A stretch of DNA of 64,000 nt from Deltaproteobacteria bacterium (GTDB taxonomy: Bacteria > Desulfobacterota > Desulfuromonadia > Desulfuromonadales > BM103). The notes beneath the pieces were generated by a model. That model saw nothing but the letters and a program-made list of their open reading frames with translations. It ran no database searches and was not told where the DNA came from. Positions 1 to 64,000 of the stretch are shown piece by piece (position 1 is the first letter of the stretch; each line of letters starts with the position of its first letter). The stretch lies in the NCBI GenBank assembly GCA_024279915.1, contig JAJRRB010000061.1:1-64000 (forward strand). Reading direction: 5' to 3'. Made by a program: the position numbers and the translations under genes.

Positions 1-559
1 CGTAATCTTGGAATCCCACCAGGGCCATATTGTTGTAAATGCCGGTCGGGATAGATGTGACGCCGAGTTTAGCTGCGCGCTGCCAATCACTATCAACATG
101 CGCAGCGTAGCTCTGTTTGTCAATGATCGACCGGGCTTTGTCGGGATCAAGGCCGATTGATTCGGCGATTTCCGCCAACCTGTCTGGCAAAGCTATATTG
201 CAGCCGTCAACGTAATAGGCTCGGTAAACCGCCATGTGAAATGCTTCTCCGACCCCTTGTTCCTCGGCCCACTTACCAAGTTCCTGGGCGCGACGGCTGT
301 TGTAGGTGGGGGTGCGCTCGCCAAAGGGCAGATCGAGCTCTGCGGCGCCCTGTTGACATCGCTGCATCATTGCCTCGATGTCGTAGCTACCGGCGAAAAG
401 GTCTTCCAGTGTCTGGCCTTCCTCGGGTGTTTCTGGATGGAGAGGAAAAACACTCCAGCGGATGTTGAGATCAAATTCTTGACGCAGTTTGTCGGTACGC
501 ACGGTACCGAAGTAGCACCAAGGTCAGATGTAATCGAAAAAAAGCTCAAGTGTCTTCAT
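1..559 (-). CDS. DsbA/FrnE-like thiol oxidoreductase, probable selenoprotein (3' end outside window)
   Basis: Read on the minus strand from ATG at 559, the frame is open to the window edge (186 codons) except for one TGA at 526-524, codon 12. That codon falls exactly on the first cysteine of the thioredoxin-fold active site: the protein reads MKTLELFFDYI-(UGA)-PWCYFGTVRTDKL, where FrnE/2-hydroxychromene-2-carboxylate isomerase-type DsbA proteins have CPWC. Further features of the family follow: FPLHPETPEEG near residue 40, a helical insert, and the cis-Pro loop GVTSIPTGIYNN near the window edge. Domain conservation continues undisturbed after the UGA, and a 7-bp hairpin lies 14-32 nt downstream (separate entry), so selenocysteine (UPWC) is the best reading rather than a pseudogene. 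An upstream in-frame stop leaves this ATG as the only plausible start; no strong Shine-Dalgarno sequence is visible. Predicted role: thiol-disulfide or selenol redox chemistry. An annotation program would miss or truncate it. Confidence 0.78.
492..510 (-). promoter_or_regulatory. Candidate bacterial SECIS hairpin
   Basis: On the minus strand, right after the in-frame UGA (526-524), the sequence TCGGTAC-CGTGC-GTACCGA forms a perfect 7-bp stem with a 5-nt loop. The stem begins 14 nt after the UGA, and the loop's G is about 22 nt after it and in the second loop position. That fits the known geometry of bacterial SECIS elements (short stem, G among the first two loop bases, close behind the UGA). 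It lies inside the coding frame, as bacterial SECIS elements do. Confidence 0.65.
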
Positions 560-684
560 TGCTAAAGGTTAGCAGAAGGGGTTGAAAGAGCAATAAAAGG
601 GTAGGCGGACATTTGGGGCCATTTAAAGATCTTGCGGCATCCCAGTGAATGGTGGGGACACACACGGTGTTAAGATCTGTTTGG

Positions 685-2151
685 TCATTTGTTGTGAAGA
701 AGCCTTTGCCGAACCGGCTTCGTCGGAGCCGACGGTGATTCCGGGGCCGTGACTCTCATTGGTTTAGATGTAGCCTCTGACGACGATACTGGCGTCTCAC
801 TGGTTTGCACAAAGGCTGTTAAGTCAGTGAGATACTGAGACATCTGTGGGTAATAGAAGTCAGACCACTGCAGGTTACGTAGCTGATTCAGCAGGTGCAG
901 GGCTGCTTCCTTTTCGCCAATTTCCTGTGCCAATTGTGCCATCTGAAACTTGATGAACGGGTCGTTATGGAAGACATCTGAAGCCAGGCTCAACATACGG
1001 AAAGCTTCATCAGGACGACCTTTCTCGTAAGCCCTATTGCTCAGTTCCTCATATTCAAGGGCATAGAGAGGATCAAGTCTGACTGCTTCGGCAAGATAAT
1101 TGAGGGCTTTGCTGCCCTCTTTGTGCTCAGATGCAGACCGGTAGAGGTTGAACTTGATCCAGGCTTTACTCGGAGCCTCTTTGTCCTGGGCCTCATATAG
1201 TTTGCGTACCTCTTCTTTCTTGAAGAAATTGCTCAGGTAGAGGGTATCACGTTGTCGCTGCCAATTAACTGGCATTGGTTGGTCCAGCCGTGCCGGATCT
1301 TCGATAAGGTAGGCAATGATCTCGCCAAGGAAGCGGACATCAAGGGCGATTTTGCTGTCAAGATGGCCGTAAGAGAAAGTGACCGCCAGCGTCTGCAGGT
1401 GCATCTTCTTCAGGGTTGCCAGGGTGTTAAAAACGATGTCGAGCAGCGGCGTGGCTATTTCGTTTTTGTAAATCGGCTGAAAGTAGCTGAGGTCGATATG
1501 CACAATGACCGGACCCGTTAATCCCTGAAGTAACGGTAGTGCTGCTGCGGAAAAAGCTGTGTCGCGCAGGGCACCGTGAACAACCCTTTCGTCTACGGCA
1601 AGTGATGTGGTCTCTTCTTCGTTGGCAATACGGGCTTGGAGCAGCTGGTCCGTGAACTTTTCTAAGCTCATTTCCTGGGCCGGGTCTCGCAGTGGCAATG
1701 CCCACGCCAACTCTTTAAACCATCCATTGCGAAGAGCAGCATCAACCGCCATCCCAGGAAGGATGAGAGGTGCCGGGTTGCGGTCGGTGGTTGCCATGGC
1801 GAGAGTTTCAGCGTTGGCATTGTTGATCAGGATGGTCGTTTTTTTATGGAAATCCTCTGGAACCGGTGTCAGGTGCGGGTTGTTAGAGAGCAGCAGCAGT
1901 GTGGGCCGCTCCGATGCTCGCCTCCATACGGAAAGAGCTTCAGCTGTGGTCTCGAAACGATAGACGGGCGTCGGTTCATTGAGCAAGTCTGTTGCAATGA
2001 GAGGCTCAAAGACAGGCCTTTCCATTTCGCTTTGATCTTGAACCTGCCTGGCTGGATTAATCAGAGAAGAGTTTTGACGATCTTTGTCCGCGGGAGAGTC
2101 GCAAGCTGTTTGTAGAAGCAATAGTGAGATCAGTAGTATCCAGCGTAGCAT
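685..2151 (-). CDS. Uncharacterised TPR-containing lipoprotein
   Basis: I place the start at ATG 2151, giving 488 residues. It is preceded by GAGGTG at good spacing, and the product then opens with MLRWILLISLLLLQTAC, a textbook lipoprotein signal with lipobox L-Q-T-A-C; the longer reading would bury this. The middle third (about residues 60-290) has no motif I recognise. The C-terminal part (about 300-440) has helical repeats consistent with 3-4 TPRs (YLAEAVRLDPLYALEYEEL, AFRMLSLASDVFHNDPFIKF). The tail is Ser/Thr/Pro/Lys-rich and low complexity. Likely membrane-anchored in the periplasm or outer membrane as a protein-interaction scaffold; the function is unknown. It lies 125 bp upstream of the putative selenoprotein gene on the same strand, so the two could be cotranscribed. 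Confidence 0.7.
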   Translation of the reverse strand: MLRWILLISLLLLQTACDSPADKDRQNSSLINPARQVQDQSEMERPVFEPLIATDLLNEPTPVYRFETTAEALSVWRRASERPTLLLLSNNPHLTPVPEDFHKKTTILINNANAETLAMATTDRNPAPLILPGMAVDAALRNGWFKELAWALPLRDPAQEMSLEKFTDQLLQARIANEEETTSLAVDERVVHGALRDTAFSAAALPLLQGLTGPVIVHIDLSYFQPIYKNEIATPLLDIVFNTLATLKKMHLQTLAVTFSYGHLDSKIALDVRFLGEIIAYLIEDPARLDQPMPVNWQRQRDTLYLSNFFKKEEVRKLYEAQDKEAPSKAWIKFNLYRSASEHKEGSKALNYLAEAVRLDPLYALEYEELSNRAYEKGRPDEAFRMLSLASDVFHNDPFIKFQMAQLAQEIGEKEAALHLLNQLRNLQWSDFYYPQMSQYLTDLTAFVQTSETPVSSSEATSKPMRVTAPESPSAPTKPVRQRLLHNK

Positions 2152-2202
2152 CGAGCACCTCGTCGTTGTTTTGATTAAAGAACTTATTATAGACTCAGAC
2201 AC

Positions 2203-2614
2203 ACTTCTTCTCCAAGCCAGATTTCGTGAATTCGGTGACAGTTTACCTGGTTTTTTTGGGCAGTACTCAGCGGTTTAATGATTAACAAGATCTTTGCAAG
2301 AAGTAATGGCTGTGCCGCTGTCCTGACAAGAGTAAGGGGTGTCTGTCTGTGATGGCTTACGCACTTACTCTGGTGAGTATGAGCCCTGATTGCCGAAGTG
2401 TTCATGCAGGAGTTTTGTATTTGTTTTGTAATATTTGACTTGAGTCCGCAGAAGAGGGCGATTTTATGGCTCTCAGCTCTTGTGGCGCGCTTTAAAAAAA
2501 ACTATAATCAATCGTTTCGGCTCATAAAGTGTTGTTGGCTTGGAAGATGCCAACGTGACTTATGCCAAAGGTGTGGTCATTGGCTGCGTGAAAAACTGAT
2601 TCAGGGAGTTCCTT
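2203..2614. other. Divergent intergenic region upstream of pfaD
   Basis: About 410 bp separate the divergent lipoprotein gene and pfaD. Short open frames here lack start signals or family resemblance and I regard them as chance. The only recognisable element is the candidate promoter near 2480-2508. I see no tRNA, riboswitch or operator palindrome. Confidence 0.5.
2480..2508 (+). promoter_or_regulatory. Candidate sigma-70 promoter for the pfa operon
   Basis: A perfect TATAAT (2503-2508) sits 17 bp downstream of TTGTGG (2480-2485), a weak -35. It is about 107 bp upstream of the pfaD start. The -10 match and spacing are right, but the -35 is poor, so this is a tentative call. Confidence 0.4.
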
Positions 2615-4246
2615 TTGTCAGCATCAAAACATAAATCGACAGATCCTTTGGGGGTGTTTTCTCCCGGCGAACAAGTGGCGGCAGGACCGGCATTGATAGC
2701 TGGCTTACGCCGCATCAATCAACCTCTCTATCTCCTGACACAGGGTTGTGACACTCAGGTGATGACCGGCACAGCGGGTCCGCTTCAGAATCTTGACGAA
2801 GGGCAGGTTTTTAATGGTATGGCTCTCCCCTGTGCGCTGGAAAAGCTGGGTGACGCCAGCTTCTGTCGCGACTACGCCATTCGTTATCCCTACGTGGGTG
2901 GGTCCATGGCCAAGGGTATCAGCTCTGTGGCTATGGTCGAGACCTTGGCCCAGGCTGGCATGCTCGGTTTCTTCGGCGCCGCCGGTTTGCTGATTGAAGA
3001 AGTCGAGGCTGCTATTGATCAGTTGGAAAGTTCTTCTGCCGGGCTGACTTACGGTTTTAATCTGATTCACAGCCCCAATGAACCGGAGCTGGAAAATGCT
3101 CTGGTTGATCTTTATTTGCGTCGTGGCATCAAACTGGTGGAAGCTTCAGCGTTCCTTGCTTTGAGCCCTGCCCTGGTACGCTACCGGACTCATGGTATTT
3201 ATCGTGATTCTGCAGGATATATCGTCACCCCGAATCGTATCATCGCAAAGATTTCCCGTGAGGAAGTGGCTGCAAGGTTTTTTGCGCCACCACCGGAGCG
3301 GTTCTTGCAAAAACTCGTTGCTGCGGGAGAGCTGACCGCCGAACAGGCACAGCTGGCTGCCGAGATCCCGATGGCTCAGGATGTGACTGTTGAGTCCGAT
3401 TCGGGTGGCCATACTGACAACCGTCCTGCCATGGCTCTCTTCCCGACGATCAAGGCGCAGAAAAATGTCTGCCAAAAAGAGTATAATTATGCACAGCCTC
3501 TGCGGGTTGGGCTTGGCGGTGGCATTGCCACGCCAGCTTCTGCAGCGGCGGCTTTTGCTCTGGGCGTCGATTATCTCGTGACCGGTACGATTAACCAGGC
3601 CTGTATCGAATCAGGCACCTGTGACGAAGTACGCAAAATGCTCGCGGAAACCCGGCAGGCTGATGTCACCATGGCTCCGTCCGGCGATATGTTCGAGATG
3701 GGCGTAAAAGTCCAGGTAATCAAACGCGGTACCATGTGCTCCATGCGTGCGGCGAAGCTCTACGAGCTCTACCGGGCTCACGGCAGCATTGAAGATCTGC
3801 CTGTCAATGAGCGTCAGAAACTGGAAAAGACGGTGTTTCGTAAAAACCTTGACCAGGTCTGGGAAGAGACGCGCAGCTTTTTCGCTCAGCGTGATCCGCG
3901 TCAGTTGGCCAAGGCTGAGAAGGACCCGAAATATAAAATGGCGCTGGTGTTTCGCTGGTACCTCGGTCAATCACCGGTCTGGGCCAATCGCGGTGAATCG
4001 GATCGAAAACTTGACTATCAAATCTGGTGCGGTCCGGCCATGGGGGCTTTTAACGAATGGGTTAAAGGTTCTGTTCTGGATGCGCCTGAACAACGTAAAA
4101 TCGCCACTGTGGCTATGAATATCCTCTTTGGTGCGGCTGTCTTGATACGGGCCAACCAACTTAAGCTTCAAGGGGTTTGTCTCGATGATGAGACAGCGCT
4201 TTCGACACCCTTGGAAATCGAACAGATCAAGGAGTTTCTCAGTTGA
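2615..4246 (+). CDS. pfaD: PUFA synthase enoyl reductase subunit PfaD
   Basis: A 543-residue member of the 2-nitropropane dioxygenase-like (FMN-dependent TIM barrel) enoyl reductases that serve PUFA synthases. Visible hallmarks are QPLYLLTQGCDTQVMTG at the N-terminus, the MAKGISSVAMVETLAQAGM barrel motif (about residue 95), the ESDSGGHTDNRPA segment (about 263) and GGIATPASAAAAFALGVDYL (about 305), typical of the FMN-phosphate binding region. It would reduce the trans-2-enoyl-ACP intermediates in cycles where full saturation is needed. Start is TTG at 2615, with GGGAG just upstream. It is the first gene of the pfaD-pfaA-pfaC operon, its TGA overlapping the TTG start of pfaA by 4 nt, which implies translational coupling. 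The order ER first, then KS-MAT-ACP, then KS-CLF-AT-DH resembles the three-gene myxobacterial pfa clusters more than the five-gene Shewanella order. Confidence 0.92.
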   Translation: MSASKHKSTDPLGVFSPGEQVAAGPALIAGLRRINQPLYLLTQGCDTQVMTGTAGPLQNLDEGQVFNGMALPCALEKLGDASFCRDYAIRYPYVGGSMAKGISSVAMVETLAQAGMLGFFGAAGLLIEEVEAAIDQLESSSAGLTYGFNLIHSPNEPELENALVDLYLRRGIKLVEASAFLALSPALVRYRTHGIYRDSAGYIVTPNRIIAKISREEVAARFFAPPPERFLQKLVAAGELTAEQAQLAAEIPMAQDVTVESDSGGHTDNRPAMALFPTIKAQKNVCQKEYNYAQPLRVGLGGGIATPASAAAAFALGVDYLVTGTINQACIESGTCDEVRKMLAETRQADVTMAPSGDMFEMGVKVQVIKRGTMCSMRAAKLYELYRAHGSIEDLPVNERQKLEKTVFRKNLDQVWEETRSFFAQRDPRQLAKAEKDPKYKMALVFRWYLGQSPVWANRGESDRKLDYQIWCGPAMGAFNEWVKGSVLDAPEQRKIATVAMNILFGAAVLIRANQLKLQGVCLDDETALSTPLEIEQIKEFLS

Positions 4247-7200
4247 AGAAAAACAGCGGAGAACAGAATCACCAGGCTGCGACAGCAACGCCGTTGGCTA
4301 TTGTCGGTATCGGCTGCCTTTTCCCTCAGGCAGCAGATAAGGGAACGTTCTGGACCAACATCAAGAATGGCACCGATGCGATTATTGAGGTTCCCGAAAC
4401 TCATTGGCGCTCCGACGATTATTTTGATGCGGATCCCAAGACAGCTGACAAGGTATACGCCAAGTATGGCGGTTTCCTCTCACCGGTTGACTTCAATCCG
4501 ATGGAATACGGTGTGCTGCCTAATGCACTGGAGGCGATCGATACTTCGCAACTGCTCGGGTTGGTTGCTGTCGATCAGGCGTTGCAGGATGCTGGTTATA
4601 CGGCTGAGAAGGAATTTGACCGCGATCGCGTCAGCGTCATCATCGGTGTGACCGGAACGCTGGAACTGGTGGTGCCGCTCGGTGCTCGTCTCGGTCATCC
4701 GCGCTGGAAAGAAGCTCTGAAAGATGCCGGTATCGCCGATGCGATTGCCGAAGATGTCATGCAGCGCATCAGTGACTCGTATGTCCCCTGGCAGGAGAAC
4801 TCCTTCCCCGGTCTGCTCGGCAACGTGGTTGCCGGACGGATCAGCAAACATTTTGATTTCGGTGGCACCAACTGTGTCGTTGACGCCGCTTGTGGCAGTT
4901 CCTTGAGTGCCCTCAACCTGGCGGCTATGGAATTGGCTGCCGGCAAGTCCGACATGGTGATCACCGGCGGAATTGACACTTTTAACGACATCTTTATGTA
5001 CACCTGTTTCAGCAAGACCCCGGCTCTCTCTCCTTCCGGCCATGCCAAGCCATTTGCTGACAATGCTGACGGTACTACTCTGGGCGAAGGCCTGGGAATT
5101 GTCGTCATCAAGCGCCTGGCCGATGCCGAGCGTGATGGTGACAAGATCTATGCAGTCGTCAAAGGGATCGGTGCCTCGAGCGATGGTCGTGGTTCGGCGA
5201 TTTACGAGCCGAGTGCTGCCGGCCAGCAGAAAGCGCTGTTGCGTGCCTACGAGCAGGGCGGTGTTGATCCACAGACTATTGAATTGATTGAAGCTCACGG
5301 TACCGGTACCAAGGTCGGTGATGCCGTCGAAGTCACCGCACTAAAGGACGTCTTCGGTGAAGCTGATTCGCCCTGGTGTGCGATCGGTTCGATCAAATCA
5401 CAGATCGGTCATACCAAGGCTGCCGCCGGTTCTGCCGGTCTGATCAAGGCGGCTATGGCGCTTTATAACAAGACCCTGCCGCCGACTATCAAGGTCGAGA
5501 AACCACAGGAAGCCGTGACCTCGGCGACCTCGCCATTCTACGTTAATACCGAAGCACGGCCCTGGATCCCCCGCGGTGATCATCCGCGTCGAGCCGGAGT
5601 CAGTGCGCTTGGCTTTGGTGGCAGTAATTTCCATTGCCTGCTTGAGGAATACCAGCCGCTTAAAGCTGCTGCCGATTGGCAAGGTGATGTGCAGATCGTT
5701 GCTTTCAGTGCCGCCGATGAGAGCGGTCTGGAATCCGCATTGCAAAACTTTCCGACAGACGCAGCCTGGAACGACCTGCGCCTGGCCGCCGATCAGAGCC
5801 GTAGTAGTTTTGATGCCCAGCAACCTTGCCGATTGGTGATGGTTCTGGAAAAGGACAGCTCCAAAATCGCCGCCCAGATGAAGGGCGCTCTGGCCATGTT
5901 GAGCAGCAAACGTGACCAGAGTTCGTGGAGTACTCCCGACGGGACCTTTTTTGTCAAAGGTGATGTTGCCGGCAAACTGGCGATGCTCTTTCCCGGTCAG
6001 GGGGCCCAATATCCTGGCATGCTCAAGGATCTGGCGATCCAGTTCCCGCAGTTCCTCGACTCCTTCACAGCCGCAGATCGTGCCTTTTTGAACAACACTG
6101 GCGGCGAGGCAGGCCGTCTGGCTGAACTCGTCTATCCCCGTCCCAGCTTTGATCAAACCAGTAAAGATCAGGATAACGCGAAGCTGCAGGCGACCGACGT
6201 TGCTCAACCTGCTCTCGGTGCTGTCAGCCTGGGCGCCCGCGACGTGCTTGCCAGCTTCGGTGTGACTGCCGAGGCTTATGCCGGCCACAGCTACGGTGAG
6301 CTGACCGCACTTTGCTCCGGTGGTTATTTTGATGTTGATGCTTTGCATGCGTTGTCGCGCCTGCGTGGCGAACTGATGGCTGCCGGCGAAGGTGACCGTG
6401 GTTCTATGCTGGCAGTGTCCGCGCCCCTAGACCAGGTCGAAACGTTCCTTAAGAATTCCGGCCTGAAGCTGGTGCTGGCCAATCGCAATACTCCTGAGCA
6501 GGGTGTCCTCTCCGGAGCAACCGCTGAGATCGAAAAAGCGGCGAAGTTGCTCGATGAACAAGGCCTGCGCTACAAGCAACTTTCTGTCGCTGCGGCCTTC
6601 CATAGTGAACTGGTCGCCGATGCCAGCGGCCCGTTTGGTGAGCGCCTGCAAGCTATTAAATTCAGTAAGCCAACCGCCAGCGTGTTTGCCAACACCACCG
6701 GCAGCGCTTACCCCGAGACGGCTAAAAAAGCTCGTGAAATCCTCACTGCTCAATTGGCTTGCCCGGTCGACTTTGTTGCTGAAATTGAAGCCATGTACGC
6801 AGCTGGTATGCGCACCTTCATCGAGGTTGGCCCCGGAGCCCGTTTGACCGGCATGGTCAAAGCGATTCTCGGTGAACGCGAATACCAGGCAATTGCTGTC
6901 GATGCTTCCAATGGCAAGCGTTCGGGAATCAATGATCTGGCCCGTGTCCTGGCCCAGTTGACCGTACTCGGTTACCCGGTTGAACTGGCTTGCTGGGATG
7001 AAGGCTATGCCGCGACGCGCAAGCCGATGGCAGGCAAAAAGCCCGGCATGACAATTCCTTTGACCGGCGCCAACTATTTCAAGCGGCCAAAGAAACGGCC
7101 GCCGGTGCCGCAACAAACGGCAGTGGCTGTAGCTGTCGTTCCGGCTGCTTCGCAAACAGCACCGACCCAGGGGGCAACTGCTGCACAGGTTCCTTCCGCC

Positions 7201-10200
7201 CCGGCACCAATGGCAAACATTGCAGACTCCGGTTCCCTGCAAGCAGCGCTGCAGATTACCCGGCAGAGCATGCAGGCCTTGCAGAATCTGCAGGAGCAGA
7301 CTTCGCGTCTGCATCAGCAGTTTCTCTCCGGGCAGGAAGCGGCCACCCATTCCTTCCTCAATCTGGTTGAACAACAGAACCGTCTGTTGCAGGGCCAACC
7401 GTTGACCGCTGGTATTGCACCGGTTGTTCAGACACCTGTAGCGGCCGTCGCACCGATTCAACCGCTGGCAGCATCGGTCGCGCAAGCTGTCCCGCCGGTT
7501 GCACCTGCCGCTCCGGTTGCGACCCCTGCCGTTGATAGCAGCCAGGTTGCCACTGTGTTGTTGGCCGTGATCGCCGAAAAAACCGGTTACCCGGAAGAGA
7601 TGCTGGAACTGGAGATGACTCTCGATGCCGATCTCGGTATCGATTCGATCAAACGCGTAGAAATCCTCTCCGCGCTGCAGGAGAAGTTGCCGGAAGCACC
7701 GGCGGTCAAGCCGGAAGATCTCGGTACCCTGCAAACTCTCGGTCAGATTATTGACCATTTGAGTGCTGGTATGGCCGCTGCGCCAGCCACGGTCTCTGCT
7801 GCACCGGTAGCCGCTGCCACTGTTGACAGCAGTCAGGTTGCCAGTGTGCTCCTGTCTGTCATTGCCGAAAAAACCGGTTACCCGGAAGAGATGCTCGAAC
7901 TGGAGATGACTCTCGATGCCGATCTCGGTATCGATTCGATCAAGCGCGTCGAAATCCTTTCCGCGCTGCAGGAGAAGTTGCCGGAAGCTCCGGCAGTTAA
8001 GCCGGAAGATCTCGGCACCCTGCAGACTCTCGGTCAGATCATCGACCACTTAAGTGCCGGTATGGCACCCGCACCAGCCGCTCAAGTTGCTGCGCCGCTT
8101 GCGGCACCCGCGATTGACAGCAGCCGGATCTCCAGTGTGCTGCTCGAAGTGATCGCCGAGAAAACCGGCTATCCGATGGAAATGCTGGAACTGGAGATGG
8201 CGCTCGATACTGATCTCGGCATCGATTCTATCAAGCGCGTCGAAATCCTCTCCGCGTTGCAGGAGAAACTCCCCGAGGCCCCGGCGGTCAAGCCGGAAGA
8301 CCTTGGCGTATTGCAGACCCTCGGTCAGATTGTCGACCACTTGAGCGCCGGTGTGGTTAGCGCAGGCATGGCCAGCGCAGTCCCGGTAGCTCAGACGGCC
8401 GCAGCGCCAGCCGTTGATAGCGATCGGGTTTCAAGTGGGTTGCTTGAAGTGATCGCCGAGAAGACCGGTTATCCAATTGAGATGCTCGAGATGGAGATGG
8501 CGCTCGACACCGATCTCGGTATCGATTCGATCACACGTGTGGAAATCCTCTCTGCATTACAGGAAAAGTTACCGGAAGCTCCGGCGGTTAAACCGGAAGA
8601 CTTGGGTGTTTTACAAACCCTTGGCCAGATCGTTGACCATCTTGCTGCTGCTGGTAGCAAGAGTGTTGCACCAGTAGCAGTTGTCGCTGCACCCAGTCCG
8701 TTTGACCGTGATGCTGTGGCGGCCACCTTGCTGGAGGTGATTGCTGGCAAGACTGGTTACCCGGTCGAGATGCTTGAGCTGGAGATGGCACTTGATACCG
8801 ATCTCGGTATCGATTCGATCAAACGCGTCGAAATTCTCTCTGCCCTGCAAGATAAACTGCCGGGAGCCCCGGCGATTAAACCGGAACATCTTGGTACCTT
8901 GCAGACCGTTGGTCATATCGTCGATTTCCTGGCCAGTGTTTCTGGTGCTGCTGAGCCGATGACGAAATCTGCAGAGCCACTTGAACTGCCATCGGTCGGC
9001 AGTGGTGTCGAGCGTAAAGTCCTCAAGTCAATTCCCTTGCCAACACAGGATCGTGACTCGCTCAACCTGCCAAAAGGATCTCTTGTCTGGGTCAGTGACG
9101 ATGGCTCTGAGTTGACCTCTGCCATCTGTAAGCAGTTGGCAGCACAGAATCTGGCTGCTGAAAAAGTCAACCTCACCCAGCTTGACGGCCTGGTTCCGGC
9201 AGAAAATCTCGCCGGACTGATTCTGCTCGCCCCGCAAGCTGGAGCCGACGATCTTTTTATCCAGAATGCTTTCCGCCTGATGCAGTTGGCGGGCCCGATG
9301 CTTAACGTCTCTGCCGATAAGACTGGGGCGGTTATGGCCACGGTGTCACGTCTGAATGGCGCTTTTGGTATGGCGGCTGGTGGCGCGATTACAGATGCCC
9401 TTTCGGGCGGTCTTGCCGGCTTGGTAAAGACTGCCGGGCATGAGTGGCCAGACGTTGCCTGTAAGGCTTTCGACCTGTCTGCAGATCTGACTAATCTGAA
9501 TAAAACGGCTGAAATGCTGGTTGCCGAGCTGCTCGTTGACGGTGCTCAGGAAGTTGGATTTACAAACGATGGTCTCTATACCCTCAAACTGGTCGAAGAA
9601 TCACTCTCCGGTGAGCCGCTTGATTCACCCGTCAGTTATGGTGACGTGGTCGTGGTCAGTGGCGGCGCCCGCGGTGTGACTGCCGAAGTTGCCATTGCCC
9701 TGGCGGCTTCAAGTCGGGCAACCCTGCTGCTGCTCGGTCGCAGTGAAGCTCCACAAACGGAACCGACCTGGCTGGAAGGCCTGAGCAGTGAAGCAGAGAT
9801 CAAAAAAGCTATAATCGCTAATGCTGATAGCCCACTCAAACCGAAAGACGTGGGCCGCAAATGCCAGGAGATCTTTGGTAACCGTGAAATCCAAGATAGT
9901 TTGCGACGCATCAAAGCAGCGGGTGGTCAGGCTCTCTATCGTTCCGTTGATCTGCGTAATGGAGATGCGGTTGCGGCTGTCATTAAGGATATTCGTAATG
10001 AATATGGTCCGATCAAGGGCTTGATTCATGGCGCTGGAGTCCTGGCGGATCGTCTGATCAAGGACAAGACGGTTGAGCAGTTTGAGCAGGTCTATAGCAC
10101 CAAGATCGTCGGTTTGCGTAGTCTGCTGACAGCACTTACTGAAGACGAATTAAAATTTATGGTGATGTTCTCCTCATCGACTGGTCGTTACGGTCGCACC

Positions 10201-11370
10201 GGCCAGGTTGATTATGCCGTGGCTAATGAGATTCTCAATAAGATTGCCCAGCAAGAGGCCGGACAGCGTTCCGACTGCCGCGTGCTCTCCTTGAACTGGG
10301 GACCGTGGGACGGCGGCATGGTCACGCCGGCGCTGAAAAAAGTTTTTGCTGAAGAAGGGGTTGCAGTTATCGACCTCAAAGCTGGCGCTGATTACCTGAT
10401 CGAGGAGATCGCCACGCCACCGGGTGGACCGGTAGAGCTGGTGATTCTCGGTGGTCGGGAAGAAGCTGCGAGCGCCAGTCCGGCTCAGGAGCATGACAAT
10501 ATCTACGTTTCCAAAGCTTTTGACCTGGATATTTCTATTGAACAGTACCCGTTCCTCAAGTCTCATGTCATCGACGGCAAAGCGGTTTTGCCGATGGCGG
10601 TGATGATTGAATGGATGGCGCATGGCGCGATCCACAATAATCCGGGCTTGCGTTTCCATGGTTTCAATGACCTGCGGGTTTTAAAGGGCGTCACTCTGGG
10701 ACAGGGGGAGACGCACACCTTGCAGGTGATGACTGGCAAGTCCTTCAAGAGCGATGGGGTGCATGTCGTGCCGGTAGAGCTTTCCGGGATCACGGCCGGT
10801 GGTCAGCAGTTTGTTCATTCCCGTGCCCGAGTTGTTCTGGCGGCTAAGCTGCCGGGAGGGAAACAGGCTACGGAGCGTTTGGAACTGCAATCGTACAGTC
10901 GTCCTGCTGAAGAGGTCTATCAGCCTGATCGGCTTTTCCATGGGCCTGATTTCCATGGTATTCGTGAGGTGATCGGTTGTTCCCCTGACGGCATTGCTTC
11001 CATAGTTCGCACGGCACCCTTGCCGACCGAATGGATCAAACAGCCGTTGCGCAACTCCTGGCTGGCCGATCCACTGGCACTCGACAGTAGCTTCCAGATG
11101 ATGATCCTCTGGAGCTTCGAACGCTACAAAGCCGGATCCTTACCGGTTTTTGCCGGTCGCTATCGCCAGTATCAGGACAAATTCCCTGAAACCGGTGTTG
11201 AGATTCGAATTCGCGTCACCAGCCAAAGTGATAGCCAGGCGACTGCGGAAATCGATTTTGTCGACCCGAGCAGTGGTACCTTGATCGCCCGTATTGAAGA
11301 TTATCAATGTGTGATTAATGCTTCGCTGAATGCGAGCTTCCAACGCAATAAACTGCAGGGAGTCGCCTGA
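4243..11370 (+). CDS. pfaA: PUFA synthase subunit PfaA (KS-MAT-5xACP-KR-DH)
   Basis: A 2375-residue iterative polyketide-type synthase. Domains in order: ketosynthase (about 15-460) with active Cys217 in DAACGSSLS, then EAHGTGT and GHTKAAAG histidine motifs; malonyl-CoA acyltransferase (about 580-890) with PGQGAQYPGM and Ser683 in GHSYGE; a Pro/Ala- and Gln-rich linker; five ACPs (about 1100-1565) with phosphopantetheine serines at about 1135, 1232, 1329, 1429 and 1525; ketoreductase (about 1795-2060) with SGGARGVTAEVA and the catalytic YAVANE; and a C-terminal hot-dog dehydratase-like region (about 2080-2370, HVIDGKAVLPM). TTG start 4243, with AAGGAG 8 nt upstream, overlaps the pfaD stop. 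It elongates malonyl units on its own ACPs, which the PPTase at 38.2 kb probably activates. The dehydratase histidine reads as DxxxHVIDGKxxLPM-like and is probably functional, but this is inferred. Confidence 0.95.
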   Translation: MKKNSGEQNHQAATATPLAIVGIGCLFPQAADKGTFWTNIKNGTDAIIEVPETHWRSDDYFDADPKTADKVYAKYGGFLSPVDFNPMEYGVLPNALEAIDTSQLLGLVAVDQALQDAGYTAEKEFDRDRVSVIIGVTGTLELVVPLGARLGHPRWKEALKDAGIADAIAEDVMQRISDSYVPWQENSFPGLLGNVVAGRISKHFDFGGTNCVVDAACGSSLSALNLAAMELAAGKSDMVITGGIDTFNDIFMYTCFSKTPALSPSGHAKPFADNADGTTLGEGLGIVVIKRLADAERDGDKIYAVVKGIGASSDGRGSAIYEPSAAGQQKALLRAYEQGGVDPQTIELIEAHGTGTKVGDAVEVTALKDVFGEADSPWCAIGSIKSQIGHTKAAAGSAGLIKAAMALYNKTLPPTIKVEKPQEAVTSATSPFYVNTEARPWIPRGDHPRRAGVSALGFGGSNFHCLLEEYQPLKAAADWQGDVQIVAFSAADESGLESALQNFPTDAAWNDLRLAADQSRSSFDAQQPCRLVMVLEKDSSKIAAQMKGALAMLSSKRDQSSWSTPDGTFFVKGDVAGKLAMLFPGQGAQYPGMLKDLAIQFPQFLDSFTAADRAFLNNTGGEAGRLAELVYPRPSFDQTSKDQDNAKLQATDVAQPALGAVSLGARDVLASFGVTAEAYAGHSYGELTALCSGGYFDVDALHALSRLRGELMAAGEGDRGSMLAVSAPLDQVETFLKNSGLKLVLANRNTPEQGVLSGATAEIEKAAKLLDEQGLRYKQLSVAAAFHSELVADASGPFGERLQAIKFSKPTASVFANTTGSAYPETAKKAREILTAQLACPVDFVAEIEAMYAAGMRTFIEVGPGARLTGMVKAILGEREYQAIAVDASNGKRSGINDLARVLAQLTVLGYPVELACWDEGYAATRKPMAGKKPGMTIPLTGANYFKRPKKRPPVPQQTAVAVAVVPAASQTAPTQGATAAQVPSAPAPMANIADSGSLQAALQITRQSMQALQNLQEQTSRLHQQFLSGQEAATHSFLNLVEQQNRLLQGQPLTAGIAPVVQTPVAAVAPIQPLAASVAQAVPPVAPAAPVATPAVDSSQVATVLLAVIAEKTGYPEEMLELEMTLDADLGIDSIKRVEILSALQEKLPEAPAVKPEDLGTLQTLGQIIDHLSAGMAAAPATVSAAPVAAATVDSSQVASVLLSVIAEKTGYPEEMLELEMTLDADLGIDSIKRVEILSALQEKLPEAPAVKPEDLGTLQTLGQIIDHLSAGMAPAPAAQVAAPLAAPAIDSSRISSVLLEVIAEKTGYPMEMLELEMALDTDLGIDSIKRVEILSALQEKLPEAPAVKPEDLGVLQTLGQIVDHLSAGVVSAGMASAVPVAQTAAAPAVDSDRVSSGLLEVIAEKTGYPIEMLEMEMALDTDLGIDSITRVEILSALQEKLPEAPAVKPEDLGVLQTLGQIVDHLAAAGSKSVAPVAVVAAPSPFDRDAVAATLLEVIAGKTGYPVEMLELEMALDTDLGIDSIKRVEILSALQDKLPGAPAIKPEHLGTLQTVGHIVDFLASVSGAAEPMTKSAEPLELPSVGSGVERKVLKSIPLPTQDRDSLNLPKGSLVWVSDDGSELTSAICKQLAAQNLAAEKVNLTQLDGLVPAENLAGLILLAPQAGADDLFIQNAFRLMQLAGPMLNVSADKTGAVMATVSRLNGAFGMAAGGAITDALSGGLAGLVKTAGHEWPDVACKAFDLSADLTNLNKTAEMLVAELLVDGAQEVGFTNDGLYTLKLVEESLSGEPLDSPVSYGDVVVVSGGARGVTAEVAIALAASSRATLLLLGRSEAPQTEPTWLEGLSSEAEIKKAIIANADSPLKPKDVGRKCQEIFGNREIQDSLRRIKAAGGQALYRSVDLRNGDAVAAVIKDIRNEYGPIKGLIHGAGVLADRLIKDKTVEQFEQVYSTKIVGLRSLLTALTEDELKFMVMFSSSTGRYGRTGQVDYAVANEILNKIAQQEAGQRSDCRVLSLNWGPWDGGMVTPALKKVFAEEGVAVIDLKAGADYLIEEIATPPGGPVELVILGGREEAASASPAQEHDNIYVSKAFDLDISIEQYPFLKSHVIDGKAVLPMAVMIEWMAHGAIHNNPGLRFHGFNDLRVLKGVTLGQGETHTLQVMTGKSFKSDGVHVVPVELSGITAGGQQFVHSRARVVLAAKLPGGKQATERLELQSYSRPAEEVYQPDRLFHGPDFHGIREVIGCSPDGIASIVRTAPLPTEWIKQPLRNSWLADPLALDSSFQMMILWSFERYKAGSLPVFAGRYRQYQDKFPETGVEIRIRVTSQSDSQATAEIDFVDPSSGTLIARIEDYQCVINASLNASFQRNKLQGVA
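7525..8935 (+). repeat. Five tandem ACP modules in pfaA
   Basis: Five nearly identical ACP units repeat at 291, 291, 300 and 288 bp between the DSI serine codons (7645, 7936, 8227, 8527, 8815). Linkers are Ala/Pro/Val-rich. Four carry DLGIDSIKR; the fourth carries DLGIDSITR. The DNA is strongly similar between units 1 and 2, so copy number may vary by recombination and short-read assembly may miscount it. In PUFA synthases the number of ACPs is known to affect yield rather than product type. Confidence 0.93.
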
Positions 11371-11372
11371 GA

Positions 11373-14300
11373 ATGAAGCACGGTAAATCTGTTGCAATTG
11401 TCGGGGTCGGCGGCATATTTCCTATGTCACCGACCCTGGACCGTTTCTGGGAAACGATTACCGGCAACGTCGATACTTCGCGGCAACCGCCGCAGGGACG
11501 TTGGCTGCTTGACCCTGATGAGGTCTTTGATCCAGAGATCGGTGCGCCCGACAAGGTCTATTCGAAAAAAGCCTGTTTCATTGATGATGAAAGCAATACC
11601 TCATCAATCGCCGGTCTTGATATCGACGCCGATTTTCTAAGCGGTCTCGATCCGATGTATCGTCTGTTGCTGCGTACCGGTCATCAGGCGTTCAGCGATG
11701 GCCGGATTGATGAGCTTGATCGTGAACGGATCGGCGTCATCATCGGTAATCTGGCTCTGCCCAGTGAACACTCCTCGACCATAGCCCGGGATTATCTCGG
11801 CCGCACTTTTACAGAAAAACTTCTCGACATGGCAGATCATCCAGAGCTGCCGACTGTCGATCCCATAAATCGATATGTGGCTGGTTTACCCGCCGGCCTG
11901 CTGGCCAAAGCTCTCGGTCTCGGTGGCACCTGCTACACCCTTAACGCCGCCTGTGCTTCATCACTCTACGCTATCAAACTGGCGACAGATGAATTACTGG
12001 CCGGACGGGCTGACGCCATGCTGACTGGTGGTCTGGCACGTCCTGATTCGCTTTATACCCAGATGGGCTTCTCGCAACTGCACGCTCTTTCCCCTTCCGG
12101 AACCTGTTCTCCTTTCGATGCCAAGGGCGATGGCCTGGTGGTCGGTGAGGGCAGTGGAATGTTCCTGCTCAAGCGCACTGAGGATGCCGTGCGTGCCGGA
12201 GATCACATCTATGCCGTAATTTGCGGCATCGGCCTTTCCAATGATATCGGTGGTAGTCTGCTGGCACCTGCCTCGGAAGGCCAATTGCGATCCATGCGTT
12301 CCGCCTACCAGCAAGCTGGTTGGTCGCCGTCTGACGTAGATATGATCGAGTGCCACGCCACGGGAACTCCGGTGGGTGATGTGGTTGAATTCGCCAGTCT
12401 CAAGACTCTCTGGGGTGAAGATGGCTGGAAGTCGGGACAGTGCGTGATCGGTTCGGTGAAATCGAATATCGGTCATCTGCTGACCGCTGCCGGATCCGCC
12501 GCTCTGATGAAGACCTTGTTGGCGATGAAAGAACGTACTTTGCCACCGACTGCTAATTTTGTGCAGCCAGCCAAAGGCGTCGATCTGGACTCGAGCCCGT
12601 TTCGTGTCCTGCAACAATCGAAACCGTGGAAGCCGCGCAAGAAAGGCCAACCACGACGGGCTGCCGTGAGCGCTTTTGGTTTCGGTGGCATTAATGCCCA
12701 CCTCTTGATCGAGGAATGGGTGCCGAAGAAACCGACGAAAAGTTCTGTGGCTTATCCAGCTTCATTCAAGCGAAAAAGTCAGCCGGTGGCGATTGTCGGC
12801 ATGGGTGCTCATCTTGGGCCCTGGGATTCGCTTGCCGCATTGCGCAGCCGTTTCCTCGGTAGTGACGCTGTTGTGAACCCAGAGAATCCCAGCCGTTGGT
12901 GGGGGGCAGAAGAGAGCCGGTGGTTGCAGAAAAAAGGCCTCAAAAAGTCAGACTTTAAAGGCTTTTACGTCAACGAAGCGCAAACGGCACCAGGTGCATT
13001 TCGCATCCCACCGAAAGAGGTTGAGGAGATGTTGCCCCGCCAGCTCCTGATGCTCAAGGTTGCCGAAGAAGCGCTGCTGGATGCCGGTATCAAACAGGAT
13101 GATCTGCTCTTTACCGGAGTCTTTATCGGTACCGGGCTGGATCTCAATGCCACCAACTTCAGCTTCCGCTGGGGGCTGCAGAAATTAGCCCGGCAGTGGG
13201 CAAAACAGTTTGGCCGTGAGCTTACCGAAGCGGAACTCAACGAATGGATTGCCGCACTGCGCGAATCGGCCGGACCGGCCCTGAATGCCAACCGGGTCAT
13301 GGGTGCCCTCGGTAGTATCGTTGCCAGCCGGGTCGCCAAAGAGTTCAAAGTCGGTGGCCCGAGCTTCACCCTGTCCAGTGAAGAAAATTCCGGATTGAGG
13401 GCACTCGAAGTCGGAGTACGCGCTCTTCAGGAAGGCTCTATTAACCGTGCCATTGTCGGCGCTGCCGATATGGCTGGCGATTTGCGTGCGGTGCTCGGCA
13501 GACAGGCGGCACAACCCTTCTCCCCAAAAGGTGTTACCCGGCCCTTTGACAAAAACGCCGATGGTGCTGTGATTGGAGAAGGGGCGGCGGCGGTCATCCT
13601 CAAACGCCTCGATGATGCTAAACAGGATGGTGACCATATTTACGCCATCATCAAGGGTGTCGGTACAGCAACCGGAGGGTCGATCGAAGCGCAAAGCCCT
13701 GACAGTCATGCCTATACTCTCTCTGTTGAACGAGCCAGTCTTGAGGCTGGTGCCGCTCCTGGATCGGTCAGTTACCTCGAAACTCATGGTAGTGGACTTG
13801 CTGAAGAGGATGAGCTTGAGGCGAACGCTCTGGGTGCTTTCTTTGGTGCCAAAGAGACGCAGAACCCGTGCTACATCGGTAGTGCCAAGGCTGATGTAGG
13901 CCATACTGGTGCTGTTGCCGGCTTGGCTTCGCTGATCAAGACATCGCTCTGCCTGGAAGAACAGATCCTGCCACCGCTACGTAACCTGCAGTCGCTACGC
14001 TATGACTGGGTGCGCGGCAAACGCAGTTTTGTTGCTCCCGAGGCGGCTCAATTCTGGCTGCGCAACCGGGCCGAAGGACCGCGACGGGCTCTGGTCGGTG
14101 GGATTGGCAATGACGGGACCTGCTCACACATCCTGCTAGAAGGTGTTGAGGATAAGAGAATGAAGGCCCGATCTGCCTCTGTTGAGCGTCCTCTTGGTGC
14201 ACTCGACGAGGGACTTTCCGCTCTCGAAGCCGACAACGTAGAAGGTTTGATCAAAAAGGTTGCCCAACTGCAGGACTTTGCTGCTATGGCACCTGATGGC

Positions 14301-17300
14301 GGCATTGAGCAGTTGGCATTGCAGTGGTTTCGAGACACCGGTCTTGATCAGAGCAAGCAGCTCTGTATGGCCATGGTAGCGTCGAGCCGCGCGGAACTGC
14401 TCGATCAACTTGAACACGCTTTGCTTGAATTGCGTAACAACCCAGATAACTCTTTGGGCGGCAATGGAACAATGTTGTCGGCGGGCATCCGTGACCGGCT
14501 TTTCTTTGCCCCTGAGCCGCTGGCGCCGCAGGGTAAGATCGCATTTATCTTCCCGGGTTCTGGTAACCATTTTGCCGGGATGGGGCGTGAGCTCTCCGCT
14601 CGTTGGCCAGCTATCTATAGTCAGCAGGATACTGCTAGCCAGTTCCTGGCCCGCCAATTTCTGCCGGAACATTTCTGGAAAAAAGAGTTAGCCGAAAGGT
14701 TGCATGACAACCACAATGCCCTGGTGATCGGCCAGGTGGCCCTCGGTACAGCGGTCAGCGATCTGGTGCGCAGCTTTGGCGTCGAGCCCGGGGTAGTGAG
14801 TGGCTACAGCCTTGGCGAATCAGCCGGTCTCTTTTCTTTGGGGGCCTGGAAAGATCGTGATGGTATGTCGCAGCGGCTCAGCGACTCACCTCTCTTTATC
14901 GAAGAACTCGCTGGCGAATGCAAAGCCGCACGTAAGGTGTGGGGTTTGAAAAAAGGCGAAAAGGTCGATTGGGTGCTCGGTCTTATCGATGTTCCTGCAG
15001 CAGAAGTGAAGCATGCGTTGGTCGACAAAGATAAAGCTTACCTGTTAATTGTCAATACCCACCGGGAGTGCGTGATCGGCGGCGATCGTCAACAAGTTGA
15101 AGCCTTGGCTCGCGAAGTCAAAGGCCATTTCTTCCCCTTGCGCGGTGTGACGACGGTTCATTGTGAAGTCACCGAGCCGGTGGCAAAAGCGTACCGTGAG
15201 TTGCACCTCTTTCCGGTAACGGCACCGAGAGACATCACCTTCTACAATTGTGCCCTCGGCGAGAGCTATAAAGTCACCACAGACAGCGCCGCTGATGTAA
15301 TCCTCGGTCAGGCGTTGAAGACCATTGATTACACCAAGGTCATCGAGCAGGCTTATGCCGATGGGGCGCGGATTTTTCTTGAGATGGGTCCTGGGAATTC
15401 ATGCAGTCGCATGATTGGCAGCATTCTGGAAGGCAAGCCGCATATGACCAGGGCTGCCTGCTATCCTGGTCAAAAAGCGACGTCGCTGATTCTGCGCTTG
15501 TTGGCCAACTGCCTGGCGGAACGGGTGCCAGTTGATCTTTCTGCGCTCTATCCAGAATCTATCGAAATTGCCGAGAGGCCATCCGGGCCGCGTATTCATA
15601 CTGTTATCGGTGGCGCGGCGTTTGTTCCGGCTCCCCTTCCGTTAAAAGAAAAAATTGAAGAAATACCGGAACGCGGAACGTCAGGGAAGTGGGACAGTCC
15701 TCATGCGAGGACAGTCCCTGTGCTGAGCGTGGATGTGGGAGCGATTGCTGATCCTCTGGTGGCACAGATGGCTGATACCGCAGCGTTGAATGCCAAGACC
15801 CATGAAGCCTATCTTAAGTTTGCCAGTACTATGGAGAAGACACTTACTGAGAACATCAATCTGCAGATGTCGTTGTTGCAGCAGATGGTGGTTAATGGTG
15901 AGTCCATAGGGACTGTCCCCGGTTTTCAGGGGGCTGTCCCCAGTTTTGACGGGCTTGGGACAGTCCCCTTAACCCCGGGGACAGTCCCTGACCAACCCCC
16001 AGCCTACGACCGTGAAATGTGCATGGAGTTTGCCATTGGCTCGATTGCCAAAGTGCTCGGAACGGAATTTGCCGAAATCGATACTTATCCGACTCGTGTG
16101 CGACTGCCCGATGAACCTTTGATGCTGGTTGACCGTATTATGACGGTCGAGGGTGAACCGCGCTCCATGACCAGCGGTCGGGTCGTTACCGAACATGACG
16201 TCACCGCTGATCGGTGGTATATCGATGGCGGTCGTATGCCGACCTGTATTGCTGTCGAGGCTGGGCAGGCCGATCTCTTTCTCTCTGGCTACCTGGGGAT
16301 TGATTTTATCAGCAAGGGTAAAGCGGTCTATCGCCTGCTCGATGCTGTGGTGACTTTCCATCGTGGCTTGCCCGTGCCCGGTGATGTGGTTCGTTACGAT
16401 ATCAAAATTGACCATTTCTTCCGTCAGGATCAGACCTACCTCTTCCGTTTCAATTTCGAAGGGACCGTCAATGGTGAGCCGCTGCTGTCGATGCAGAAGG
16501 GTGTCGCTGGTTTCTTTACCGAGCAGGAGCTGGCCGCCGGCAAGGGCATTATCCATACCAAACTCGATTTGATGCCGCAGCCTGGCGTCAAACCTGATGA
16601 TTGGCGTGATCTGGTCCCTTTGGCAGTAGAATCCTACGATGAAAATCAGGTTAACGCTGTCTATGCTGGTGATCTTGGTGCTGCTTTTGGTGAACTCTTT
16701 GCTGACTTGAAACTGACAAAACCCTATACCTTGCCAGGCGGTTCCCTGAAGCTGGTTGACCGCGTGATTGAACTTGATCCCCAAGGCGGTCGTTATGGTC
16801 TCGGCCAGATTCGCGCTGAAATGGATATCAGTCCGGAAGACTGGTTCTTGACCTGTCACTTCTGTGATGACAACGTCATGCCTGGTACCCTGATGTATGA
16901 GTGTTGCATGCACACCCTGCGTATCTACCTGTTGCGCATGGGCTGGATCGGTGAGGATGGCACTACCTGGTGCGAACCGATCCCCGGTGTTGACAGTGGC
17001 CTGAAATGCCGTGGTCAGGTCACCGAGACGACCAAAACCGTGACTTATCAGGTCAGTATCAAAGAACTCGGCTATGGCCCGGAGCCTTTTGCGATTGTTG
17101 ATGCGCTGATGTTTGCTGATGGTAAGGCGATTGTTGAGATCCCGGATATGTCGGTTCGCCTCTCCGGGTTGACTCGCGAAAAGGTTGAGGGTTTATGGGG
17201 GACTGTCCCTGGCGTGCTCTATAATTACGAAAAAATTCTGGCTTTTTCGACGGGGAATCCTTCCGAAGCGTTTGGTGAACCGTACAAAATCTTTGATCAG

Positions 17301-18191
17301 GAACGTAAGATTGCCCGCCTGCCGGGGCCGCCGTTCCAATTCCTCGACCGCATTGTTGATGTCAGCGGCGAGCCGTTCAAGCTGGTTGAGGGCGCAACCT
17401 GTGAAGCAGAGTACGATGTGCCACAGGACGCCTGGTACTTCAAGTCTGGAAGACAGCCGGAGATGCCCTTCAGTGTCCTGCTTGAGATCGGCCTGCAGCC
17501 CTGTGGCTGGCTGGCGGCCTACCTCGGCTCAGCGTTAACCAGTGAAGTCGATCTCAAGTTCCGTAACTTGGATGGCAATGCCGTACAGCATTGCCCGGTC
17601 ACCCCGGAATCCGGAACCCTGACGACCCGGGTCAAAATCACCCGCATCGCCAACAGCGGTGGTATGATTATCCAGAGCTACGATTTCGAAATTAGCGATC
17701 GGCAGGGTCCGGTCTATACCGGCGATACTGTATTTGGTTTCTTCTCGGCAGAGTCTTTGGCTCAGCAGGTTGGAGTTCGTGACGCCAAGCCTTATCAGCC
17801 GACTACTGATGAGATTGCTCGTGCTGAGCAGTTCGATTATCCGTCTGAAGCTCCATTCCCGGAACCGAAGATGCGCATGATCGACCGCATTGAACTCTTT
17901 GTTGCTGATGGCGGCCCGAAAGGCCTCGGGTTTATTCGAGGCAGTAAAGTCGTTGATCCTGATGAGTGGTTCTTCAAAGCCCACTTTTATCAGGATCCGG
18001 TCTGCCCCGGTTCTCTTGGACTTGAGTCTTTTCTGCAACTACTCAAGGTCGCCGCGGTGAAGCGCTGGGGTGGCGACTCCCAAAGTGTGCTGGAGACAAT
18101 CGCGATCGGTGAGAAACACAGCTGGAATTACCGTGGACAGATCATCCCGAGGAACGACCAGGTTTGGTCGAAGCGGTGGTCACGGCAATAG
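11373..18191 (+). CDS. pfaC: Fused PUFA synthase subunit PfaB/PfaC (KS-CLF-AT-DH-DH), 3' end frameshifted
   Basis: The open frame gives 2272 residues. Domains: ketosynthase (about 5-440) with Cys194 in NAACASSLY and GHLLTAAGSA; a chain-length-factor KS (about 465-930) in which the Cys is replaced (TLSSEENSG); an acyltransferase (about 1045-1370) with FPGSGNHFAGMG and GYSLGES; then two FabA-type double hot-dog dehydratases. Each has an N half (PLMLVDRI about 1580; FQFLDRI about 1990) and a catalytic C half (HFCDDNVMPGTLM about 1830; HFYQDPVCPGSLG about 2207). In marine gamma-proteobacteria the AT is usually separate (PfaB); here it is inside PfaC, as in myxobacterial Pfa3. The frame ends at TAG 18191 with non-family residues (WSKRWSRQ), while the expected ending continues in the -1 frame to 18289. 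A single missing base near 18165 explains this. It follows pfaA by 2 nt. Short GGGGACAGTCCC-type repeats are embedded in two linkers. Confidence 0.93.
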   Translation: MKHGKSVAIVGVGGIFPMSPTLDRFWETITGNVDTSRQPPQGRWLLDPDEVFDPEIGAPDKVYSKKACFIDDESNTSSIAGLDIDADFLSGLDPMYRLLLRTGHQAFSDGRIDELDRERIGVIIGNLALPSEHSSTIARDYLGRTFTEKLLDMADHPELPTVDPINRYVAGLPAGLLAKALGLGGTCYTLNAACASSLYAIKLATDELLAGRADAMLTGGLARPDSLYTQMGFSQLHALSPSGTCSPFDAKGDGLVVGEGSGMFLLKRTEDAVRAGDHIYAVICGIGLSNDIGGSLLAPASEGQLRSMRSAYQQAGWSPSDVDMIECHATGTPVGDVVEFASLKTLWGEDGWKSGQCVIGSVKSNIGHLLTAAGSAALMKTLLAMKERTLPPTANFVQPAKGVDLDSSPFRVLQQSKPWKPRKKGQPRRAAVSAFGFGGINAHLLIEEWVPKKPTKSSVAYPASFKRKSQPVAIVGMGAHLGPWDSLAALRSRFLGSDAVVNPENPSRWWGAEESRWLQKKGLKKSDFKGFYVNEAQTAPGAFRIPPKEVEEMLPRQLLMLKVAEEALLDAGIKQDDLLFTGVFIGTGLDLNATNFSFRWGLQKLARQWAKQFGRELTEAELNEWIAALRESAGPALNANRVMGALGSIVASRVAKEFKVGGPSFTLSSEENSGLRALEVGVRALQEGSINRAIVGAADMAGDLRAVLGRQAAQPFSPKGVTRPFDKNADGAVIGEGAAAVILKRLDDAKQDGDHIYAIIKGVGTATGGSIEAQSPDSHAYTLSVERASLEAGAAPGSVSYLETHGSGLAEEDELEANALGAFFGAKETQNPCYIGSAKADVGHTGAVAGLASLIKTSLCLEEQILPPLRNLQSLRYDWVRGKRSFVAPEAAQFWLRNRAEGPRRALVGGIGNDGTCSHILLEGVEDKRMKARSASVERPLGALDEGLSALEADNVEGLIKKVAQLQDFAAMAPDGGIEQLALQWFRDTGLDQSKQLCMAMVASSRAELLDQLEHALLELRNNPDNSLGGNGTMLSAGIRDRLFFAPEPLAPQGKIAFIFPGSGNHFAGMGRELSARWPAIYSQQDTASQFLARQFLPEHFWKKELAERLHDNHNALVIGQVALGTAVSDLVRSFGVEPGVVSGYSLGESAGLFSLGAWKDRDGMSQRLSDSPLFIEELAGECKAARKVWGLKKGEKVDWVLGLIDVPAAEVKHALVDKDKAYLLIVNTHRECVIGGDRQQVEALAREVKGHFFPLRGVTTVHCEVTEPVAKAYRELHLFPVTAPRDITFYNCALGESYKVTTDSAADVILGQALKTIDYTKVIEQAYADGARIFLEMGPGNSCSRMIGSILEGKPHMTRAACYPGQKATSLILRLLANCLAERVPVDLSALYPESIEIAERPSGPRIHTVIGGAAFVPAPLPLKEKIEEIPERGTSGKWDSPHARTVPVLSVDVGAIADPLVAQMADTAALNAKTHEAYLKFASTMEKTLTENINLQMSLLQQMVVNGESIGTVPGFQGAVPSFDGLGTVPLTPGTVPDQPPAYDREMCMEFAIGSIAKVLGTEFAEIDTYPTRVRLPDEPLMLVDRIMTVEGEPRSMTSGRVVTEHDVTADRWYIDGGRMPTCIAVEAGQADLFLSGYLGIDFISKGKAVYRLLDAVVTFHRGLPVPGDVVRYDIKIDHFFRQDQTYLFRFNFEGTVNGEPLLSMQKGVAGFFTEQELAAGKGIIHTKLDLMPQPGVKPDDWRDLVPLAVESYDENQVNAVYAGDLGAAFGELFADLKLTKPYTLPGGSLKLVDRVIELDPQGGRYGLGQIRAEMDISPEDWFLTCHFCDDNVMPGTLMYECCMHTLRIYLLRMGWIGEDGTTWCEPIPGVDSGLKCRGQVTETTKTVTYQVSIKELGYGPEPFAIVDALMFADGKAIVEIPDMSVRLSGLTREKVEGLWGTVPGVLYNYEKILAFSTGNPSEAFGEPYKIFDQERKIARLPGPPFQFLDRIVDVSGEPFKLVEGATCEAEYDVPQDAWYFKSGRQPEMPFSVLLEIGLQPCGWLAAYLGSALTSEVDLKFRNLDGNAVQHCPVTPESGTLTTRVKITRIANSGGMIIQSYDFEISDRQGPVYTGDTVFGFFSAESLAQQVGVRDAKPYQPTTDEIARAEQFDYPSEAPFPEPKMRMIDRIELFVADGGPKGLGFIRGSKVVDPDEWFFKAHFYQDPVCPGSLGLESFLQLLKVAAVKRWGGDSQSVLETIAIGEKHSWNYRGQIIPRNDQVWSKRWSRQ
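15690..15990. repeat. Cluster of six GGGGACWGTCCCC-type palindromic repeats inside pfaC
   Basis: Near-identical palindromic 10-13-mers occur at 15691-15699, 15709-15718, 15909-15920, 15929-15941, 15957-15968 and 15977-15988. A seventh lies at 17197-17209. All are within the pfaC reading frame, in the linkers AT-to-DH1 and DH1-to-DH2, where they encode repeated (G)TVP or AVP peptides. They do not disturb the frame or the neighbouring domains. Confidence 0.85.
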
Positions 18192-18289
18192 ATGATGAAC
18201 AGAAGCTTCTCAAGGCTGATGGCTTCCTGTCGGTGGATGGTAAAGTCATCTACCAGATGAAAGACTTTTCGCTACGTTGCAAGTCATAA
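18167..18289 (+). other. Displaced pfaC C-terminus in the -1 frame
   Basis: Reading from 18167 in the -1 frame gives VEAVVTAIDDEQKLLKADGF and then LSVDGKVIYQMKDFSLRCKS-stop (TAA 18287-18289). That is the expected last strand region of the final PfaC dehydratase (families end with a DGxLSVDGxxIYQMxxF-like segment). In frame up to NDQV and out of frame from VEA, it needs one additional base at about 18165. It could be a sequencing error, a true frameshift shortening DH2 by about 40 residues, or recoding; I see no classic slippery heptamer. Confidence 0.85.
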
Positions 18290-18432
18290 AGATATACTGT
18301 GCATCGTTTCCACGAAGAAAGACCCGGGAGACGGCGTCTTAATAATGGATATGTGTTTTTCTGAGCATATAGTATGGTCGACAGGCGACCAGTCTGTTTC
18401 TAAGGAATGACCCTTCTTTGCAAGGACGCCCG

Positions 18433-20133
18433 ATGAAGTTTGTCACGAGCCAGCTGTTATCTATCCTTATCCCGAAACACGTCCGCCCCAATCTCCGGGC
18501 CCTGGCAAGCTATACGCTCCTGTTGGTGGCGACCGTAGCGCTCTTTGCCGCTGGCTTCCACTGGATCATGTACCAAGTCGAGGGGCAGGAGCACTCCTGG
18601 ATCACAGGAGTTTACTGGGCTCTCACGGTCATGACCACCCTCGGGTTCGGCGACATCACTTTCCACAGCGATCTGGGTCGCTTGTTCAGCCTTGTGGTTC
18701 TCCTGACCGGTGTCGTGTTGCTCCTGATCGTGCTGCCGTTCGTATTCATCCGGTTCTTCTACGCACCGTGGATGGAGTCCAGAATGCGGTTTCATGCGCC
18801 CAGAGCAGTCCCCCCCGGCACTCAAGGTCATGTCATCCTGTGCAGCCTCGACAGCTTGGCCACGTCGTTGATGACACGGCTGCGACTACACGGTATCACC
18901 CACTTCGTGATCGAACCTGACCCGGTCAAAGCTGTGCAACTGCACATCGACGGCGTGCCTGTGGTGACCGGAGGAGCGGAGGACCGGACCACCTACGAGG
19001 CATTGGAAGTGGCGCAAGCCCGGATGGTGGTCGCCAACTGCGCCGACACGATCAACACCAACATCACCCTGACGATCCGGGAACTCTCTCCGCAAGTGCC
19101 CATCGCTGCGGTGGCGGAGCACGAGCAGTCCATCGATCTGCTGGAACTGAGCGGCAGCAATCACGTTCTGCCCCTCAAACTCCGGCTGGGGGAGCACCTC
19201 GCCAACCGTGTCAGCGCCGGGCACCTCCACTGCCACGTGGTCGGGCGGATGGGAGATCTTCTGATCGCTGAGTTCCCGGTGCACAACACCCCGCTGGCCG
19301 GTCGTTCCCTGCGGGAAATGCAGCTGAGGGAGACCTTCGGCTTGAACGTGGTGGCGGTGTGGGAACGGGGGCGCCTGGTCCCGGTCACGCCCGACACCAT
19401 CCTTGCCGACGGGAGCTTTCCGGTGGTGATGGGGTCCGAAGATCAGATCACCAAACTCGACACTTATCTGGTGATCTACAACACCAATTTCAATCCGGTG
19501 CTCGTGATCGGTGGCGGCAAGGTGGGCTGCGTCACCACCCAAACCCTCCGGAGTCGTGGAGTGACAGTTCACATGATCGAGCGCGAGGAGACTCTGCGGA
19601 GTTCTCTGGAGGGGGTCGCCGACCGGTTGTTTATCGGCGACGCAGCTGACCGGGAGCTGCTCATGAGTGCGGGGTTGGCCGAAGCCCCCAGCGTGCTGCT
19701 CACCACTAATGATGACGCCATGAACATCTACCTGGCGGTGTACTACCGTCGCCTGAATCCGGAACTCCGGGTGATCAGCCGTATCACTCACGAGCGTAAC
19801 ATTGAAGCGATCCACCGGGCTGGCGCCGACTTTGTGCTGAGCTACGCGTCTCTGGGATCCGAGTCCGTTATGTCGCTGCTGCAGAGTCGAGAGTCAGTGA
19901 TCCTGGGTGAGGGGTTTGACCTCTTTTATATACCCGTGCCTGCGAGCCTGGCTGGACAGGCCCTGGCAACCAGCCATATCCGGGCGCAGACCGGTCTCAA
20001 TGTGCTGGCGCTACGCCTGCCCGATGGCGAAGTCATTCCGGCTACGGCCTCGATGGTCCTTAAGCCGGGTTGTGAGCTGGTGATGTTGGGGAACGAACCC
20101 CAGCGCCAGGATTTCATCGATGAGTTCCGATGA
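18433..20133 (+). CDS. Two-TM potassium channel with tandem RCK (TrkA-N) domains
   Basis: A 566-residue protein from ATG 18433, which has AAGGA 6-7 nt upstream (an in-frame TTG lies 15 nt before). Outer helix LLLVATVALFAAGFHWIMY, pore helix plus K+ selectivity filter TTLGFGD, and inner helix FSLVVLLTGVVLLLIVLPF occupy about residues 25-115. Two cytoplasmic RCK/TrkA-N modules follow: the first (about 135-260) has a degenerate nucleotide loop (ILCSLDSLA), and the second (about 355-480) a proper Rossmann loop (VIGGGKVG) and acidic GDAADRELL; each is followed by a TrkA-C-like segment. A ligand-gated K+ channel in the inner membrane. The gene is visibly GC-richer (CTC/GTG/CGG-rich codons) than the pfa genes before and the methyltransferase after it, and it is followed by a second copy of the pfaC 3' end. 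Both point to acquisition. It has no evident link to lipid synthesis. Confidence 0.88.
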   Translation: MKFVTSQLLSILIPKHVRPNLRALASYTLLLVATVALFAAGFHWIMYQVEGQEHSWITGVYWALTVMTTLGFGDITFHSDLGRLFSLVVLLTGVVLLLIVLPFVFIRFFYAPWMESRMRFHAPRAVPPGTQGHVILCSLDSLATSLMTRLRLHGITHFVIEPDPVKAVQLHIDGVPVVTGGAEDRTTYEALEVAQARMVVANCADTINTNITLTIRELSPQVPIAAVAEHEQSIDLLELSGSNHVLPLKLRLGEHLANRVSAGHLHCHVVGRMGDLLIAEFPVHNTPLAGRSLREMQLRETFGLNVVAVWERGRLVPVTPDTILADGSFPVVMGSEDQITKLDTYLVIYNTNFNPVLVIGGGKVGCVTTQTLRSRGVTVHMIEREETLRSSLEGVADRLFIGDAADRELLMSAGLAEAPSVLLTTNDDAMNIYLAVYYRRLNPELRVISRITHERNIEAIHRAGADFVLSYASLGSESVMSLLQSRESVILGEGFDLFYIPVPASLAGQALATSHIRAQTGLNVLALRLPDGEVIPATASMVLKPGCELVMLGNEPQRQDFIDEFR

Positions 20134-20168
20134 GGGTCGGGTGAACCCTCGATTGCCAGCGACTCTAG

Positions 20169-20243
20169 GCGGAGGGTCGTTTGTCGGTGGATGGCAAGAT
20201 CTTCTGTCAGATGAAGGACTTTACGATCATGGTCAAACGTTAG
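20169..20243 (+). pseudogene. Diverged remnant of a pfaC 3' end
   Basis: Without a start codon, the frame from 20169 reads AEGRLSVDGKIFCQMKDF-TIMVKR-stop (TAG 20241-20243). It aligns without gaps over 75 bp to the displaced pfaC end at 18215-18289 (ADGFLSVDGKVIYQMKDF-SLRCKS-stop). I count about 48 of 75 identical bases and 14 of 24 identical residues. An in-frame stop lies directly upstream. It is therefore a broken end of a second, diverged pfaC, now downstream of the K+ channel gene. Confidence 0.75.
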
Positions 20244-20426
20244 AGCTTAAGGTCTGAGCTTGCGACTATATTGATCTGGTGGTATTTTCGGACATCACTC
20301 CTGTAGACGATTCGCAATGAAATGACAAGTCATGGCTTGTATTTGACCAGGACGACTTATTCTGTCACGGCTGTTCTTTAGCTTCATAATGTATCAAGAT
20401 TTCTTCTTGTAGAGAGCTGTAGAACC

Positions 20427-23396
20427 ATGACTGGTTTAATTGACGAAAAATTTAAAACTGAGTTGAACAGCTTGGAGATGCTCTCTCCGGATGGTGAACC
20501 GACCAGTCTTTACTTTGTCAAAGACAGAGAAACTACCCAAGATCCTCGTATTCGTATTGCACTGGAAAAGGCGGCAAAATACCACGTCGATGCCGTTTTC
20601 TTTCGTATTTTTCCTGATGAAGCAAAGCGTTCACCCATACCTCAGATTTATATTTATCATGACACGTCACTTACGTTAGATGAAGCAAAGTATGCGGAAA
20701 TGCACCGTCTGCTTTGGAATGCGGGTCTCGTTCCCTTAATTTTTATCCTCACTGCCGGCCAGGTGAAAGTCCTTAACTGCCGACAGGAACCCCAAATTGA
20801 TAAAATTGATAACAGCCCTGTTCTCACACCTTTTCGTACTCTTGAAAAGCTCGTAGCTGCGAATCGGTTTTTTGCTGCTCGTGAAATTGCTGCTGGAACC
20901 CTCTGGGAAGATACGAAATTTAAGAACGATTTCACTCTTGAAAAAACAGCATACTTCAAACTTCTCAGTCACCTGAAGTCATTCAGGCAAGACCTGCTTA
21001 ACCTGAAAATTTTGACGGAACCAACGGTCAATCGTATTCTGGTTATGGCGATACTGATTAAGTATCTGAATGACCGTAAAGATGCAGCAGGGAACCGGGT
21101 GTTTGAAAAGGGTTTTATGCGTCGTTTTTCCCATGCGGACAACGACAACCTTGACTGTCTATTTCGTGAAAAAGGTTGCTGTATCAACCTGTTTGAGCAT
21201 CTGAGTAAAAGATTTAACGGCGGAATTTTCGACTTAACTGATAATGAAAAACTGGAACTGATTAAAGCAGACCTGTCTCCGATTGCCAATTTTCTGAAAG
21301 GGGATCAGGAGCCGAATGGGCAGGGACTTTTCTGGCCGCTCTATTCTTTCGAAGACTTGCCGGTAGAGTTGATCAGTAATATTTACGAAGAATTTCTTGC
21401 CGAGGATAACAAGGGTGTTGTTTACACTCCGCCCATGCTGGTTGATTTTCTTCTGGATCAGAGTTTGCCCCTTGATGCAAAAAGCCTTTCCTGGAAAATT
21501 CTTGATCCTGCGTGCGGTTCCGGAATTTTTCTGGTCGGAGCATTCAAACGCTTGATTCAGTACTGGCGCATGGCCAATAACTGGCAGCAGCCCACATACA
21601 GTGATTTACAGGGACTCCTGAAAAACAACATTTTCGGTTTTGACCGGGAGAATGAAGCGGTGTTGGTCGCAGCATTCAGCCTGTGTGTTGCCCTGTGTGA
21701 TGAGTTGGAACCGTTGGTTATCTGGAATAAGCTGAAATTCGATGACCTGCGTAAACGCAATCTTCAAACAAGAGATTTCTTCGAAATCGTTGAGTCCGGC
21801 AAGTTCGATAATCATTTTGATTTAATAATCGGCAATCCGCCATTTGAAAGCTCTTTGACTACTGATGCGGCAAAGAGGGTTGAAGCCTCAAATGCCAAAC
21901 ATCGGCCGAAGCTCCCGGATACACAGCTTGCGTTGCTCTTCCTTGAACAATCCTTCCGGCTTGCGCGTGAGAATGCAACGGTTTGCCTGATACAACCTGC
22001 GGGGCCGCTACTTTATAATGGGAACGCGCTGGGTTTTCGCGGTGATCTTTTTGAGCGCTTCGCCATCGATCAGGTCTTTGATTTTACTCCCTTGGAAGGC
22101 ACGCTTTTCTCAAAAGCCCAGGTAGCCACAGCTGCGGTAATCGGGACCAATGCACCGGCAATTAGAGAGAAAGTTTTGCATATAACTTTCCGCAGAACCA
22201 GGGCTATTAAAGAAAAGCTGTTGTTTGAGCTGGATGCATACGATTTTCACTGGGTTTCCAGAAAAGCTATATCAAGGAACCGCTACGCTTGGAAAGCGAA
22301 CCTTCTTGGTGGCGGACGAATTCATCGGCTGCTGGATCGACTAATGAGTGATTTTCCAACATTAGGTGAATATCTTGAAAAAAAACGAAAGAAAAATGGC
22401 TGGCAGTTTGGAGAAGGCTATAGCGTTGGGGGCGGGCGTTTCCTGAATGTATTGCCAGAAGCAAAAGGACTGGCTAAGTTGACACCCGATGAGCGAATGC
22501 AGCAGTTCAATCTACAGAGAACTCCAAAAATTGCAGCGTGGTTAACAGGAAAACAAAAAGTTGAACCAAAATCTTTAACACAAGAGGGTATTGATTGGCA
22601 GGGTGTATCAAGTTGTGATGATCTCTTTTTTCAAGAAACATGTAGCAGTATTAAAGCCATCTTTACACCTCCCCATGTCCTTATTAGGGAAAAGGTGGAA
22701 GGGCTGTCAATTCCTGCAGTATTTTCAGATAAAGAACTGGTCTTCACAAACCAGATTGTTGGAATTCATGCTCCCGCAAATGACCGTGAGCATCTACAGT
22801 CTTTGGCTAAGAGGCTGAACGAGTCAGATATCTATGGAATTCTGTCCGTTCTGCTCAGTGGGCGAATATTGGTCAGTCGTTCAAATTCCTTGTACCTTAC
22901 TGATATCAGGGCCCTTCCTTACCCCAAAGATAGGGAAGATATCGAGCTGAATTTCTGGGAACAAGCCTTGGTCGATGATGTTGCAAACTACCTCATTGAT
23001 TTTCGTCGCAGTGGCGAAAAAGCAGCCGTTCTCAACAAAGCGGACGAATCCGACTTATGCAGTTTCGGAGAAATGTATTGTGAGATTCTCAACCCAGTAT
23101 ACAAAGAGTTCAGGCCGTTAGAGCCGATTCCGCTGGGTGCTTTTATCTGCTATCCCTTTTGCTACGGTGATTCTCCTCAAGTAAACATACCGGAGCAAGA
23201 TACGCTTGTTTCTTTCCTTGATGATTTGTTACGTCGTCAACATGGAAGTCGTTTGTTCATTAATCGGATTCTCCGTCTTTACGAAGAGAATGTGATCTTC
23301 ATGATCAAACCGAATCAGAAACGGTTTTGGCTTCGTTCAATTGCTCTTCGCGATGCCGATGAAACTTTGGCTGATCTTTTGGAGCAGGGGTATTGA
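20427..23396 (+). CDS. Large N6-adenine DNA methyltransferase (Type IIG/Eco57I-like architecture)
   Basis: 989 residues. N-terminal about 180 residues form an alpha/beta domain with DAVFFRIFPDE and PQIYIYHD, of the kind seen at the front of large modification enzymes; I cannot confirm a nuclease motif in it. A helical part follows, then the SAM-dependent methyltransferase core: motif I DPACGSGIF at 360-368 and catalytic motif IV NPPF at 470-473, giving the N6-adenine (gamma-like) type. Residues about 620-960 are probably the target-recognition region (RYAWKANLLGGGRIHRLLDRL and later). It is the first gene of a tight set: its TGA overlaps the start of the small nuclease-like gene, and the primase-helicase follows. 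Base composition is lower in GC than the pfa/ole genes. Likely the modification arm of a defence system; sequence specificity is unknown. Confidence 0.85.
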   Translation: MTGLIDEKFKTELNSLEMLSPDGEPTSLYFVKDRETTQDPRIRIALEKAAKYHVDAVFFRIFPDEAKRSPIPQIYIYHDTSLTLDEAKYAEMHRLLWNAGLVPLIFILTAGQVKVLNCRQEPQIDKIDNSPVLTPFRTLEKLVAANRFFAAREIAAGTLWEDTKFKNDFTLEKTAYFKLLSHLKSFRQDLLNLKILTEPTVNRILVMAILIKYLNDRKDAAGNRVFEKGFMRRFSHADNDNLDCLFREKGCCINLFEHLSKRFNGGIFDLTDNEKLELIKADLSPIANFLKGDQEPNGQGLFWPLYSFEDLPVELISNIYEEFLAEDNKGVVYTPPMLVDFLLDQSLPLDAKSLSWKILDPACGSGIFLVGAFKRLIQYWRMANNWQQPTYSDLQGLLKNNIFGFDRENEAVLVAAFSLCVALCDELEPLVIWNKLKFDDLRKRNLQTRDFFEIVESGKFDNHFDLIIGNPPFESSLTTDAAKRVEASNAKHRPKLPDTQLALLFLEQSFRLARENATVCLIQPAGPLLYNGNALGFRGDLFERFAIDQVFDFTPLEGTLFSKAQVATAAVIGTNAPAIREKVLHITFRRTRAIKEKLLFELDAYDFHWVSRKAISRNRYAWKANLLGGGRIHRLLDRLMSDFPTLGEYLEKKRKKNGWQFGEGYSVGGGRFLNVLPEAKGLAKLTPDERMQQFNLQRTPKIAAWLTGKQKVEPKSLTQEGIDWQGVSSCDDLFFQETCSSIKAIFTPPHVLIREKVEGLSIPAVFSDKELVFTNQIVGIHAPANDREHLQSLAKRLNESDIYGILSVLLSGRILVSRSNSLYLTDIRALPYPKDREDIELNFWEQALVDDVANYLIDFRRSGEKAAVLNKADESDLCSFGEMYCEILNPVYKEFRPLEPIPLGAFICYPFCYGDSPQVNIPEQDTLVSFLDDLLRRQHGSRLFINRILRLYEENVIFMIKPNQKRFWLRSIALRDADETLADLLEQGY

Positions 23397-24112
23397 GCGT
23401 CGTGATGGCCCATCCAAAAAGACGAATGCTTGGGGGCGCAGGTGATTTGTGCGGCCCGATACCGAACGCTCAGTTTAACAGTGTTGTCGACCTCATTTCC
23501 CTTTCTTTGCCCCTGTTTGCGAAATCGGCTCTACAAGATGAGATTAAGAGTGAGAATGGATTAAATAGGCGTTTGGCGCGATTTGTCTCAAATATTGCGG
23601 CCCAAAGAGAGCTTCCCTTTATTGCTCAGCCTGAAAGTATGGAGGACGAAACCAGTGGTAGTAGCCCCGCCACGGATATCGGTATTCATCTCAAAGCAGA
23701 CGATATTGAGAGTGACCCACCTAAAGTCACGGTTTTCGAGGGCAAACGATTGTCCACGAATCTTCCCAAACATCGAAGAAAAGAATATGTAATTGGGCAT
23801 GATAAGGATGGAAAACACGTTAAGTGTGGTGGTATAGAACGGTTTAAGTTGTCGATTCATGCCAAAGAGTTTAAGCGTGCTGGTATGATTGGCTACGTTC
23901 AAGATGGAACTTCTGAGAACTGGCGAACACAGGTCAACACCTGTATTGCCGAATTAAGTTGCCAACAACATAACCCGTCATGGGCAGTTCAAGAACAATT
24001 GACATCGCTTGCGAAGAATGAGCGAGTCTCCGAATGTTCGTCAATTGTCAGCCGTGTGGACGGAAATCTTCATTTGACACACTTATGGATTGATCTTGGG
24101 CAAGAGGATTAG
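23393..24112 (+). CDS. Putative PD-(D/E)XK-type nuclease partner of the methyltransferase
   Basis: 239 residues of no family I can name. The one suggestive feature is ATDIGIHLKADD (Asp near 94) followed about 18 residues later by KVTVFEGKRLSTN, i.e. D-x(n)-E-x-K on adjacent strands, which is the shape of the PD-(D/E)XK restriction nuclease core. A preceding Glu (PESMEDE) could complete the metal site. The start is uncertain: TTG 23393 overlaps the methyltransferase stop (4 nt), with GTG 23402 and ATG 23405 as alternatives, and GGAGCAGGGG is just upstream. The overlap shows cotranslation with the methyltransferase, and 42 bp separate it from the primase-helicase. The nuclease assignment is inference from motif and context; it could equally be a specificity or accessory protein. 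Confidence 0.55.
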   Translation: MSVVMAHPKRRMLGGAGDLCGPIPNAQFNSVVDLISLSLPLFAKSALQDEIKSENGLNRRLARFVSNIAAQRELPFIAQPESMEDETSGSSPATDIGIHLKADDIESDPPKVTVFEGKRLSTNLPKHRRKEYVIGHDKDGKHVKCGGIERFKLSIHAKEFKRAGMIGYVQDGTSENWRTQVNTCIAELSCQQHNPSWAVQEQLTSLAKNERVSECSSIVSRVDGNLHLTHLWIDLGQED

Positions 24113-24154
24113 CATTGCTCTTGATTGCTTAATTTCGTCTGGTATATTCCTCCC

Positions 24155-26548
24155 ATGACTGAACACAGCAAGGACTCCTCAGAAAAGCTTTCAAAAGATA
24201 CAACTAGAGAAGACCTACGTCTGCTACAGGAAGAGAACTTACGTCTCAAAGCTTTGCTGAAGAAACACGGTATTACTTGGCAAGAGGTTAGCAGCCCTCC
24301 CAAAGAGGCCTGTGAACACTTTCCTGAGGTTCAGCAGGTCAACCTCTCCATAGATCAAAAAGTTACACTTTTTAGGCGCTTATTTCGAGGTCGAACCGAC
24401 ATTTACCCGACGCGGTGGAAATCGGCGAAGGGGAGAGCTGGCTATTCACCTGCTTGCGATAATGAATGGAAGGCCGGTCTGTGCAACAAACCCAAAGTAA
24501 AATGCGCTGATTGTGACAACCGCCTTTTCCTTCCAGTTACAGATCAAGTCATCTACGATCACCTGTCTGGTAAACATACTGTCGGCGTTTATCCACTCCT
24601 AGCGGATGACTCCTGCTGTTTTCTGGCTGTTGATTTTGATAAATCAGAGTGGGAAGAAGATTCCAGGGCTTTCATGCAATCGTGCATCGAACTGGAAGTC
24701 CCTGCTGCGTTGGAAATTTCACGATCAGGACAAGGCGCTCACGTTTGGGTGTTCTTCTCGCATCCAGTGCCTGCACGCGAAGCAAGACAACTCGGTGCGG
24801 CGTTGATCAGTTATACCTGTGACCGAACGCGTCAGCTGTCTCTTGCCAGCTATGATCGCTTTTTCCCAAACCAGGACATCATGCCGAAGGGTGGTTTCGG
24901 CAACTTGATCGCACTGCCGCTACAGAAGCAACCGCGTGAGAGAAACTGTAGCGTCTTTGTTAACCTGGATCTGAATCCACACCCTGACCAATGGCAGTTT
25001 TTGGCATCATTGAAGCCAATGACACCTTCTGAACTTGATGCTGTTCTCTTGCGTGCTAGTGACGGCAAACACCCGCTTGATGTGGCCTTTCTCTCTGAGG
25101 AAAATGATCACAAGCCTTGGCAAAGGCCATTAACTGTTCAAAAGCAAATCTCTGGTCCACTGCCAGAGGAATTAACTTTGGTTTTGGCCAACCAGATTTT
25201 CATTGCAAAAAACGATATCCCCCAAGCATTGGCAAATCGTCTGGTTCGCATAGCAGCTTTTCAGAATCCTGAATTCTACAAGGCACAGGCGATGCGGCTT
25301 CCCGTCTGGGACAAGCCACGCATCATAGGATGTGCTGAAAACTTACCCCATCATATTGGCCTCCCCAGCGGTTGTTTTGAGTCAGTGCTTGAGCTATTGG
25401 CTCAGAACAATATTCAGACAGTAATACAAGATGAGCGAGTGACAGGGAAGAAGATAGCAGCAAAATTTACCGGGAAGTTACGTAACGATCAGAAGACTGC
25501 GGTCAGAAACATGATGAAGTATGACATGGGCGTGCTTTGTGCTCCGACAGCGTTTGGGAAAACTGTCACGGCTGCGGCAATGATTGGGCGTCGTAAGGTG
25601 AGTACCTTGATTTTAGTGCATCGGACAGAGCTCATGACTCAGTGGAAAGAAAGAATGATGACATTTCTCGACCTTCCAAAAGAGCTGCCTGGGGTGTTAG
25701 GAGGTGGTAAGAACAAGCTCTCCGGGAAAATTGACATTGCCGTTATGCAGTCACTTTCAAAACGGGAAGATATTCACGATGTTCTTGACTCATACGGTCA
25801 GATTGTTATTGATGAATGCCATCACATTTCAGCCTTCTCTTTCGAGGCGATTTTGAAGCAGGCCAAGGCAAAATTTGTCCTTGGGTTAACTGCGACGCCT
25901 GTAAGACGCGATGGTCACCATCCAATCATTTTCATGCAATGTGGTGCAATCAGGCACACTGCCGCTCAACCCAAGAACCTTCCGACTGAGCTTGAGGTGT
26001 GGCCTCAAAAACTCACTGCCCCACAGTGTCCTCACAACGCAGAGATACAGGATGTTTTTAAGTCACTTGTTTGTGATGAGCGACGGACAAACCGGATTGC
26101 AAAGGACATAGTCAGTGCGTATCAAGAGGGAAGAAAAGTTCTGGTTTTGACTGAACGAACTGAACATTTGGAGCGGCTCCATAGTGTCCTGAGTGAAGAG
26201 GTGCCAAGTTGCTATGTCCTGCACGGTCGCCTGTCAAAGAAACAGCGAGCAACGGTATTAGACTCGCTAAATAAACTTGATGGAAATGCACCCAGAGTGC
26301 TACTGGCGACAGGTCGTTATATCGGAGAAGGGTTTGACCACCCACCCCTTGATACACTGGTTCTCGCTATGCCAATCTCGTGGAAAGGGACTCTGCAGCA
26401 ATATGCCGGACGGCTGCACAGAGAGCATTCCGACAAGCAGGATGTCAGGATCTATGACTACGTTGAATATGACCAACCTAAACTTGCCAGGATGTGGATC
26501 AAGCGTGAACGCGGTTATCGGGCGATGGGCTATAAGGTTCGTTCATAG
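24155..26548 (+). CDS. TOTE-type archaeo-eukaryotic primase fused to SF2 helicase
   Basis: 797 residues from ATG 24155 (a longer TTG reading from 24125 has no ribosome site at the right distance). Order: a short coiled coil (LRLLQEENLRLKALLKKHG, about 19-37), a Cys-rich knuckle (about 100-125, C-x(n)-CNKPKVKCADC), an AEP primase domain with metal-binding D160-F-D162 and S-G-Q-G-A-H196, and DRFFPNQDIMPKGGFGN. A superfamily-2 helicase follows with Walker A APTAFGKT (463-470), Walker B DECH (553-556), LTATPVRRDG, and motif VI QYAGRLHRE (about 748-756). This combination is known from TOTE conflict systems, which are proposed to counter invasive nucleic acids. Here it follows a methyltransferase and a nuclease-like gene in the same direction, so the three probably form one system. 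Confidence 0.85.
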   Translation: MTEHSKDSSEKLSKDTTREDLRLLQEENLRLKALLKKHGITWQEVSSPPKEACEHFPEVQQVNLSIDQKVTLFRRLFRGRTDIYPTRWKSAKGRAGYSPACDNEWKAGLCNKPKVKCADCDNRLFLPVTDQVIYDHLSGKHTVGVYPLLADDSCCFLAVDFDKSEWEEDSRAFMQSCIELEVPAALEISRSGQGAHVWVFFSHPVPAREARQLGAALISYTCDRTRQLSLASYDRFFPNQDIMPKGGFGNLIALPLQKQPRERNCSVFVNLDLNPHPDQWQFLASLKPMTPSELDAVLLRASDGKHPLDVAFLSEENDHKPWQRPLTVQKQISGPLPEELTLVLANQIFIAKNDIPQALANRLVRIAAFQNPEFYKAQAMRLPVWDKPRIIGCAENLPHHIGLPSGCFESVLELLAQNNIQTVIQDERVTGKKIAAKFTGKLRNDQKTAVRNMMKYDMGVLCAPTAFGKTVTAAAMIGRRKVSTLILVHRTELMTQWKERMMTFLDLPKELPGVLGGGKNKLSGKIDIAVMQSLSKREDIHDVLDSYGQIVIDECHHISAFSFEAILKQAKAKFVLGLTATPVRRDGHHPIIFMQCGAIRHTAAQPKNLPTELEVWPQKLTAPQCPHNAEIQDVFKSLVCDERRTNRIAKDIVSAYQEGRKVLVLTERTEHLERLHSVLSEEVPSCYVLHGRLSKKQRATVLDSLNKLDGNAPRVLLATGRYIGEGFDHPPLDTLVLAMPISWKGTLQQYAGRLHREHSDKQDVRIYDYVEYDQPKLARMWIKRERGYRAMGYKVRS

Positions 26549-26704
26549 CAATGAACGGGTCAGATGACGATAAGAATTTCAAGTTAATTAATCTCACTGA
26601 TTAGGGTTTGAGTTGTCCTCTTACAGCTTTACAGCTTTATCCGTTACTTGTACTATATGCGGGTCTCATCGCAGAATCTTGGATTAACCCAAATGGTGGC
26701 ATGA

Positions 26705-27748
26705 ATGAAGTACTCACGAGTTTATATCGAATCAGTCGGCTATGAGCTGGCACCGATAGTCGTTACATCGACAGAGCTGGAAAACCGTTTGCAGCCGATG
26801 TACGACGCCTTGCATATTCCTATGGGACAGCTGGAAGCGTTGACCGGGATCAAAGAGCGGCGCTGGTGGAAACCGAATACGCGTGTCTCTGAAGGGGCAA
26901 TTGCTGCGGCGAAAAAAGCTTTGCGCGAACGGAATATCTCTCCGGATGATATTGGCGCGCTCGTCTATGCCGGTGTCTGCCGTGAGCATTTTGAGCCAGC
27001 AACAGCCTGTCAGGTGGCTTCGGCCCTTGGTATCCAGGGGAACGTGGCGATTTACGATACCTCAAATGCCTGTCTCGGTGTCCTCAATGGTGTACTCGAT
27101 ATAGCCAACCGCATCGAACTTGGCCAGATCCGGGCCGGACTTGTGGTCGCCTGCGAGAGTTCTCGCGAGATTAACGAGATCATGATTCAGCAGATGCTGG
27201 CCAAGCCGACCATGGAAAACTTTACCAAGTCGCTGGCAACTTTGACCGGCGGCTCCGGTGCGGCAGCTGTTCTTCTCACTGATGGTTCTTTTACTCCTGC
27301 ACGTCGTCCCAAACTGCTTGGTGGTGTTAATCTTGCCGAACCTCAGCACCACACCCTTTGTCGTTGGGGAATCATGTCCGACGACCCGGAAAACCATGTC
27401 CCCTACATGCAGACTGATGCCGTTGCCGTCATGAAATATGGTGTGGAGCTTGGCAAACGAACCTGGGACGCTTTCTCCAAAGAACTTGATCTCACTACTG
27501 ATCGAATAGACAAGGTCATCTGTCATCAGGTGGGCGAGGCCCATCAGAAACTGATTTTACAGACGATCGGACTCTCTGCAGAAAAAGATTTTTCCTCTTA
27601 CGAATTTCTCGGTAACATGGGCACAGTCTCTCTACCTGTGACTGCTGCAATCGCCAAGGAACGTGATTTTCTCCTGCCAGGGGATATCGTCGGCTTTCTC
27701 GGCATCGGTAGTGGTCTCAATTGCCTCATGCTTGCTATCCAGTGGTAG
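26705..27748 (+). CDS. oleA: OleA, head-to-head acyl-CoA condensing thiolase-fold enzyme
   Basis: 347 residues of the FabH/thiolase superfamily. The catalytic triad is visible: Cys123 in YDTSNACLGVLNG, His274 in ICHQVGEAH and Asn304 in FLGNMGTVSLP. The TGIKERRWW motif near residue 47 and the N-terminal RVYIESVGYELAP are typical of OleA rather than FabH. It performs a non-decarboxylative Claisen condensation of two fatty acyl-CoAs to a 2-alkyl-3-ketoacid, the first step of bacterial long-chain olefin synthesis. ATG 26705 follows a GGTGG; an ATG 4 nt earlier is out of frame. oleA is followed by a 197-bp gap with a large inverted repeat and then oleBCD, so it may have its own transcript level. 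Confidence 0.93.
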   Translation: MKYSRVYIESVGYELAPIVVTSTELENRLQPMYDALHIPMGQLEALTGIKERRWWKPNTRVSEGAIAAAKKALRERNISPDDIGALVYAGVCREHFEPATACQVASALGIQGNVAIYDTSNACLGVLNGVLDIANRIELGQIRAGLVVACESSREINEIMIQQMLAKPTMENFTKSLATLTGGSGAAAVLLTDGSFTPARRPKLLGGVNLAEPQHHTLCRWGIMSDDPENHVPYMQTDAVAVMKYGVELGKRTWDAFSKELDLTTDRIDKVICHQVGEAHQKLILQTIGLSAEKDFSSYEFLGNMGTVSLPVTAAIAKERDFLLPGDIVGFLGIGSGLNCLMLAIQW

Positions 27749-27771
27749 GTTTTGCTTTTAAGGTCAAAGGC

Positions 27772-27878
27772 AAATTAGCCGCTGATAGAATCTGATCAGA
27801 TCTGATAAAGGCAAGAGGAAATTAGACGAGGTTTACGGTTACCATCAGATTTTATCAGATGTTATCCGCGGCCAATTG
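27772..27878. repeat. Long imperfect inverted repeat between oleA and oleB
   Basis: The arms are about 27772-27808 and 27843-27878. The left arm reads aaattagccgctgatagaat and continues with tctgatcagatctgat; the right arm is its near-perfect complement (inverted: caattggccgcggataacat, then ctgataaaatctgat). The loop is about 34 nt. In RNA this would be a strong hairpin between two genes of one pathway. It may be a REP/MITE-like element or a processing/attenuation structure; it has no T-run typical of a terminator. Confidence 0.75.
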
Positions 27879-27945
27879 TTTGTGGCTTTTAGAGAACCAT
27901 ATCCAGCTTTTCACCCAAGTCCTTAAATATCCAAATGAGTAAATA

Positions 27946-28872
27946 ATGAGTGACCTCTATCCCTTTGAAAATAATTTCTTCGAGCTGAACGGTCTTCAAT
28001 ACCACTATCTTGACGAAGGTCAGGGTGATCCGGTGGTTATGGTGCATGGTAATCCAAGCTGGTCTTTCTACTATCGCAACCTGACCAAAGCGCTGCGTGA
28101 TCGTTATCGCGTCATCGTTCCCGATCATATCGGCTGCGGTCTTTCAGAAAAGCCGGGTGATGAAGATTACTCCTACACATTCAAACAACGCGTCGATGAT
28201 CTTGATGCCCTGCTTGAGCATCTTGAGATCCGCGAGCGGATTACGCTGGTCGTGCATGATTGGGGTGGCATGATCGGTATGGCCTATGCCTCCCGATATC
28301 CAGAACGAATTGCGCGTCTGGTGATTCTCAATACCTCGGCTTTCCATCTTCCAGAGGGCAAGAAATTCCCCCTGGCTCTAAAAATCTGTCGTGATACGGC
28401 CCTTGGTGCGTTTCTCGTTCAACGACTGAATATGTTTGCCATGATGGCCGCCCGAATCGGCTGCAAACGCAATCCGATGTCCGAAGCGCTGCGTGGCGCC
28501 TATTGCGCTCCCTACGATACGGTGACGGATCGTATTGCCACCCTGCGATTTGTTCAGGATATCCCGCTTAAGCCGGAAGACCCAGGTTATGATCTGATCA
28601 GCGAAATTGAGGATGGACTGGAGCGATTTGCGGATCTGCCGATGACGATCTGCTGGGGGATGAAGGACTTCGTTTTTGACAAGCAGTTCCTTAAAGAATG
28701 GCAGCGCCGTTTCCCTAATGCGGAGGTTCACGCTTTTGCTGACTGTGGCCATTACATTCTTGAAGACGCCAGCGACGAAGTGATCCCAATTATCGACAAG
28801 TTTCTGGAGGAACATCCCATCGCCGGGACTCTTGATAAGCCAGGCGACATCCCTCCTGACGAGAAAGCGTAA
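27946..28872 (+). CDS. oleB: OleB, alpha/beta-hydrolase beta-lactone decarboxylase
   Basis: 308 residues of the haloalkane-dehalogenase-like alpha/beta-hydrolase group. HGNPSWSFYYR (34-44) provides the oxyanion region, nucleophile Asp105 sits in VVHDWGG, and His269 in DCGHYI completes the triad. An Asp nucleophile rather than Ser is the mark of OleB and dehalogenases. In the Ole pathway it converts the cis-beta-lactone from OleC into the cis-olefin plus CO2. Its TAA overlaps the ATG of oleC by one base (TAATG), and OleB, OleC and OleD are known to assemble into one complex, which fits the tight gene spacing. Confidence 0.92.
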   Translation: MSDLYPFENNFFELNGLQYHYLDEGQGDPVVMVHGNPSWSFYYRNLTKALRDRYRVIVPDHIGCGLSEKPGDEDYSYTFKQRVDDLDALLEHLEIRERITLVVHDWGGMIGMAYASRYPERIARLVILNTSAFHLPEGKKFPLALKICRDTALGAFLVQRLNMFAMMAARIGCKRNPMSEALRGAYCAPYDTVTDRIATLRFVQDIPLKPEDPGYDLISEIEDGLERFADLPMTICWGMKDFVFDKQFLKEWQRRFPNAEVHAFADCGHYILEDASDEVIPIIDKFLEEHPIAGTLDKPGDIPPDEKA

Positions 28873-30539
28873 TGAGTCAGACGGTCTTTGCTAACGTCGC
28901 TGCGCATCTCCCCGAGATGGCCCGCCTGCAGCCGGATACACCAGCAATCTTTATCCCCCAAGGTCTTGATAGTCAGCAACAGACAAGCTACACGCAATAT
29001 ACCTTTGCCGAACTTGATCTGGAAAGCAGCCGGATGGCCTCTGCCCTCGAGTCGATCGGTATCAGCCGTGGTGTCCGCACTGTCCTCATGGTGCCGCCCG
29101 GCTTCGAGTTCTTCTCCCTGACTTTTGCACTCTTCAAGATTGGCGCAGTGCCTGTTCTGGTTGATCCAGGCATGGGCGTCAAGAACCTTAAAACCTGTCT
29201 CGCTGAAGCACAACCAGAAGCTTTTATCGGTATTCCCAAAGCTCACCTGGCTCGCGTCCTGCTCGGCTGGGGAAAGCCAACAGTCAAAACATTGATGACC
29301 GTTGGCCGACGACTCTTCTGGGGCGGTTCAACCCTTGAGGAAATTCTGGCCAAAGTTCCCAAGGACCAGCAATACGTAACAGCAGACACCTCTGCCGATG
29401 AAACCGCTGCGATCCTATTTACCAGCGGCAGCACCGGCGTGCCGAAAGGTGCGATCTACAGCCACGGCAACTTTTCCGCTCAGGTGGATCTGATGCGTCA
29501 GGTCTACGACATTCGTCCCGGTGAAATTGACCTGCCGACCTTTCCGCTCTTTGCTCTCTTTGCTCCAGCCTTGGGGATGACATCGGTCGTCCCGGAGATG
29601 GACTTTACCCGGCCCGCCGATGTTGACCCGGTTAAAATCATTGCCGCCATTGAAAAATTTCAGATCACCACCATGTTTGGTTCTCCGGCTCTGATCAATC
29701 GGGTGGGGCGTTATGGTGAGGCTCAGGGTGTCAAGTTGCCGAGTCTGAAACGGGCGATTTCTGCCGGGGCTCCGGTTCCGGCTGCCGTGCTTGAGCGTTT
29801 TACCAAAATGCTCTCACCAGAAGCCCAGGTCTTTACTCCTTATGGTGCGACCGAAGCGTTACCCGTTTGCTCGATTGGCAGTACCGAAATCCTCAGCGAT
29901 ACCCGCCATGCAACTGACCAGGGGCGTGGTGTTTGTGTCGGTAAGCCGGTACCGGGAATTGACCTGGAGATTATTACTATTTCTGACCAGCCGATTGCGA
30001 CTTGGGACGAAAGCTTGACGCTTGGCACCGATGAGATCGGTGAGATTGTTGTCAAGGGACCTCAGGTGACACAAGGTTATTTCAATCGTGCAGAATCAAC
30101 TGCCCTTGGCAAAATTGCCGATCCAGATCATGGCGGTTTCTACCATCGTATGGGTGATCTCGGTTATCGTGACAAACAGGGTCGGATCTGGTTTTGTGGG
30201 CGTAAGGCGCATCGCGTTGAAACAGCAGAAGAAACGCTTTTTACCATTCCCTGTGAAGCCGTTTTCAATACTCACCAGGCTGTTTTTAGAACCGCCCTGA
30301 TTGGTATTGGCGAGTCGGGGCAACAACGACCTGTACTTTGTGTGGAGTTGGAAAAAGGTGCAGACACCTCAGCCCTGGCAAAAGTCCATCAGGAATTACT
30401 TGCTATAGGTGCCGAGCATGAGGTCACCCGTAACATCAAGACCTTCCTTTTTCATCCGGAATTCCCTGTTGATATTCGTCACAATGCCAAAATCTTTCGT
30501 GAAAAACTGGCACTCTGGGCTACGGAGAAGTTGGCATGA
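28872..30539 (+). CDS. oleC: OleC, beta-lactone synthetase (AMP-ligase fold)
   Basis: 555 residues of the ANL (acyl-adenylate forming) superfamily. P-loop ILFTSGSTGVPKG at 181-193, TPYGATEALP adenine-binding motif near 322, and YHRMGDLGYRDKQGRIWFCGR hinge region. Instead of making a CoA ester, OleC adenylates the 2-alkyl-3-hydroxyacid and closes it to a beta-lactone. The assignment rests on placement between oleB and oleD and on the GATEA motif, which is typical of OleC. It starts 1 nt within the oleB stop and overlaps oleD by 4 nt (ATGA), so the three proteins are translationally coupled. Confidence 0.92.
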   Translation: MSQTVFANVAAHLPEMARLQPDTPAIFIPQGLDSQQQTSYTQYTFAELDLESSRMASALESIGISRGVRTVLMVPPGFEFFSLTFALFKIGAVPVLVDPGMGVKNLKTCLAEAQPEAFIGIPKAHLARVLLGWGKPTVKTLMTVGRRLFWGGSTLEEILAKVPKDQQYVTADTSADETAAILFTSGSTGVPKGAIYSHGNFSAQVDLMRQVYDIRPGEIDLPTFPLFALFAPALGMTSVVPEMDFTRPADVDPVKIIAAIEKFQITTMFGSPALINRVGRYGEAQGVKLPSLKRAISAGAPVPAAVLERFTKMLSPEAQVFTPYGATEALPVCSIGSTEILSDTRHATDQGRGVCVGKPVPGIDLEIITISDQPIATWDESLTLGTDEIGEIVVKGPQVTQGYFNRAESTALGKIADPDHGGFYHRMGDLGYRDKQGRIWFCGRKAHRVETAEETLFTIPCEAVFNTHQAVFRTALIGIGESGQQRPVLCVELEKGADTSALAKVHQELLAIGAEHEVTRNIKTFLFHPEFPVDIRHNAKIFREKLALWATEKLA

Positions 30540-31525
30540 AGGCATTGGTGACCGGCGGTGGAGGATTCCTCGGCAAGGCGATCATCAAGCTGCTTCGTCA
30601 ACGCGGTGACGAAGTACGCTCATTCTCGCGCAATCCGCATCCAGCGTTGACCGAACTTGGAGTTGAGCATTGCCGAGGTGAACTGGGTGATGGCGAGGCG
30701 GTTAGAAATGCTGCCGAAGGCTGTGATATTGTTTTTCATGTTGCTGCCAAAGCCGGGGTGTGGGGCCCCTACGAGGCGTTCTACCGGGCCAATGTCCTGG
30801 GCACCAAGCATGTCATCGACGCTTGTCGTCAGCACGGCATCAAGCATCTGGTATATACCAGTTCGCCAAGCGTAGTCTTTGACGGAACCGATATGGAAGG
30901 TGTTGATGAGTCGGTCCCGTATCCGGAGCATTTCGAAGCTTTTTATCCACAGACCAAGGCCGAGGCCGAGAAGTTGGTTTTGCAAGCGAATAATGGTGAG
31001 CTGGCGACAGTTGCTTTACGTCCGCACCTGATCTGGGGTCCGGAAGATAATCATCTGGTGCCGCGTATTCTTGAGCGTGGTGCCAAGGGTGCTTTGCGTA
31101 AACTCGGTACCCGCGAATGCCTGGCCGATACCATCTATATTGATAACGCTGCGCTTGCCCATGTGCAGGCTGCCGATCATCTTGAGATTGGTTCCGCTGT
31201 GGCTGGTAAAGCCTACTTCCTCTCTCAGGGGGAACCGCTGCCGATCTGGGAGGTGGTCAACCGTATCCTCGATGCTGGTGGTCTACCGCCGGTGACTCGT
31301 ACCATTTCGCCTGCGCTGGCCTACAAGATTGGTGCTCTTCTGGAGAAAATCTATACCCTCTTCAACCTCAAAGGCGAGCCGCGCATGACGCGCTTTGTAG
31401 CCAAGGAGTTGTCTACCTCTCACTGGTTTGATCTCAGTGCTGCTCGTAAGGACTTTGGTTATCGACCGGAAATTTCTTTTGATGAGGGGATGGAGCGGTT
31501 GCGTGCGTGGTTGGTGGATCGCTGA
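30536..31525 (+). CDS. oleD: OleD, NAD(P)-dependent 2-alkyl-3-ketoacid reductase
   Basis: 329 residues of the extended short-chain dehydrogenase family. Rossmann loop GGGGFLG (7-13), and Tyr137-x3-Lys141 (YPQTK) with the upstream serine strand YTSSPSVVF. It reduces the OleA product to the 2-alkyl-3-hydroxyacid for OleC. The 3' end matters for the locus history: its last 96 bp (31430-31525) recur in diverged form at 33257-33352, behind the Fic gene. The distal end is complete and ends ERLRAWLVDR. A weak dyad (CTCAAA...TTTGAG around GGCGCC, near 31549-31573) follows and may end the transcript. Confidence 0.93.
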   Translation: MKALVTGGGGFLGKAIIKLLRQRGDEVRSFSRNPHPALTELGVEHCRGELGDGEAVRNAAEGCDIVFHVAAKAGVWGPYEAFYRANVLGTKHVIDACRQHGIKHLVYTSSPSVVFDGTDMEGVDESVPYPEHFEAFYPQTKAEAEKLVLQANNGELATVALRPHLIWGPEDNHLVPRILERGAKGALRKLGTRECLADTIYIDNAALAHVQAADHLEIGSAVAGKAYFLSQGEPLPIWEVVNRILDAGGLPPVTRTISPALAYKIGALLEKIYTLFNLKGEPRMTRFVAKELSTSHWFDLSAARKDFGYRPEISFDEGMERLRAWLVDR

Positions 31526-31705
31526 TCTCTATGAGACGCTGGGAACGCTCAAATCAGGGCGCCTTTTTTGAGCCTCCCCCTTTCTGATTATGACCGAAAA
31601 GCACTTCCTTAAACTTAAAAAAACCGCTTAACTTGAAAAAATCACGCTCTTGTGCTACTTATCTTCAAGAAAATATTTTTATAGGCGTATTTCTTGGAGG
31701 TTATC

Positions 31706-33202
31706 TTGAAAAAGTTTCCAATTATCTTTCTTTCTGACTCTTCTATCTCTTCAGAGGTAGCACGTGAAGTTAGAGGTGGACGGGCTCGCAAAATCGGTCC
31801 ACGTCTCTACACGACCAATATGAAGGACAATCCGGAAAGAATTGTTCAACAAAATTGGTGGCAGGTCCTTTCTCTTCTCGTCCCTGGTGGTGTTGTCAGT
31901 CATCGGACATCTCTGGAAAGTTCCATCTCGCCAGCCGGGCGAGTCTATGTTACAGGCCAATACCCACGGACATTTACTTTGCCTGGTTTGGAAATCGTTC
32001 AGATGGAGGGAGTCGGCCCTCTTGAGGATGACATGCCAATGATGACGTTTTACCTCGCATCCCAGGGCCGAGCATTTCTTGAAAACCTGGCGCCGTCAAG
32101 AGCTCGGAGAGGTGAAGCCAAAGCGCTGTATCGAGATCAGATAGAACGTAGATTGGCAGATTTGCTACGAACACGCGGAGAAAATGAACTGAACGCTCTC
32201 AGAGATCAGGCTAGAAGCCTGGCAACAGAGTTAAGTTTGGAGAAAGAGTTTCGAGAAATGGACCAGTTAGTCGGGAGTCTGCTCGGGACCAGGAATGCAG
32301 ACCTCAAAGAGCCTGTTGCTCAAGCCTACGCTCGTAACGAACCATATGACCCGAATGTCCTTGAACGAGTGGATGTCCTCCGGGCTTTTCTGGTAGGACA
32401 GGTTCTTCCGGTCCGGACACAATTGTCTGAAGCCAACACGGGTTTCTATAACGTGGCCTTCTTTGACGCTTACTTCTCCAACTATATAGAAGGTACTCGT
32501 TTTGAAATCGACGAAGCTTTGCAGATCGTCGAGAGCGGTCGTATTCCTGAGCGGCGCCCCGAAGATGGGCATGACGTTCTGGGCACCTATCAGATTGTAG
32601 CCAGTCTGGAAGAAATGATTCGTACCCCGGGAACCTCTGAAGAATTTTTCGATCTGCTTACTCAGCGCCATAGCGTAATCCTTGCCGGACGATCCGAAAG
32701 GAACCCTGGTGTATTCAAGACTCAGGTCAACTTTACAGGATCCACTCGCTTTGTCGATCCAGATCTGGTAGAAGGCACGCTTAAGCAGGGCTTTGAATAC
32801 TATCGTTCACTTGAAGATCCCTTCGCGCGGTCGTTGGTCATGATGTTTTTGATCACGGAGGTTCATCCGTTTGAAGACGGTAACGGCCGAATCGCTCGCA
32901 TTATGATGAATGCTGAATTGGTTGCAGCGAATCAAACGCGAATTATCATCCCTTCTGTGTTCCGCAATGAGTACATATCTGGGTTGAAAAGATTGACAAA
33001 CCACCAGGACCCACGTTCGTTTGTTCGTATTATGGAATTTGCACAAATTGTTGTGTCTAGAATCGATTTTTCTGATATGGCGTCTGCCAAAGAGTCCTTC
33101 GAGGAGTGTAATGCCTTTGCTGATCCAGCAGAGGATGTTCGGCTTCGGTTGCCTCCTGGAACTGGGTTTGAAGAAAGCTTAAAGCCTGAGCCTGGTTTTT
33201 AA
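31706..33202 (+). CDS. Fic-domain protein (probable AMPylator) with N-terminal winged-helix-like region
   Basis: 498 residues from TTG 31706, chosen because GGAGG at 31696-31700 lies at ideal distance; an in-frame TTG at 31694 overlaps that site. Fic core motif HPFEDGNGR at 387-395 supplies the catalytic His and the phosphate-binding loop. A regulatory motif SNYIEGT (258-264, Ser-x3-Glu-Gly) precedes it, so it should be a self-inhibited Fic protein, with Glu262 blocking ATP. The first about 130 residues (SSEVAREVRGGRARKIGPRL, then VVSHRTSLE) recall the winged-helix/AbiEi-like modules found in front of some Fic or toxin genes; this is tentative. Most Fic enzymes transfer AMP to Thr/Ser/Tyr of target proteins. 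No separate antitoxin gene is seen. The gene sits alone between oleD and a second oleD 3' end. Confidence 0.85.
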   Translation: MKKFPIIFLSDSSISSEVAREVRGGRARKIGPRLYTTNMKDNPERIVQQNWWQVLSLLVPGGVVSHRTSLESSISPAGRVYVTGQYPRTFTLPGLEIVQMEGVGPLEDDMPMMTFYLASQGRAFLENLAPSRARRGEAKALYRDQIERRLADLLRTRGENELNALRDQARSLATELSLEKEFREMDQLVGSLLGTRNADLKEPVAQAYARNEPYDPNVLERVDVLRAFLVGQVLPVRTQLSEANTGFYNVAFFDAYFSNYIEGTRFEIDEALQIVESGRIPERRPEDGHDVLGTYQIVASLEEMIRTPGTSEEFFDLLTQRHSVILAGRSERNPGVFKTQVNFTGSTRFVDPDLVEGTLKQGFEYYRSLEDPFARSLVMMFLITEVHPFEDGNGRIARIMMNAELVAANQTRIIIPSVFRNEYISGLKRLTNHQDPRSFVRIMEFAQIVVSRIDFSDMASAKESFEECNAFADPAEDVRLRLPPGTGFEESLKPEPGF

Positions 33203-33256
33203 ACTGTTTAGGGTTCACGGTTTGATCAGAACATTAGAATAGGTGTTATGTCCCGC

Positions 33257-33352
33257 GATCTTAGTGCTGCTCGCAGGGGTTTTGGTTATCGACCGGAAAT
33301 TTCTTTTGATGAAGGGATGAAGAGATTGCGTGAGTGGTTGGCGAAGAGTTGA
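33257..33352 (+). pseudogene. Duplicated oleD 3' end
   Basis: The reading frame ATG 33248 to TGA 33352 encodes 34 residues, of which the last 31 (LSAARRGFGYRPEISFDEGM, then KRLREWLAKS) copy the oleD C-terminus (LSAARKDFGYRPEISFDEGM, then ERLRAWLVDR). Nucleotide alignment with 31430-31525 is gapless over 96 bp at roughly 84 percent, with an identical 32-bp core. It lacks the rest of the gene, so it is a remnant and not a functional enzyme. Confidence 0.9.
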
Positions 33353-33385
33353 CCCTGAATGAGCTGATCCTTTCTGGTTCCTGGT

Positions 33386-34702
33386 CTATCCTTTTTCAAA
33401 AGAGAGTCGGTGAGTGTTGCCAACCTTTTTGATTGTATCAGCATCCAATCCTGCCTCTTGAGCATGCGCTGACCATTGACTGACAACTTCCACGATTTCA
33501 GAGACAATTTCCAATGAATCTTTAATGCCTATCGACTCCCCAACCTGTACGAAATCTTTCAAAGTGAAGGCGTCTCTCTTGCCATTAATAGTCATCTGGT
33601 GACTATTGGTCCACACTCCCTTTGGGTTGTGAGCATGTGTAACATCAAAGGCTGGTGAAAGGTTCCATTTCCCAGACTTGTCCATCAGAAAGGCAATGTT
33701 TTTTGTGTGGTCGTCCTGATTTCGCGACACTACATTGAAAATCATCCTGCGGAATTGTTGAACGGCTTCTGCCTTGGCGATTTTTAGCTTCCGCATAACG
33801 GCAAAGGCTTGTTCATAACCGTAGGCCCCGGCAACATTAAAGTCGTAATGCCCAATTCCGCACAAAGACTGCATGTGTAATTTCCCCCCGTCAACGCGAT
33901 CAAACCGCTTGGTCAAGAAGTGTGCACGACCACCTTCTTCTAAAAGTTTGCATTCAGACATAACGATCCCTGCGGTGCGCGCCATCAGGTGATAAGCATA
34001 TTCGATCCGGCCATACCCTTGTGAAGCGCCAAGCTCCAGGTCATTCACCCCGTCAAACTTCAACAGCCAGTACGAGTATCCTTTGGGGGCCTGGGTCTGG
34101 CCTGAGCGGATATGCCCTTTGGGGTTCATCGCAATTACGACTTTAGCTCTAGCCCCGCCAGCGGATGTTCCAACTCGGAGAATCTCGAGCAAGGCGTCTG
34201 ATCTTTCATTTTCGTCGTCCCCAAGATTTGCAGTAAGCTCGTCTCGCCCGGATGTAATGGCTCGGGCCAGTTCAACCAGATGTGCAATTTCTACCGGGAC
34301 GGACTCCTCCGTCTTTGAACTAAGGGAGGGAGAAAACTCCAGCGCTCCCATTCCTCGCTTGCCTGTGTAGCAGAGCCGTTCAACAGGGGTAAAGCTTTTG
34401 GGGTCACGTCCGTGACGGGTCAGCCAGACATCAATGATCTTGTTGCCGAACTTATCTGGCAGACAATCGGCGAGAAGCCCTGGAAGTCCTTTAAAGGTCT
34501 CTGTGTTCAGGTTTGGGAATTCGTAAATGCCATCGCCGCGCATGGCATCGTCGATTGGCATATTTATTGGGGAGAGGTCTAATCCTTTGCGCAAGAAGGT
34601 CTTGTCATATTCAAATACAGCAGAACCTGTGTCTCGCCAGGACACTGCACCAGCTATGTCTCCCCAAAGTTTTATGTAGGCTGTTTGGGCTTTGTCTACC
34701 AT
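33386..34702 (-). CDS. hipA: HipA-family serine/threonine kinase toxin
   Basis: 438 residues of the HipA kinase family (PI3/4-kinase-like fold). HipA-N region about 1-110; glycine-rich ATP loop GTSAGGARAK (178-187); catalytic loop SRNQDDHTKN (326-335), with Asp330/331, Lys334 and Asn335 as expected; AFDVTHAHN near 353 as the metal-binding segment. HipA toxins phosphorylate translation factors such as glutamyl-tRNA synthetase and cause growth arrest. It is downstream of hipB with a 7-nt overlap on the minus strand, opposite to the flanking pathway genes. The length agrees with the family (about 430). Confidence 0.9.
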   Translation of the reverse strand: MVDKAQTAYIKLWGDIAGAVSWRDTGSAVFEYDKTFLRKGLDLSPINMPIDDAMRGDGIYEFPNLNTETFKGLPGLLADCLPDKFGNKIIDVWLTRHGRDPKSFTPVERLCYTGKRGMGALEFSPSLSSKTEESVPVEIAHLVELARAITSGRDELTANLGDDENERSDALLEILRVGTSAGGARAKVVIAMNPKGHIRSGQTQAPKGYSYWLLKFDGVNDLELGASQGYGRIEYAYHLMARTAGIVMSECKLLEEGGRAHFLTKRFDRVDGGKLHMQSLCGIGHYDFNVAGAYGYEQAFAVMRKLKIAKAEAVQQFRRMIFNVVSRNQDDHTKNIAFLMDKSGKWNLSPAFDVTHAHNPKGVWTNSHQMTINGKRDAFTLKDFVQVGESIGIKDSLEIVSEIVEVVSQWSAHAQEAGLDADTIKKVGNTHRLSFEKG

Positions 34703-35031
34703 TCTGAAGCCTCATTCTGCTCGCTTTTTTTGTCATGCTTGCCGCTGGCTCTTTTCCGCTTTCGTCCTTGGAATTTGGCGAGTTGCATGGGGCTGATGCC
34801 TGGATCAGCGATGAATGAATCAAGTTGATCCAAAGAGTTTAGCTCCCGAAGTACGGCAACTAGCGTGCTCAATTTCGCTCTTCCAGATTCCAGGCTTTTT
34901 ATTGAGTTGAGCGAAAGCAGGGTGCGCTCGGAAAGCTCAGCTTGGGTTATGTTTTTTCTTAGTCTTAGCTCTTGAAAGCGTCGCCCGATCTCTTTTTCGA
35001 TGGCTTCATCAGACATGTAGTGATAGTCCAT
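34696..35031 (-). CDS. hipB: HipB-type Xre antitoxin
   Basis: 111 residues from ATG 35031, which has GGAG 6-7 nt upstream; a longer open frame upstream is low in coding character. An Xre-type helix-turn-helix covers about residues 13-65 (IGRRFQELRLRKNITQAELS, then LNSIKSLESGRAKL). The basic tail (KFQGRKRKRASGKHDKK) may contact DNA or HipA. It should repress its own operon and neutralise HipA. The stop overlaps the hipA start, the usual coupling in hipBA modules. Confidence 0.85.
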   Translation of the reverse strand: MDYHYMSDEAIEKEIGRRFQELRLRKNITQAELSERTLLSLNSIKSLESGRAKLSTLVAVLRELNSLDQLDSFIADPGISPMQLAKFQGRKRKRASGKHDKKSEQNEASEW

Positions 35032-36034
35032 AATGGCTCCAAAAAGGTCTATTGGTATGTATTTATCTATATGATAGCCCGAAAAGGGATTGTTGTAAAT
35101 CATTTTTATCGAAGATATATATTGCTTTTTATGACGCCACCGGTAGACCTTTCCAGGACAGCCACGTGTTCCTGTCCCCGGTTCCAAAACGTAAAGATCG
35201 CCGGTCCCGGCCGGCAGCCGGGTAACTTTCTTGCTAAGCCCCAAGAAAGTCACCAAAGAATGGCTTTGCGCTGCGCTGGGCATGTTGTTCACCGAGATAC
35301 TGTGTTGTTACGGAAGCATGGGTTGCAACGTGATGAGTTGGATTCGTTTTGTTTGTGGTGTTAAGCGGTTATGGTGCGCGTGGCTATCTACTGGGCTGTT
35401 GCAGCAACGGGCTGCACGCCTTATGATCTAACTACAGACCAAAAAACATAAGACAATTTCCACACGAGAAACGCTCCCTGTTAAACACACAGGGGCCGCT
35501 AAGATCAGGCCCCCGCCTTTGGCTGCAAATCAGCAGAACACGAGTACCCAACAGCAAGGAAAATCAAAGCTGGAAACGCTGGAGTACGCATGCCCACCGC
35601 GAGGTGAAGGCACTTTTGCCTACTTTTGCTGCCTGGGCGAAAGTATGTCGTATGGCGGGACGAGACTCGCCGGTTTTGTTGTTAAAATTTCCATTGTCTC
35701 TTGAACTCGTTCGAGTTGGGTGTGGGGAGCCAACAACTTCCAAAGGTGGGCACTCCCTCACGGAGTCCCACCTTTGAATTGTTTAGCACCCCAGCCAAAG
35801 CAGAACAACTACCTCGGCCTCACACTTCTCTCCCTTCCGCTCTGCTTTCATCGACAAATAGCCTAAAACATTCGCCCACAAGAAAACGGGGGAACGAGCG
35901 CCACTCTTCGGGCGCTTCCCCCTTCTCGCTGCGTTCACATTTTTATGGACGATCAGGAAATATTTGACGGATTATGCTGAAAAGGCTTTAATGGGATGCT
36001 AATTAGCGGAAAATGTTCAGGAATAGAGATATCA
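35032..36034. other. One-kilobase non-coding stretch with several hairpins
   Basis: No convincing gene. Four dyads are visible: ACTTTCTT/AAGAAAGT (35225-35250), TACTTT/AAAGTA (35621-35645), AAAGGTGGG-c-ACTCC / GGAGT-CCCACCTTT (35742-35775), and GGGGGA...AGCGCC / GGCGCT-TCCCCC (35888-35922). The first two are the short palindromic sort that recurs in bacterial intergenic regions. The stretch resembles degenerate accessory DNA between the HipBA module and the two cassettes. The 5' end would also hold the hipBA promoter (minus strand); I could not fix it. Confidence 0.6.
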
Positions 36035-36069
36035 ATGTATTTAGAGACCCCCGTGTTACTAAAATGGGG
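36035..36069. repeat. Element A, copy 1 (upstream of the AbiTii-like gene)
   Basis: A 35-bp sequence, atgtatttagagacccccgt and then gttactaaaatggggA, recurs at 37349-37382 with about six differences. It contains a small hairpin, CCCC(GTGTTACTAAAAT)GGGG, which the second copy keeps as CCCGT...ACGGG. It lies 52 bp before the gene's ATG. Confidence 0.8.
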
Positions 36070-36121
36070 AAGCGCGTCATCACTTATTATCACGGACCGT
36101 TAAGTGTCCAAGGAAAGCATC

Positions 36122-37057
36122 ATGGAACAAAGCAGATCTGAGCATATCTTAGAACTTACAAAAGAGTTGCTTGATGACATTGAGCTAAGTAGGCTACCAG
36201 CGGAATCCTTGTTACTTAAAGCCTCTAGGTTGGCGCGCTGGGTTGGGTCTGATGAAATTAAAAGTTGGATCAACTTTGAAATGAAGGGCTACAACTCTTC
36301 TAGTGAAGTCGCATTAAAATATATGGGTATCACTGGCCGCTGGACAGATAAAGAAGAGGGTAAAGGTTATTGGGGGCCATTAGCACAACATGAATCAGCG
36401 ATTGAAGCCCAGAACATTAAACTTCGTTCGATGTCTACCCCAGACACTAGTGGAGACTGGGCTTTTCGTGTAATGCAAATGTATGAACGTCAAGTCAAAA
36501 ACACTACCGATTATCTTTCCACACTAAGTGGTATCAAAACTCGTGTTTTGGCACACCTACATAGTTTCGTTGCCGAGGTCTATTACGAAAAAGAATTTGA
36601 CAGCTTAAGTGAATCAATCTTTGAAAAGTACAAGAGCGAAATTGACACTTTAATTTCTGCGCACAGCGGTTCGATACTGGAGCAAATCCCATCTGTAATG
36701 TCACGCCTATCAGAAGGCGACCCAGAATCTATAAGTCAAGCCTTAACAACCGTCAGAAGAATCATAGAGTCCTTTGCCGACTCTATCTTTCCCCCCTCGG
36801 ATAAAACAATAAATATTGGAGGGAACGATTTGACGCTTGGAGCCAATAAGCATCAAAATAGAATTAATGCTTTCGTTCACCAACGGGTTTCCAGCAAGTC
36901 GAGGAAAACGAAAATACGTCAGAATCTGTCAAATTTATATGATCGTGTTTCAACTGGGGTCCATAAAGATGTTACGGCCGAAGAAGCTAGGTCTCTATTC
37001 TTAAATACATATTTATTGCTCGGCGAATTACTTCATATATCTGAGACAGGCTCTTAA
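36122..37057 (+). CDS. AbiTii-domain protein (putative abortive-infection factor)
   Basis: 311 residues from ATG 36122, preceded by AAGGA at proper distance (a GTG at 36104 is in frame but has no such site). The N-terminal region, ELLDDIELSRLPAESLLLKA followed by SRLARWVGSDEIKSWINFEMKGY (about 10-55), is the signature of AbiTii domains, known from proteins near abortive-infection systems. The rest is mainly helical, with no enzymatic motif I can identify; the C-terminal half (about 200-311) is a helical domain often described only as hypothetical. AT-rich compared with the pathway genes. It is the cargo of the first of two tandem units with common flanking elements. Confidence 0.7.
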   Translation: MEQSRSEHILELTKELLDDIELSRLPAESLLLKASRLARWVGSDEIKSWINFEMKGYNSSSEVALKYMGITGRWTDKEEGKGYWGPLAQHESAIEAQNIKLRSMSTPDTSGDWAFRVMQMYERQVKNTTDYLSTLSGIKTRVLAHLHSFVAEVYYEKEFDSLSESIFEKYKSEIDTLISAHSGSILEQIPSVMSRLSEGDPESISQALTTVRRIIESFADSIFPPSDKTINIGGNDLTLGANKHQNRINAFVHQRVSSKSRKTKIRQNLSNLYDRVSTGVHKDVTAEEARSLFLNTYLLLGELLHISETGS

Positions 37058-37102
37058 CAAATTATGAAGGAGACTATCTCAAAGAACTTTGTTTCCCTGC
37101 TA

Positions 37103-37170
37103 CGTTAAACGTTTTTATGTGACCAACATTTCTTCCCAGTGCCCATCTTCGTCTTTACTGGGGAGCCAAC
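37103..37170. repeat. Element B, copy 1 (downstream of the AbiTii-like gene)
   Basis: Starts CGTTAAA and contains CCCAGTGCCCATCTTCGT, then ACTGGGGAGCCAA. It recurs at 38113-38170. The inner part forms CCCAGT(...)ACTGGG, a 6-bp stem kept in both copies although the loops differ. Confidence 0.8.
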
Positions 37171-37299
37171 CACCCCTTTAAACAGGCAACCCGTCGCAAT
37201 GAACAAACTTGACTGTGAAATGTTGTAACTATATGGTGTGACAATAGTTTCATGGACGCAGGGAGGGGACCTGGTGAACTTGACTACTCAGATCATATT

Positions 37300-37340
37300 A
37301 AACCGTCTTTAGTGGCTATAGCCGTTTTAGACGGTTTTTT
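37300..37340 (+). terminator. Rho-independent terminator
   Basis: AAACCGTCT (37300-37308) pairs with AGACGGTTT (37329-37337), followed by a T-run, with a nested GGCTATAGCC palindrome in the loop. It would end transcription from the AbiTii-like gene before the next unit. Confidence 0.8.
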
Positions 37341-37348
37341 CGTTGGTA

Positions 37349-37382
37349 GTGTATTTTGAGGCCCCCGTGTTACTGAAACGGG
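37349..37382. repeat. Element A, copy 2 (upstream of the membrane-protein gene)
   Basis: gtgtattttgaggcccccgt and then gttactgaaacggga; matches 36035-36069. It ends 7 bp before the ATG at 37390 and overlaps the region where a ribosome site would lie, so its hairpin might affect translation of this gene. Confidence 0.8.
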
Positions 37383-37389
37383 ACAGAGG

Positions 37390-38040
37390 ATGAACGGAGA
37401 CATTAAATTGGACATTGATCTAATCAAAGCGGTTGCAAATGAGATTGTTAACCAATCAATTATTGGTAACTACAAAACATATTTAGTAATAATTGCTATC
37501 TCTCTTGTCACTGGCTCCCTGTCTGCCTTTTTGGCATCATACTTAAAAATACGGGGAAAATACTTTGCTACAAAAAATGATTTCAACCAAATCCTAAGCC
37601 AACTCGAGGAGACAACAAAAATTACAGAAGAAATTAAATCAGGCTTTAATGCTAGGGTTCAGGACGAAAATAATATAAAGGCCTTAAATCGTGAAAAGTT
37701 AGAGAGAATTTTTTCTGAAACTTTCGAGTTAGAACTATGGTTTGAGAGAGCAAGATCAAAAGCACTAAAAAAAGAATTACCAGACACAAACGAAAGTCCA
37801 ATTGCTAAAATTGAAATGTATCAAGCAATATACTTCAAAGAGGTAGAAACTGAGATTTCCCACCTCAAGAAATATTACTATCCCATGATCCATTTTATAT
37901 TGGATGTTGCAGGTCAAGACATCCAAAACCATGACTCTTACATGGTGAAATTCAAGGCAGTACATAACCCTTTGCTGGATAGTTTAAATAAGTTTCGCGA
38001 TGCACTAGTCGAGAAATATGCATCAAAATTCGGTTTATAA
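37390..38040 (+). CDS. Single-TM protein with coiled-coil and helical cytoplasmic domain, unknown function
   Basis: 216 residues, AT-rich. One TM segment (about 29-50, YLVIIAISLVTGSLSAFLAS) is followed by KIRGKYFATKNDFNQILSQL, then EETTKITEEIK, a short motif-plus-coiled-coil arrangement (ATK-x-D-hydrophobic) seen in many unnamed accessory and anti-phage proteins. The remainder is helical, with no catalytic motif. No family name can be given. Cargo of the second tandem unit, directly behind element A copy 2. The surrounding defence-like genes suggest a similar role, but nothing in the sequence proves it. Confidence 0.6.
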   Translation: MNGDIKLDIDLIKAVANEIVNQSIIGNYKTYLVIIAISLVTGSLSAFLASYLKIRGKYFATKNDFNQILSQLEETTKITEEIKSGFNARVQDENNIKALNREKLERIFSETFELELWFERARSKALKKELPDTNESPIAKIEMYQAIYFKEVETEISHLKKYYYPMIHFILDVAGQDIQNHDSYMVKFKAVHNPLLDSLNKFRDALVEKYASKFGL

Positions 38041-38112
38041 CAAAGTAATCAACAAGACAAGAAGAAGCCCTACATTAATACAAAATTCTGATAGTTGGCT
38101 GTTTATCTCAAG

Positions 38113-38170
38113 CGTTAAAGAGTCACTACTTTTACCCAGTGCCCATCTTCGTTCATACTGGGAGCCAAGC
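38113..38170. repeat. Element B, copy 2 (upstream of the PPTase gene)
   Basis: CGTTAAA... with CCCAGTGCCCATCTTCGT, then ACTGGGAGCCAAG; matches 37103-37170, most strongly over the last 36 bp (about 31 identities). It ends 59 bp before the PPTase start, so this copy may be the native upstream region of that gene. Confidence 0.8.
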
Positions 38171-38229
38171 CGGACTCGAACAAATCCAGTGCAGTCTCAC
38201 TCAATTTAAAAATATCCAGAGAGTTCTAA

Positions 38230-38925
38230 GTGACCCTTCAACTAACCCCATGGCAATCCCCCCCGTCGCAACCCGAACTCACTGCAGAGGAAGTGCATCT
38301 CTGGCGCTTCCCCCTTACCAGCCAGAAACCCCTAGAACATCTCCTTAACGAAGAGGAGCAAAAACGCGCCCAACGTTTGCTTATACCGGACAAGGCGAGA
38401 GCTTTCGTGGTTGCCCGTGCCCGCCTGCGTCAGATCCTTGCGAGTTACCTGGATCTTGACCCACAGACTTTGTGTTTCACTTATGGCCAATCGGGTAAAC
38501 CTGCCCTTGTCGGTATTGCTGATGCCCCTGCCTTCAACCTGGCGCACTCTGGTAACTGGGGAGTGTGTGCCGTGGGCAAAGAAGGCGAGGTGGGCGTTGA
38601 TATTGAAACGCTCGATCGCGAGCTTGATTACGCAAGACTTGCGAAACGGTTTTTTTCCACTGCAGAAAATGAGTGGCTGCAAAAATGCCCATTACACCGC
38701 AGACGCAGACTCTTCTTTCGCATCTGGACGCGCAAAGAAGCCTGGCTAAAAGGCAAGGGCGGCGGTTTCTCTGATCCCGACCAGGATATAGGCCCTACCC
38801 ATCTTGCTGGCAGTTACACTTACGATGGAACCTGGTGGCTGAGAAGCTTTCCGGTCAACCGTCATTGCCTCGCTACCCTTGCGGTTTCGCAGAAGTTCTC
38901 TCTGTTACAACGTTGGAACGGCTAA
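38230..38925 (+). CDS. pfaE: Sfp-type phosphopantetheinyl transferase, likely PfaE function
   Basis: 231 residues. Motifs: GVDIE at 122-126 (metal-binding Asp and Glu) and WTRKEAWLKGKG at 166-177 (catalytic K-E-A-x-x-K), with an N-terminal RLLIPDKARAFVVARARLR (about 49-67) that matches the Sfp P1 region. It transfers 4'-phosphopantetheine from CoA to the serines of carrier proteins. Nothing else in the window needs this except the five PfaA ACPs, so it is the probable PfaE. GTG start at 38230, with AGAGAG upstream. It is separated from pfaC by the two accessory islands and oleABCD, which suggests an originally compact pfa-ole-pfaE locus. Confidence 0.88.
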   Translation: MTLQLTPWQSPPSQPELTAEEVHLWRFPLTSQKPLEHLLNEEEQKRAQRLLIPDKARAFVVARARLRQILASYLDLDPQTLCFTYGQSGKPALVGIADAPAFNLAHSGNWGVCAVGKEGEVGVDIETLDRELDYARLAKRFFSTAENEWLQKCPLHRRRRLFFRIWTRKEAWLKGKGGGFSDPDQDIGPTHLAGSYTYDGTWWLRSFPVNRHCLATLAVSQKFSLLQRWNG

Positions 38926-39024
38926 TTCTCAGAATTCTTTTGTCATTCCGCGTTCTTGCCCTTGCCCGACCCATTACGGTTGATATACTTAAGCAGACAA
39001 TCCCTGTTTTTCATTAACTTCTAG

Positions 39025-39053
39025 TTGACGTAAACGTAAAGGTGTTTTATATA
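39025..39053 (+). promoter_or_regulatory. fad operon promoter with MerR-type palindrome
   Basis: TTGACG (39025-39030) is followed by TATATA (39048-39053, 17-bp spacer) or TATAGA (39050-39055, 19-bp spacer). The long option is typical of MerR-activated promoters. The palindrome TTGACGTAAACGTAAA (39025-39040; half sites ACGT-AA-ACGT) overlaps the -35 and spacer. A similar TTTACGTAAAC stands in front of the merR gene at 47893, so the same regulator could control both. Confidence 0.6.
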
Positions 39054-39088
39054 GAAAGCACAACCTGTTCATTAGGAGCTCTTGGCAT

Positions 39089-40945
39089 ATGTATGAACTT
39101 CCGCATCAATCTATTCCGCAAATGCTCAAGTCGAACGCGCAGCAGTTTGCTGACCGGATTGCCATCAGCTACAAGAAAAAAGGCAAGTACCAGTCGCTGA
39201 GCTATAGTCACTTCTATGAAAGAGTCCTGATGGCTGCGCGCGGGTTGCGTAAGGCGGGGATGGTGCCGGGTGACAAGGTTGCCATCTTTTCCGAAAATCG
39301 CGCTGGCTGGGCGATTGCCGATTTTGCTGTTCTGAGTGCGCAAGGGATCACCGTCCCTATCTATGCAACCAATACTGCTGAGCAGGCTGTGTACGTGCTC
39401 AATCATTGCGAGGCAAAGATCGTTTTTGTCTCGAATCGTCTGCAATATGAAAAACTGCTTACTGTCCGTGAGCAACTTCCCCATCTTGAGCAAGTCATCT
39501 CTTTTGAACTGTTCCTCGGTCACCCTGAGCTCCCGGTTTATAATCTCTATCAGTTGTCAGAGGCCTCCTACCCGATCACCGCAGAGGAGCGCAGTGAACT
39601 TGAGGCGATGATCGATGGCGTTAAGTCTACCGATCTGCTTACAATCATCTATACCTCCGGGACCACAGGCGTACCAAAAGGGGTTATGCTCACCCATGCC
39701 AATGTGATTTTTGACGCCCATTATGGGTTGGAAAAGCTTGAAGCGTTTGGCAAGAACGAGACGTTCCTCAGCTTTTTGCCCTTGAGTCATGTTCTTGAAC
39801 GTACGGCGGGATATTACGCTCCATTGATGACCGGATGTCATGTCGCTTTCTGTGAGAGTGTTGATAAAGTCGTTGAGAACATGCAGGACGTTGGGCCGAC
39901 GGTTATGGTCAGCGTGCCGCGACTTTTTGAAAAAATTTACACGCGGATTTATGAGGGGGTTCACCAGATGCGTCCACTCCGGCGGAGCATTTTCCATCTG
40001 GCGATAAAAACGGGTCGGGAGTATATCTCGCGTCGATACATCAACCCACGACCACTCGGCTTGCTTGGTCTTCAGTATCGTTTTTTCGCCTGGCTGGTTT
40101 ACAGTAAGATCCGTAAACGTTTCGGTGGCAAACTCAAATATTTTATTTCCGGTGGCGCGCCACTCGATAAGGCGATCAATGAGTTCATGTGGGTGATCGG
40201 CATCCCGACTTTTGAGGGCTACGGTCTTACCGAAACGAGCCCTGCCGTGACTCTGAACAGCCCCTGGAAAGTTCGTTATGGATCAGTGGGGACACCTCTA
40301 CCGGGAACCGAAGTGAAGCTTGCCGATGATGATGAACTGATGATCCGTGGGCCGCAGGTGATGCTCGGGTATTACAATGCTCCCGAGGAGACCGAAAAGG
40401 TTCTTAAGGATGGATGGCTCTATACCGGTGACATCGCCAGGATCGACGAGGATGGCTATGTATACATTGTCGATAGGAAAAAGGAGATCATTGTTACGTC
40501 CGGTGGAAAAAATATTGCGCCGCAGCCGCTTGAGAATAGGCTCAGAATGGATAAATATATCTCGCAGGCGATTGTTTACGGCGACCGTAAACCTTATCTT
40601 GTTGCGATCTTGACGCCTAACCTGGAACGGTTGCTCAAGATGGCACAGGAGGAAGGCCTTAATTACTTTGATATGGATGATTTGGTTGCCAACCAGCAGG
40701 TGCAGAAACGCTACGCTCATCGTGTGCAATTGATCAACGACAAGCTGCCTTCCTATCAGACAATCAAGAAATTCATTCTTTTGCCGCATGATTTTTCGGT
40801 AGATGGAGGCGAATTAACACCAACGCTTAAGCTTAAGCGTAAGATTATTCAGAGTAAGTACCAAGAGCGTATTGAGCAGCTCTACCTGAACGACGGCAAT
40901 GGTTATGATGATCATCAGCAGCTTGAAAATGGAGGACGCTCATGA
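39089..40945 (+). CDS. fadD: Long-chain acyl-CoA synthetase
   Basis: 618 residues of the ANL superfamily, bacterial/eukaryotic long-chain ACS type. AMP-binding P-loop TIIYTSGTTGVPKG (about 186-199), YGLTETSPAV (about 377), DGWLYTGDIARIDEDGYVYI (about 435) and the DRKKEIIVTSGGKNI lysine/hinge segment (about 456). It activates free fatty acids to acyl-CoA at the membrane. This would feed both the beta-oxidation enzymes downstream and OleA, which uses acyl-CoA. AGGAG lies about 10 nt before the ATG. It overlaps the next gene by 4 nt and begins a five-gene fad operon. Confidence 0.92.
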   Translation: MYELPHQSIPQMLKSNAQQFADRIAISYKKKGKYQSLSYSHFYERVLMAARGLRKAGMVPGDKVAIFSENRAGWAIADFAVLSAQGITVPIYATNTAEQAVYVLNHCEAKIVFVSNRLQYEKLLTVREQLPHLEQVISFELFLGHPELPVYNLYQLSEASYPITAEERSELEAMIDGVKSTDLLTIIYTSGTTGVPKGVMLTHANVIFDAHYGLEKLEAFGKNETFLSFLPLSHVLERTAGYYAPLMTGCHVAFCESVDKVVENMQDVGPTVMVSVPRLFEKIYTRIYEGVHQMRPLRRSIFHLAIKTGREYISRRYINPRPLGLLGLQYRFFAWLVYSKIRKRFGGKLKYFISGGAPLDKAINEFMWVIGIPTFEGYGLTETSPAVTLNSPWKVRYGSVGTPLPGTEVKLADDDELMIRGPQVMLGYYNAPEETEKVLKDGWLYTGDIARIDEDGYVYIVDRKKEIIVTSGGKNIAPQPLENRLRMDKYISQAIVYGDRKPYLVAILTPNLERLLKMAQEEGLNYFDMDDLVANQQVQKRYAHRVQLINDKLPSYQTIKKFILLPHDFSVDGGELTPTLKLKRKIIQSKYQERIEQLYLNDGNGYDDHQQLENGGRS

Positions 40946-43329
40946 GGCAAATCAACCGTGTGGCAGTACTTGGTGCCGGGGTTATGGGCGCCACGATTGC
41001 TGCGCATCTGGCAAATGCAGGGCTCGACATTCTGTTGCTCGACATGGTGCCAAAGGAATTGAATGGTGCGGAACAGGCCGCAGGGCAGAGCTTGGAGAGT
41101 CCACAGGTGCGCAACCGTATCGCTGCTGCTGGACTGGCGGGTTTGTTGAAAATGAAACCGGCGCCACTTTACCTGAAAGAGTACGCCAGCCAGATCGACA
41201 TCGGTAACTTCGAAGATGACCTGGCCAAGCTTAAAGAGTGTGACTGGATCATCGAGGTGGTTATAGAGCATCTGCCGATCAAGCAGAGTCTTTTTGAGAA
41301 AATAGTTCCTCATCTGGCTACGGGGGCGATCCTGTCAACTAATACCAGCGGCTTGTCCGTCAATGCCATGGCTGAGGGTCTGCCGCCAGAGGTGCGTAAG
41401 AATTTTCTGGTCACTCATTTCTTCAATCCGCCACGCTATATGCGCCTGTTGGAGATCGTGCCCTGCCTCGACACAGATCCGGCCGTGGTTGAGGAGCTGT
41501 CTGATTTCATCAGCCGTCGACTTGGCAAGGGTATCGTTCATGCCAAGGATACTGCCAACTTTATCGCCAACCGAATTGGTGTTTATGCCATCTACAAGGG
41601 TATTGAGCACATGCTTGCCATGGATATGACCGTGGAAGAAGTGGATGCGATTGCTGGTCCGGCAACTGCTCGTCCGAAATCAACAGCCTTTCGTACCGCT
41701 GACCTGGTCGGCATCGATACCCTGATCCATGTCGGTAACAACTCCTATCAACTCCTGCCTGATGATGAGGAACGTGAGACTTTCAAGGTTCCGGAGTTCA
41801 TGGCGCAGATGGGCGACAAGGGCTTGCTCGGCAACAAGAGCAAAGCTGGTTTTTATCGTAAGGAGCAGGTCGACGGTCAACGTAAAATATTCTATTACGA
41901 TTATCAAAATGGTGAATATAAGCCGCTTGAAAAACCGAAATTCGCATCTATTGCTGCAGTTAAACTGGTCGATGATCCCGCGCAGAAGGTCAAGATGGTT
42001 GTCGAGGGTCAGGACAAGGCAGCCGAATACGCCTGGAAGAACCTGCGCGACACCTTGATCTATACGGTTAATCGTATCCCGGAAATTGCCGACGATGTGG
42101 TCAACGTTGATAATGCCATGAAGTGGGGTTTTAACTGGGAAATCGGTCCTTTTGAAATGCTTGATGCCATCGGTGTCGCCAGCTTTGTCAAGCGCGCCGA
42201 AGGCGACGGTGTGGCCGTTCCTGAGGTGTTGAAAAAGGTCGAAGCTTTCTACCGTTTTAACGAATCCGGACAGAAAGAGTATTTTGATCTACAGACCGGT
42301 GAGTATTGTCTTTACCCGCTCAAGCCGGGGCAGATCAACCTGCAGATACTCAAAAAGGTTCACGGCGTGGTTGAAAAGAGCGCTGGTAGTTCTGTGATTG
42401 ACCTTGGTGACGGCGTCTTCTGTCTGGAGGTCCACTCAAAGATGAATACGCTCGGTGGCGATATTCTGGCCATGACGCACAAGGCGATCAAACGGGCAGA
42501 AAATGATGGCGTTGGTCTGGTGATCGGCAACCAGGGTGTCAACTTCTCTGTCGGTGCTAACTTGATGTTGCTGGCGGTGGCTTTGGCGGAAGGGGCCTAT
42601 GAAGATGTCGATATGATGGTGCGAGCTTTCCAGAAGGCGACCATGGCGATCAAATATGCCAAGGTGCCGGTGGTGGCAGCACCCTTCAATCTGGCTCTGG
42701 GCGGTGGCAGCGAGTATTGCCTGCATGCTGCTGCAATCAATGCGTCTGCGGAAACTTATATGGGCATGGTCGAGATCGGTGTCGGGCTCCTGCCCGCTGG
42801 GGGTGGTACCAAGGAGATGTGTCTGCGGGCGGTCGAATTGGCAACGCGTTTTGATACCGATGTATCGCCATTTATTTTCAAAAACTTCAAGCAGCTCGGC
42901 ATGGCCAAGGTTTCCATGGGCGCGGCCGAACTCTTCGATATGGGTTACATGCGTGATGGCGACAGCATCAGTATGGACATTGATCATCTGCTCGCCGATG
43001 CCAAGCAAAAAGTTCTTGCCCTGGCAGTCAACTATCGACCAAAACGGATGGCCGAGAAGATTCCGGCACCGGGACGTAGCGTGGCAGCGAGTATCAAGAG
43101 CCAGTTGTGGAATATGCAGATGGGTGGTTTTGCCACCGAGTACGAGGCTGAGATGGGAAGTGTCATCGCTTCGATCATCTGCGGTGGTGATGTCCCCGCT
43201 GGCATGCCGATCAGCGAAGATTATTTGCTACAGCTGGAGCGAGAAGGTTTCCTCAAGCTGTGTGGTAATAAGAAGACTGCGGAAAGAATCCAGCACATGC
43301 TTAAAAAAGGCAAACCACTGAGAAATTAA
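40942..43329 (+). CDS. Bifunctional 3-hydroxyacyl-CoA dehydrogenase / enoyl-CoA hydratase
   Basis: 795 residues. The dehydrogenase comes first: NAD loop VLGAGVMGATIAAHLANAG (9-27), catalytic THFFNPPRYM and IANRIGVY regions (about 150-215), and HCDH C-terminal repeats to about 410. The crotonase-like hydratase half (about 440-650) follows, with GANLMLLAVA and GGGSEYCLHAAA oxyanion motifs. This order is the reverse of E. coli FadB and matches FadN of Bacillus and homologues in Desulfuromonadales. It carries out the second and third steps of beta-oxidation. Start overlaps the fadD stop (ATGA), and fadA follows after 20 bp. Confidence 0.92.
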   Translation: MRQINRVAVLGAGVMGATIAAHLANAGLDILLLDMVPKELNGAEQAAGQSLESPQVRNRIAAAGLAGLLKMKPAPLYLKEYASQIDIGNFEDDLAKLKECDWIIEVVIEHLPIKQSLFEKIVPHLATGAILSTNTSGLSVNAMAEGLPPEVRKNFLVTHFFNPPRYMRLLEIVPCLDTDPAVVEELSDFISRRLGKGIVHAKDTANFIANRIGVYAIYKGIEHMLAMDMTVEEVDAIAGPATARPKSTAFRTADLVGIDTLIHVGNNSYQLLPDDEERETFKVPEFMAQMGDKGLLGNKSKAGFYRKEQVDGQRKIFYYDYQNGEYKPLEKPKFASIAAVKLVDDPAQKVKMVVEGQDKAAEYAWKNLRDTLIYTVNRIPEIADDVVNVDNAMKWGFNWEIGPFEMLDAIGVASFVKRAEGDGVAVPEVLKKVEAFYRFNESGQKEYFDLQTGEYCLYPLKPGQINLQILKKVHGVVEKSAGSSVIDLGDGVFCLEVHSKMNTLGGDILAMTHKAIKRAENDGVGLVIGNQGVNFSVGANLMLLAVALAEGAYEDVDMMVRAFQKATMAIKYAKVPVVAAPFNLALGGGSEYCLHAAAINASAETYMGMVEIGVGLLPAGGGTKEMCLRAVELATRFDTDVSPFIFKNFKQLGMAKVSMGAAELFDMGYMRDGDSISMDIDHLLADAKQKVLALAVNYRPKRMAEKIPAPGRSVAASIKSQLWNMQMGGFATEYEAEMGSVIASIICGGDVPAGMPISEDYLLQLEREGFLKLCGNKKTAERIQHMLKKGKPLRN

Positions 43330-43349
43330 GATCACATGGGAGAATAGAG

Positions 43350-44522
43350 ATGAAGACAGCCTATATTGTGGCTTCCTACCGCACCCCTGGTTGCAGGGCG
43401 AAAAAAGGCAAGTTTAAAGATATGCGTCCAGACGATCTGGCGGCGGCAGCACTTGCCGGGTTGATCGAGAGGACTGGCATTGATGCTGAACAGATTGACG
43501 ATATCCTGCTCGGCTGTGCCTTTCCGGAAGGTGAACAAGGAATGAACGTGGCGCGGATTGCTGCCTTGAAAGCTGGTATCCCCTATCAGGTGCCTGCCCA
43601 GACCATTAACCGTTTCTGCTCCTCAGGGTTGCAGTCGATTGCGCTGGCCGCAGAACGGATTATGGCCGGTTTCGCTGACTGTATCGTCGCCGGTGGTGTC
43701 GAATCGATGACCACTGTGCCGATGGGGGGCAACAAATTCAGTGCTAATCCAACACTGGTTGCCGATTGGCCGGAAGCTTTCGCTGGCATGGGTATTACCG
43801 CCGAGCTGGTTGCCGAGCAGTACAGTATTGATCGTCAATCACAGGATGTTTTTGCTGCTGCCAGTCACGTCAAAGCGGCTGCGGCTATCGAGTCAGGCCG
43901 CTTTACTGATGAAATTATTCCTGTGCAGATTGAGACAACGACTATTGTTAAAAACAAGGCACAGAAGGGGCACGAGCTGGTCAGCATCGACGATGGCGTG
44001 CGTGCAGACACCACGGCTGAAGGTTTGGTACGGCTCAAACCAGCCTTTAAGCTTGGCGGCACGGTCACTGCTGGTAATACCTCGCAGATGACAGATGGAG
44101 CAGCAGCTACCCTGGTGGTCTCCGAAGATTTCCTCAAAAAGCTCGGCAAGGACCCTTTAGCGCGTTTTGTCGCTTTTGCGGTCAGGGGCGTACCACCTGA
44201 GATTATGGGTATCGGTCCGGTGGAAGCTATCCCTGTGGCTCTTAAGATGGCTGGTTTGGAACAGAAGGACATTGATTTGCTCGAACTCAACGAAGCGTTT
44301 GCCGCCCAGTCATTGGCGGTCATCAAAGCTCTGGAGTTGAATCCTGAGATCATCAATGTCAACGGCGGTGCCATTGCCCTTGGTCACCCGCTGGGATGCA
44401 CTGGTGCCAAGTTGACGGCAACCCTGCTCCATGAAATGGGTCGACGCCAATCCCGTTACGGCATGGTCTCTATGTGTATCGGAGGCGGCATGGGCGCTGC
44501 TGGAATTTTTGAAAGGGTGTAA
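43350..44522 (+). CDS. fadA: Acetyl-CoA acyltransferase (3-ketoacyl-CoA thiolase)
   Basis: 390 residues. Thiolase active sites: nucleophile Cys90 in NRFCSSGLQ, His in GGAIALGHPLGCTGA (about 346), and the acid/base Cys in SMCIGGGMGAAG (about 376). Thiolytic cleavage of 3-ketoacyl-CoA completes the cycle. The gene is 20 bp downstream of the bifunctional enzyme with GGGAGAATAGAG before the ATG. Family length (about 390) is normal. Confidence 0.93.
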   Translation: MKTAYIVASYRTPGCRAKKGKFKDMRPDDLAAAALAGLIERTGIDAEQIDDILLGCAFPEGEQGMNVARIAALKAGIPYQVPAQTINRFCSSGLQSIALAAERIMAGFADCIVAGGVESMTTVPMGGNKFSANPTLVADWPEAFAGMGITAELVAEQYSIDRQSQDVFAAASHVKAAAAIESGRFTDEIIPVQIETTTIVKNKAQKGHELVSIDDGVRADTTAEGLVRLKPAFKLGGTVTAGNTSQMTDGAAATLVVSEDFLKKLGKDPLARFVAFAVRGVPPEIMGIGPVEAIPVALKMAGLEQKDIDLLELNEAFAAQSLAVIKALELNPEIINVNGGAIALGHPLGCTGAKLTATLLHEMGRRQSRYGMVSMCIGGGMGAAGIFERV

Positions 44523-44560
44523 ATAAGGCATATCCCGCAAGTTTAAAGAGAGGTGAGTCT

Positions 44561-46339
44561 ATGGCAGAGAGAATCTTTAAAGGTGGTGAATTCCTGGTTA
44601 CCGAAGTTGCCTGTGATGAAGTCTTTACTCCCGAAGAATTTACCGATGAACAAAAACAGATTGCTGAAACCACAGAGCAATTTGTCGAAAATGAAATCAT
44701 TCCACATATCGATGAGATAGAAGCCCAAAACTTCGATCTGGTCGTTGAGGGGATGAGGAAATGCGGTGAACTCGGTCTGTTGATGATGGATACACCAGAA
44801 GAGTATGGTGGCCTGGAACTCGACAAGGCGACCAGTATGCTGGTCGGGGAAAAGATCGCGCCCTCCGGAGCATTTTCGGTCGCCTATGCGGCACATACCG
44901 GGCTTGGGACTCTGCCTCTGGTCTACTACGGCACTGAAGCACAGAAAGAAAAGTATTTGCCGAAGCTGATCAGCGGGGAATGGATTGCAGCTTACTGCCT
45001 GACTGAGCCTGGCTCCGGTAGCGACGCCCTTGGTGCCAGGACAACAGCAACGCTTTCTGAAGATGGTCAGAGCTATATCCTGAATGGCACCAAACAGTTT
45101 ATTACCAACGGCAGTTTCGCCGAACTCTTCATCGTCTTTGCCAAGATTGACAAAGAACATTTTACCGCTTTCTTGATCGAAAAGAACTTTGAAGGATTGA
45201 TCGTCGGCGCTGAAGAGAAGAAGATGGGGATCAAGGGCTCGTCGACGACCCAGGTTATTCTCGACAATTGCAAAGTGCCGGTGGATAACCTGCTCGGTGA
45301 AATTGGCAAGGGTCACAAAATTGCTTTCAATGTTCTCAACGTCGGCCGATTCAAGCTGGCGGCCTGTGTGACCGGTGCTGCTAAAGAAGCGACGTTGGTT
45401 GGGGTTAAATATGCCAACGAACGTAAACAATTTGGCAAACCGATCAGTTCGTTTGGCGCCATTCAGGAGAAAATTGCCGATTTGACCGCAGATGTTTTTG
45501 CCGCAGAATCATTAGTCTATCGTCTGGCCGGGTTGCTTGATACCAAGTTGGCAACAATTGACAAGAGCATTGATGATTATTACGTGGTTTATCAGAAGGG
45601 TATTGAGGAATACGCGACAGAATGCGCGATTTCCAAAGTGTTCTGTAGTGATGTCCTGGCCCGGGTGGTTGATGAAGTGGTACAGATTCACGGCGGTTAT
45701 GGTTTCGTCAGTGAATATCCAGCGGAGCGTTTTTATCGTGACGAACGGATCAACCGAATCTTCGAAGGCACCAATGAGATCAATCGCCTGTTGATTCCCG
45801 GTATGATCCTGAAGAAGTCAATGAGGGGAGAACTGCCGTTACAGTCTGAGGCCATGAAGGCTTTTGAGTCGCTGATGACACCGAGCTTTGAAGAGCTGGA
45901 TGAGACAATTCCTTTTGCCGCCGAAAAAGCTTTGTTGAAAAACCTCAAGACTCTTTTCCTGATTCTGGCAGGCACGGCGGTTCAGAAGTATATGGCAAAG
46001 TTGGCTGATGAGCAGGAAATTCTTCTCGCGTCAGCGGATGTTGCGATCCAGATATTTGCCATTGAAAGTGCTGTCCTGCGCGCAGAGAAAGCGTGTCAGT
46101 CAGCGAATGACAGAAAAAAAGAATTGTACGAGGCGGTTGTCAAAGTTTTCACCTTCAGTGCCACGGAAATTGCTGGAACGGCCGCCAAGAAAGGCGCTTT
46201 TTATATCGAGGAGGGCGATCAGTTGTTGATGATTCTTTCCGGCGTGAGACGCTTTGCCAAGTATGATGCAAGTGGTTTATTGCAGGCGAAGAGGACTTTG
46301 GCTCAAGCGGTGAGTGAAGAGGAAAAATACCTGTTTTGA
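44561..46339 (+). CDS. Acyl-CoA dehydrogenase, long FadE-like form
   Basis: 592 residues, longer than the usual 380-400 because of an extra helical C-terminal domain (about 400-592), as in Bacillus FadE. FAD/substrate motifs: AYCLTEPGSGSDALGARTTA (about 144-163) and QIHGGYGFVSEYPAERFYRD (about 373-392), followed by IFEGTNEINRLLIPGMILKK; the catalytic Glu lies in the EGTNEINR stretch. First oxidation step of beta-oxidation. It sits 38 bp behind fadA; AGAGAGG precedes the ATG. Electron transfer flavoprotein genes, its usual partner, are not in the window. Confidence 0.92.
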   Translation: MAERIFKGGEFLVTEVACDEVFTPEEFTDEQKQIAETTEQFVENEIIPHIDEIEAQNFDLVVEGMRKCGELGLLMMDTPEEYGGLELDKATSMLVGEKIAPSGAFSVAYAAHTGLGTLPLVYYGTEAQKEKYLPKLISGEWIAAYCLTEPGSGSDALGARTTATLSEDGQSYILNGTKQFITNGSFAELFIVFAKIDKEHFTAFLIEKNFEGLIVGAEEKKMGIKGSSTTQVILDNCKVPVDNLLGEIGKGHKIAFNVLNVGRFKLAACVTGAAKEATLVGVKYANERKQFGKPISSFGAIQEKIADLTADVFAAESLVYRLAGLLDTKLATIDKSIDDYYVVYQKGIEEYATECAISKVFCSDVLARVVDEVVQIHGGYGFVSEYPAERFYRDERINRIFEGTNEINRLLIPGMILKKSMRGELPLQSEAMKAFESLMTPSFEELDETIPFAAEKALLKNLKTLFLILAGTAVQKYMAKLADEQEILLASADVAIQIFAIESAVLRAEKACQSANDRKKELYEAVVKVFTFSATEIAGTAAKKGAFYIEEGDQLLMILSGVRRFAKYDASGLLQAKRTLAQAVSEEEKYLF

Positions 46340-46361
46340 TCTGGGTTGAAGCGGTGGCCTG

Positions 46362-47327
46362 GTGATTCGACAACACACTATTAACACGGCTTATCCCGTG
46401 GGACCGGTGCACTGTTATTCTGGCGAACTAGGCGGCGAGTTAGTTCTTTTTGATACCGGACCACCAACCCGAGAAGCCCAGAATTGTCTGCGCGAACAGA
46501 TTGATTTGTCCAGACTCAAACATGTTGTCATAACGCATTGCCATATCGATCATTACGGACTGGTCTCCTGGCTCGAAAAGGAGACTGACGCCGTCCTGTA
46601 CTTTCCCTACCGAGACACCCTGAAAATTGCCAGACATGAGGAACACTTGGAAAAGGTGGGCGAACTGTTGCTGGCACTCGGTTTCGACCACAAATTCCTG
46701 GATAGCTTCCGTAGCAGTATGAGCGCCGGGGAGGTCTTCCCGCAACATCCTGGAGAATTCAAAGTCGTTGAGGATGATCTCCCGGAACATCTCGGCCTGG
46801 AGGTGGTGGCCTGCCCTGGGCACTCTCAGAGCGACCTGGCGCTGGTTAGTTCGGACTGGGCGGTAACCGGTGATGTGCTACTGCGAGGGATTTTTCAGGC
46901 GCCACTGCTTGACATCGATTACGAAACCGGCGAACGCTTTCGTAATTATGATGCTTATTGCTCGACCCTTGTCAAGCTGGCGACGCTGCGGGGCAAGCAG
47001 GTACTCCCAGGGCATCGCAACTCGATTGCTTCCATTGACGATGCGATTCTTTTTTATGTCAGCAAGCTGTTGGGTCGGGCAGCCCAGTTGAAACGGTTCT
47101 CTGATGATGACAACGTGGCCCACGTCGTTGATCAACTCTTTGATGGTGAGCAGAAGCACCCCTTTCATTGTTATTTGAAGGCTTCGGAAATTGCCTTTAT
47201 GAGAGATTTTTTGCGAGATCCTGATCGGCTACGCATTTCTCTCGAACAGATAGGTCTGTTCGAATCAGTTTCTGAAAAATTTCTACACACGGTCAATGCT
47301 CCGACAAGTTCCAACCCCCGCAATTAA
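46362..47327 (+). CDS. Metallo-beta-lactamase-fold hydrolase
   Basis: 321 residues from GTG 46362. Metal site THCHIDHYGL (H-x-H-x-D-H, about 57-66), CPGHSQSD (third His, about 152) and LPGHRNSI (about 215). The C-terminal part (about 230-321) is helical and variable. The fold includes thioesterases, glyoxalase II and lactonases, so the substrate cannot be read from the motifs. As the fifth gene of the fad operon (22 bp after the acyl-CoA dehydrogenase), a thioester or acyl-intermediate hydrolase is the natural guess. The weak ribosome site and GTG start suggest modest expression or coupling. Confidence 0.8.
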   Translation: MIRQHTINTAYPVGPVHCYSGELGGELVLFDTGPPTREAQNCLREQIDLSRLKHVVITHCHIDHYGLVSWLEKETDAVLYFPYRDTLKIARHEEHLEKVGELLLALGFDHKFLDSFRSSMSAGEVFPQHPGEFKVVEDDLPEHLGLEVVACPGHSQSDLALVSSDWAVTGDVLLRGIFQAPLLDIDYETGERFRNYDAYCSTLVKLATLRGKQVLPGHRNSIASIDDAILFYVSKLLGRAAQLKRFSDDDNVAHVVDQLFDGEQKHPFHCYLKASEIAFMRDFLRDPDRLRISLEQIGLFESVSEKFLHTVNAPTSSNPRN

Positions 47328-47336
47328 GGAGTCAGC

Positions 47337-47549
47337 ATGGGTCATCATCTTGGCAGTAAAACCAGCCTGACCAGGTCTCTGGTCTACGATGATGCCATTC
47401 CTTGTGAGTGGAGCCAAAAAGAGGGTGGGGCGGATGCTGACGAGGAAGAAAAGATAAGGTGGCTGACAGGGTCCCAGCTACTCAGACGACTGACTTTGCA
47501 GCAGCTCTGCAATTCGGCTACGGTAGTTGACGATGTCGTCGCGCAGTGA
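47337..47549 (+). CDS. Possible small protein at the end of the fad operon
   Basis: A 70-residue open frame with a very good ribosome site (AAGGAG, 6 nt before ATG 47337). Its last 24 codons overlap the convergent merR gene. The sequence is hydrophilic (EGGADADEEEKI) and without known motifs. It could be a real small protein or a remnant; the overlap with merR argues for caution. Confidence 0.3.
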   Translation: MGHHLGSKTSLTRSLVYDDAIPCEWSQKEGGADADEEEKIRWLTGSQLLRRLTLQQLCNSATVVDDVVAQ

Positions 47550-47882
47550 TGAAAGATTGGCGATCTTGTCATCAACCTTGCCGATATGCAGGTCGAGAAT
47601 CTCGAGTACTCGTGGTGTAATTGTGTCGAAGTTCTGGTTGTAGGTGTCGAAGGTGTCAGCCAGAGTCAGCATCTCTTTCAGGCTGATGCCGAGTTCTTTC
47701 AGCTTGAGAATGAATTTGATGCGGAGCACATCGTCCCGGTTATAGCTGCGCGCTCCACCGCTACTCCTTTTGGAAGGACCCATGAGGCCGATTTCCTCGT
47801 AATAGCGGATAGTTCGTGTGGTGATGCCGAGCTGCTTGGCTAGCTTGCCGATTTGTATCAAGGGCTCTTGAGGTTTTGGCAT
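47478..47882 (-). CDS. MerR-family regulator, probable controller of fatty acid degradation
   Basis: 134 residues. MerR helix-turn-helix and wing: IQIGKLAKQLGITTRTIRYY, then EEIGLMGPSKRSSGGARSYN (about 9-48), followed by the dimerisation helix (KIANLSSLRDDIVNYRSRIAEL). There are no Cys clusters for metal sensing, so it belongs to the effector type. Related MerR proteins (for example LiuR) regulate branched-chain and fatty acid oxidation in other proteobacteria; this match is from general family knowledge. It is convergent with the fad operon and divergent from the SCP2 gene. The palindrome at 47893-47908, 11 bp upstream of its ATG, and the matching one before fadD are its likely targets. Confidence 0.85.
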   Translation of the reverse strand: MPKPQEPLIQIGKLAKQLGITTRTIRYYEEIGLMGPSKRSSGGARSYNRDDVLRIKFILKLKELGISLKEMLTLADTFDTYNQNFDTITPRVLEILDLHIGKVDDKIANLSSLRDDIVNYRSRIAELLQSQSSE

Positions 47883-47892
47883 GTGCTTTCCC

Positions 47893-47908
47893 TTTACGTA
47901 AACTTACT
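47893..47908. promoter_or_regulatory. Candidate MerR operator between merR and the SCP2 gene
   Basis: TTTACGTAAACTTACT shares TTTACGTAAAC-type half sites with the palindrome before fadD (inverted, CTTTACGTTTACGTCAA). Lying in the divergent intergenic region, it could serve autoregulation and control of the SCP2 gene. The second half site is degenerate. Confidence 0.5.
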
Positions 47909-47995
47909 GTTGTGTTTAGCATCGATGTCACATTTCGTCAATACTTCAGCAGTTGTACTTGTGTCTACGCGCTCTTGAAAGTAAAGGAGGTAACA

Positions 47996-48307
47996 ATGGT
48001 TGAAGAGATTTTCGCCAACCTGGAGGAATACTTCCAGGCGAATAAGGTTGTGCAACAGCAGGTCTACTATTTCTCTGTAGATGATGTGAAAAAAACGGTG
48101 ACATTGAGCCCCGATAAGGTTGAGGTGGAAAATGGCAAAATGGTGGAGGATGCTGATTGTGTCTGTAAAACCAGTACTGCATTTTTTCTGAAAATCTGGC
48201 AGGAAGGTTATCGTCCCGGGATGCAGGATTTCCTGTCCGGGGCGATTAAGTCGAACAATCCTTTTGCTTTGAAAACCTTTTTGGACGCATTCGGCAAAGG
48301 AGGTTGA
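47996..48307 (+). CDS. SCP2 sterol-carrier-like lipid-binding protein
   Basis: 103 residues from ATG 47996, which has a strong AGGAGG; the 40-codon upstream extension is not supported. The pattern VEVENGKMVEDADCVCKTST, then FFLKIWQEG and MQDFLSGAIKSNNPFALKTF, is the SCP2 fold (beta sheet with a hydrophobic groove closed by C-terminal helices). Such small proteins carry fatty acyl-CoA or other lipids in the cytosol. Transcribed away from merR, and so probably under the same control as the fad operon. Confidence 0.75.
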   Translation: MVEEIFANLEEYFQANKVVQQQVYYFSVDDVKKTVTLSPDKVEVENGKMVEDADCVCKTSTAFFLKIWQEGYRPGMQDFLSGAIKSNNPFALKTFLDAFGKGG

Positions 48308-48322
48308 TGTCGTAGTTAAAGC

Positions 48323-49489
48323 CTACAGCCAACCCCGTTGCCGAAAAAACTCAGCAAGCCTGTCAACAGCCTTGTCCAGGTTCTCCATCGAGTTAGCATA
48401 GGAGAAACGCAGGAAGCCTTCAGCACCCTTACCAAAGTCGATCCCCGGGGTAAGAGCCACGCCGGTGGCTTCGAGGATTTCCCTGACCAAGGCGAGGGAA
48501 TCATTGGAAATGTGTCGGGCATCGGCAAGTACATAGAAGGCACCCACCGGGTGGGTGTGGACCTTAAGGCCAATCTCTTACAGGCGTGGGATCAAGTGAC
48601 GTCGTCGGCGATCATATTCTGCGCGCATCTCTGCAACATAAGGCTCCCCTTCGCGTAAAGCTGTTACCCCAGCCAACTGCACAAAACTGTTCGCGCTGAT
48701 CACCACATTCTGATGAAAGGTTTGTAGTGCTCTTACAGCACTTTTGGGAGCAATCAGATAGCCGAGCCGCCAGCCAGTCATGGCGTAGGCCTTGGAAAAA
48801 CCGCCAAGGACGAATGCGTTTTCGGTGAACTCCAGGATGCTGTGCTCCTCACCTTCGTATGTCAGACCATGGTAGATCTCATCAGAGATCAACGGAATTG
48901 GAAGTTCGGCCAACCTTGCCAACTCGCTTCGGGAGAGGATCGAGCCCGCAGGATTAGCTGGCGAATTGATCAGCAGTGCACGTGTCTTGTCGTTAATCAA
49001 CGCCCGAACCTCGTCGGGTTGTGGTTGAAAGCCCTGTTCTGGTCTGGTCCGCAGAAAACGTGGTTTTCCGCCGACAAAACGGATGAAGTTGGGGTAGCAG
49101 GCATAGCCAGGGTCAGTGAGGATAACCTCATCACCCGGGTCGCACAGTGCCGCAGCAAGCAACAGCATCAAAGGGCTGGTGCCGGAGGAAACAACGATTT
49201 GCTCTGGATCGACAGTTACATTATAGCGATTTTGATAATGTTCCGAGAGGGCTTCGCGGAGTTCGATGCGGCCGAGTGAATGGGTGTAGCGTGTCTCTCC
49301 GGCCTGCATTGCCTCGCAGGCTCTTTTAACAATCGGTTCAGGAGTCGGAAAGTCTGGTTCACCAAGGCAGAGATAGATAATCTCACGGCCTTCAGCTTCA
49401 AGTGCTTTGGCTCGCTCCATAATTTCCATGGCGAGAAATGGAGTGACTTCGGTGACGCGTTGGGCTAAATGGATGTTGGTCGGTGTCAT
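48323..49489 (-). pseudogene. PLP-dependent aminotransferase interrupted by an in-frame TAA
   Basis: Class I/II aminotransferase of the aspartate/aromatic type. The open part from ATG 49489 (AGGAA upstream) holds LCLGEPDFPTPEPI, VVSSGTSPLMLLLAAAL, LINSPANPAGSILS and the PLP-lysine motif GGFSKAYAMTGWRLGYL. It stops at TAA 48580-48578 after RRHLIPRL. The same frame then continues EIGLKVHTHPVGAFYVLADA to a normal end at 48323 (RLAEFFRQRGWL). So there is no frameshift, just one stop codon, most simply CAA (Gln) to TAA by a single C-to-T change. The loss removes about 85 residues including the C-terminal substrate-binding part, so the product would probably be inactive. A sequencing error is the alternative. 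Confidence 0.8.
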
Positions 49490-49517
49490 AGCCGATTTCC
49501 TGGTGATCTCTTCAGCC

Positions 49518-49646
49518 TTAGCTCGCTTTTTTCTGGATCCATTCGCCGCCATCTTCTAGATCCTTGCCGGCCCCCTTCATGGTTTCGCAGGCAGAAAGGC
49601 TGAATATCATCATACCCATAACCAGAACGATTAATACTTTTTTCAT
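49518..49646 (-). CDS. Entericidin-like small lipoprotein
   Basis: A 42-residue protein: MKKVLIVLVMGMMIFSLSAC forms a lipoprotein signal with lipobox LSAC, followed by ETMKGAGKDLEDGGEWIQKK and AS. The G-x-G-K-D-hydrophobic-E-x-x-G pattern is that of EcnA/EcnB entericidins. AAGGAG lies 8 nt before the ATG, which overlaps the lspA stop (ATGA). The product is itself a substrate for the signal peptidase encoded just upstream. Confidence 0.8.
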   Translation of the reverse strand: MKKVLIVLVMGMMIFSLSACETMKGAGKDLEDGGEWIQKKAS

Positions 49647-50158
49647 GATTCACTCTCCTTATGTTTGTTTGTAGAATTCTCCGTAGATTTATTACGATCT
49701 TCACGCCACATTTCGATAAATAGCAGTGTTACACCCACAGTAATGGCCGAGTCGGCGACATTGAAGGCGGGCCAGTGATGGCGCTGCCAGAAGACGTCGA
49801 GAAAATCAATCACCTCGCCGAGGCGAATGCGATCAATCAGATTGCCGAGGGCTCCGGAAAAAATTAATGACAGGGAGAAAAACGCAAGTTTTTGATCGTC
49901 TCTGAGGCGTTTGATGTACCAGAGGATGCCGAACATGGCAAGGATTGATACTGTAATGAAAAAGGGGATGCGTACGGCATTGTCCGCAAGAATACCAAAC
50001 GCGGCACCTTTGTTACGTACGTAGGTCAGGTGAAAGAAGTCGCGAATGACCGGGACTGTTTCGTGGAGTCGGAAGTTCGCATCCACGTACAGTTTGCTCG
50101 CCTGGTCGAGAACCAGAATGACGAATGCGATAATCGATAATGTGCGGTATCTTCTCAT
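49643..50158 (-). CDS. lspA: Lipoprotein signal peptidase (signal peptidase II)
   Basis: 171 residues from ATG 50158; an upstream extension overlaps ileS and lacks family match. Four TM helices and the two catalytic aspartate motifs of LspA: GALGNLIDRIRLGEVIDF (about 105-122) and WPAFNVADSAITVG (about 130-143). It removes signal peptides from prolipoproteins in the inner membrane. The gene follows ileS by 34 bp; ileS-lspA is a common pairing in proteobacteria. The C-terminal tail (KSTENSTNKHKESES) is unusually polar. Confidence 0.93.
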   Translation of the reverse strand: MRRYRTLSIIAFVILVLDQASKLYVDANFRLHETVPVIRDFFHLTYVRNKGAAFGILADNAVRIPFFITVSILAMFGILWYIKRLRDDQKLAFFSLSLIFSGALGNLIDRIRLGEVIDFLDVFWQRHHWPAFNVADSAITVGVTLLFIEMWREDRNKSTENSTNKHKESES

Positions 50159-50192
50159 AAAAACCAGTACGGGTGACGCGTCCCGGTTGCCC

Positions 50193-52967
50193 TTAAGCGA
50201 TAGCTTGAAGACAACGGTGACAAATTCCCGGATGATCTGTATTTGCGCCGACAGTCGTTGCGTAGTTCCAGCAGCGCGAGCATTTTTCACCCTTTGCCTT
50301 GCTGACTCTGATCTTCAGTTCCGGCAGATTCTCTCCAGTACTTCCATCGTCCAGGCTCTCGCAGAGCTCGACCTGGGAGACGATAAAGAAGCCAGCAAGT
50401 TGTGCCGCTTCACTATTAAGAAGATCACCCAAGTCGCCATCAGCAGAAAGCTCCACTCGCGCATCAAGAGAGTGACCGATGATTTTTTCCGTTCTAGCCA
50501 GCTCCAGAACTTTGGCGACATCACTACGAATTGAAAGCAAACGTTCATATTTTGCTTCCAGTGTGGCATCGGTCAAGCTGGTCTCAAAGCTTGGGAACTC
50601 AGCCAGATGAACACTTGCTTCGCGTTCGCCCGGCAGGAAACCCCAGATTTCTTCAGATGTGAATGAGAGCACCGGAGCCATCATGCGGGTGAGAGCGTCA
50701 AGGATGCGATACAGGGCGGTTTGGGCACTGCGGCGGGCCAGACTTTCAGTCGGTGCGGTGTAAAGTCGGTCTTTGAGGACGTCGAGGTAAAACGCGCTCA
50801 TGTCGATAGTACAGAAATTATGTACGGCATGGTAGAGCACATGGAAATCGTAGGTGTCGTATGATTTCAGGACTCGGTTAGCCAACCCTTCCAGACGGGA
50901 GAGGGCCCACCGATCAATTTCGAGCAGCTCGTTGTCGGCAACGCTGTCTATGGCTGGATCGAAATCGTGGATGTTGCCGAGAATATAACGTGCCGTATTA
51001 CGGATGCGTCGGTAAGCTTCAGAGACCTGCTTGAGGATTGCATCACCGACCCTGGTATCATTGCGGTAATCCTGAGTGGCGACCCATAGACGCAGAATTT
51101 CGGCACCGTACTGCTTGATGACCTTTTCGGGAGCGATGACGTTGCCCACCGATTTAGACATGGGCCGGCCTTTTTCATCAAGGACGAAACCGTGGGTCAG
51201 AACTGCTTTGTAGGGGGCCGCGTCGCGGGTGCCGACTGATGCCAGCAGGCTGGAGTGAAACCAACCGCGATGTTGATCACTGCCTTCCAGATAAAGGTCT
51301 GCCGGTGATTGAAGTTTGTCGTTCGGCTCTACCACGGCAGCATGAGAAACCCCGGAATCGAACCAGACGTCAAGGATATCCATCTCCTTGCGGAAGTTGT
51401 CATGTCCACAACTCGGACAGACAGTTCCCTCCGGTAGCAGCTCCTTTACGTCTTTTTCAAACCAGATGTCACTGCCGGTTTCTTCAAAGAGATCAGCAAC
51501 GTGGTGCATGATTTTGCCATCAGCCAAGGCCTCATCGCATTTTTCGCAATAGACAACCGTGATGGGTACACCCCAGCTGCGTTGGCGACTGATACACCAG
51601 TCAGGACGATTCTCGATCATGTTGTAGATGCGATTACGGCCCCAGTGTGGAATCCACTGCACATCATTGATATGGTCGAGGGCTTTCTGGCGCAGCTGAT
51701 TGGCTTCCATGGAGATGAACCACTGCTCGGTGGCGCGGAAGATGATCGGTTTTTTACAGCGCCAGCAGTGAGGATAGCTGTGCGTGATTTTGTCTTCATT
51801 GAGCAGTGCGCCGACTTCAGCTAGCTTGGCGCTGACCTGTGGGTTGACAGCCGGGACTTTCTCTTTGCCGAAAAACTCCAGATCTTCACGGTAGCGGCCG
51901 TAGTCGTCGACCGGGTTATAGATCTCCAGGCCATAACGCAGGCCAGTCAAATAGTCATCCTGACCGTGGCCGGGGGCGGTGTGCACGCAGCCGGTGCCAG
52001 CCTCAAGGGTAACGTAATCACCAAGTACCAGCAGGGAAGCGCGATCGTAGAGAGGGTGGCGGCACTCTCTTTTCTCGACGACATCTGCCTGGAAGGTTTT
52101 AATGATCTTGAACTCTGTAATCTTGAGCTCGGCCAGAACCTGGGCATGCAGACCCTCGGCCATGACCAGCAACTCTTCGCCGGTATCAACGGCCACGTAA
52201 GGCAGCTCCGGGTGCAGGCAGACCGCCAGGTTAGCCGGGATCGTCCAGGGGGTTGTTGTCCAGATGACAAATGAAAGCGGCTTGCCAGCCAGTTTGTCAA
52301 AACCTTCAGGGAGCTCGTCCTTATAAGGAAATTTGACATAGATAGAAGGTGATGTGTGATCTTCGTACTCAACCTCAGCTTCAGCCAGAGCGGTGACACA
52401 GGATGAACACCAGTGAATCGGTTTGCGGCCTTTGTAGAGACCGTCCCGCTCAGCAAAGCGTGCCAGCTCGCGTGCGGTAGCTGCTTCGTAGTCGGCGGTC
52501 ATGGTCAGGTAAGGATGCTGCCAGTCACCGAAAATGCCGAGGCGGCGAAATTCGTCGCTCTGAATGTCGACCCACTCTTTGGCGTAGACGCGGCACTCTT
52601 TACGGACTTCGGCTTTGGTCATCTCACGTTTCTTTTTGCCGAGCTTCTGATCGACTTTCAGCTCAATCGGCAGGCCGTGACAGTCCCAGCCTGGGACATA
52701 GGGCGCATAGAACCCTTGCATGCGCTTGCTCTTAATCACGATGTCTTTGAGGATTTTGTTCAGCGCGTGGCCGATATGAATATTGCCGTTGGCATAGGGA
52801 GGGCCATCATGCAGAGTAAAATTTGGTTTTTCTGTATCAGCTTCACTGACCAGACGGTCGAGATCGAGTTCCGCCCAACGCTGCATGATTTCCGGTTCGC
52901 GTTTCGGCAGGTTGCCGCGCATTGGGAAATCGGTTACCGGAAGATTGAGTGTCTCTTTGTAGTCCAT
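50193..52967 (-). CDS. ileS: Isoleucyl-tRNA synthetase
   Basis: 924 residues, class I synthetase. HIGH motif at 64-67 ([13 protein letters not shown]), editing domain in the CP1 insert (about 190-400), KMSKS motif as [10 protein letters not shown] (about 600), anticodon-binding helices, and a C-terminal zinc module ([11 protein letters not shown]...ICHRC). Full family length; the start [10 protein letters not shown] is typical of bacterial IleS. It heads an ileS-lspA-entericidin run. No T-box leader is apparent in the 145-bp gap upstream. Confidence 0.96.
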
Positions 52968-53112
52968 AATTCAGCCCCGCAGGCCCCCTTGTTGGTGCAG
53001 ATTTAGAACACCGCAACTTATCAAAGTAGCCGAATAAGTCAAGGTAAATCAGGGGATTCGGGCTGAGGTGTGGACTCTGATTAAGGGGTGGACTGGTTCT
53101 TTGTTGCCCTGT

Positions 53113-54615
53113 TCAGGAGGTCTCTTCGGCCTGTTGACCAAATACCTGTGTTTTCGGTAGAGAGATACAGAAGGTAGCGCCACCACCGGGAGTTTGTTCG
53201 ACCCATACCTGGCCCTGACAACGCAGGGCAATTTTGCGCACAATGGCCAGGCCGACGCCGGTACCACGTTTGCCTTTGGAGACTTTGCCACGATAGAAAA
53301 TGTCGAAGATTTTTTCTCGCTCCGGCAGGGAGATTCCCGGGCCGTGGTCGCGGACAAAATAAGTAACATTCTTGATCTCGTCCCAGCATCCGACCTCAAT
53401 GACGTTCGTTGAGTGTGGCGCGTAGCGACAGGCGTTCCGGAGCAGGTTTGAGAAAATCTGGTAAACCAGAGTGTTGGGAAGCCAGCTGTGTGGGAGCTTC
53501 TCACTTGAGATCTGCGGATGGTCGCTATCTTCGAGGTTTAGCTCATTTATAACCTCATCAATGATCATGTTGACATTAGTGGGACGGTCTCCAGGTTTCA
53601 CATGGCTGATCTGAGCCAGGTCAAGAAGATCATCGAGCAGTGCGATGGCCCTCTCACTTTGTCTTTCCACTTCACCGAGGATTTGCAGAATCTGCTCGTC
53701 AAAAACCTCGCTATAGGTCATGCGCAGAAAATCCATGTAGGTGACCACCGGAGCCAGGATGCCACGTAGATCGTGGGAGATGGAGTGGGCGAAAGCGTCA
53801 AGCTCGCGGTTTGCTTCTCTTAAATCTAACTCGGCTTTTTTGCGTGTGGTGATATCCCGGCAGACTGCCAGCTTTTGCTGAATACCATCTTCGCTTGGCA
53901 TGGGTGAATGGACGATCTCGTAGATTTTCCCCAAGTTGCCCAGTTGCCGTTCATCCCGAACCGTGCGATGCCTGATAACCTTGCCCATAGGACACCATGA
54001 GCAAACGGTTGATTCATTATGCAGAACCTCGAAACAGGAGTCGCCGACCCGGTCGCCGAAGACCTCCAGCATCGGTCGGTTCATGAAGGTCAGAATGTAC
54101 TCTTCCGTGGCGATATAAGCCATGTCGTCCATGTTGTCGAGGACAGTACGGAAACGGACTTCGCTTTTTTCAAGTTCAGCGGTTCGTTCCTTAACTCTGA
54201 CTTCCAGGGAAGCTGTCTGCTCACGTAAGGACTCTTCCAGCGCATGCTGTCTTGTGATATCGGTAAAGGATTCGATCCCGCCGATAATCTTTCCGTCACT
54301 ATTACGCAAATACTCTATGTTCTTGAGCAGGTGAATCGTTTCCCCTGATTGTGTTACGCTCGTGCAGCGTCCGCCGATGATTGGTTTGGGGATATCATCG
54401 TTGTAGAGACCACAGCTGTCACCGCACGGGATGCCTTGCAGAAAGGAACAATGCTGACCGACAGCCTCTTCTGCGGAATATCCTGTGACTCGCTCCGCCG
54501 CAGGGTTCCAATAGACAATCTGCATCTCTTTATCAACCACAAAGAGACCGCTGGGAATGGTCCCAAGGGCCTGTTCAAGAGTCATGTTCTGTATAATGGC
54601 GTGGCTGTTTGTCAT
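53113..54615 (-). CDS. PAS-domain sensor histidine kinase (orphan)
   Basis: 500 residues without TM segments, so probably cytosolic. PAS 1 (about 12-125; MQIVYWNPAAERVTGYSAEE, with a Cys-rich insert FLQGIPCGDSCGLYN), coiled coil (about 128-150), PAS 2 (about 150-265; again Cys-containing, STVCSWCPMG), then HisKA with FAHSISHDLRGIL (phospho-His near 283), and HATPase with NLLRNACRYA, DHGPGIS and GTGVGLAIV. The paired cysteines in both PAS domains could bind an iron-sulfur or redox cofactor; this is only a suggestion. No response regulator is adjacent, so its partner is elsewhere. Confidence 0.88.
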   Translation of the reverse strand: MTNSHAIIQNMTLEQALGTIPSGLFVVDKEMQIVYWNPAAERVTGYSAEEAVGQHCSFLQGIPCGDSCGLYNDDIPKPIIGGRCTSVTQSGETIHLLKNIEYLRNSDGKIIGGIESFTDITRQHALEESLREQTASLEVRVKERTAELEKSEVRFRTVLDNMDDMAYIATEEYILTFMNRPMLEVFGDRVGDSCFEVLHNESTVCSWCPMGKVIRHRTVRDERQLGNLGKIYEIVHSPMPSEDGIQQKLAVCRDITTRKKAELDLREANRELDAFAHSISHDLRGILAPVVTYMDFLRMTYSEVFDEQILQILGEVERQSERAIALLDDLLDLAQISHVKPGDRPTNVNMIIDEVINELNLEDSDHPQISSEKLPHSWLPNTLVYQIFSNLLRNACRYAPHSTNVIEVGCWDEIKNVTYFVRDHGPGISLPEREKIFDIFYRGKVSKGKRGTGVGLAIVRKIALRCQGQVWVEQTPGGGATFCISLPKTQVFGQQAEETS

Positions 54616-54691
54616 AAAGAATGCGAGGCCCCCGAAGCATAAGACAAGACATACTAACAGAAATGTGTGATCAAAAACAGTGATTGAGCGT

Positions 54692-55417
54692 TCAAGCTCT
54701 ACCTACGACGGCAACCTGAACCTCTGCAACACCACCAGCCAGAAGAGTGCGAGAACATTCCCTTACTGTTTCACCGGTCGTCATGACATCGTCGATCAAC
54801 AAAACCTTGAATGTTGATATTTTTGAGACGAGGCTAAACGCGTTACGCAGATTCCTTTTGCGTTCGGTTGCTGACAGGCCCTGTTGCTGTTGTGTATTGC
54901 GACTGCGTTGCAAGAGGGTAGTATCGATTGGAGTGCCCAATTGTCGAGCGATCGGTCTGGCTACTTCGAGGGCCTGATTGTAGCCGCGTCCTCTTAATCG
55001 GTCTGGATGCAACGGTACCGGTATAATGCAATCCGGGACAAAGGCGTTGTCTTTTGCAGCGACGATCTTGCCAAGGAGTTGGCCGAGTGGCTTCGCCAGG
55101 GTGAGTTGGTTGCGGTATTTCAGCTTATGGATAGCATCCTTGATGCTGCCCTGGTACATACCTGCAGCATGAACAATTGAAAAGGATGGTGGTCGTTTCA
55201 GACAGGTGCCGCAGAGGTGGTTTGAGGTCGCGCTAGGAAAAGGTTGAGCACAGCAATAGCAATGTGCCGGGCTCAATGGAGGCATGGCTGCCAGACAATC
55301 AACACAGAAAGATTGTGCGTCAAGACTCGTTGGCAACAATTGTCCGCAAAGCAAGCAGGCCGGTGGCAGCAACAGGTCAATGCCCGCTACCAATTGCTGA
55401 CGAAACAGGGTCCACAT
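54692..55417 (-). CDS. comF: ComF-family phosphoribosyltransferase-like protein
   Basis: 241 residues from ATG 55417, which has GGAGGGG 8 nt upstream; the longer reading (to 55495) has no such support. N-terminal zinc ribbon with four to six Cys (PPACLLCGQLL, FCVDCL, HCYCCAQPF, LCGTCLKRP). PRT core with RGRGYNQALEVARPIA and the PRPP loop VLLIDDVMTTGETVREC. ComF proteins take part in DNA uptake, perhaps as helicase-associated factors in competence; the exact reaction is unclear. Length agrees with the family. Confidence 0.9.
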   Translation of the reverse strand: MWTLFRQQLVAGIDLLLPPACLLCGQLLPTSLDAQSFCVDCLAAMPPLSPAHCYCCAQPFPSATSNHLCGTCLKRPPSFSIVHAAGMYQGSIKDAIHKLKYRNQLTLAKPLGQLLGKIVAAKDNAFVPDCIIPVPLHPDRLRGRGYNQALEVARPIARQLGTPIDTTLLQRSRNTQQQQGLSATERKRNLRNAFSLVSKISTFKVLLIDDVMTTGETVRECSRTLLAGGVAEVQVAVVGRA

Positions 55418-55527
55418 AGTGATCCCCTCCAGAGAGATAGACAATAAATAACAAAGAGCCAAGCAGTTTGTCGGCTCATCAATGAACAAACTCAATAAAC
55501 TGGTTGCAAGGGGCTCTGTAAAACAGA

Positions 55528-57057
55528 TCAGGAAATCAGGTTTGTTCCTGTCATTTCAGATGGCACGGCAAGTCCCAGCAGGTTGAGGATAGTGGGTGCT
55601 ATGTCGGCGAGAATCCCTGATTGCAGATCGGTCTGGCGGTGGTCAGGGTCAACCAGGATCAATGGTACCCGGTTGACTGTGTGAGCGGTATGTGGAGAGC
55701 CGTTTTCGTCCACCATCATTTCGCAGTTGCCGTGATCGGCTGTGATCAGAGCACAGCCACCAGCTTCGAGCAGGGCACCAACCACGCGTTTAGCACAGCT
55801 GTCAACTGTTTCCATAGCAGAGATCGCCGCGGAGAGGATACCGGTGTGGCCGACCATGTCAGGATTGGCAAAGTTTAAAATGATCAGAGCATATTTGCCT
55901 TGCTGGATGCGTCGGATCACTTCGTTGGTCACCTCAGGCGCACTCATGGCTGGTTTTAAATCGTAGGTAGCGACCTCTTTCGGTGATGGAATCAGCGCTC
56001 GGTCTTCATTGGCAAAGGGTGCTTCGATGCCACCATTGAAAAAGAAGGTGACATGGGCATATTTTTCAGTTTCCGCTATGCGCAGTTGATTTAAACCCGC
56101 GTCGGCGACCACTTCTCCAAGAATCCTTGGGTAGCGTTCAGAAGCATAGACAATCGGCAGACCAAAAGTCTCGTCATATTCTGTCAGGCAGACAAATGTT
56201 GAAAGCTGCGGGACTTCAGTTCGATCAAATTCATCGAAATTCTGTTGAGTAAAGGTGCGGGTAATCTCTCTGGCACGGTCGGCGCGAAAATTGAAAAAAA
56301 TGATGCCGTCATTGTCGTTGATACGGCCAACAGGTGATCCATTATGTTGGATTACCCGTGGTTCGATGAATTCATCAGTCTGACCGGATGTATAGGCTGA
56401 CTGAATTGCGGCAGCACTTGATTCGGCCGAATGTCCTTGTCCAAGAGCCATTGCCTGCCAGGCTTGCTGCACACGATCCCAGCGATTATCCCGGTCCATG
56501 GCATAGTAGCGGCCGATCACGGTCGCCAGACGACCATGGTCTATGCGTGTCATCTCTGTTTCGAGTTGTTGGAGGTAATCGGCACCACTTTGCGGTGGAG
56601 TGTCGCGTCCGTCCATAAAGGCGTGTACGCAGGTTTCAACCCCTTCGCGTTTGGCCAACTCAAGCAAGGCATAAAGGTGGGTGTTGTGAGAATGAACGCC
56701 GCCGTCCGACAAGAGCCCCATCAGGTGCAGCTTACCATTGGCATTACGAATGCATTTTAAGGCATCGAGGAGAGTGGGGTTGGTAAAGAAATCACCTGCT
56801 ACGATGCTCTGACTGATGCGAGTCAGATCCTGGTAGATAATACGACCGGCACCAATATTCAGGTGGCCGACCTCTGAGTTGCCCATCTGGCCGTCGGGCA
56901 GGCCGACATTAAGGCCAGAGGCATCCAGCCAGGCGGTCGGGTAGTCCTTAGCCAGTTCATCAAGATATGGTGTTTGAGCCTGACATACAGCATTGTTTTC
57001 ACAGTTTTCACTGATTCCCCAGCCATCAAGGATAATCAGCGCAACCGGTTTCTTCAT
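55528..57057 (-). CDS. gpmI: 2,3-bisphosphoglycerate-independent phosphoglycerate mutase
   Basis: 509 residues from ATG 57057, which overlaps the stop of the upstream LapB-like gene (ATGA). Alkaline phosphatase superfamily: first metal Asp in LILDGWG, phospho-acceptor Ser in [16 protein letters not shown] (about 56-71), [12 protein letters not shown], and the late metal-binding [12 protein letters not shown] and [10 protein letters not shown]. It interconverts 3- and 2-phosphoglycerate using Mn2+ in glycolysis/gluconeogenesis. Normal family length. Confidence 0.95.
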
Positions 57058-58436
57058 GCACCTGACCACTCTTTTTGCTCGCCATGATGAATGACCATTG
57101 TGTCCAGCGCAAGTGGACGGGCTTCCTGAATAAGCTTGCGGTCAACCAGGCTGGTCGTATTCCACTCACCGCATGAAGGGCAACGACTGTTCCACTCGGG
57201 CGTGATGTGTTGACACTTTTCGCAGATGAAGTTGAGGTGCAGGCGTTTAGAAATACCCAGTGCTTTCTGGTATTCAGCGATTGCCTGCTCTGACTCGCGG
57301 CAGCGTCGGTAGGTTTCCGCCAGTAACAGATGTAACTGAGAAGATTCGACACCGGAACTTTCTACGGCCTGTAGCTGCTCTTTGGCTTCATCAACCATTT
57401 CCAGACGCAGGCAGAGCTTGCCGTAGAAGAGTCGGAACACCAGGTCATCGCCCTGTTCCAGGGCCTGGCTACGGAAGAAGTTGAGCAGAGAAGACGGGTC
57501 TCCGCGCTCCATAAAATAATCTTCGAGGCGTTCAAGAAAAACACCTTTGCCGAGTTTTTTGTAGCCTTCCTGCCAGGTTTTCACGGCGTCGTCACCACTG
57601 CCCATGGCCGCGTAGGCATCACCGAGTGAAACCTTTGCCGGGACAAAGTCAGCCTCCTGACGCAGGATATCCTTCAGCTCGGATTTAGCGTTCTCCGGGG
57701 AACCATCGCTGATTGCTTGACGGGCTACTTCGTAACGCAGGTAGAGAAGTAGTTCCTTCTCTTTAGCGACGCGGTTGGCACCGGGCCCGGCCTTGAGAAC
57801 CTGGCGCTGGATTTCCAATGCTTCCTGCCAGTTGTCATCTTTGATGTAGAGATCCCGCAGACAGCGCAACGCTTTTCGGTTGTCTTTTTCCAGAGCGATT
57901 AATGACTGGTAAGCTGCTATGGCGTCTTCATCTTTGCCAATCTCTTCCTGGATGGCTGCAGTCTTGAAAAGAACTTCCAGACTTTTCGGGTCAACCTCAC
58001 TGGCTTTGTGCAGGAGTTCCAACCCTTCTTTAGGGTTACCTTCCTGACCGGCCAGGCTGGCCAGGGCGATCAGAGTGTCAACCCGCTTGGGGTCGCGATC
58101 AAGTGCCTTATTGAGCAGGCCCCGGGCTTTTTTGAGATCGCCAGAGAGGAGTCGGCCGACGCCCTCACGATATATGACACTGATTTCACGTTGCTTTTTC
58201 TCGGAGCGATCACGGTTCCAATGTTTCATCCAGTGGGTCACAGTGCTGTAGATGTGAGCACTGAAGCCAAGGATAAGGCCGATAATGACGCAGGCGACCA
58301 CGACCATTGCGGCCGGATGAGTCAGACTCTGTTCGGGCAGGTAAAAAATTGTGATCATATGGGGATTGAGTCCCCAGAAATAGAGAAAAAAGAGTACAAA
58401 GAAAATAAAAAAGAGTATCACGGCCATGAACGTCAT
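57054..58436 (-). CDS. LapA/LapB-like membrane protein with TPRs and zinc ribbon
   Basis: 460 residues from ATG 58436 (GGGAGGA upstream). Two N-terminal TM helices (about 4-22 and 44-64) with a LapA-like layout, then about six to seven TPRs ([20 protein letters not shown] onward), ending in a rubredoxin-like ribbon [21 protein letters not shown] (about 406-426). This is the arrangement of E. coli LapB (YciM) with LapA fused in front. LapB controls LpxC degradation and LPS assembly at the inner membrane; a similar role is inferred. It precedes gpmI with a 4-nt overlap. Confidence 0.8.
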
Positions 58437-58478
58437 TGTTTCCTCCCGGAATTCACCCCATCAAGGAGCAGGGGATGG

Positions 58479-58829
58479 TTACTCCCCAAATTTTTCGATA
58501 TTGGTTTTGCATTCAATACAATAGCGCGAAAAAGGCCGAACTTCCATGCGCCGCGGTGAAATTTCTTCGCCACATTCCATGCAGATGCCATATTCCCCTT
58601 TTTCGATCTGAAGTAAGACTACGTCTATGTCGTTGATGCGCTGGCGTTTGGTTTCGCTGACGTTAAAGAGCACGTCGCGACTGTAAGCCGCTGAGGACAT
58701 GTCACCGATGTCGGGTACGCCATCCTTTCCTATCTCACGGCAGGTTTCATAAGAATCACTGACTTCCAGCAGCAGGCCCTGGCGTTCTCTAAGAAGCTGT
58801 TCCTTGACCAGGTCAAACTGTTCACTCAT
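58479..58829 (-). CDS. dksA: DksA/TraR-family zinc-finger protein
   Basis: 116 residues. Coiled-coil N-terminal part with QRINDIDVVLLQIEKGEYGI, and the zinc finger ICMECGEEISPRRMEVRPFS followed by RYCIECK (four Cys). Such proteins bind in the RNA polymerase secondary channel and act with ppGpp on stable-RNA and amino-acid promoters. It is shorter than E. coli DksA (151), as is common in delta-proteobacteria; the D-x-x-D tip motif is not obvious, so it may be a paralogue rather than the main DksA. Confidence 0.85.
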   Translation of the reverse strand: MSEQFDLVKEQLLRERQGLLLEVSDSYETCREIGKDGVPDIGDMSSAAYSRDVLFNVSETKRQRINDIDVVLLQIEKGEYGICMECGEEISPRRMEVRPFSRYCIECKTNIEKFGE

Positions 58830-58939
58830 CTTGCTCTCCTTAAGTCTCTTGAAAAAACTACTTTGAAATATATCTTCTTAGTTAACCATAAAAGTGGGGT
58901 TTCAGGCGAAGAAAAAAACATCCCCAAAAACATGGTTTA

Positions 58940-58961
58940 CCTTTTTCGGGATACAAAAAGG
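58940..58961 (-). terminator. Weak hairpin after rlmH
   Basis: CCTTTTT and AAAAAGG form a 7-bp stem around an 8-nt loop, 7 bp beyond the rlmH stop on its strand. There is no clear T-run afterwards, so termination is only possible. Confidence 0.3.
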
Positions 58962-58967
58962 CTCTCG

Positions 58968-59438
58968 TCAATGGTGGTACGGTTCATTGCGGATAATTGT
59001 GCAGCATCGATAGAGTTGCTCAAGCAACAACAGTCGTGCCATCTGGTGAGTCAGAGTCATGGCCGAGAGGGAGAGGACCAGGTCGGCACGCTTTCTCAAG
59101 CTTTCACTCAGTCCGTAGGGGCCACCAATCAGCAGGGTCCATTCCGGTATGCTGCGTACCATATGGTCGCTCATCAGATCGGACAGTTGCACCGAGCTTA
59201 AACTTTTGCCCCGTTGGTCCAGTGCGATAACAAAGCTTCCGGCTGGAATGCGCTGCTCGCGATTCTCTCCCTCCGTTGCTATGATGCGTTGCAGATCCTG
59301 CTTGCGGCCAGTTTTATGTTCTTTAATTTCGGTGATAGAAAAAGGCAAATAACGTTTGAGACGCCCGGCAAATTCAGTGCAGCCCTCATTCAGGTAAGGC
59401 AGGGTCAGACGACCGACACAGAGCAGGTTCAATCTCAT
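58968..59438 (-). CDS. rlmH: 23S rRNA (pseudouridine-1915-N3) methyltransferase RlmH
   Basis: 156 residues of the SPOUT family. FVIALDQRGKSLSSVQLSDL (about 74-93), the SAM-binding knot LLIGGPYGLSES (about 106-117) and the C-terminal LSLSAMTLTHQMARLLLLEQ followed by LYR...YHH, which is nearly invariant in RlmH. It methylates pseudouridine in helix 69 of the large subunit. It lies 8 bp behind rsfS in the nadD-rsfS-rlmH set, an arrangement shared by many bacteria. Confidence 0.95.
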   Translation of the reverse strand: MRLNLLCVGRLTLPYLNEGCTEFAGRLKRYLPFSITEIKEHKTGRKQDLQRIIATEGENREQRIPAGSFVIALDQRGKSLSSVQLSDLMSDHMVRSIPEWTLLIGGPYGLSESLRKRADLVLSLSAMTLTHQMARLLLLEQLYRCCTIIRNEPYHH

Positions 59439-59446
59439 AGGATGGC

Positions 59447-59812
59447 CTAAGTCTTTTCCTCTGTATCATCCTGTACCGGTATTTCTTCGGCGTCGCACCA
59501 GAGGCCATCGAGATCGTAAAAGAGCCGAACCGGTTCGTGAAAAACGTGGACCATGACGTCACCGTAGTCAATCAGGACCCAGCGACCTTCGTTGGTTCCC
59601 TCCATGCCGATCGGCATGGTGTCATACTCTTTTTTCAGGCCAAGGTGAACAGATTCGGCTGCGGCTTTGACCTGGCGGTCGGAACTGCCGGAGGCGAGAA
59701 TTATAAAATCTGTTAACGACGAAATCTTGCGAACGTCTAGAATGCGGACGTTAAAGGCTTTTTTGTCGAGGACAAAGTCGGCGCACTTTTGCGCCCTGTC
59801 TTTCGATTGCAA
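59447..59812 (-). CDS. rsfS: Ribosome silencing factor RsfS
   Basis: 121 residues from TTG 59812, with GGGAG about 8 nt upstream and the start 1 bp after the nadD stop; an ATG at 59854 would overlap nadD by 41 bp and add residues absent from the family. Core LDVRKISSLTDFIILASGSS, VKAAAESVHLGLKKEY and WVLIDYGDVMVHVFHEPVRL are typical of RsfS (YbeB). It binds uL14 and blocks subunit joining in starvation. Confidence 0.93.
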   Translation of the reverse strand: MQSKDRAQKCADFVLDKKAFNVRILDVRKISSLTDFIILASGSSDRQVKAAAESVHLGLKKEYDTMPIGMEGTNEGRWVLIDYGDVMVHVFHEPVRLFYDLDGLWCDAEEIPVQDDTEEKT

Positions 59813-59813
59813 G

Positions 59814-60479
59814 TCAGTGACTCCCTTTAGTTGTTTTCGTTTGATAGAGACCATGCTCTTTAATGTAATCGGCGACGGCAGGAGCGACCAGATGACGGAT
59901 TGATTCTCCGTTGCCCAGCATGATCCGAATCTTGGTAGAGGAAATATCCAGGGAAGTTTCCTTTAAAAAAATCACTCTGTTGCCTGATTTATGTTGAATT
60001 TTTTCTGCCTCTTTATCGTAGCAGAAGTCCTCCCTGACCGCAACGGGCAGGGGCTCCAACGGGTCGTTTATCAGCACGCCGGGACGGGTCATAACCACCA
60101 GGTGGCACAGGTTAAAGAGCCTGGTAAAGTCTTTCCAGGAGGCGATGTCACGGTATGAGTCAAGACCGATGATGAAATAGCGCTCTCCGTGCGGATCTTC
60201 CTTGCGTAGTACTTCGAGTGTGTCAACAGAGAAGCTTTTGCCGCTGCGGCGGATTTCAAGATCGGAGGCTTGAAATCCGGGATAGTCCTGGATCGCCGCT
60301 TCGACCATCGCGAGGCGATGAGTGAAAGAAACCTGTCCCGCTATCTCTTTGTGGGGTGGCTCAGCTGCTGGCACAAAAAGCAACCGGTCGAGCTCATACG
60401 CCTGCTGCACTTCTTCGGCAATGCGCAAATGGGCAAGATGAACCGGATTGAATGTGCCGCCGAGGATGCCTGTTTTCAT
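59814..60479 (-). CDS. nadD: Nicotinate-nucleotide adenylyltransferase
   Basis: 221 residues from ATG 60479 (the 9-codon upstream part of the frame is not conserved-looking). Nucleotidyltransferase motifs GILGGTFNPVHLAHL (3-17), FVPAAEPPHKE (about 39) and the C-terminal ISSTKIRIML (ISSTxIR, about 188). Adenylates nicotinate mononucleotide in NAD synthesis. Next to proA (37 bp) and rsfS. Confidence 0.95.
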   Translation of the reverse strand: MKTGILGGTFNPVHLAHLRIAEEVQQAYELDRLLFVPAAEPPHKEIAGQVSFTHRLAMVEAAIQDYPGFQASDLEIRRSGKSFSVDTLEVLRKEDPHGERYFIIGLDSYRDIASWKDFTRLFNLCHLVVMTRPGVLINDPLEPLPVAVREDFCYDKEAEKIQHKSGNRVIFLKETSLDISSTKIRIMLGNGESIRHLVAPAVADYIKEHGLYQTKTTKGSH

Positions 60480-60516
60480 AGTCTCGTGAGGTACTCTTCC
60501 CCTCACTCCTGAGTTG

Positions 60517-61773
60517 TCACAGCCTTATCTGGCCGTCACCGAGCACGATAAACTTGCGCGTGGTCAAATCTTCCAGGCCCATGGGGCCGAACGAATGTAG
60601 CTTTGTGGTGGAAATACCGATTTCTGCACCTAGTCCGAATTGATTGCCATCGGAAAAACGCGAGGAGGCATTCACCATGACGACACTGGAATTGACCTCA
60701 CGAAGAAAACGCTGCGAGTTATGATAGTCGCGAGTGACGATAACTTCAGTGTGCAGGGAGCCATATTTGCGAATATGTTTCATTGCCTCATCAAGGTTCT
60801 CGACAACTTTGACCGCAAGGGTTAAGTCGAGATACTCAGCGTACCAGTCCTCTTCTGTGGCCGGCAGGGCTTCGTCGGCAAATTCCCGGGTCGTCTCACA
60901 TCCACGCAGTTCCACGCCTTGGGTACGCATGGCTGCGGCGATGCGTGGTACAAAGGTCTCAGCGATGTCCTGGTGGATCAGCAGAGTCTCCATGGCATTG
61001 CAGACTCCCGGTCGCTGGACCTTGGCATTGATACAGATTTTTTCCGCCTGCTCGTAGTCAGCACTGGCATCAACAACGGTATGACAGACGCCCTTGTAAT
61101 GCTTGATGACAGGAATCCGCGAATTTTCACTGACGAAACGGATCAGGCCTTCACCACCACGCGGGATGATCAGGTCGATCTCCTCTTCCAGCTTGAGAAG
61201 TTCGAGAATAGCGGTCCGGTCGGTGGTTTCAATGACCTGTACGGCTGCAGCAGGCAGGTGCATGCGCTCCAGTTCGCTTTTCAAAACCTTACCGATCGCC
61301 AGGTTGGAATGAAACGCTTCTTTGCCGCCGCGTAAAATAACTGCGTTGCCGCTCTTCAGGCAAAGCCCCGCCGCATCAGCGGTAACATTCGGACGTGACT
61401 CATAAACGATGCCGATAACGCCCAGCGGTATGCGCATGCGGCCGACTTGTAGATCATTGGGTCGTCGTTGCATGCTGGTAACTTCACCAACCGGGTCCGG
61501 TAGCTCAGCAACTTCGCGCAAGCCATCAGCCATGCCACGAATACGCTGAGCATCGAGTGCCAGACGATCGACCATGGCCGAGGCGAGCCCTGCTTCCCGG
61601 GCAGCGGCCAGATCTTTCTCATTTGCTTCAATCAATTCTTCGGTGTGGTTCAGAAGGCTTTGCGCCATCTGTTGCAGTAACTCATTTTTGACTGTGGACG
61701 AGAGACTAGCCAGGGTCTGGGATGCCGCTTTAGCCTCTTGAGCGACTTTCAGCATTTGTTCAGCTATGCTCAT
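60517..61773 (-). CDS. proA: Gamma-glutamyl phosphate reductase
   Basis: 418 residues of the aldehyde dehydrogenase superfamily. [32 protein letters not shown], the catalytic Cys in [14 protein letters not shown], and the C-terminal [20 protein letters not shown] and GLEDLTT. Second step of proline synthesis, NADPH-dependent. A small tandem duplication (gaaggagct twice) lies in the ribosome-binding region (about 61778-61798), giving two AAGGAG copies. Confidence 0.95.
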
Positions 61774-61844
61774 TATTCAGCTCCTTCAGCTCCTTCAGCT
61801 TTCCGTGATCGGGCAGTTAGAGATGTTTTTGCGTTCTGACCGCA

Positions 61845-62981
61845 TTACTCTTTGTTGGGATTGATAACCATATTGTCGCGATGAACCACTTCGTCGCCAT
61901 ACTGATAACCAAGAATCAATTCGATCTCCTTGGTTTTTTTACCCATGATGCGATCCAGTTCTGTCGAGTTATAATTGGTCACGCCCTTGGCAAACTCATC
62001 ACCGTTGAGATCACAGAGGCGTACGGCGTCACCACGTTCAAAGCTACCGTCTAGTTGACAAATTCCCGACGGCAAGAGACTTTTGCCGCGTTCAGATACG
62101 GCTTTATGTGCGCCATCATCCAGTATCAGTTTACCCTTTGGTTTCTTGGTAAAGGCGATCCAGTGTTTGCGGGCAGCCATTGGATCGCGTGCCGGTAGAA
62201 AATAGGTGCCGAGTTCATGGCCGTCAAAAAGATAGAGCAGATTGTGCGGTGTACGGCCATTAATGATCGCTGTGCCAGCACCGTACAGGGTGGCGCGCTT
62301 GGCGGCTTTAAGCTTGGTCGTCATACCGCCGGTACCGAGGCTTGTCCCTTCATGGCCAGCCATGGCTTCAATCTCCGGTGTGATGCGCTCAACCTCTGAA
62401 ATCAGCTTGGCGTCCGGGTTGTGTCGCGGGTCGCTGCTGTAGAGTCCGTCAACATCAGAAAGAATGACCAGCAACTGGGCTTCAACCAGATTCGTGGTCA
62501 TAGCTGAGAGATTGTCGTTGTCACCGAAGCGGATTTCATCAATCACGACGGTATCATTTTCATTAATAATTGGCACAATGCCATATTCGAGCAGAGTCAT
62601 CAGTGTGTTGCGTGCATTCAGGTAGCGGCGTCGGTTGGCGAGGTCGTCGCGCGTCAAAAGAATCTGCGCAGCTTTAAGTCCATGCTGGCGCAGAGCATCT
62701 TTGTAGGCTCGCATCAGTCGGCTCTGGCCGATGGCAGCTGCCGCTTGTTTGAGAGGAAGAGGGATGGTGTGAGGCTTGCCGACAATTCCCAAGTCTGCTT
62801 TCCCTGCAGCCACAGCCGCCGACGAAACCAGGATAACTTCGTAGCCACGCTGGCGAAGTGTGTGGACATCTTCGCAGAGGGTTGCAATACGCTCGAGCTC
62901 GAGGCCGTCTTTGTCGGAGATAACTCCGCTGCCTATCTTGATGACGACTCGTTTAACATGTGCCAGAAGAATTGTACGCAT
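61845..62981 (-). CDS. proB: Glutamate 5-kinase with PUA domain
   Basis: 378 residues. Amino acid kinase domain (about 1-265): VVIKIGSGVISDKDGL, LVSSAAVAAGKADLG, IPIINENDTVVIDEIRFGDN and GTGGMTTKLKAAKRA. PUA domain (about 280-365): GKLILDDGAHKAVSERGKSL, then LLPSGI. First step of proline synthesis. In E. coli the PUA domain affects feedback and assembly. It stands between obgE and proA on one strand (71 bp to proA), probably one operon. Confidence 0.95.
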   Translation of the reverse strand: MRTILLAHVKRVVIKIGSGVISDKDGLELERIATLCEDVHTLRQRGYEVILVSSAAVAAGKADLGIVGKPHTIPLPLKQAAAAIGQSRLMRAYKDALRQHGLKAAQILLTRDDLANRRRYLNARNTLMTLLEYGIVPIINENDTVVIDEIRFGDNDNLSAMTTNLVEAQLLVILSDVDGLYSSDPRHNPDAKLISEVERITPEIEAMAGHEGTSLGTGGMTTKLKAAKRATLYGAGTAIINGRTPHNLLYLFDGHELGTYFLPARDPMAARKHWIAFTKKPKGKLILDDGAHKAVSERGKSLLPSGICQLDGSFERGDAVRLCDLNGDEFAKGVTNYNSTELDRIMGKKTKEIELILGYQYGDEVVHRDNMVINPNKE

Positions 62982-63032
62982 TAGTGTATGTGTCTGTCTC
63001 TGTGTGGAAGCTATTGAAAAAACTAAAGAATT

Positions 63033-64000
63033 CTAACGTCCGTCGCCATGTCTGTCAAGCGTATCTCCTTGGCGCATGCGGTCCAGTTCTCTGGCGACAG
63101 TCGTGATAAGCTCAGGAAGCCCCGCTCTGGTGACTGCCGAGATGGCCAGTGTTCGCAAACCGCGGCTCTCAAAAATGGGACGGAGCTCCTCGGTCTGTTC
63201 ACGGACCTCGGTTATATCTTGTTTGGTAAAGATCACGAGCATGGGCCGTTCGCTCAATTCCTGGTTGTAGCGCTTGAGCTCCTGGTTGATCGTGTCAAAG
63301 TTCTCGATCGGGTCACCTATCTGAAGGGAGGAAAGATCTACGAGATGAAGAAAGAGATCAGTGCGTTCAATATGCCTTAAGAAGCGAGACCCAAGTCCTT
63401 GTCCGTCGCTGGCACCCTCAATCAGCCCGGGGATGTCGGCCATGACAAAGGAACGGAAATCACCATGCTTAACCACACCGAGATTAGGTATCAGGGTGGT
63501 GAAAGGATAATCGGCAATTTTCGGACGAGCTGCGGATACGCAGGAGATCAGAGTCGACTTGCCAGCGTTGGGAAGTCCCACCAGGCCGACATCGGCAAGT
63601 AGCTTGAGTTGCAGCCGCAGGGTGCGCTCTTCGCCAGGTACTCCCGGTTGGGTGTGACGAGGCGCTCGATTGGTGGAGGTCAGGAAGCGGGCGTTGCCGC
63701 GTCCACCTTGACCACCTTTGAGCAGAAGAAAGCCCTGATCGACCTTGGTCAGGTCGGCAAGGAGTTCCCCGGCTTCATCATCGTAAACCAGAGTTCCGGG
63801 TGGCACCTTGATGGCCAGATCCTCACCACCCTTGCCATGCTTATTCTTGCCCAGGCCGGGCATACCGTTTTTAGCTTTGATGTGGTGCTTGTAGCGCAAG
63901 TCGAGGAGAGTGGTGATGGACATGTCCACTTCAAGCAGAACATCTCCGCCTCGTCCGCCATCGCCTCCGTCCGGGCCGCCAAGCGGCACAAACTTTTCGC
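63033..64000 (-). CDS. obgE: GTPase ObgE/CgtA (5' end outside window)
   Basis: At least 322 codons; the frame is open across the window edge (EKFVPLGGPDGGDGGRGGDV at the edge), so about 25-30 N-terminal residues are missing. The glycine-rich Obg fold is followed by the G domain: G1 GLPNAGKSTL, switch I region DYPFTTLIPNLG, G3 DIPGLI, G4 TKQD and G5 SAV. It acts in ribosome assembly and the stringent response. It heads the obgE-proB-proA-nadD-rsfS-rlmH run that marks this part of Desulfuromonadales chromosomes. Confidence 0.95.
   Translation of the reverse strand, partial: EKFVPLGGPDGGDGGRGGDVLLEVDMSITTLLDLRYKHHIKAKNGMPGLGKNKHGKGGEDLAIKVPPGTLVYDDEAGELLADLTKVDQGFLLLKGGQGGRGNARFLTSTNRAPRHTQPGVPGEERTLRLQLKLLADVGLVGLPNAGKSTLISCVSAARPKIADYPFTTLIPNLGVVKHGDFRSFVMADIPGLIEGASDGQGLGSRFLRHIERTDLFLHLVDLSSLQIGDPIENFDTINQELKRYNQELSERPMLVIFTKQDITEVREQTEELRPIFESRGLRTLAISAVTRAGLPELITTVARELDRMRQGDTLDRHGDGR

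Follow-up and report, generated by a model that had tools for sequence, protein, structure and literature searches.

Selenoproteins of the DsbA type are already on record. In the accessible text of the Sargasso Sea study of 2005, a DsbA-like selenoprotein with a UxxC site is represented by nine sequences and assigned to COG2761 (PMC1088965). In the corresponding part of a 2006 survey, Anaeromyxobacter dehalogenans, Desulfovibrio desulfuricans, and Desulfotomaculum reducens are credited with DsbA-like selenoproteins; no such entry is given for three Geobacter species or for Desulfuromonas acetoxidans (PMC1794560). Reviews of 2022 and 2026, as far as their accessible sections go, retain the family with PF01323 and UxxC (PMC9312934, PMC13188914), and it has been entered as DsbA-like form 1 (PMC13188914). 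Among Cys-containing relatives, FrnE of Deinococcus radiodurans (DR_0659; 5cnw, 5co3, and 5xwh) is described, in the available part of one article, as a cytoplasmic disulfide reductase whose C-terminal CxxxxC pair is thought to aid regeneration of the active site; the same source notes that this pair is missing from some accepted FrnE proteins, and FrnE of Streptomyces roseofulvus, from the frenolicin polyketide cluster, is described there without it (PMC8945050).

Our literature search for COG2761 together with selenocysteine (Sec) returned the 2005 paper only. Further searches returned no paper on DsbA-family Sec proteins in Geobacter, none on the selenoproteome of Desulfuromonadales, and no title on bacterial FrnE bearing on the present clade. 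COG2761 is taken here to be the FrnE family.

The gene described below does not represent a new kind of protein, since a DsbA-like UxxC selenoprotein under COG2761 was already reported in 2005, as far as the accessible portion of that paper goes. It adds a well-supported Sec gene to the known DsbA-like selenoprotein family, with which it shares PF01323 and a UxxC site with Sec in the first position, a likeness drawn from the descriptions in the accessible parts of the papers and not from sequence alignment. What is new is how widely the Sec form occurs in the sampled phylum, the nesting of Cys copies among Sec forms, a predicted leaderless transcript, and the finding that no NCBIfam model matched (four proteins tried).

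A FrnE-type gene cut by a contig end

The window (the whole stretch of 64,000 nucleotides analyzed here) is the beginning of contig C55, the edge of which cuts a minus-strand gene (Table 1). As originally predicted, its frame of 186 codons contains a single in-frame TGA, located at codon 12 in place of the first Cys of a CPWC motif, and the N-terminal translation reads MKTLELFFDYI-U-PWCYFGTVRTD. The frame lacks a 3' stop only because the contig runs out within the gene. The missing end comes from contig C79 of the same assembly, which opens with 434 overlapping bases (431 identical) and continues through the final 11 codons (VNYRRLITSAD-stop), giving a total of 197 codons; the UGA codon lies outside this overlap. 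No further copy of the gene was found in its own genome, the third match of the genome search having an E-value of 0.18. Matches were obtained in 32 plasmid records, all below 60% identity, and among the 10 matches listed the identity was 29-34%. No NCBIfam model reached its cut-off with any of the four proteins tried, so automatic annotation probably drops or truncates the gene, likely in many Desulfobacterota-type genomes.

Table 1. Positions of the gene and its elements in window coordinates
Feature	Position	Strand	Details
FrnE/DsbA-like selenoprotein gene	2..559	-	Codons 1-186 of 197; PF01323 match; remainder from C79
Predicted bacterial SECIS hairpin, 7-bp stem	492..510	-	5' arm 510..504, loop 503..499 CGUGC, 3' arm 498..492
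Cys15, second residue of the UxxC pair	515..517	-	Invariant column in 17-sequence alignment A1
In-frame UGA, Sec codon 12	524..526	-	First position of U-P-W-C; TGA in 83/90 distinct sequences
Extended -10-like element TGC-TAACCT	566..574	-	Ends 6 nt before the ATG; comparison of relatives
-35-like element TTGCTC	588..593	-	16-nt spacer; comparison of relatives

With TGA translated as Cys, the protein matches the Pfam family DSBA (PF01323) with an E-value of 2.1e-31. A profile of 17 members (alignment A1) was searched against solved structures, and the best match was D. radiodurans FrnE (E 6.6e-32), followed by SCO1869 (E 2.3e-22) and, more weakly, the HCCA isomerase 2imd (E 8.9e-10). The predicted structure (mean pLDDT 92) has the same fold as D. 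radiodurans FrnE (TM 0.91-0.92), which carries CPWC where the present protein carries UPWC. These results bear out the FrnE/DsbA-like identity proposed originally. They also weigh on the possibility that the gene encodes an enzyme of the same superfamily resembling kappa-GST or HCCA isomerase and not a disulfide oxidoreductase: the profile and fold matches to 2imd (TM 0.78 for the latter) favor it, but both matches to FrnE are better, and the alignment shows no variation in the UxxC pair, so we regard such an enzyme as improbable.

In the 17 sequences, positions 12-15 and Pro171 are invariant (Sec shown as C), and in the predicted structure Sec12 stands immediately N-terminal to a helix spanning residues 13-29. 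By eye, the N-terminus does not look like a signal peptide. We consider it very likely that the gene encodes a cytoplasmic FrnE-type thiol-disulfide oxidoreductase in which Sec, by predicted decoding of UGA, replaces the first, attacking Cys. In CxxC oxidoreductases, the first Cys attacks and the second resolves. Sec sits at the first position, which corrects the original wording of Sec in the resolving pair.

In the mechanism that we propose, SelB would deliver Sec-tRNA at the SECIS just past the UGA, which would be read as Sec. Attack of the Sec12 selenolate on a substrate disulfide would then give a mixed selenenylsulfide, to be resolved by Cys15, with Pro171, judging from the fold, as the probable cis-Pro opposite the UxxC pair. 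The C-terminal CxxxxC pair of D. radiodurans FrnE (PMC8945050, in its available part) is absent from the 197-codon protein and from the alignment, so recycling would presumably proceed through another reductant, such as a thioredoxin system.

Conservation of the UGA codon and the hairpin, and the Sec machinery

Homologues from named genomes carry mostly TGA and not TGC at this codon: TGA was present in 20 of 23, and Cys in L027, L029, and L031. A search of 277 genomes of the class (E 1e-20) found the gene in 75 of them, with 83 matching rows. TGA was present in 76 rows, and one of the other seven is the C79 fragment, which lacks the codon; reading the codon in the remaining 82 gave 76 TGA and 6 Cys. 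In a search of 395 genomes of the phylum (some of the class included; E 1e-40), 63 genomes had a match, and TGA occurred in 56 of 65 rows, two of the other nine not spanning the codon. Reading the codon in 25 phylum rows, seven of them deliberately fetched for having no TGA, gave 18 TGA and 7 Cys. After removal of duplicates, including L063 (the window itself), the set of 90 distinct sequences, window included, comprised 83 with TGA, five with TGC, and two with TGT.

Judged by these codons, Sec is the usual state of the subfamily in the sampled genomes of the phylum. The original prediction, which called a FrnE-type protein with Sec at least uncommon, overstated its rarity: Sec proteins of COG2761 were reported in 2005 (PMC1088965, accessible part), and in the genomes sampled here the gene as a rule has the Sec form. 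TGA was also observed at the same codon in the distant homologues L149-L154 and L131, in which the sites are UPYC (L149) or UPFC; the Sec form would thus reach beyond the UPWC group.

Downstream of the UGA, dN was 0.12-0.13 and dS 1.3-1.4 in comparisons with L009 and L058 (dN/dS of about 0.09), and the window copy shows no disabling mutation. Purifying selection on this part of the gene is strong.

In bacterial SECIS elements, the loop lies about 16-37 nt past the UGA and contains a G. The hairpin in the window, likewise predicted from the outset, has this geometry: its stem begins 13 nt and its 5-nt loop 20 nt past the UGA, and the loop has a G. Among 82 Sec sequences of the PWCY type (L131 and L130, with a PFCW motif, being excluded from the SECIS statistics), 72 have the complete stem of seven pairs, and the mean is 6.87 pairs. 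Synonymous recoding left a mean of only 4.56 pairs (sd 0.09, 1000 rounds) and a full stem in 1.8% of sequences (maximum 7.3%, 300 rounds), and displacing the 3' arm by 1, 2, or 3 bases left 1.1 to 3.3 pairs. Compensatory changes (numbered with the U of UGA as 0) were found at pair 18-32, where G-C is replaced by A-U (14 sequences) or U-A (3), at pair 21-29 (A-U to G-C, 15), and at pair 20-30 (U-A to C-G, 3). The loop with its closing pair reads CCGTGCG in 66 of 82 sequences and CCGGGCG in six. Six Cys sequences have a mean of 4.67 pairs, versus 3.12 (sd 0.38) when these six are recoded synonymously. Given the conservation of the homologous codon and of the stem, the latter well in excess of what the amino acids require, the combination of UGA and hairpin is not a matter of chance, and on its pattern of conservation the hairpin is assigned as a bacterial SECIS.

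The genes for Sec synthesis and decoding, a check proposed with the original prediction, are all present in the genome: selA (604.8 bits), selB (390.9 bits), and selD (362.6 bits) adjoin one another at C17:39105-43492, and a tRNA-Sec with anticodon TCA scored 70.9 bits. A second tRNA-Sec match, on C41, scored 48.2 bits against a cut-off of 47. SelD itself has one in-frame TGA. Across the class, a selA match was found in 67 of the 75 genomes carrying the gene, versus 236 of 277 overall, a co-occurrence that discriminates little because selA is present in most of these genomes anyway.

The eight carriers with no selA match are G193, G199, G073, G063, G053, G058, G060, and G217. Among them, selB exceeded its cut-off in G193 and G199 and is partial at a contig start in G073; tRNA-Sec exceeded its cut-off in G193, G073, and G063. 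In G053, G058, G060, and G217, neither selB nor tRNA-Sec was found above the cut-off; completeness is 63-81% for the first three and 96% for G217. We read the absence of machinery in these carriers as assembly gaps, which for G217 is an assumption. In G217, the gene (L077) has the UGA and a complete SECIS stem, although no selA match was found there and neither selB nor tRNA-Sec exceeded its cut-off.

This genome is the nearest thing to support for taking the UGA as a genuine stop or a site of regulatory read-through after an 11-residue peptide, or as a codon for another residue, for which there is nothing direct. Such readings are highly improbable, as the UGA aligns with the active-site Cys of the homologues L027, L029, L073, and L127, the hairpin has bacterial SECIS geometry, and selA, selB, selD, and tRNA-Sec are all in the genome of the window. 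A pseudogene or sequencing error, that is, a recent change of TGC or TGT to TGA in an ordinary FrnE gene, might be suspected from the position at a contig end and the three differences from C79 in 434 bases, but the recurrence of TGA at this codon in both class and phylum, the compensatory changes in the SECIS, and a dN/dS of about 0.09 past the UGA leave it almost no room. We therefore reject the pseudogene, error, and stop readings on the conserved UGA, the SECIS, and dN/dS. The findings that the original prediction named as refuting it, a genome lacking selB and selC or close relatives with TGC beside a disabled copy, were looked for and did not appear. On all computed evidence, this is a real selenoprotein gene.

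Cys-containing copies in the tree

A quick maximum-likelihood tree was built from 112 sequences (98 Sec and 14 Cys), with long outgroup branches; Cys relatives are under-sampled in it because the search queries were mostly Sec forms. The Sec/Cys label requires at least nine changes on this tree, five of which well-supported branches make unavoidable. The window sequence belongs to a well-supported group of 81 members (77 Sec and 4 Cys), in which the four Cys members (L027, L029, L073, and L127) are nested among Sec members. Most simply, Sec would be the older state in this group.

The nested Cys copies retain the hairpin to different degrees. L073, the tree partner of which is the Sec form L080, has six of the seven SECIS pairs together with the common loop, and L027 has all seven pairs with an altered loop; five and four pairs are left in L029 and L127, respectively. 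From these remnants, L073 and L027 look like candidate natural losses of Sec to Cys.

Predicted transcript start and surroundings of the gene

The sole start codon of the gene is an ATG located 11 codons ahead of the UGA, and no Shine-Dalgarno-like motif was found upstream of it. Comparison of relatives revealed promoter-like elements directly before this ATG (Table 1); a stricter standard promoter scan of window positions 1-900 reported no promoter. In 41 of the 112 sequences, a start codon precedes the UGA or Cys codon by exactly 11 codons. The pattern TTGnnn-N16-18-TAnnnT, ending 6 to 8 nt before the start, was found in 24 of these 41, window included, versus a mean of 0.2 and a maximum of 2 of 41 in shuffled upstream regions, a control that is somewhat optimistic because the pattern was chosen after viewing eight upstream regions. 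When the distance to the start was divided into 5-nt bins, the element ended 5-9 nt before the start in 24 sequences, and the other bins up to 39 nt held 0 to 7.

All 24 loci bearing the element belong to the window's own order, which accounts for 33 loci in the class search. The element is missing from the other nine: L078, L085, L090, and L096 have a Shine-Dalgarno-like motif instead, and L014, L088, L091, L095, and L110 have neither. Over the whole set of 112, the element occurs without a Shine-Dalgarno-like motif in 23 sequences, all with the extended TGn, the motif alone in 71, and neither in 17; L058 has both, with the motif ahead of another start. Such a promoter precedes an ATG in 1 of the 35 other long frames of the window. 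A Shine-Dalgarno-like motif lies before some start in 21 of the 35, so its absence alone is not rare in the window.

An extended -10 element ending 6-8 nt before the ATG would place the transcription start at or beside the start codon. It is thus fairly probable, on this upstream pattern, that in the window's order the selenoprotein is made from a leaderless mRNA with no Shine-Dalgarno sequence and with the UGA about 33 nt from the 5' end. If true, this mRNA would offer a simple system for studying how early in translation SelB and SECIS act. A literature search, conducted mostly by title and abstract and with subscription papers mostly outside its scope, found no leaderless bacterial selenoprotein mRNA; the results listed for leaderless together with Geobacter included nothing on the present clade.

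For the gene neighborhood, frames of at least 90 codons were collected in the flanks of the 112 loci, the flanks being of unequal length. Clusters of neighbor genes never extended beyond 6 of the 112 loci, and antisense artefacts account for some of them. We propose no partner gene, nor do we take the polyketide-type genes adjoining the selenoprotein gene as a link to FrnE. Plus-strand frames at 2615-18191 are large and synthase-like, of 543, 2375, and 2272 aa; the first contains an inserted helical domain of FabD type and the second has repeated carrier-like modules, and together they resemble a cluster of the PUFA-synthase type. Four consecutive plus-strand frames lie at 26705-31525. In the last two, the ones scanned, an AMP-binding enzyme and a 3-beta-HSD family protein were recognized, and the gene order resembles that of an ole (olefin) cluster. 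Between these regions, at 20427-26548 on the plus strand, an Eco57I-type methylase is encoded close to a helicase and a TOTE conflict-system primase, possibly a defence island.
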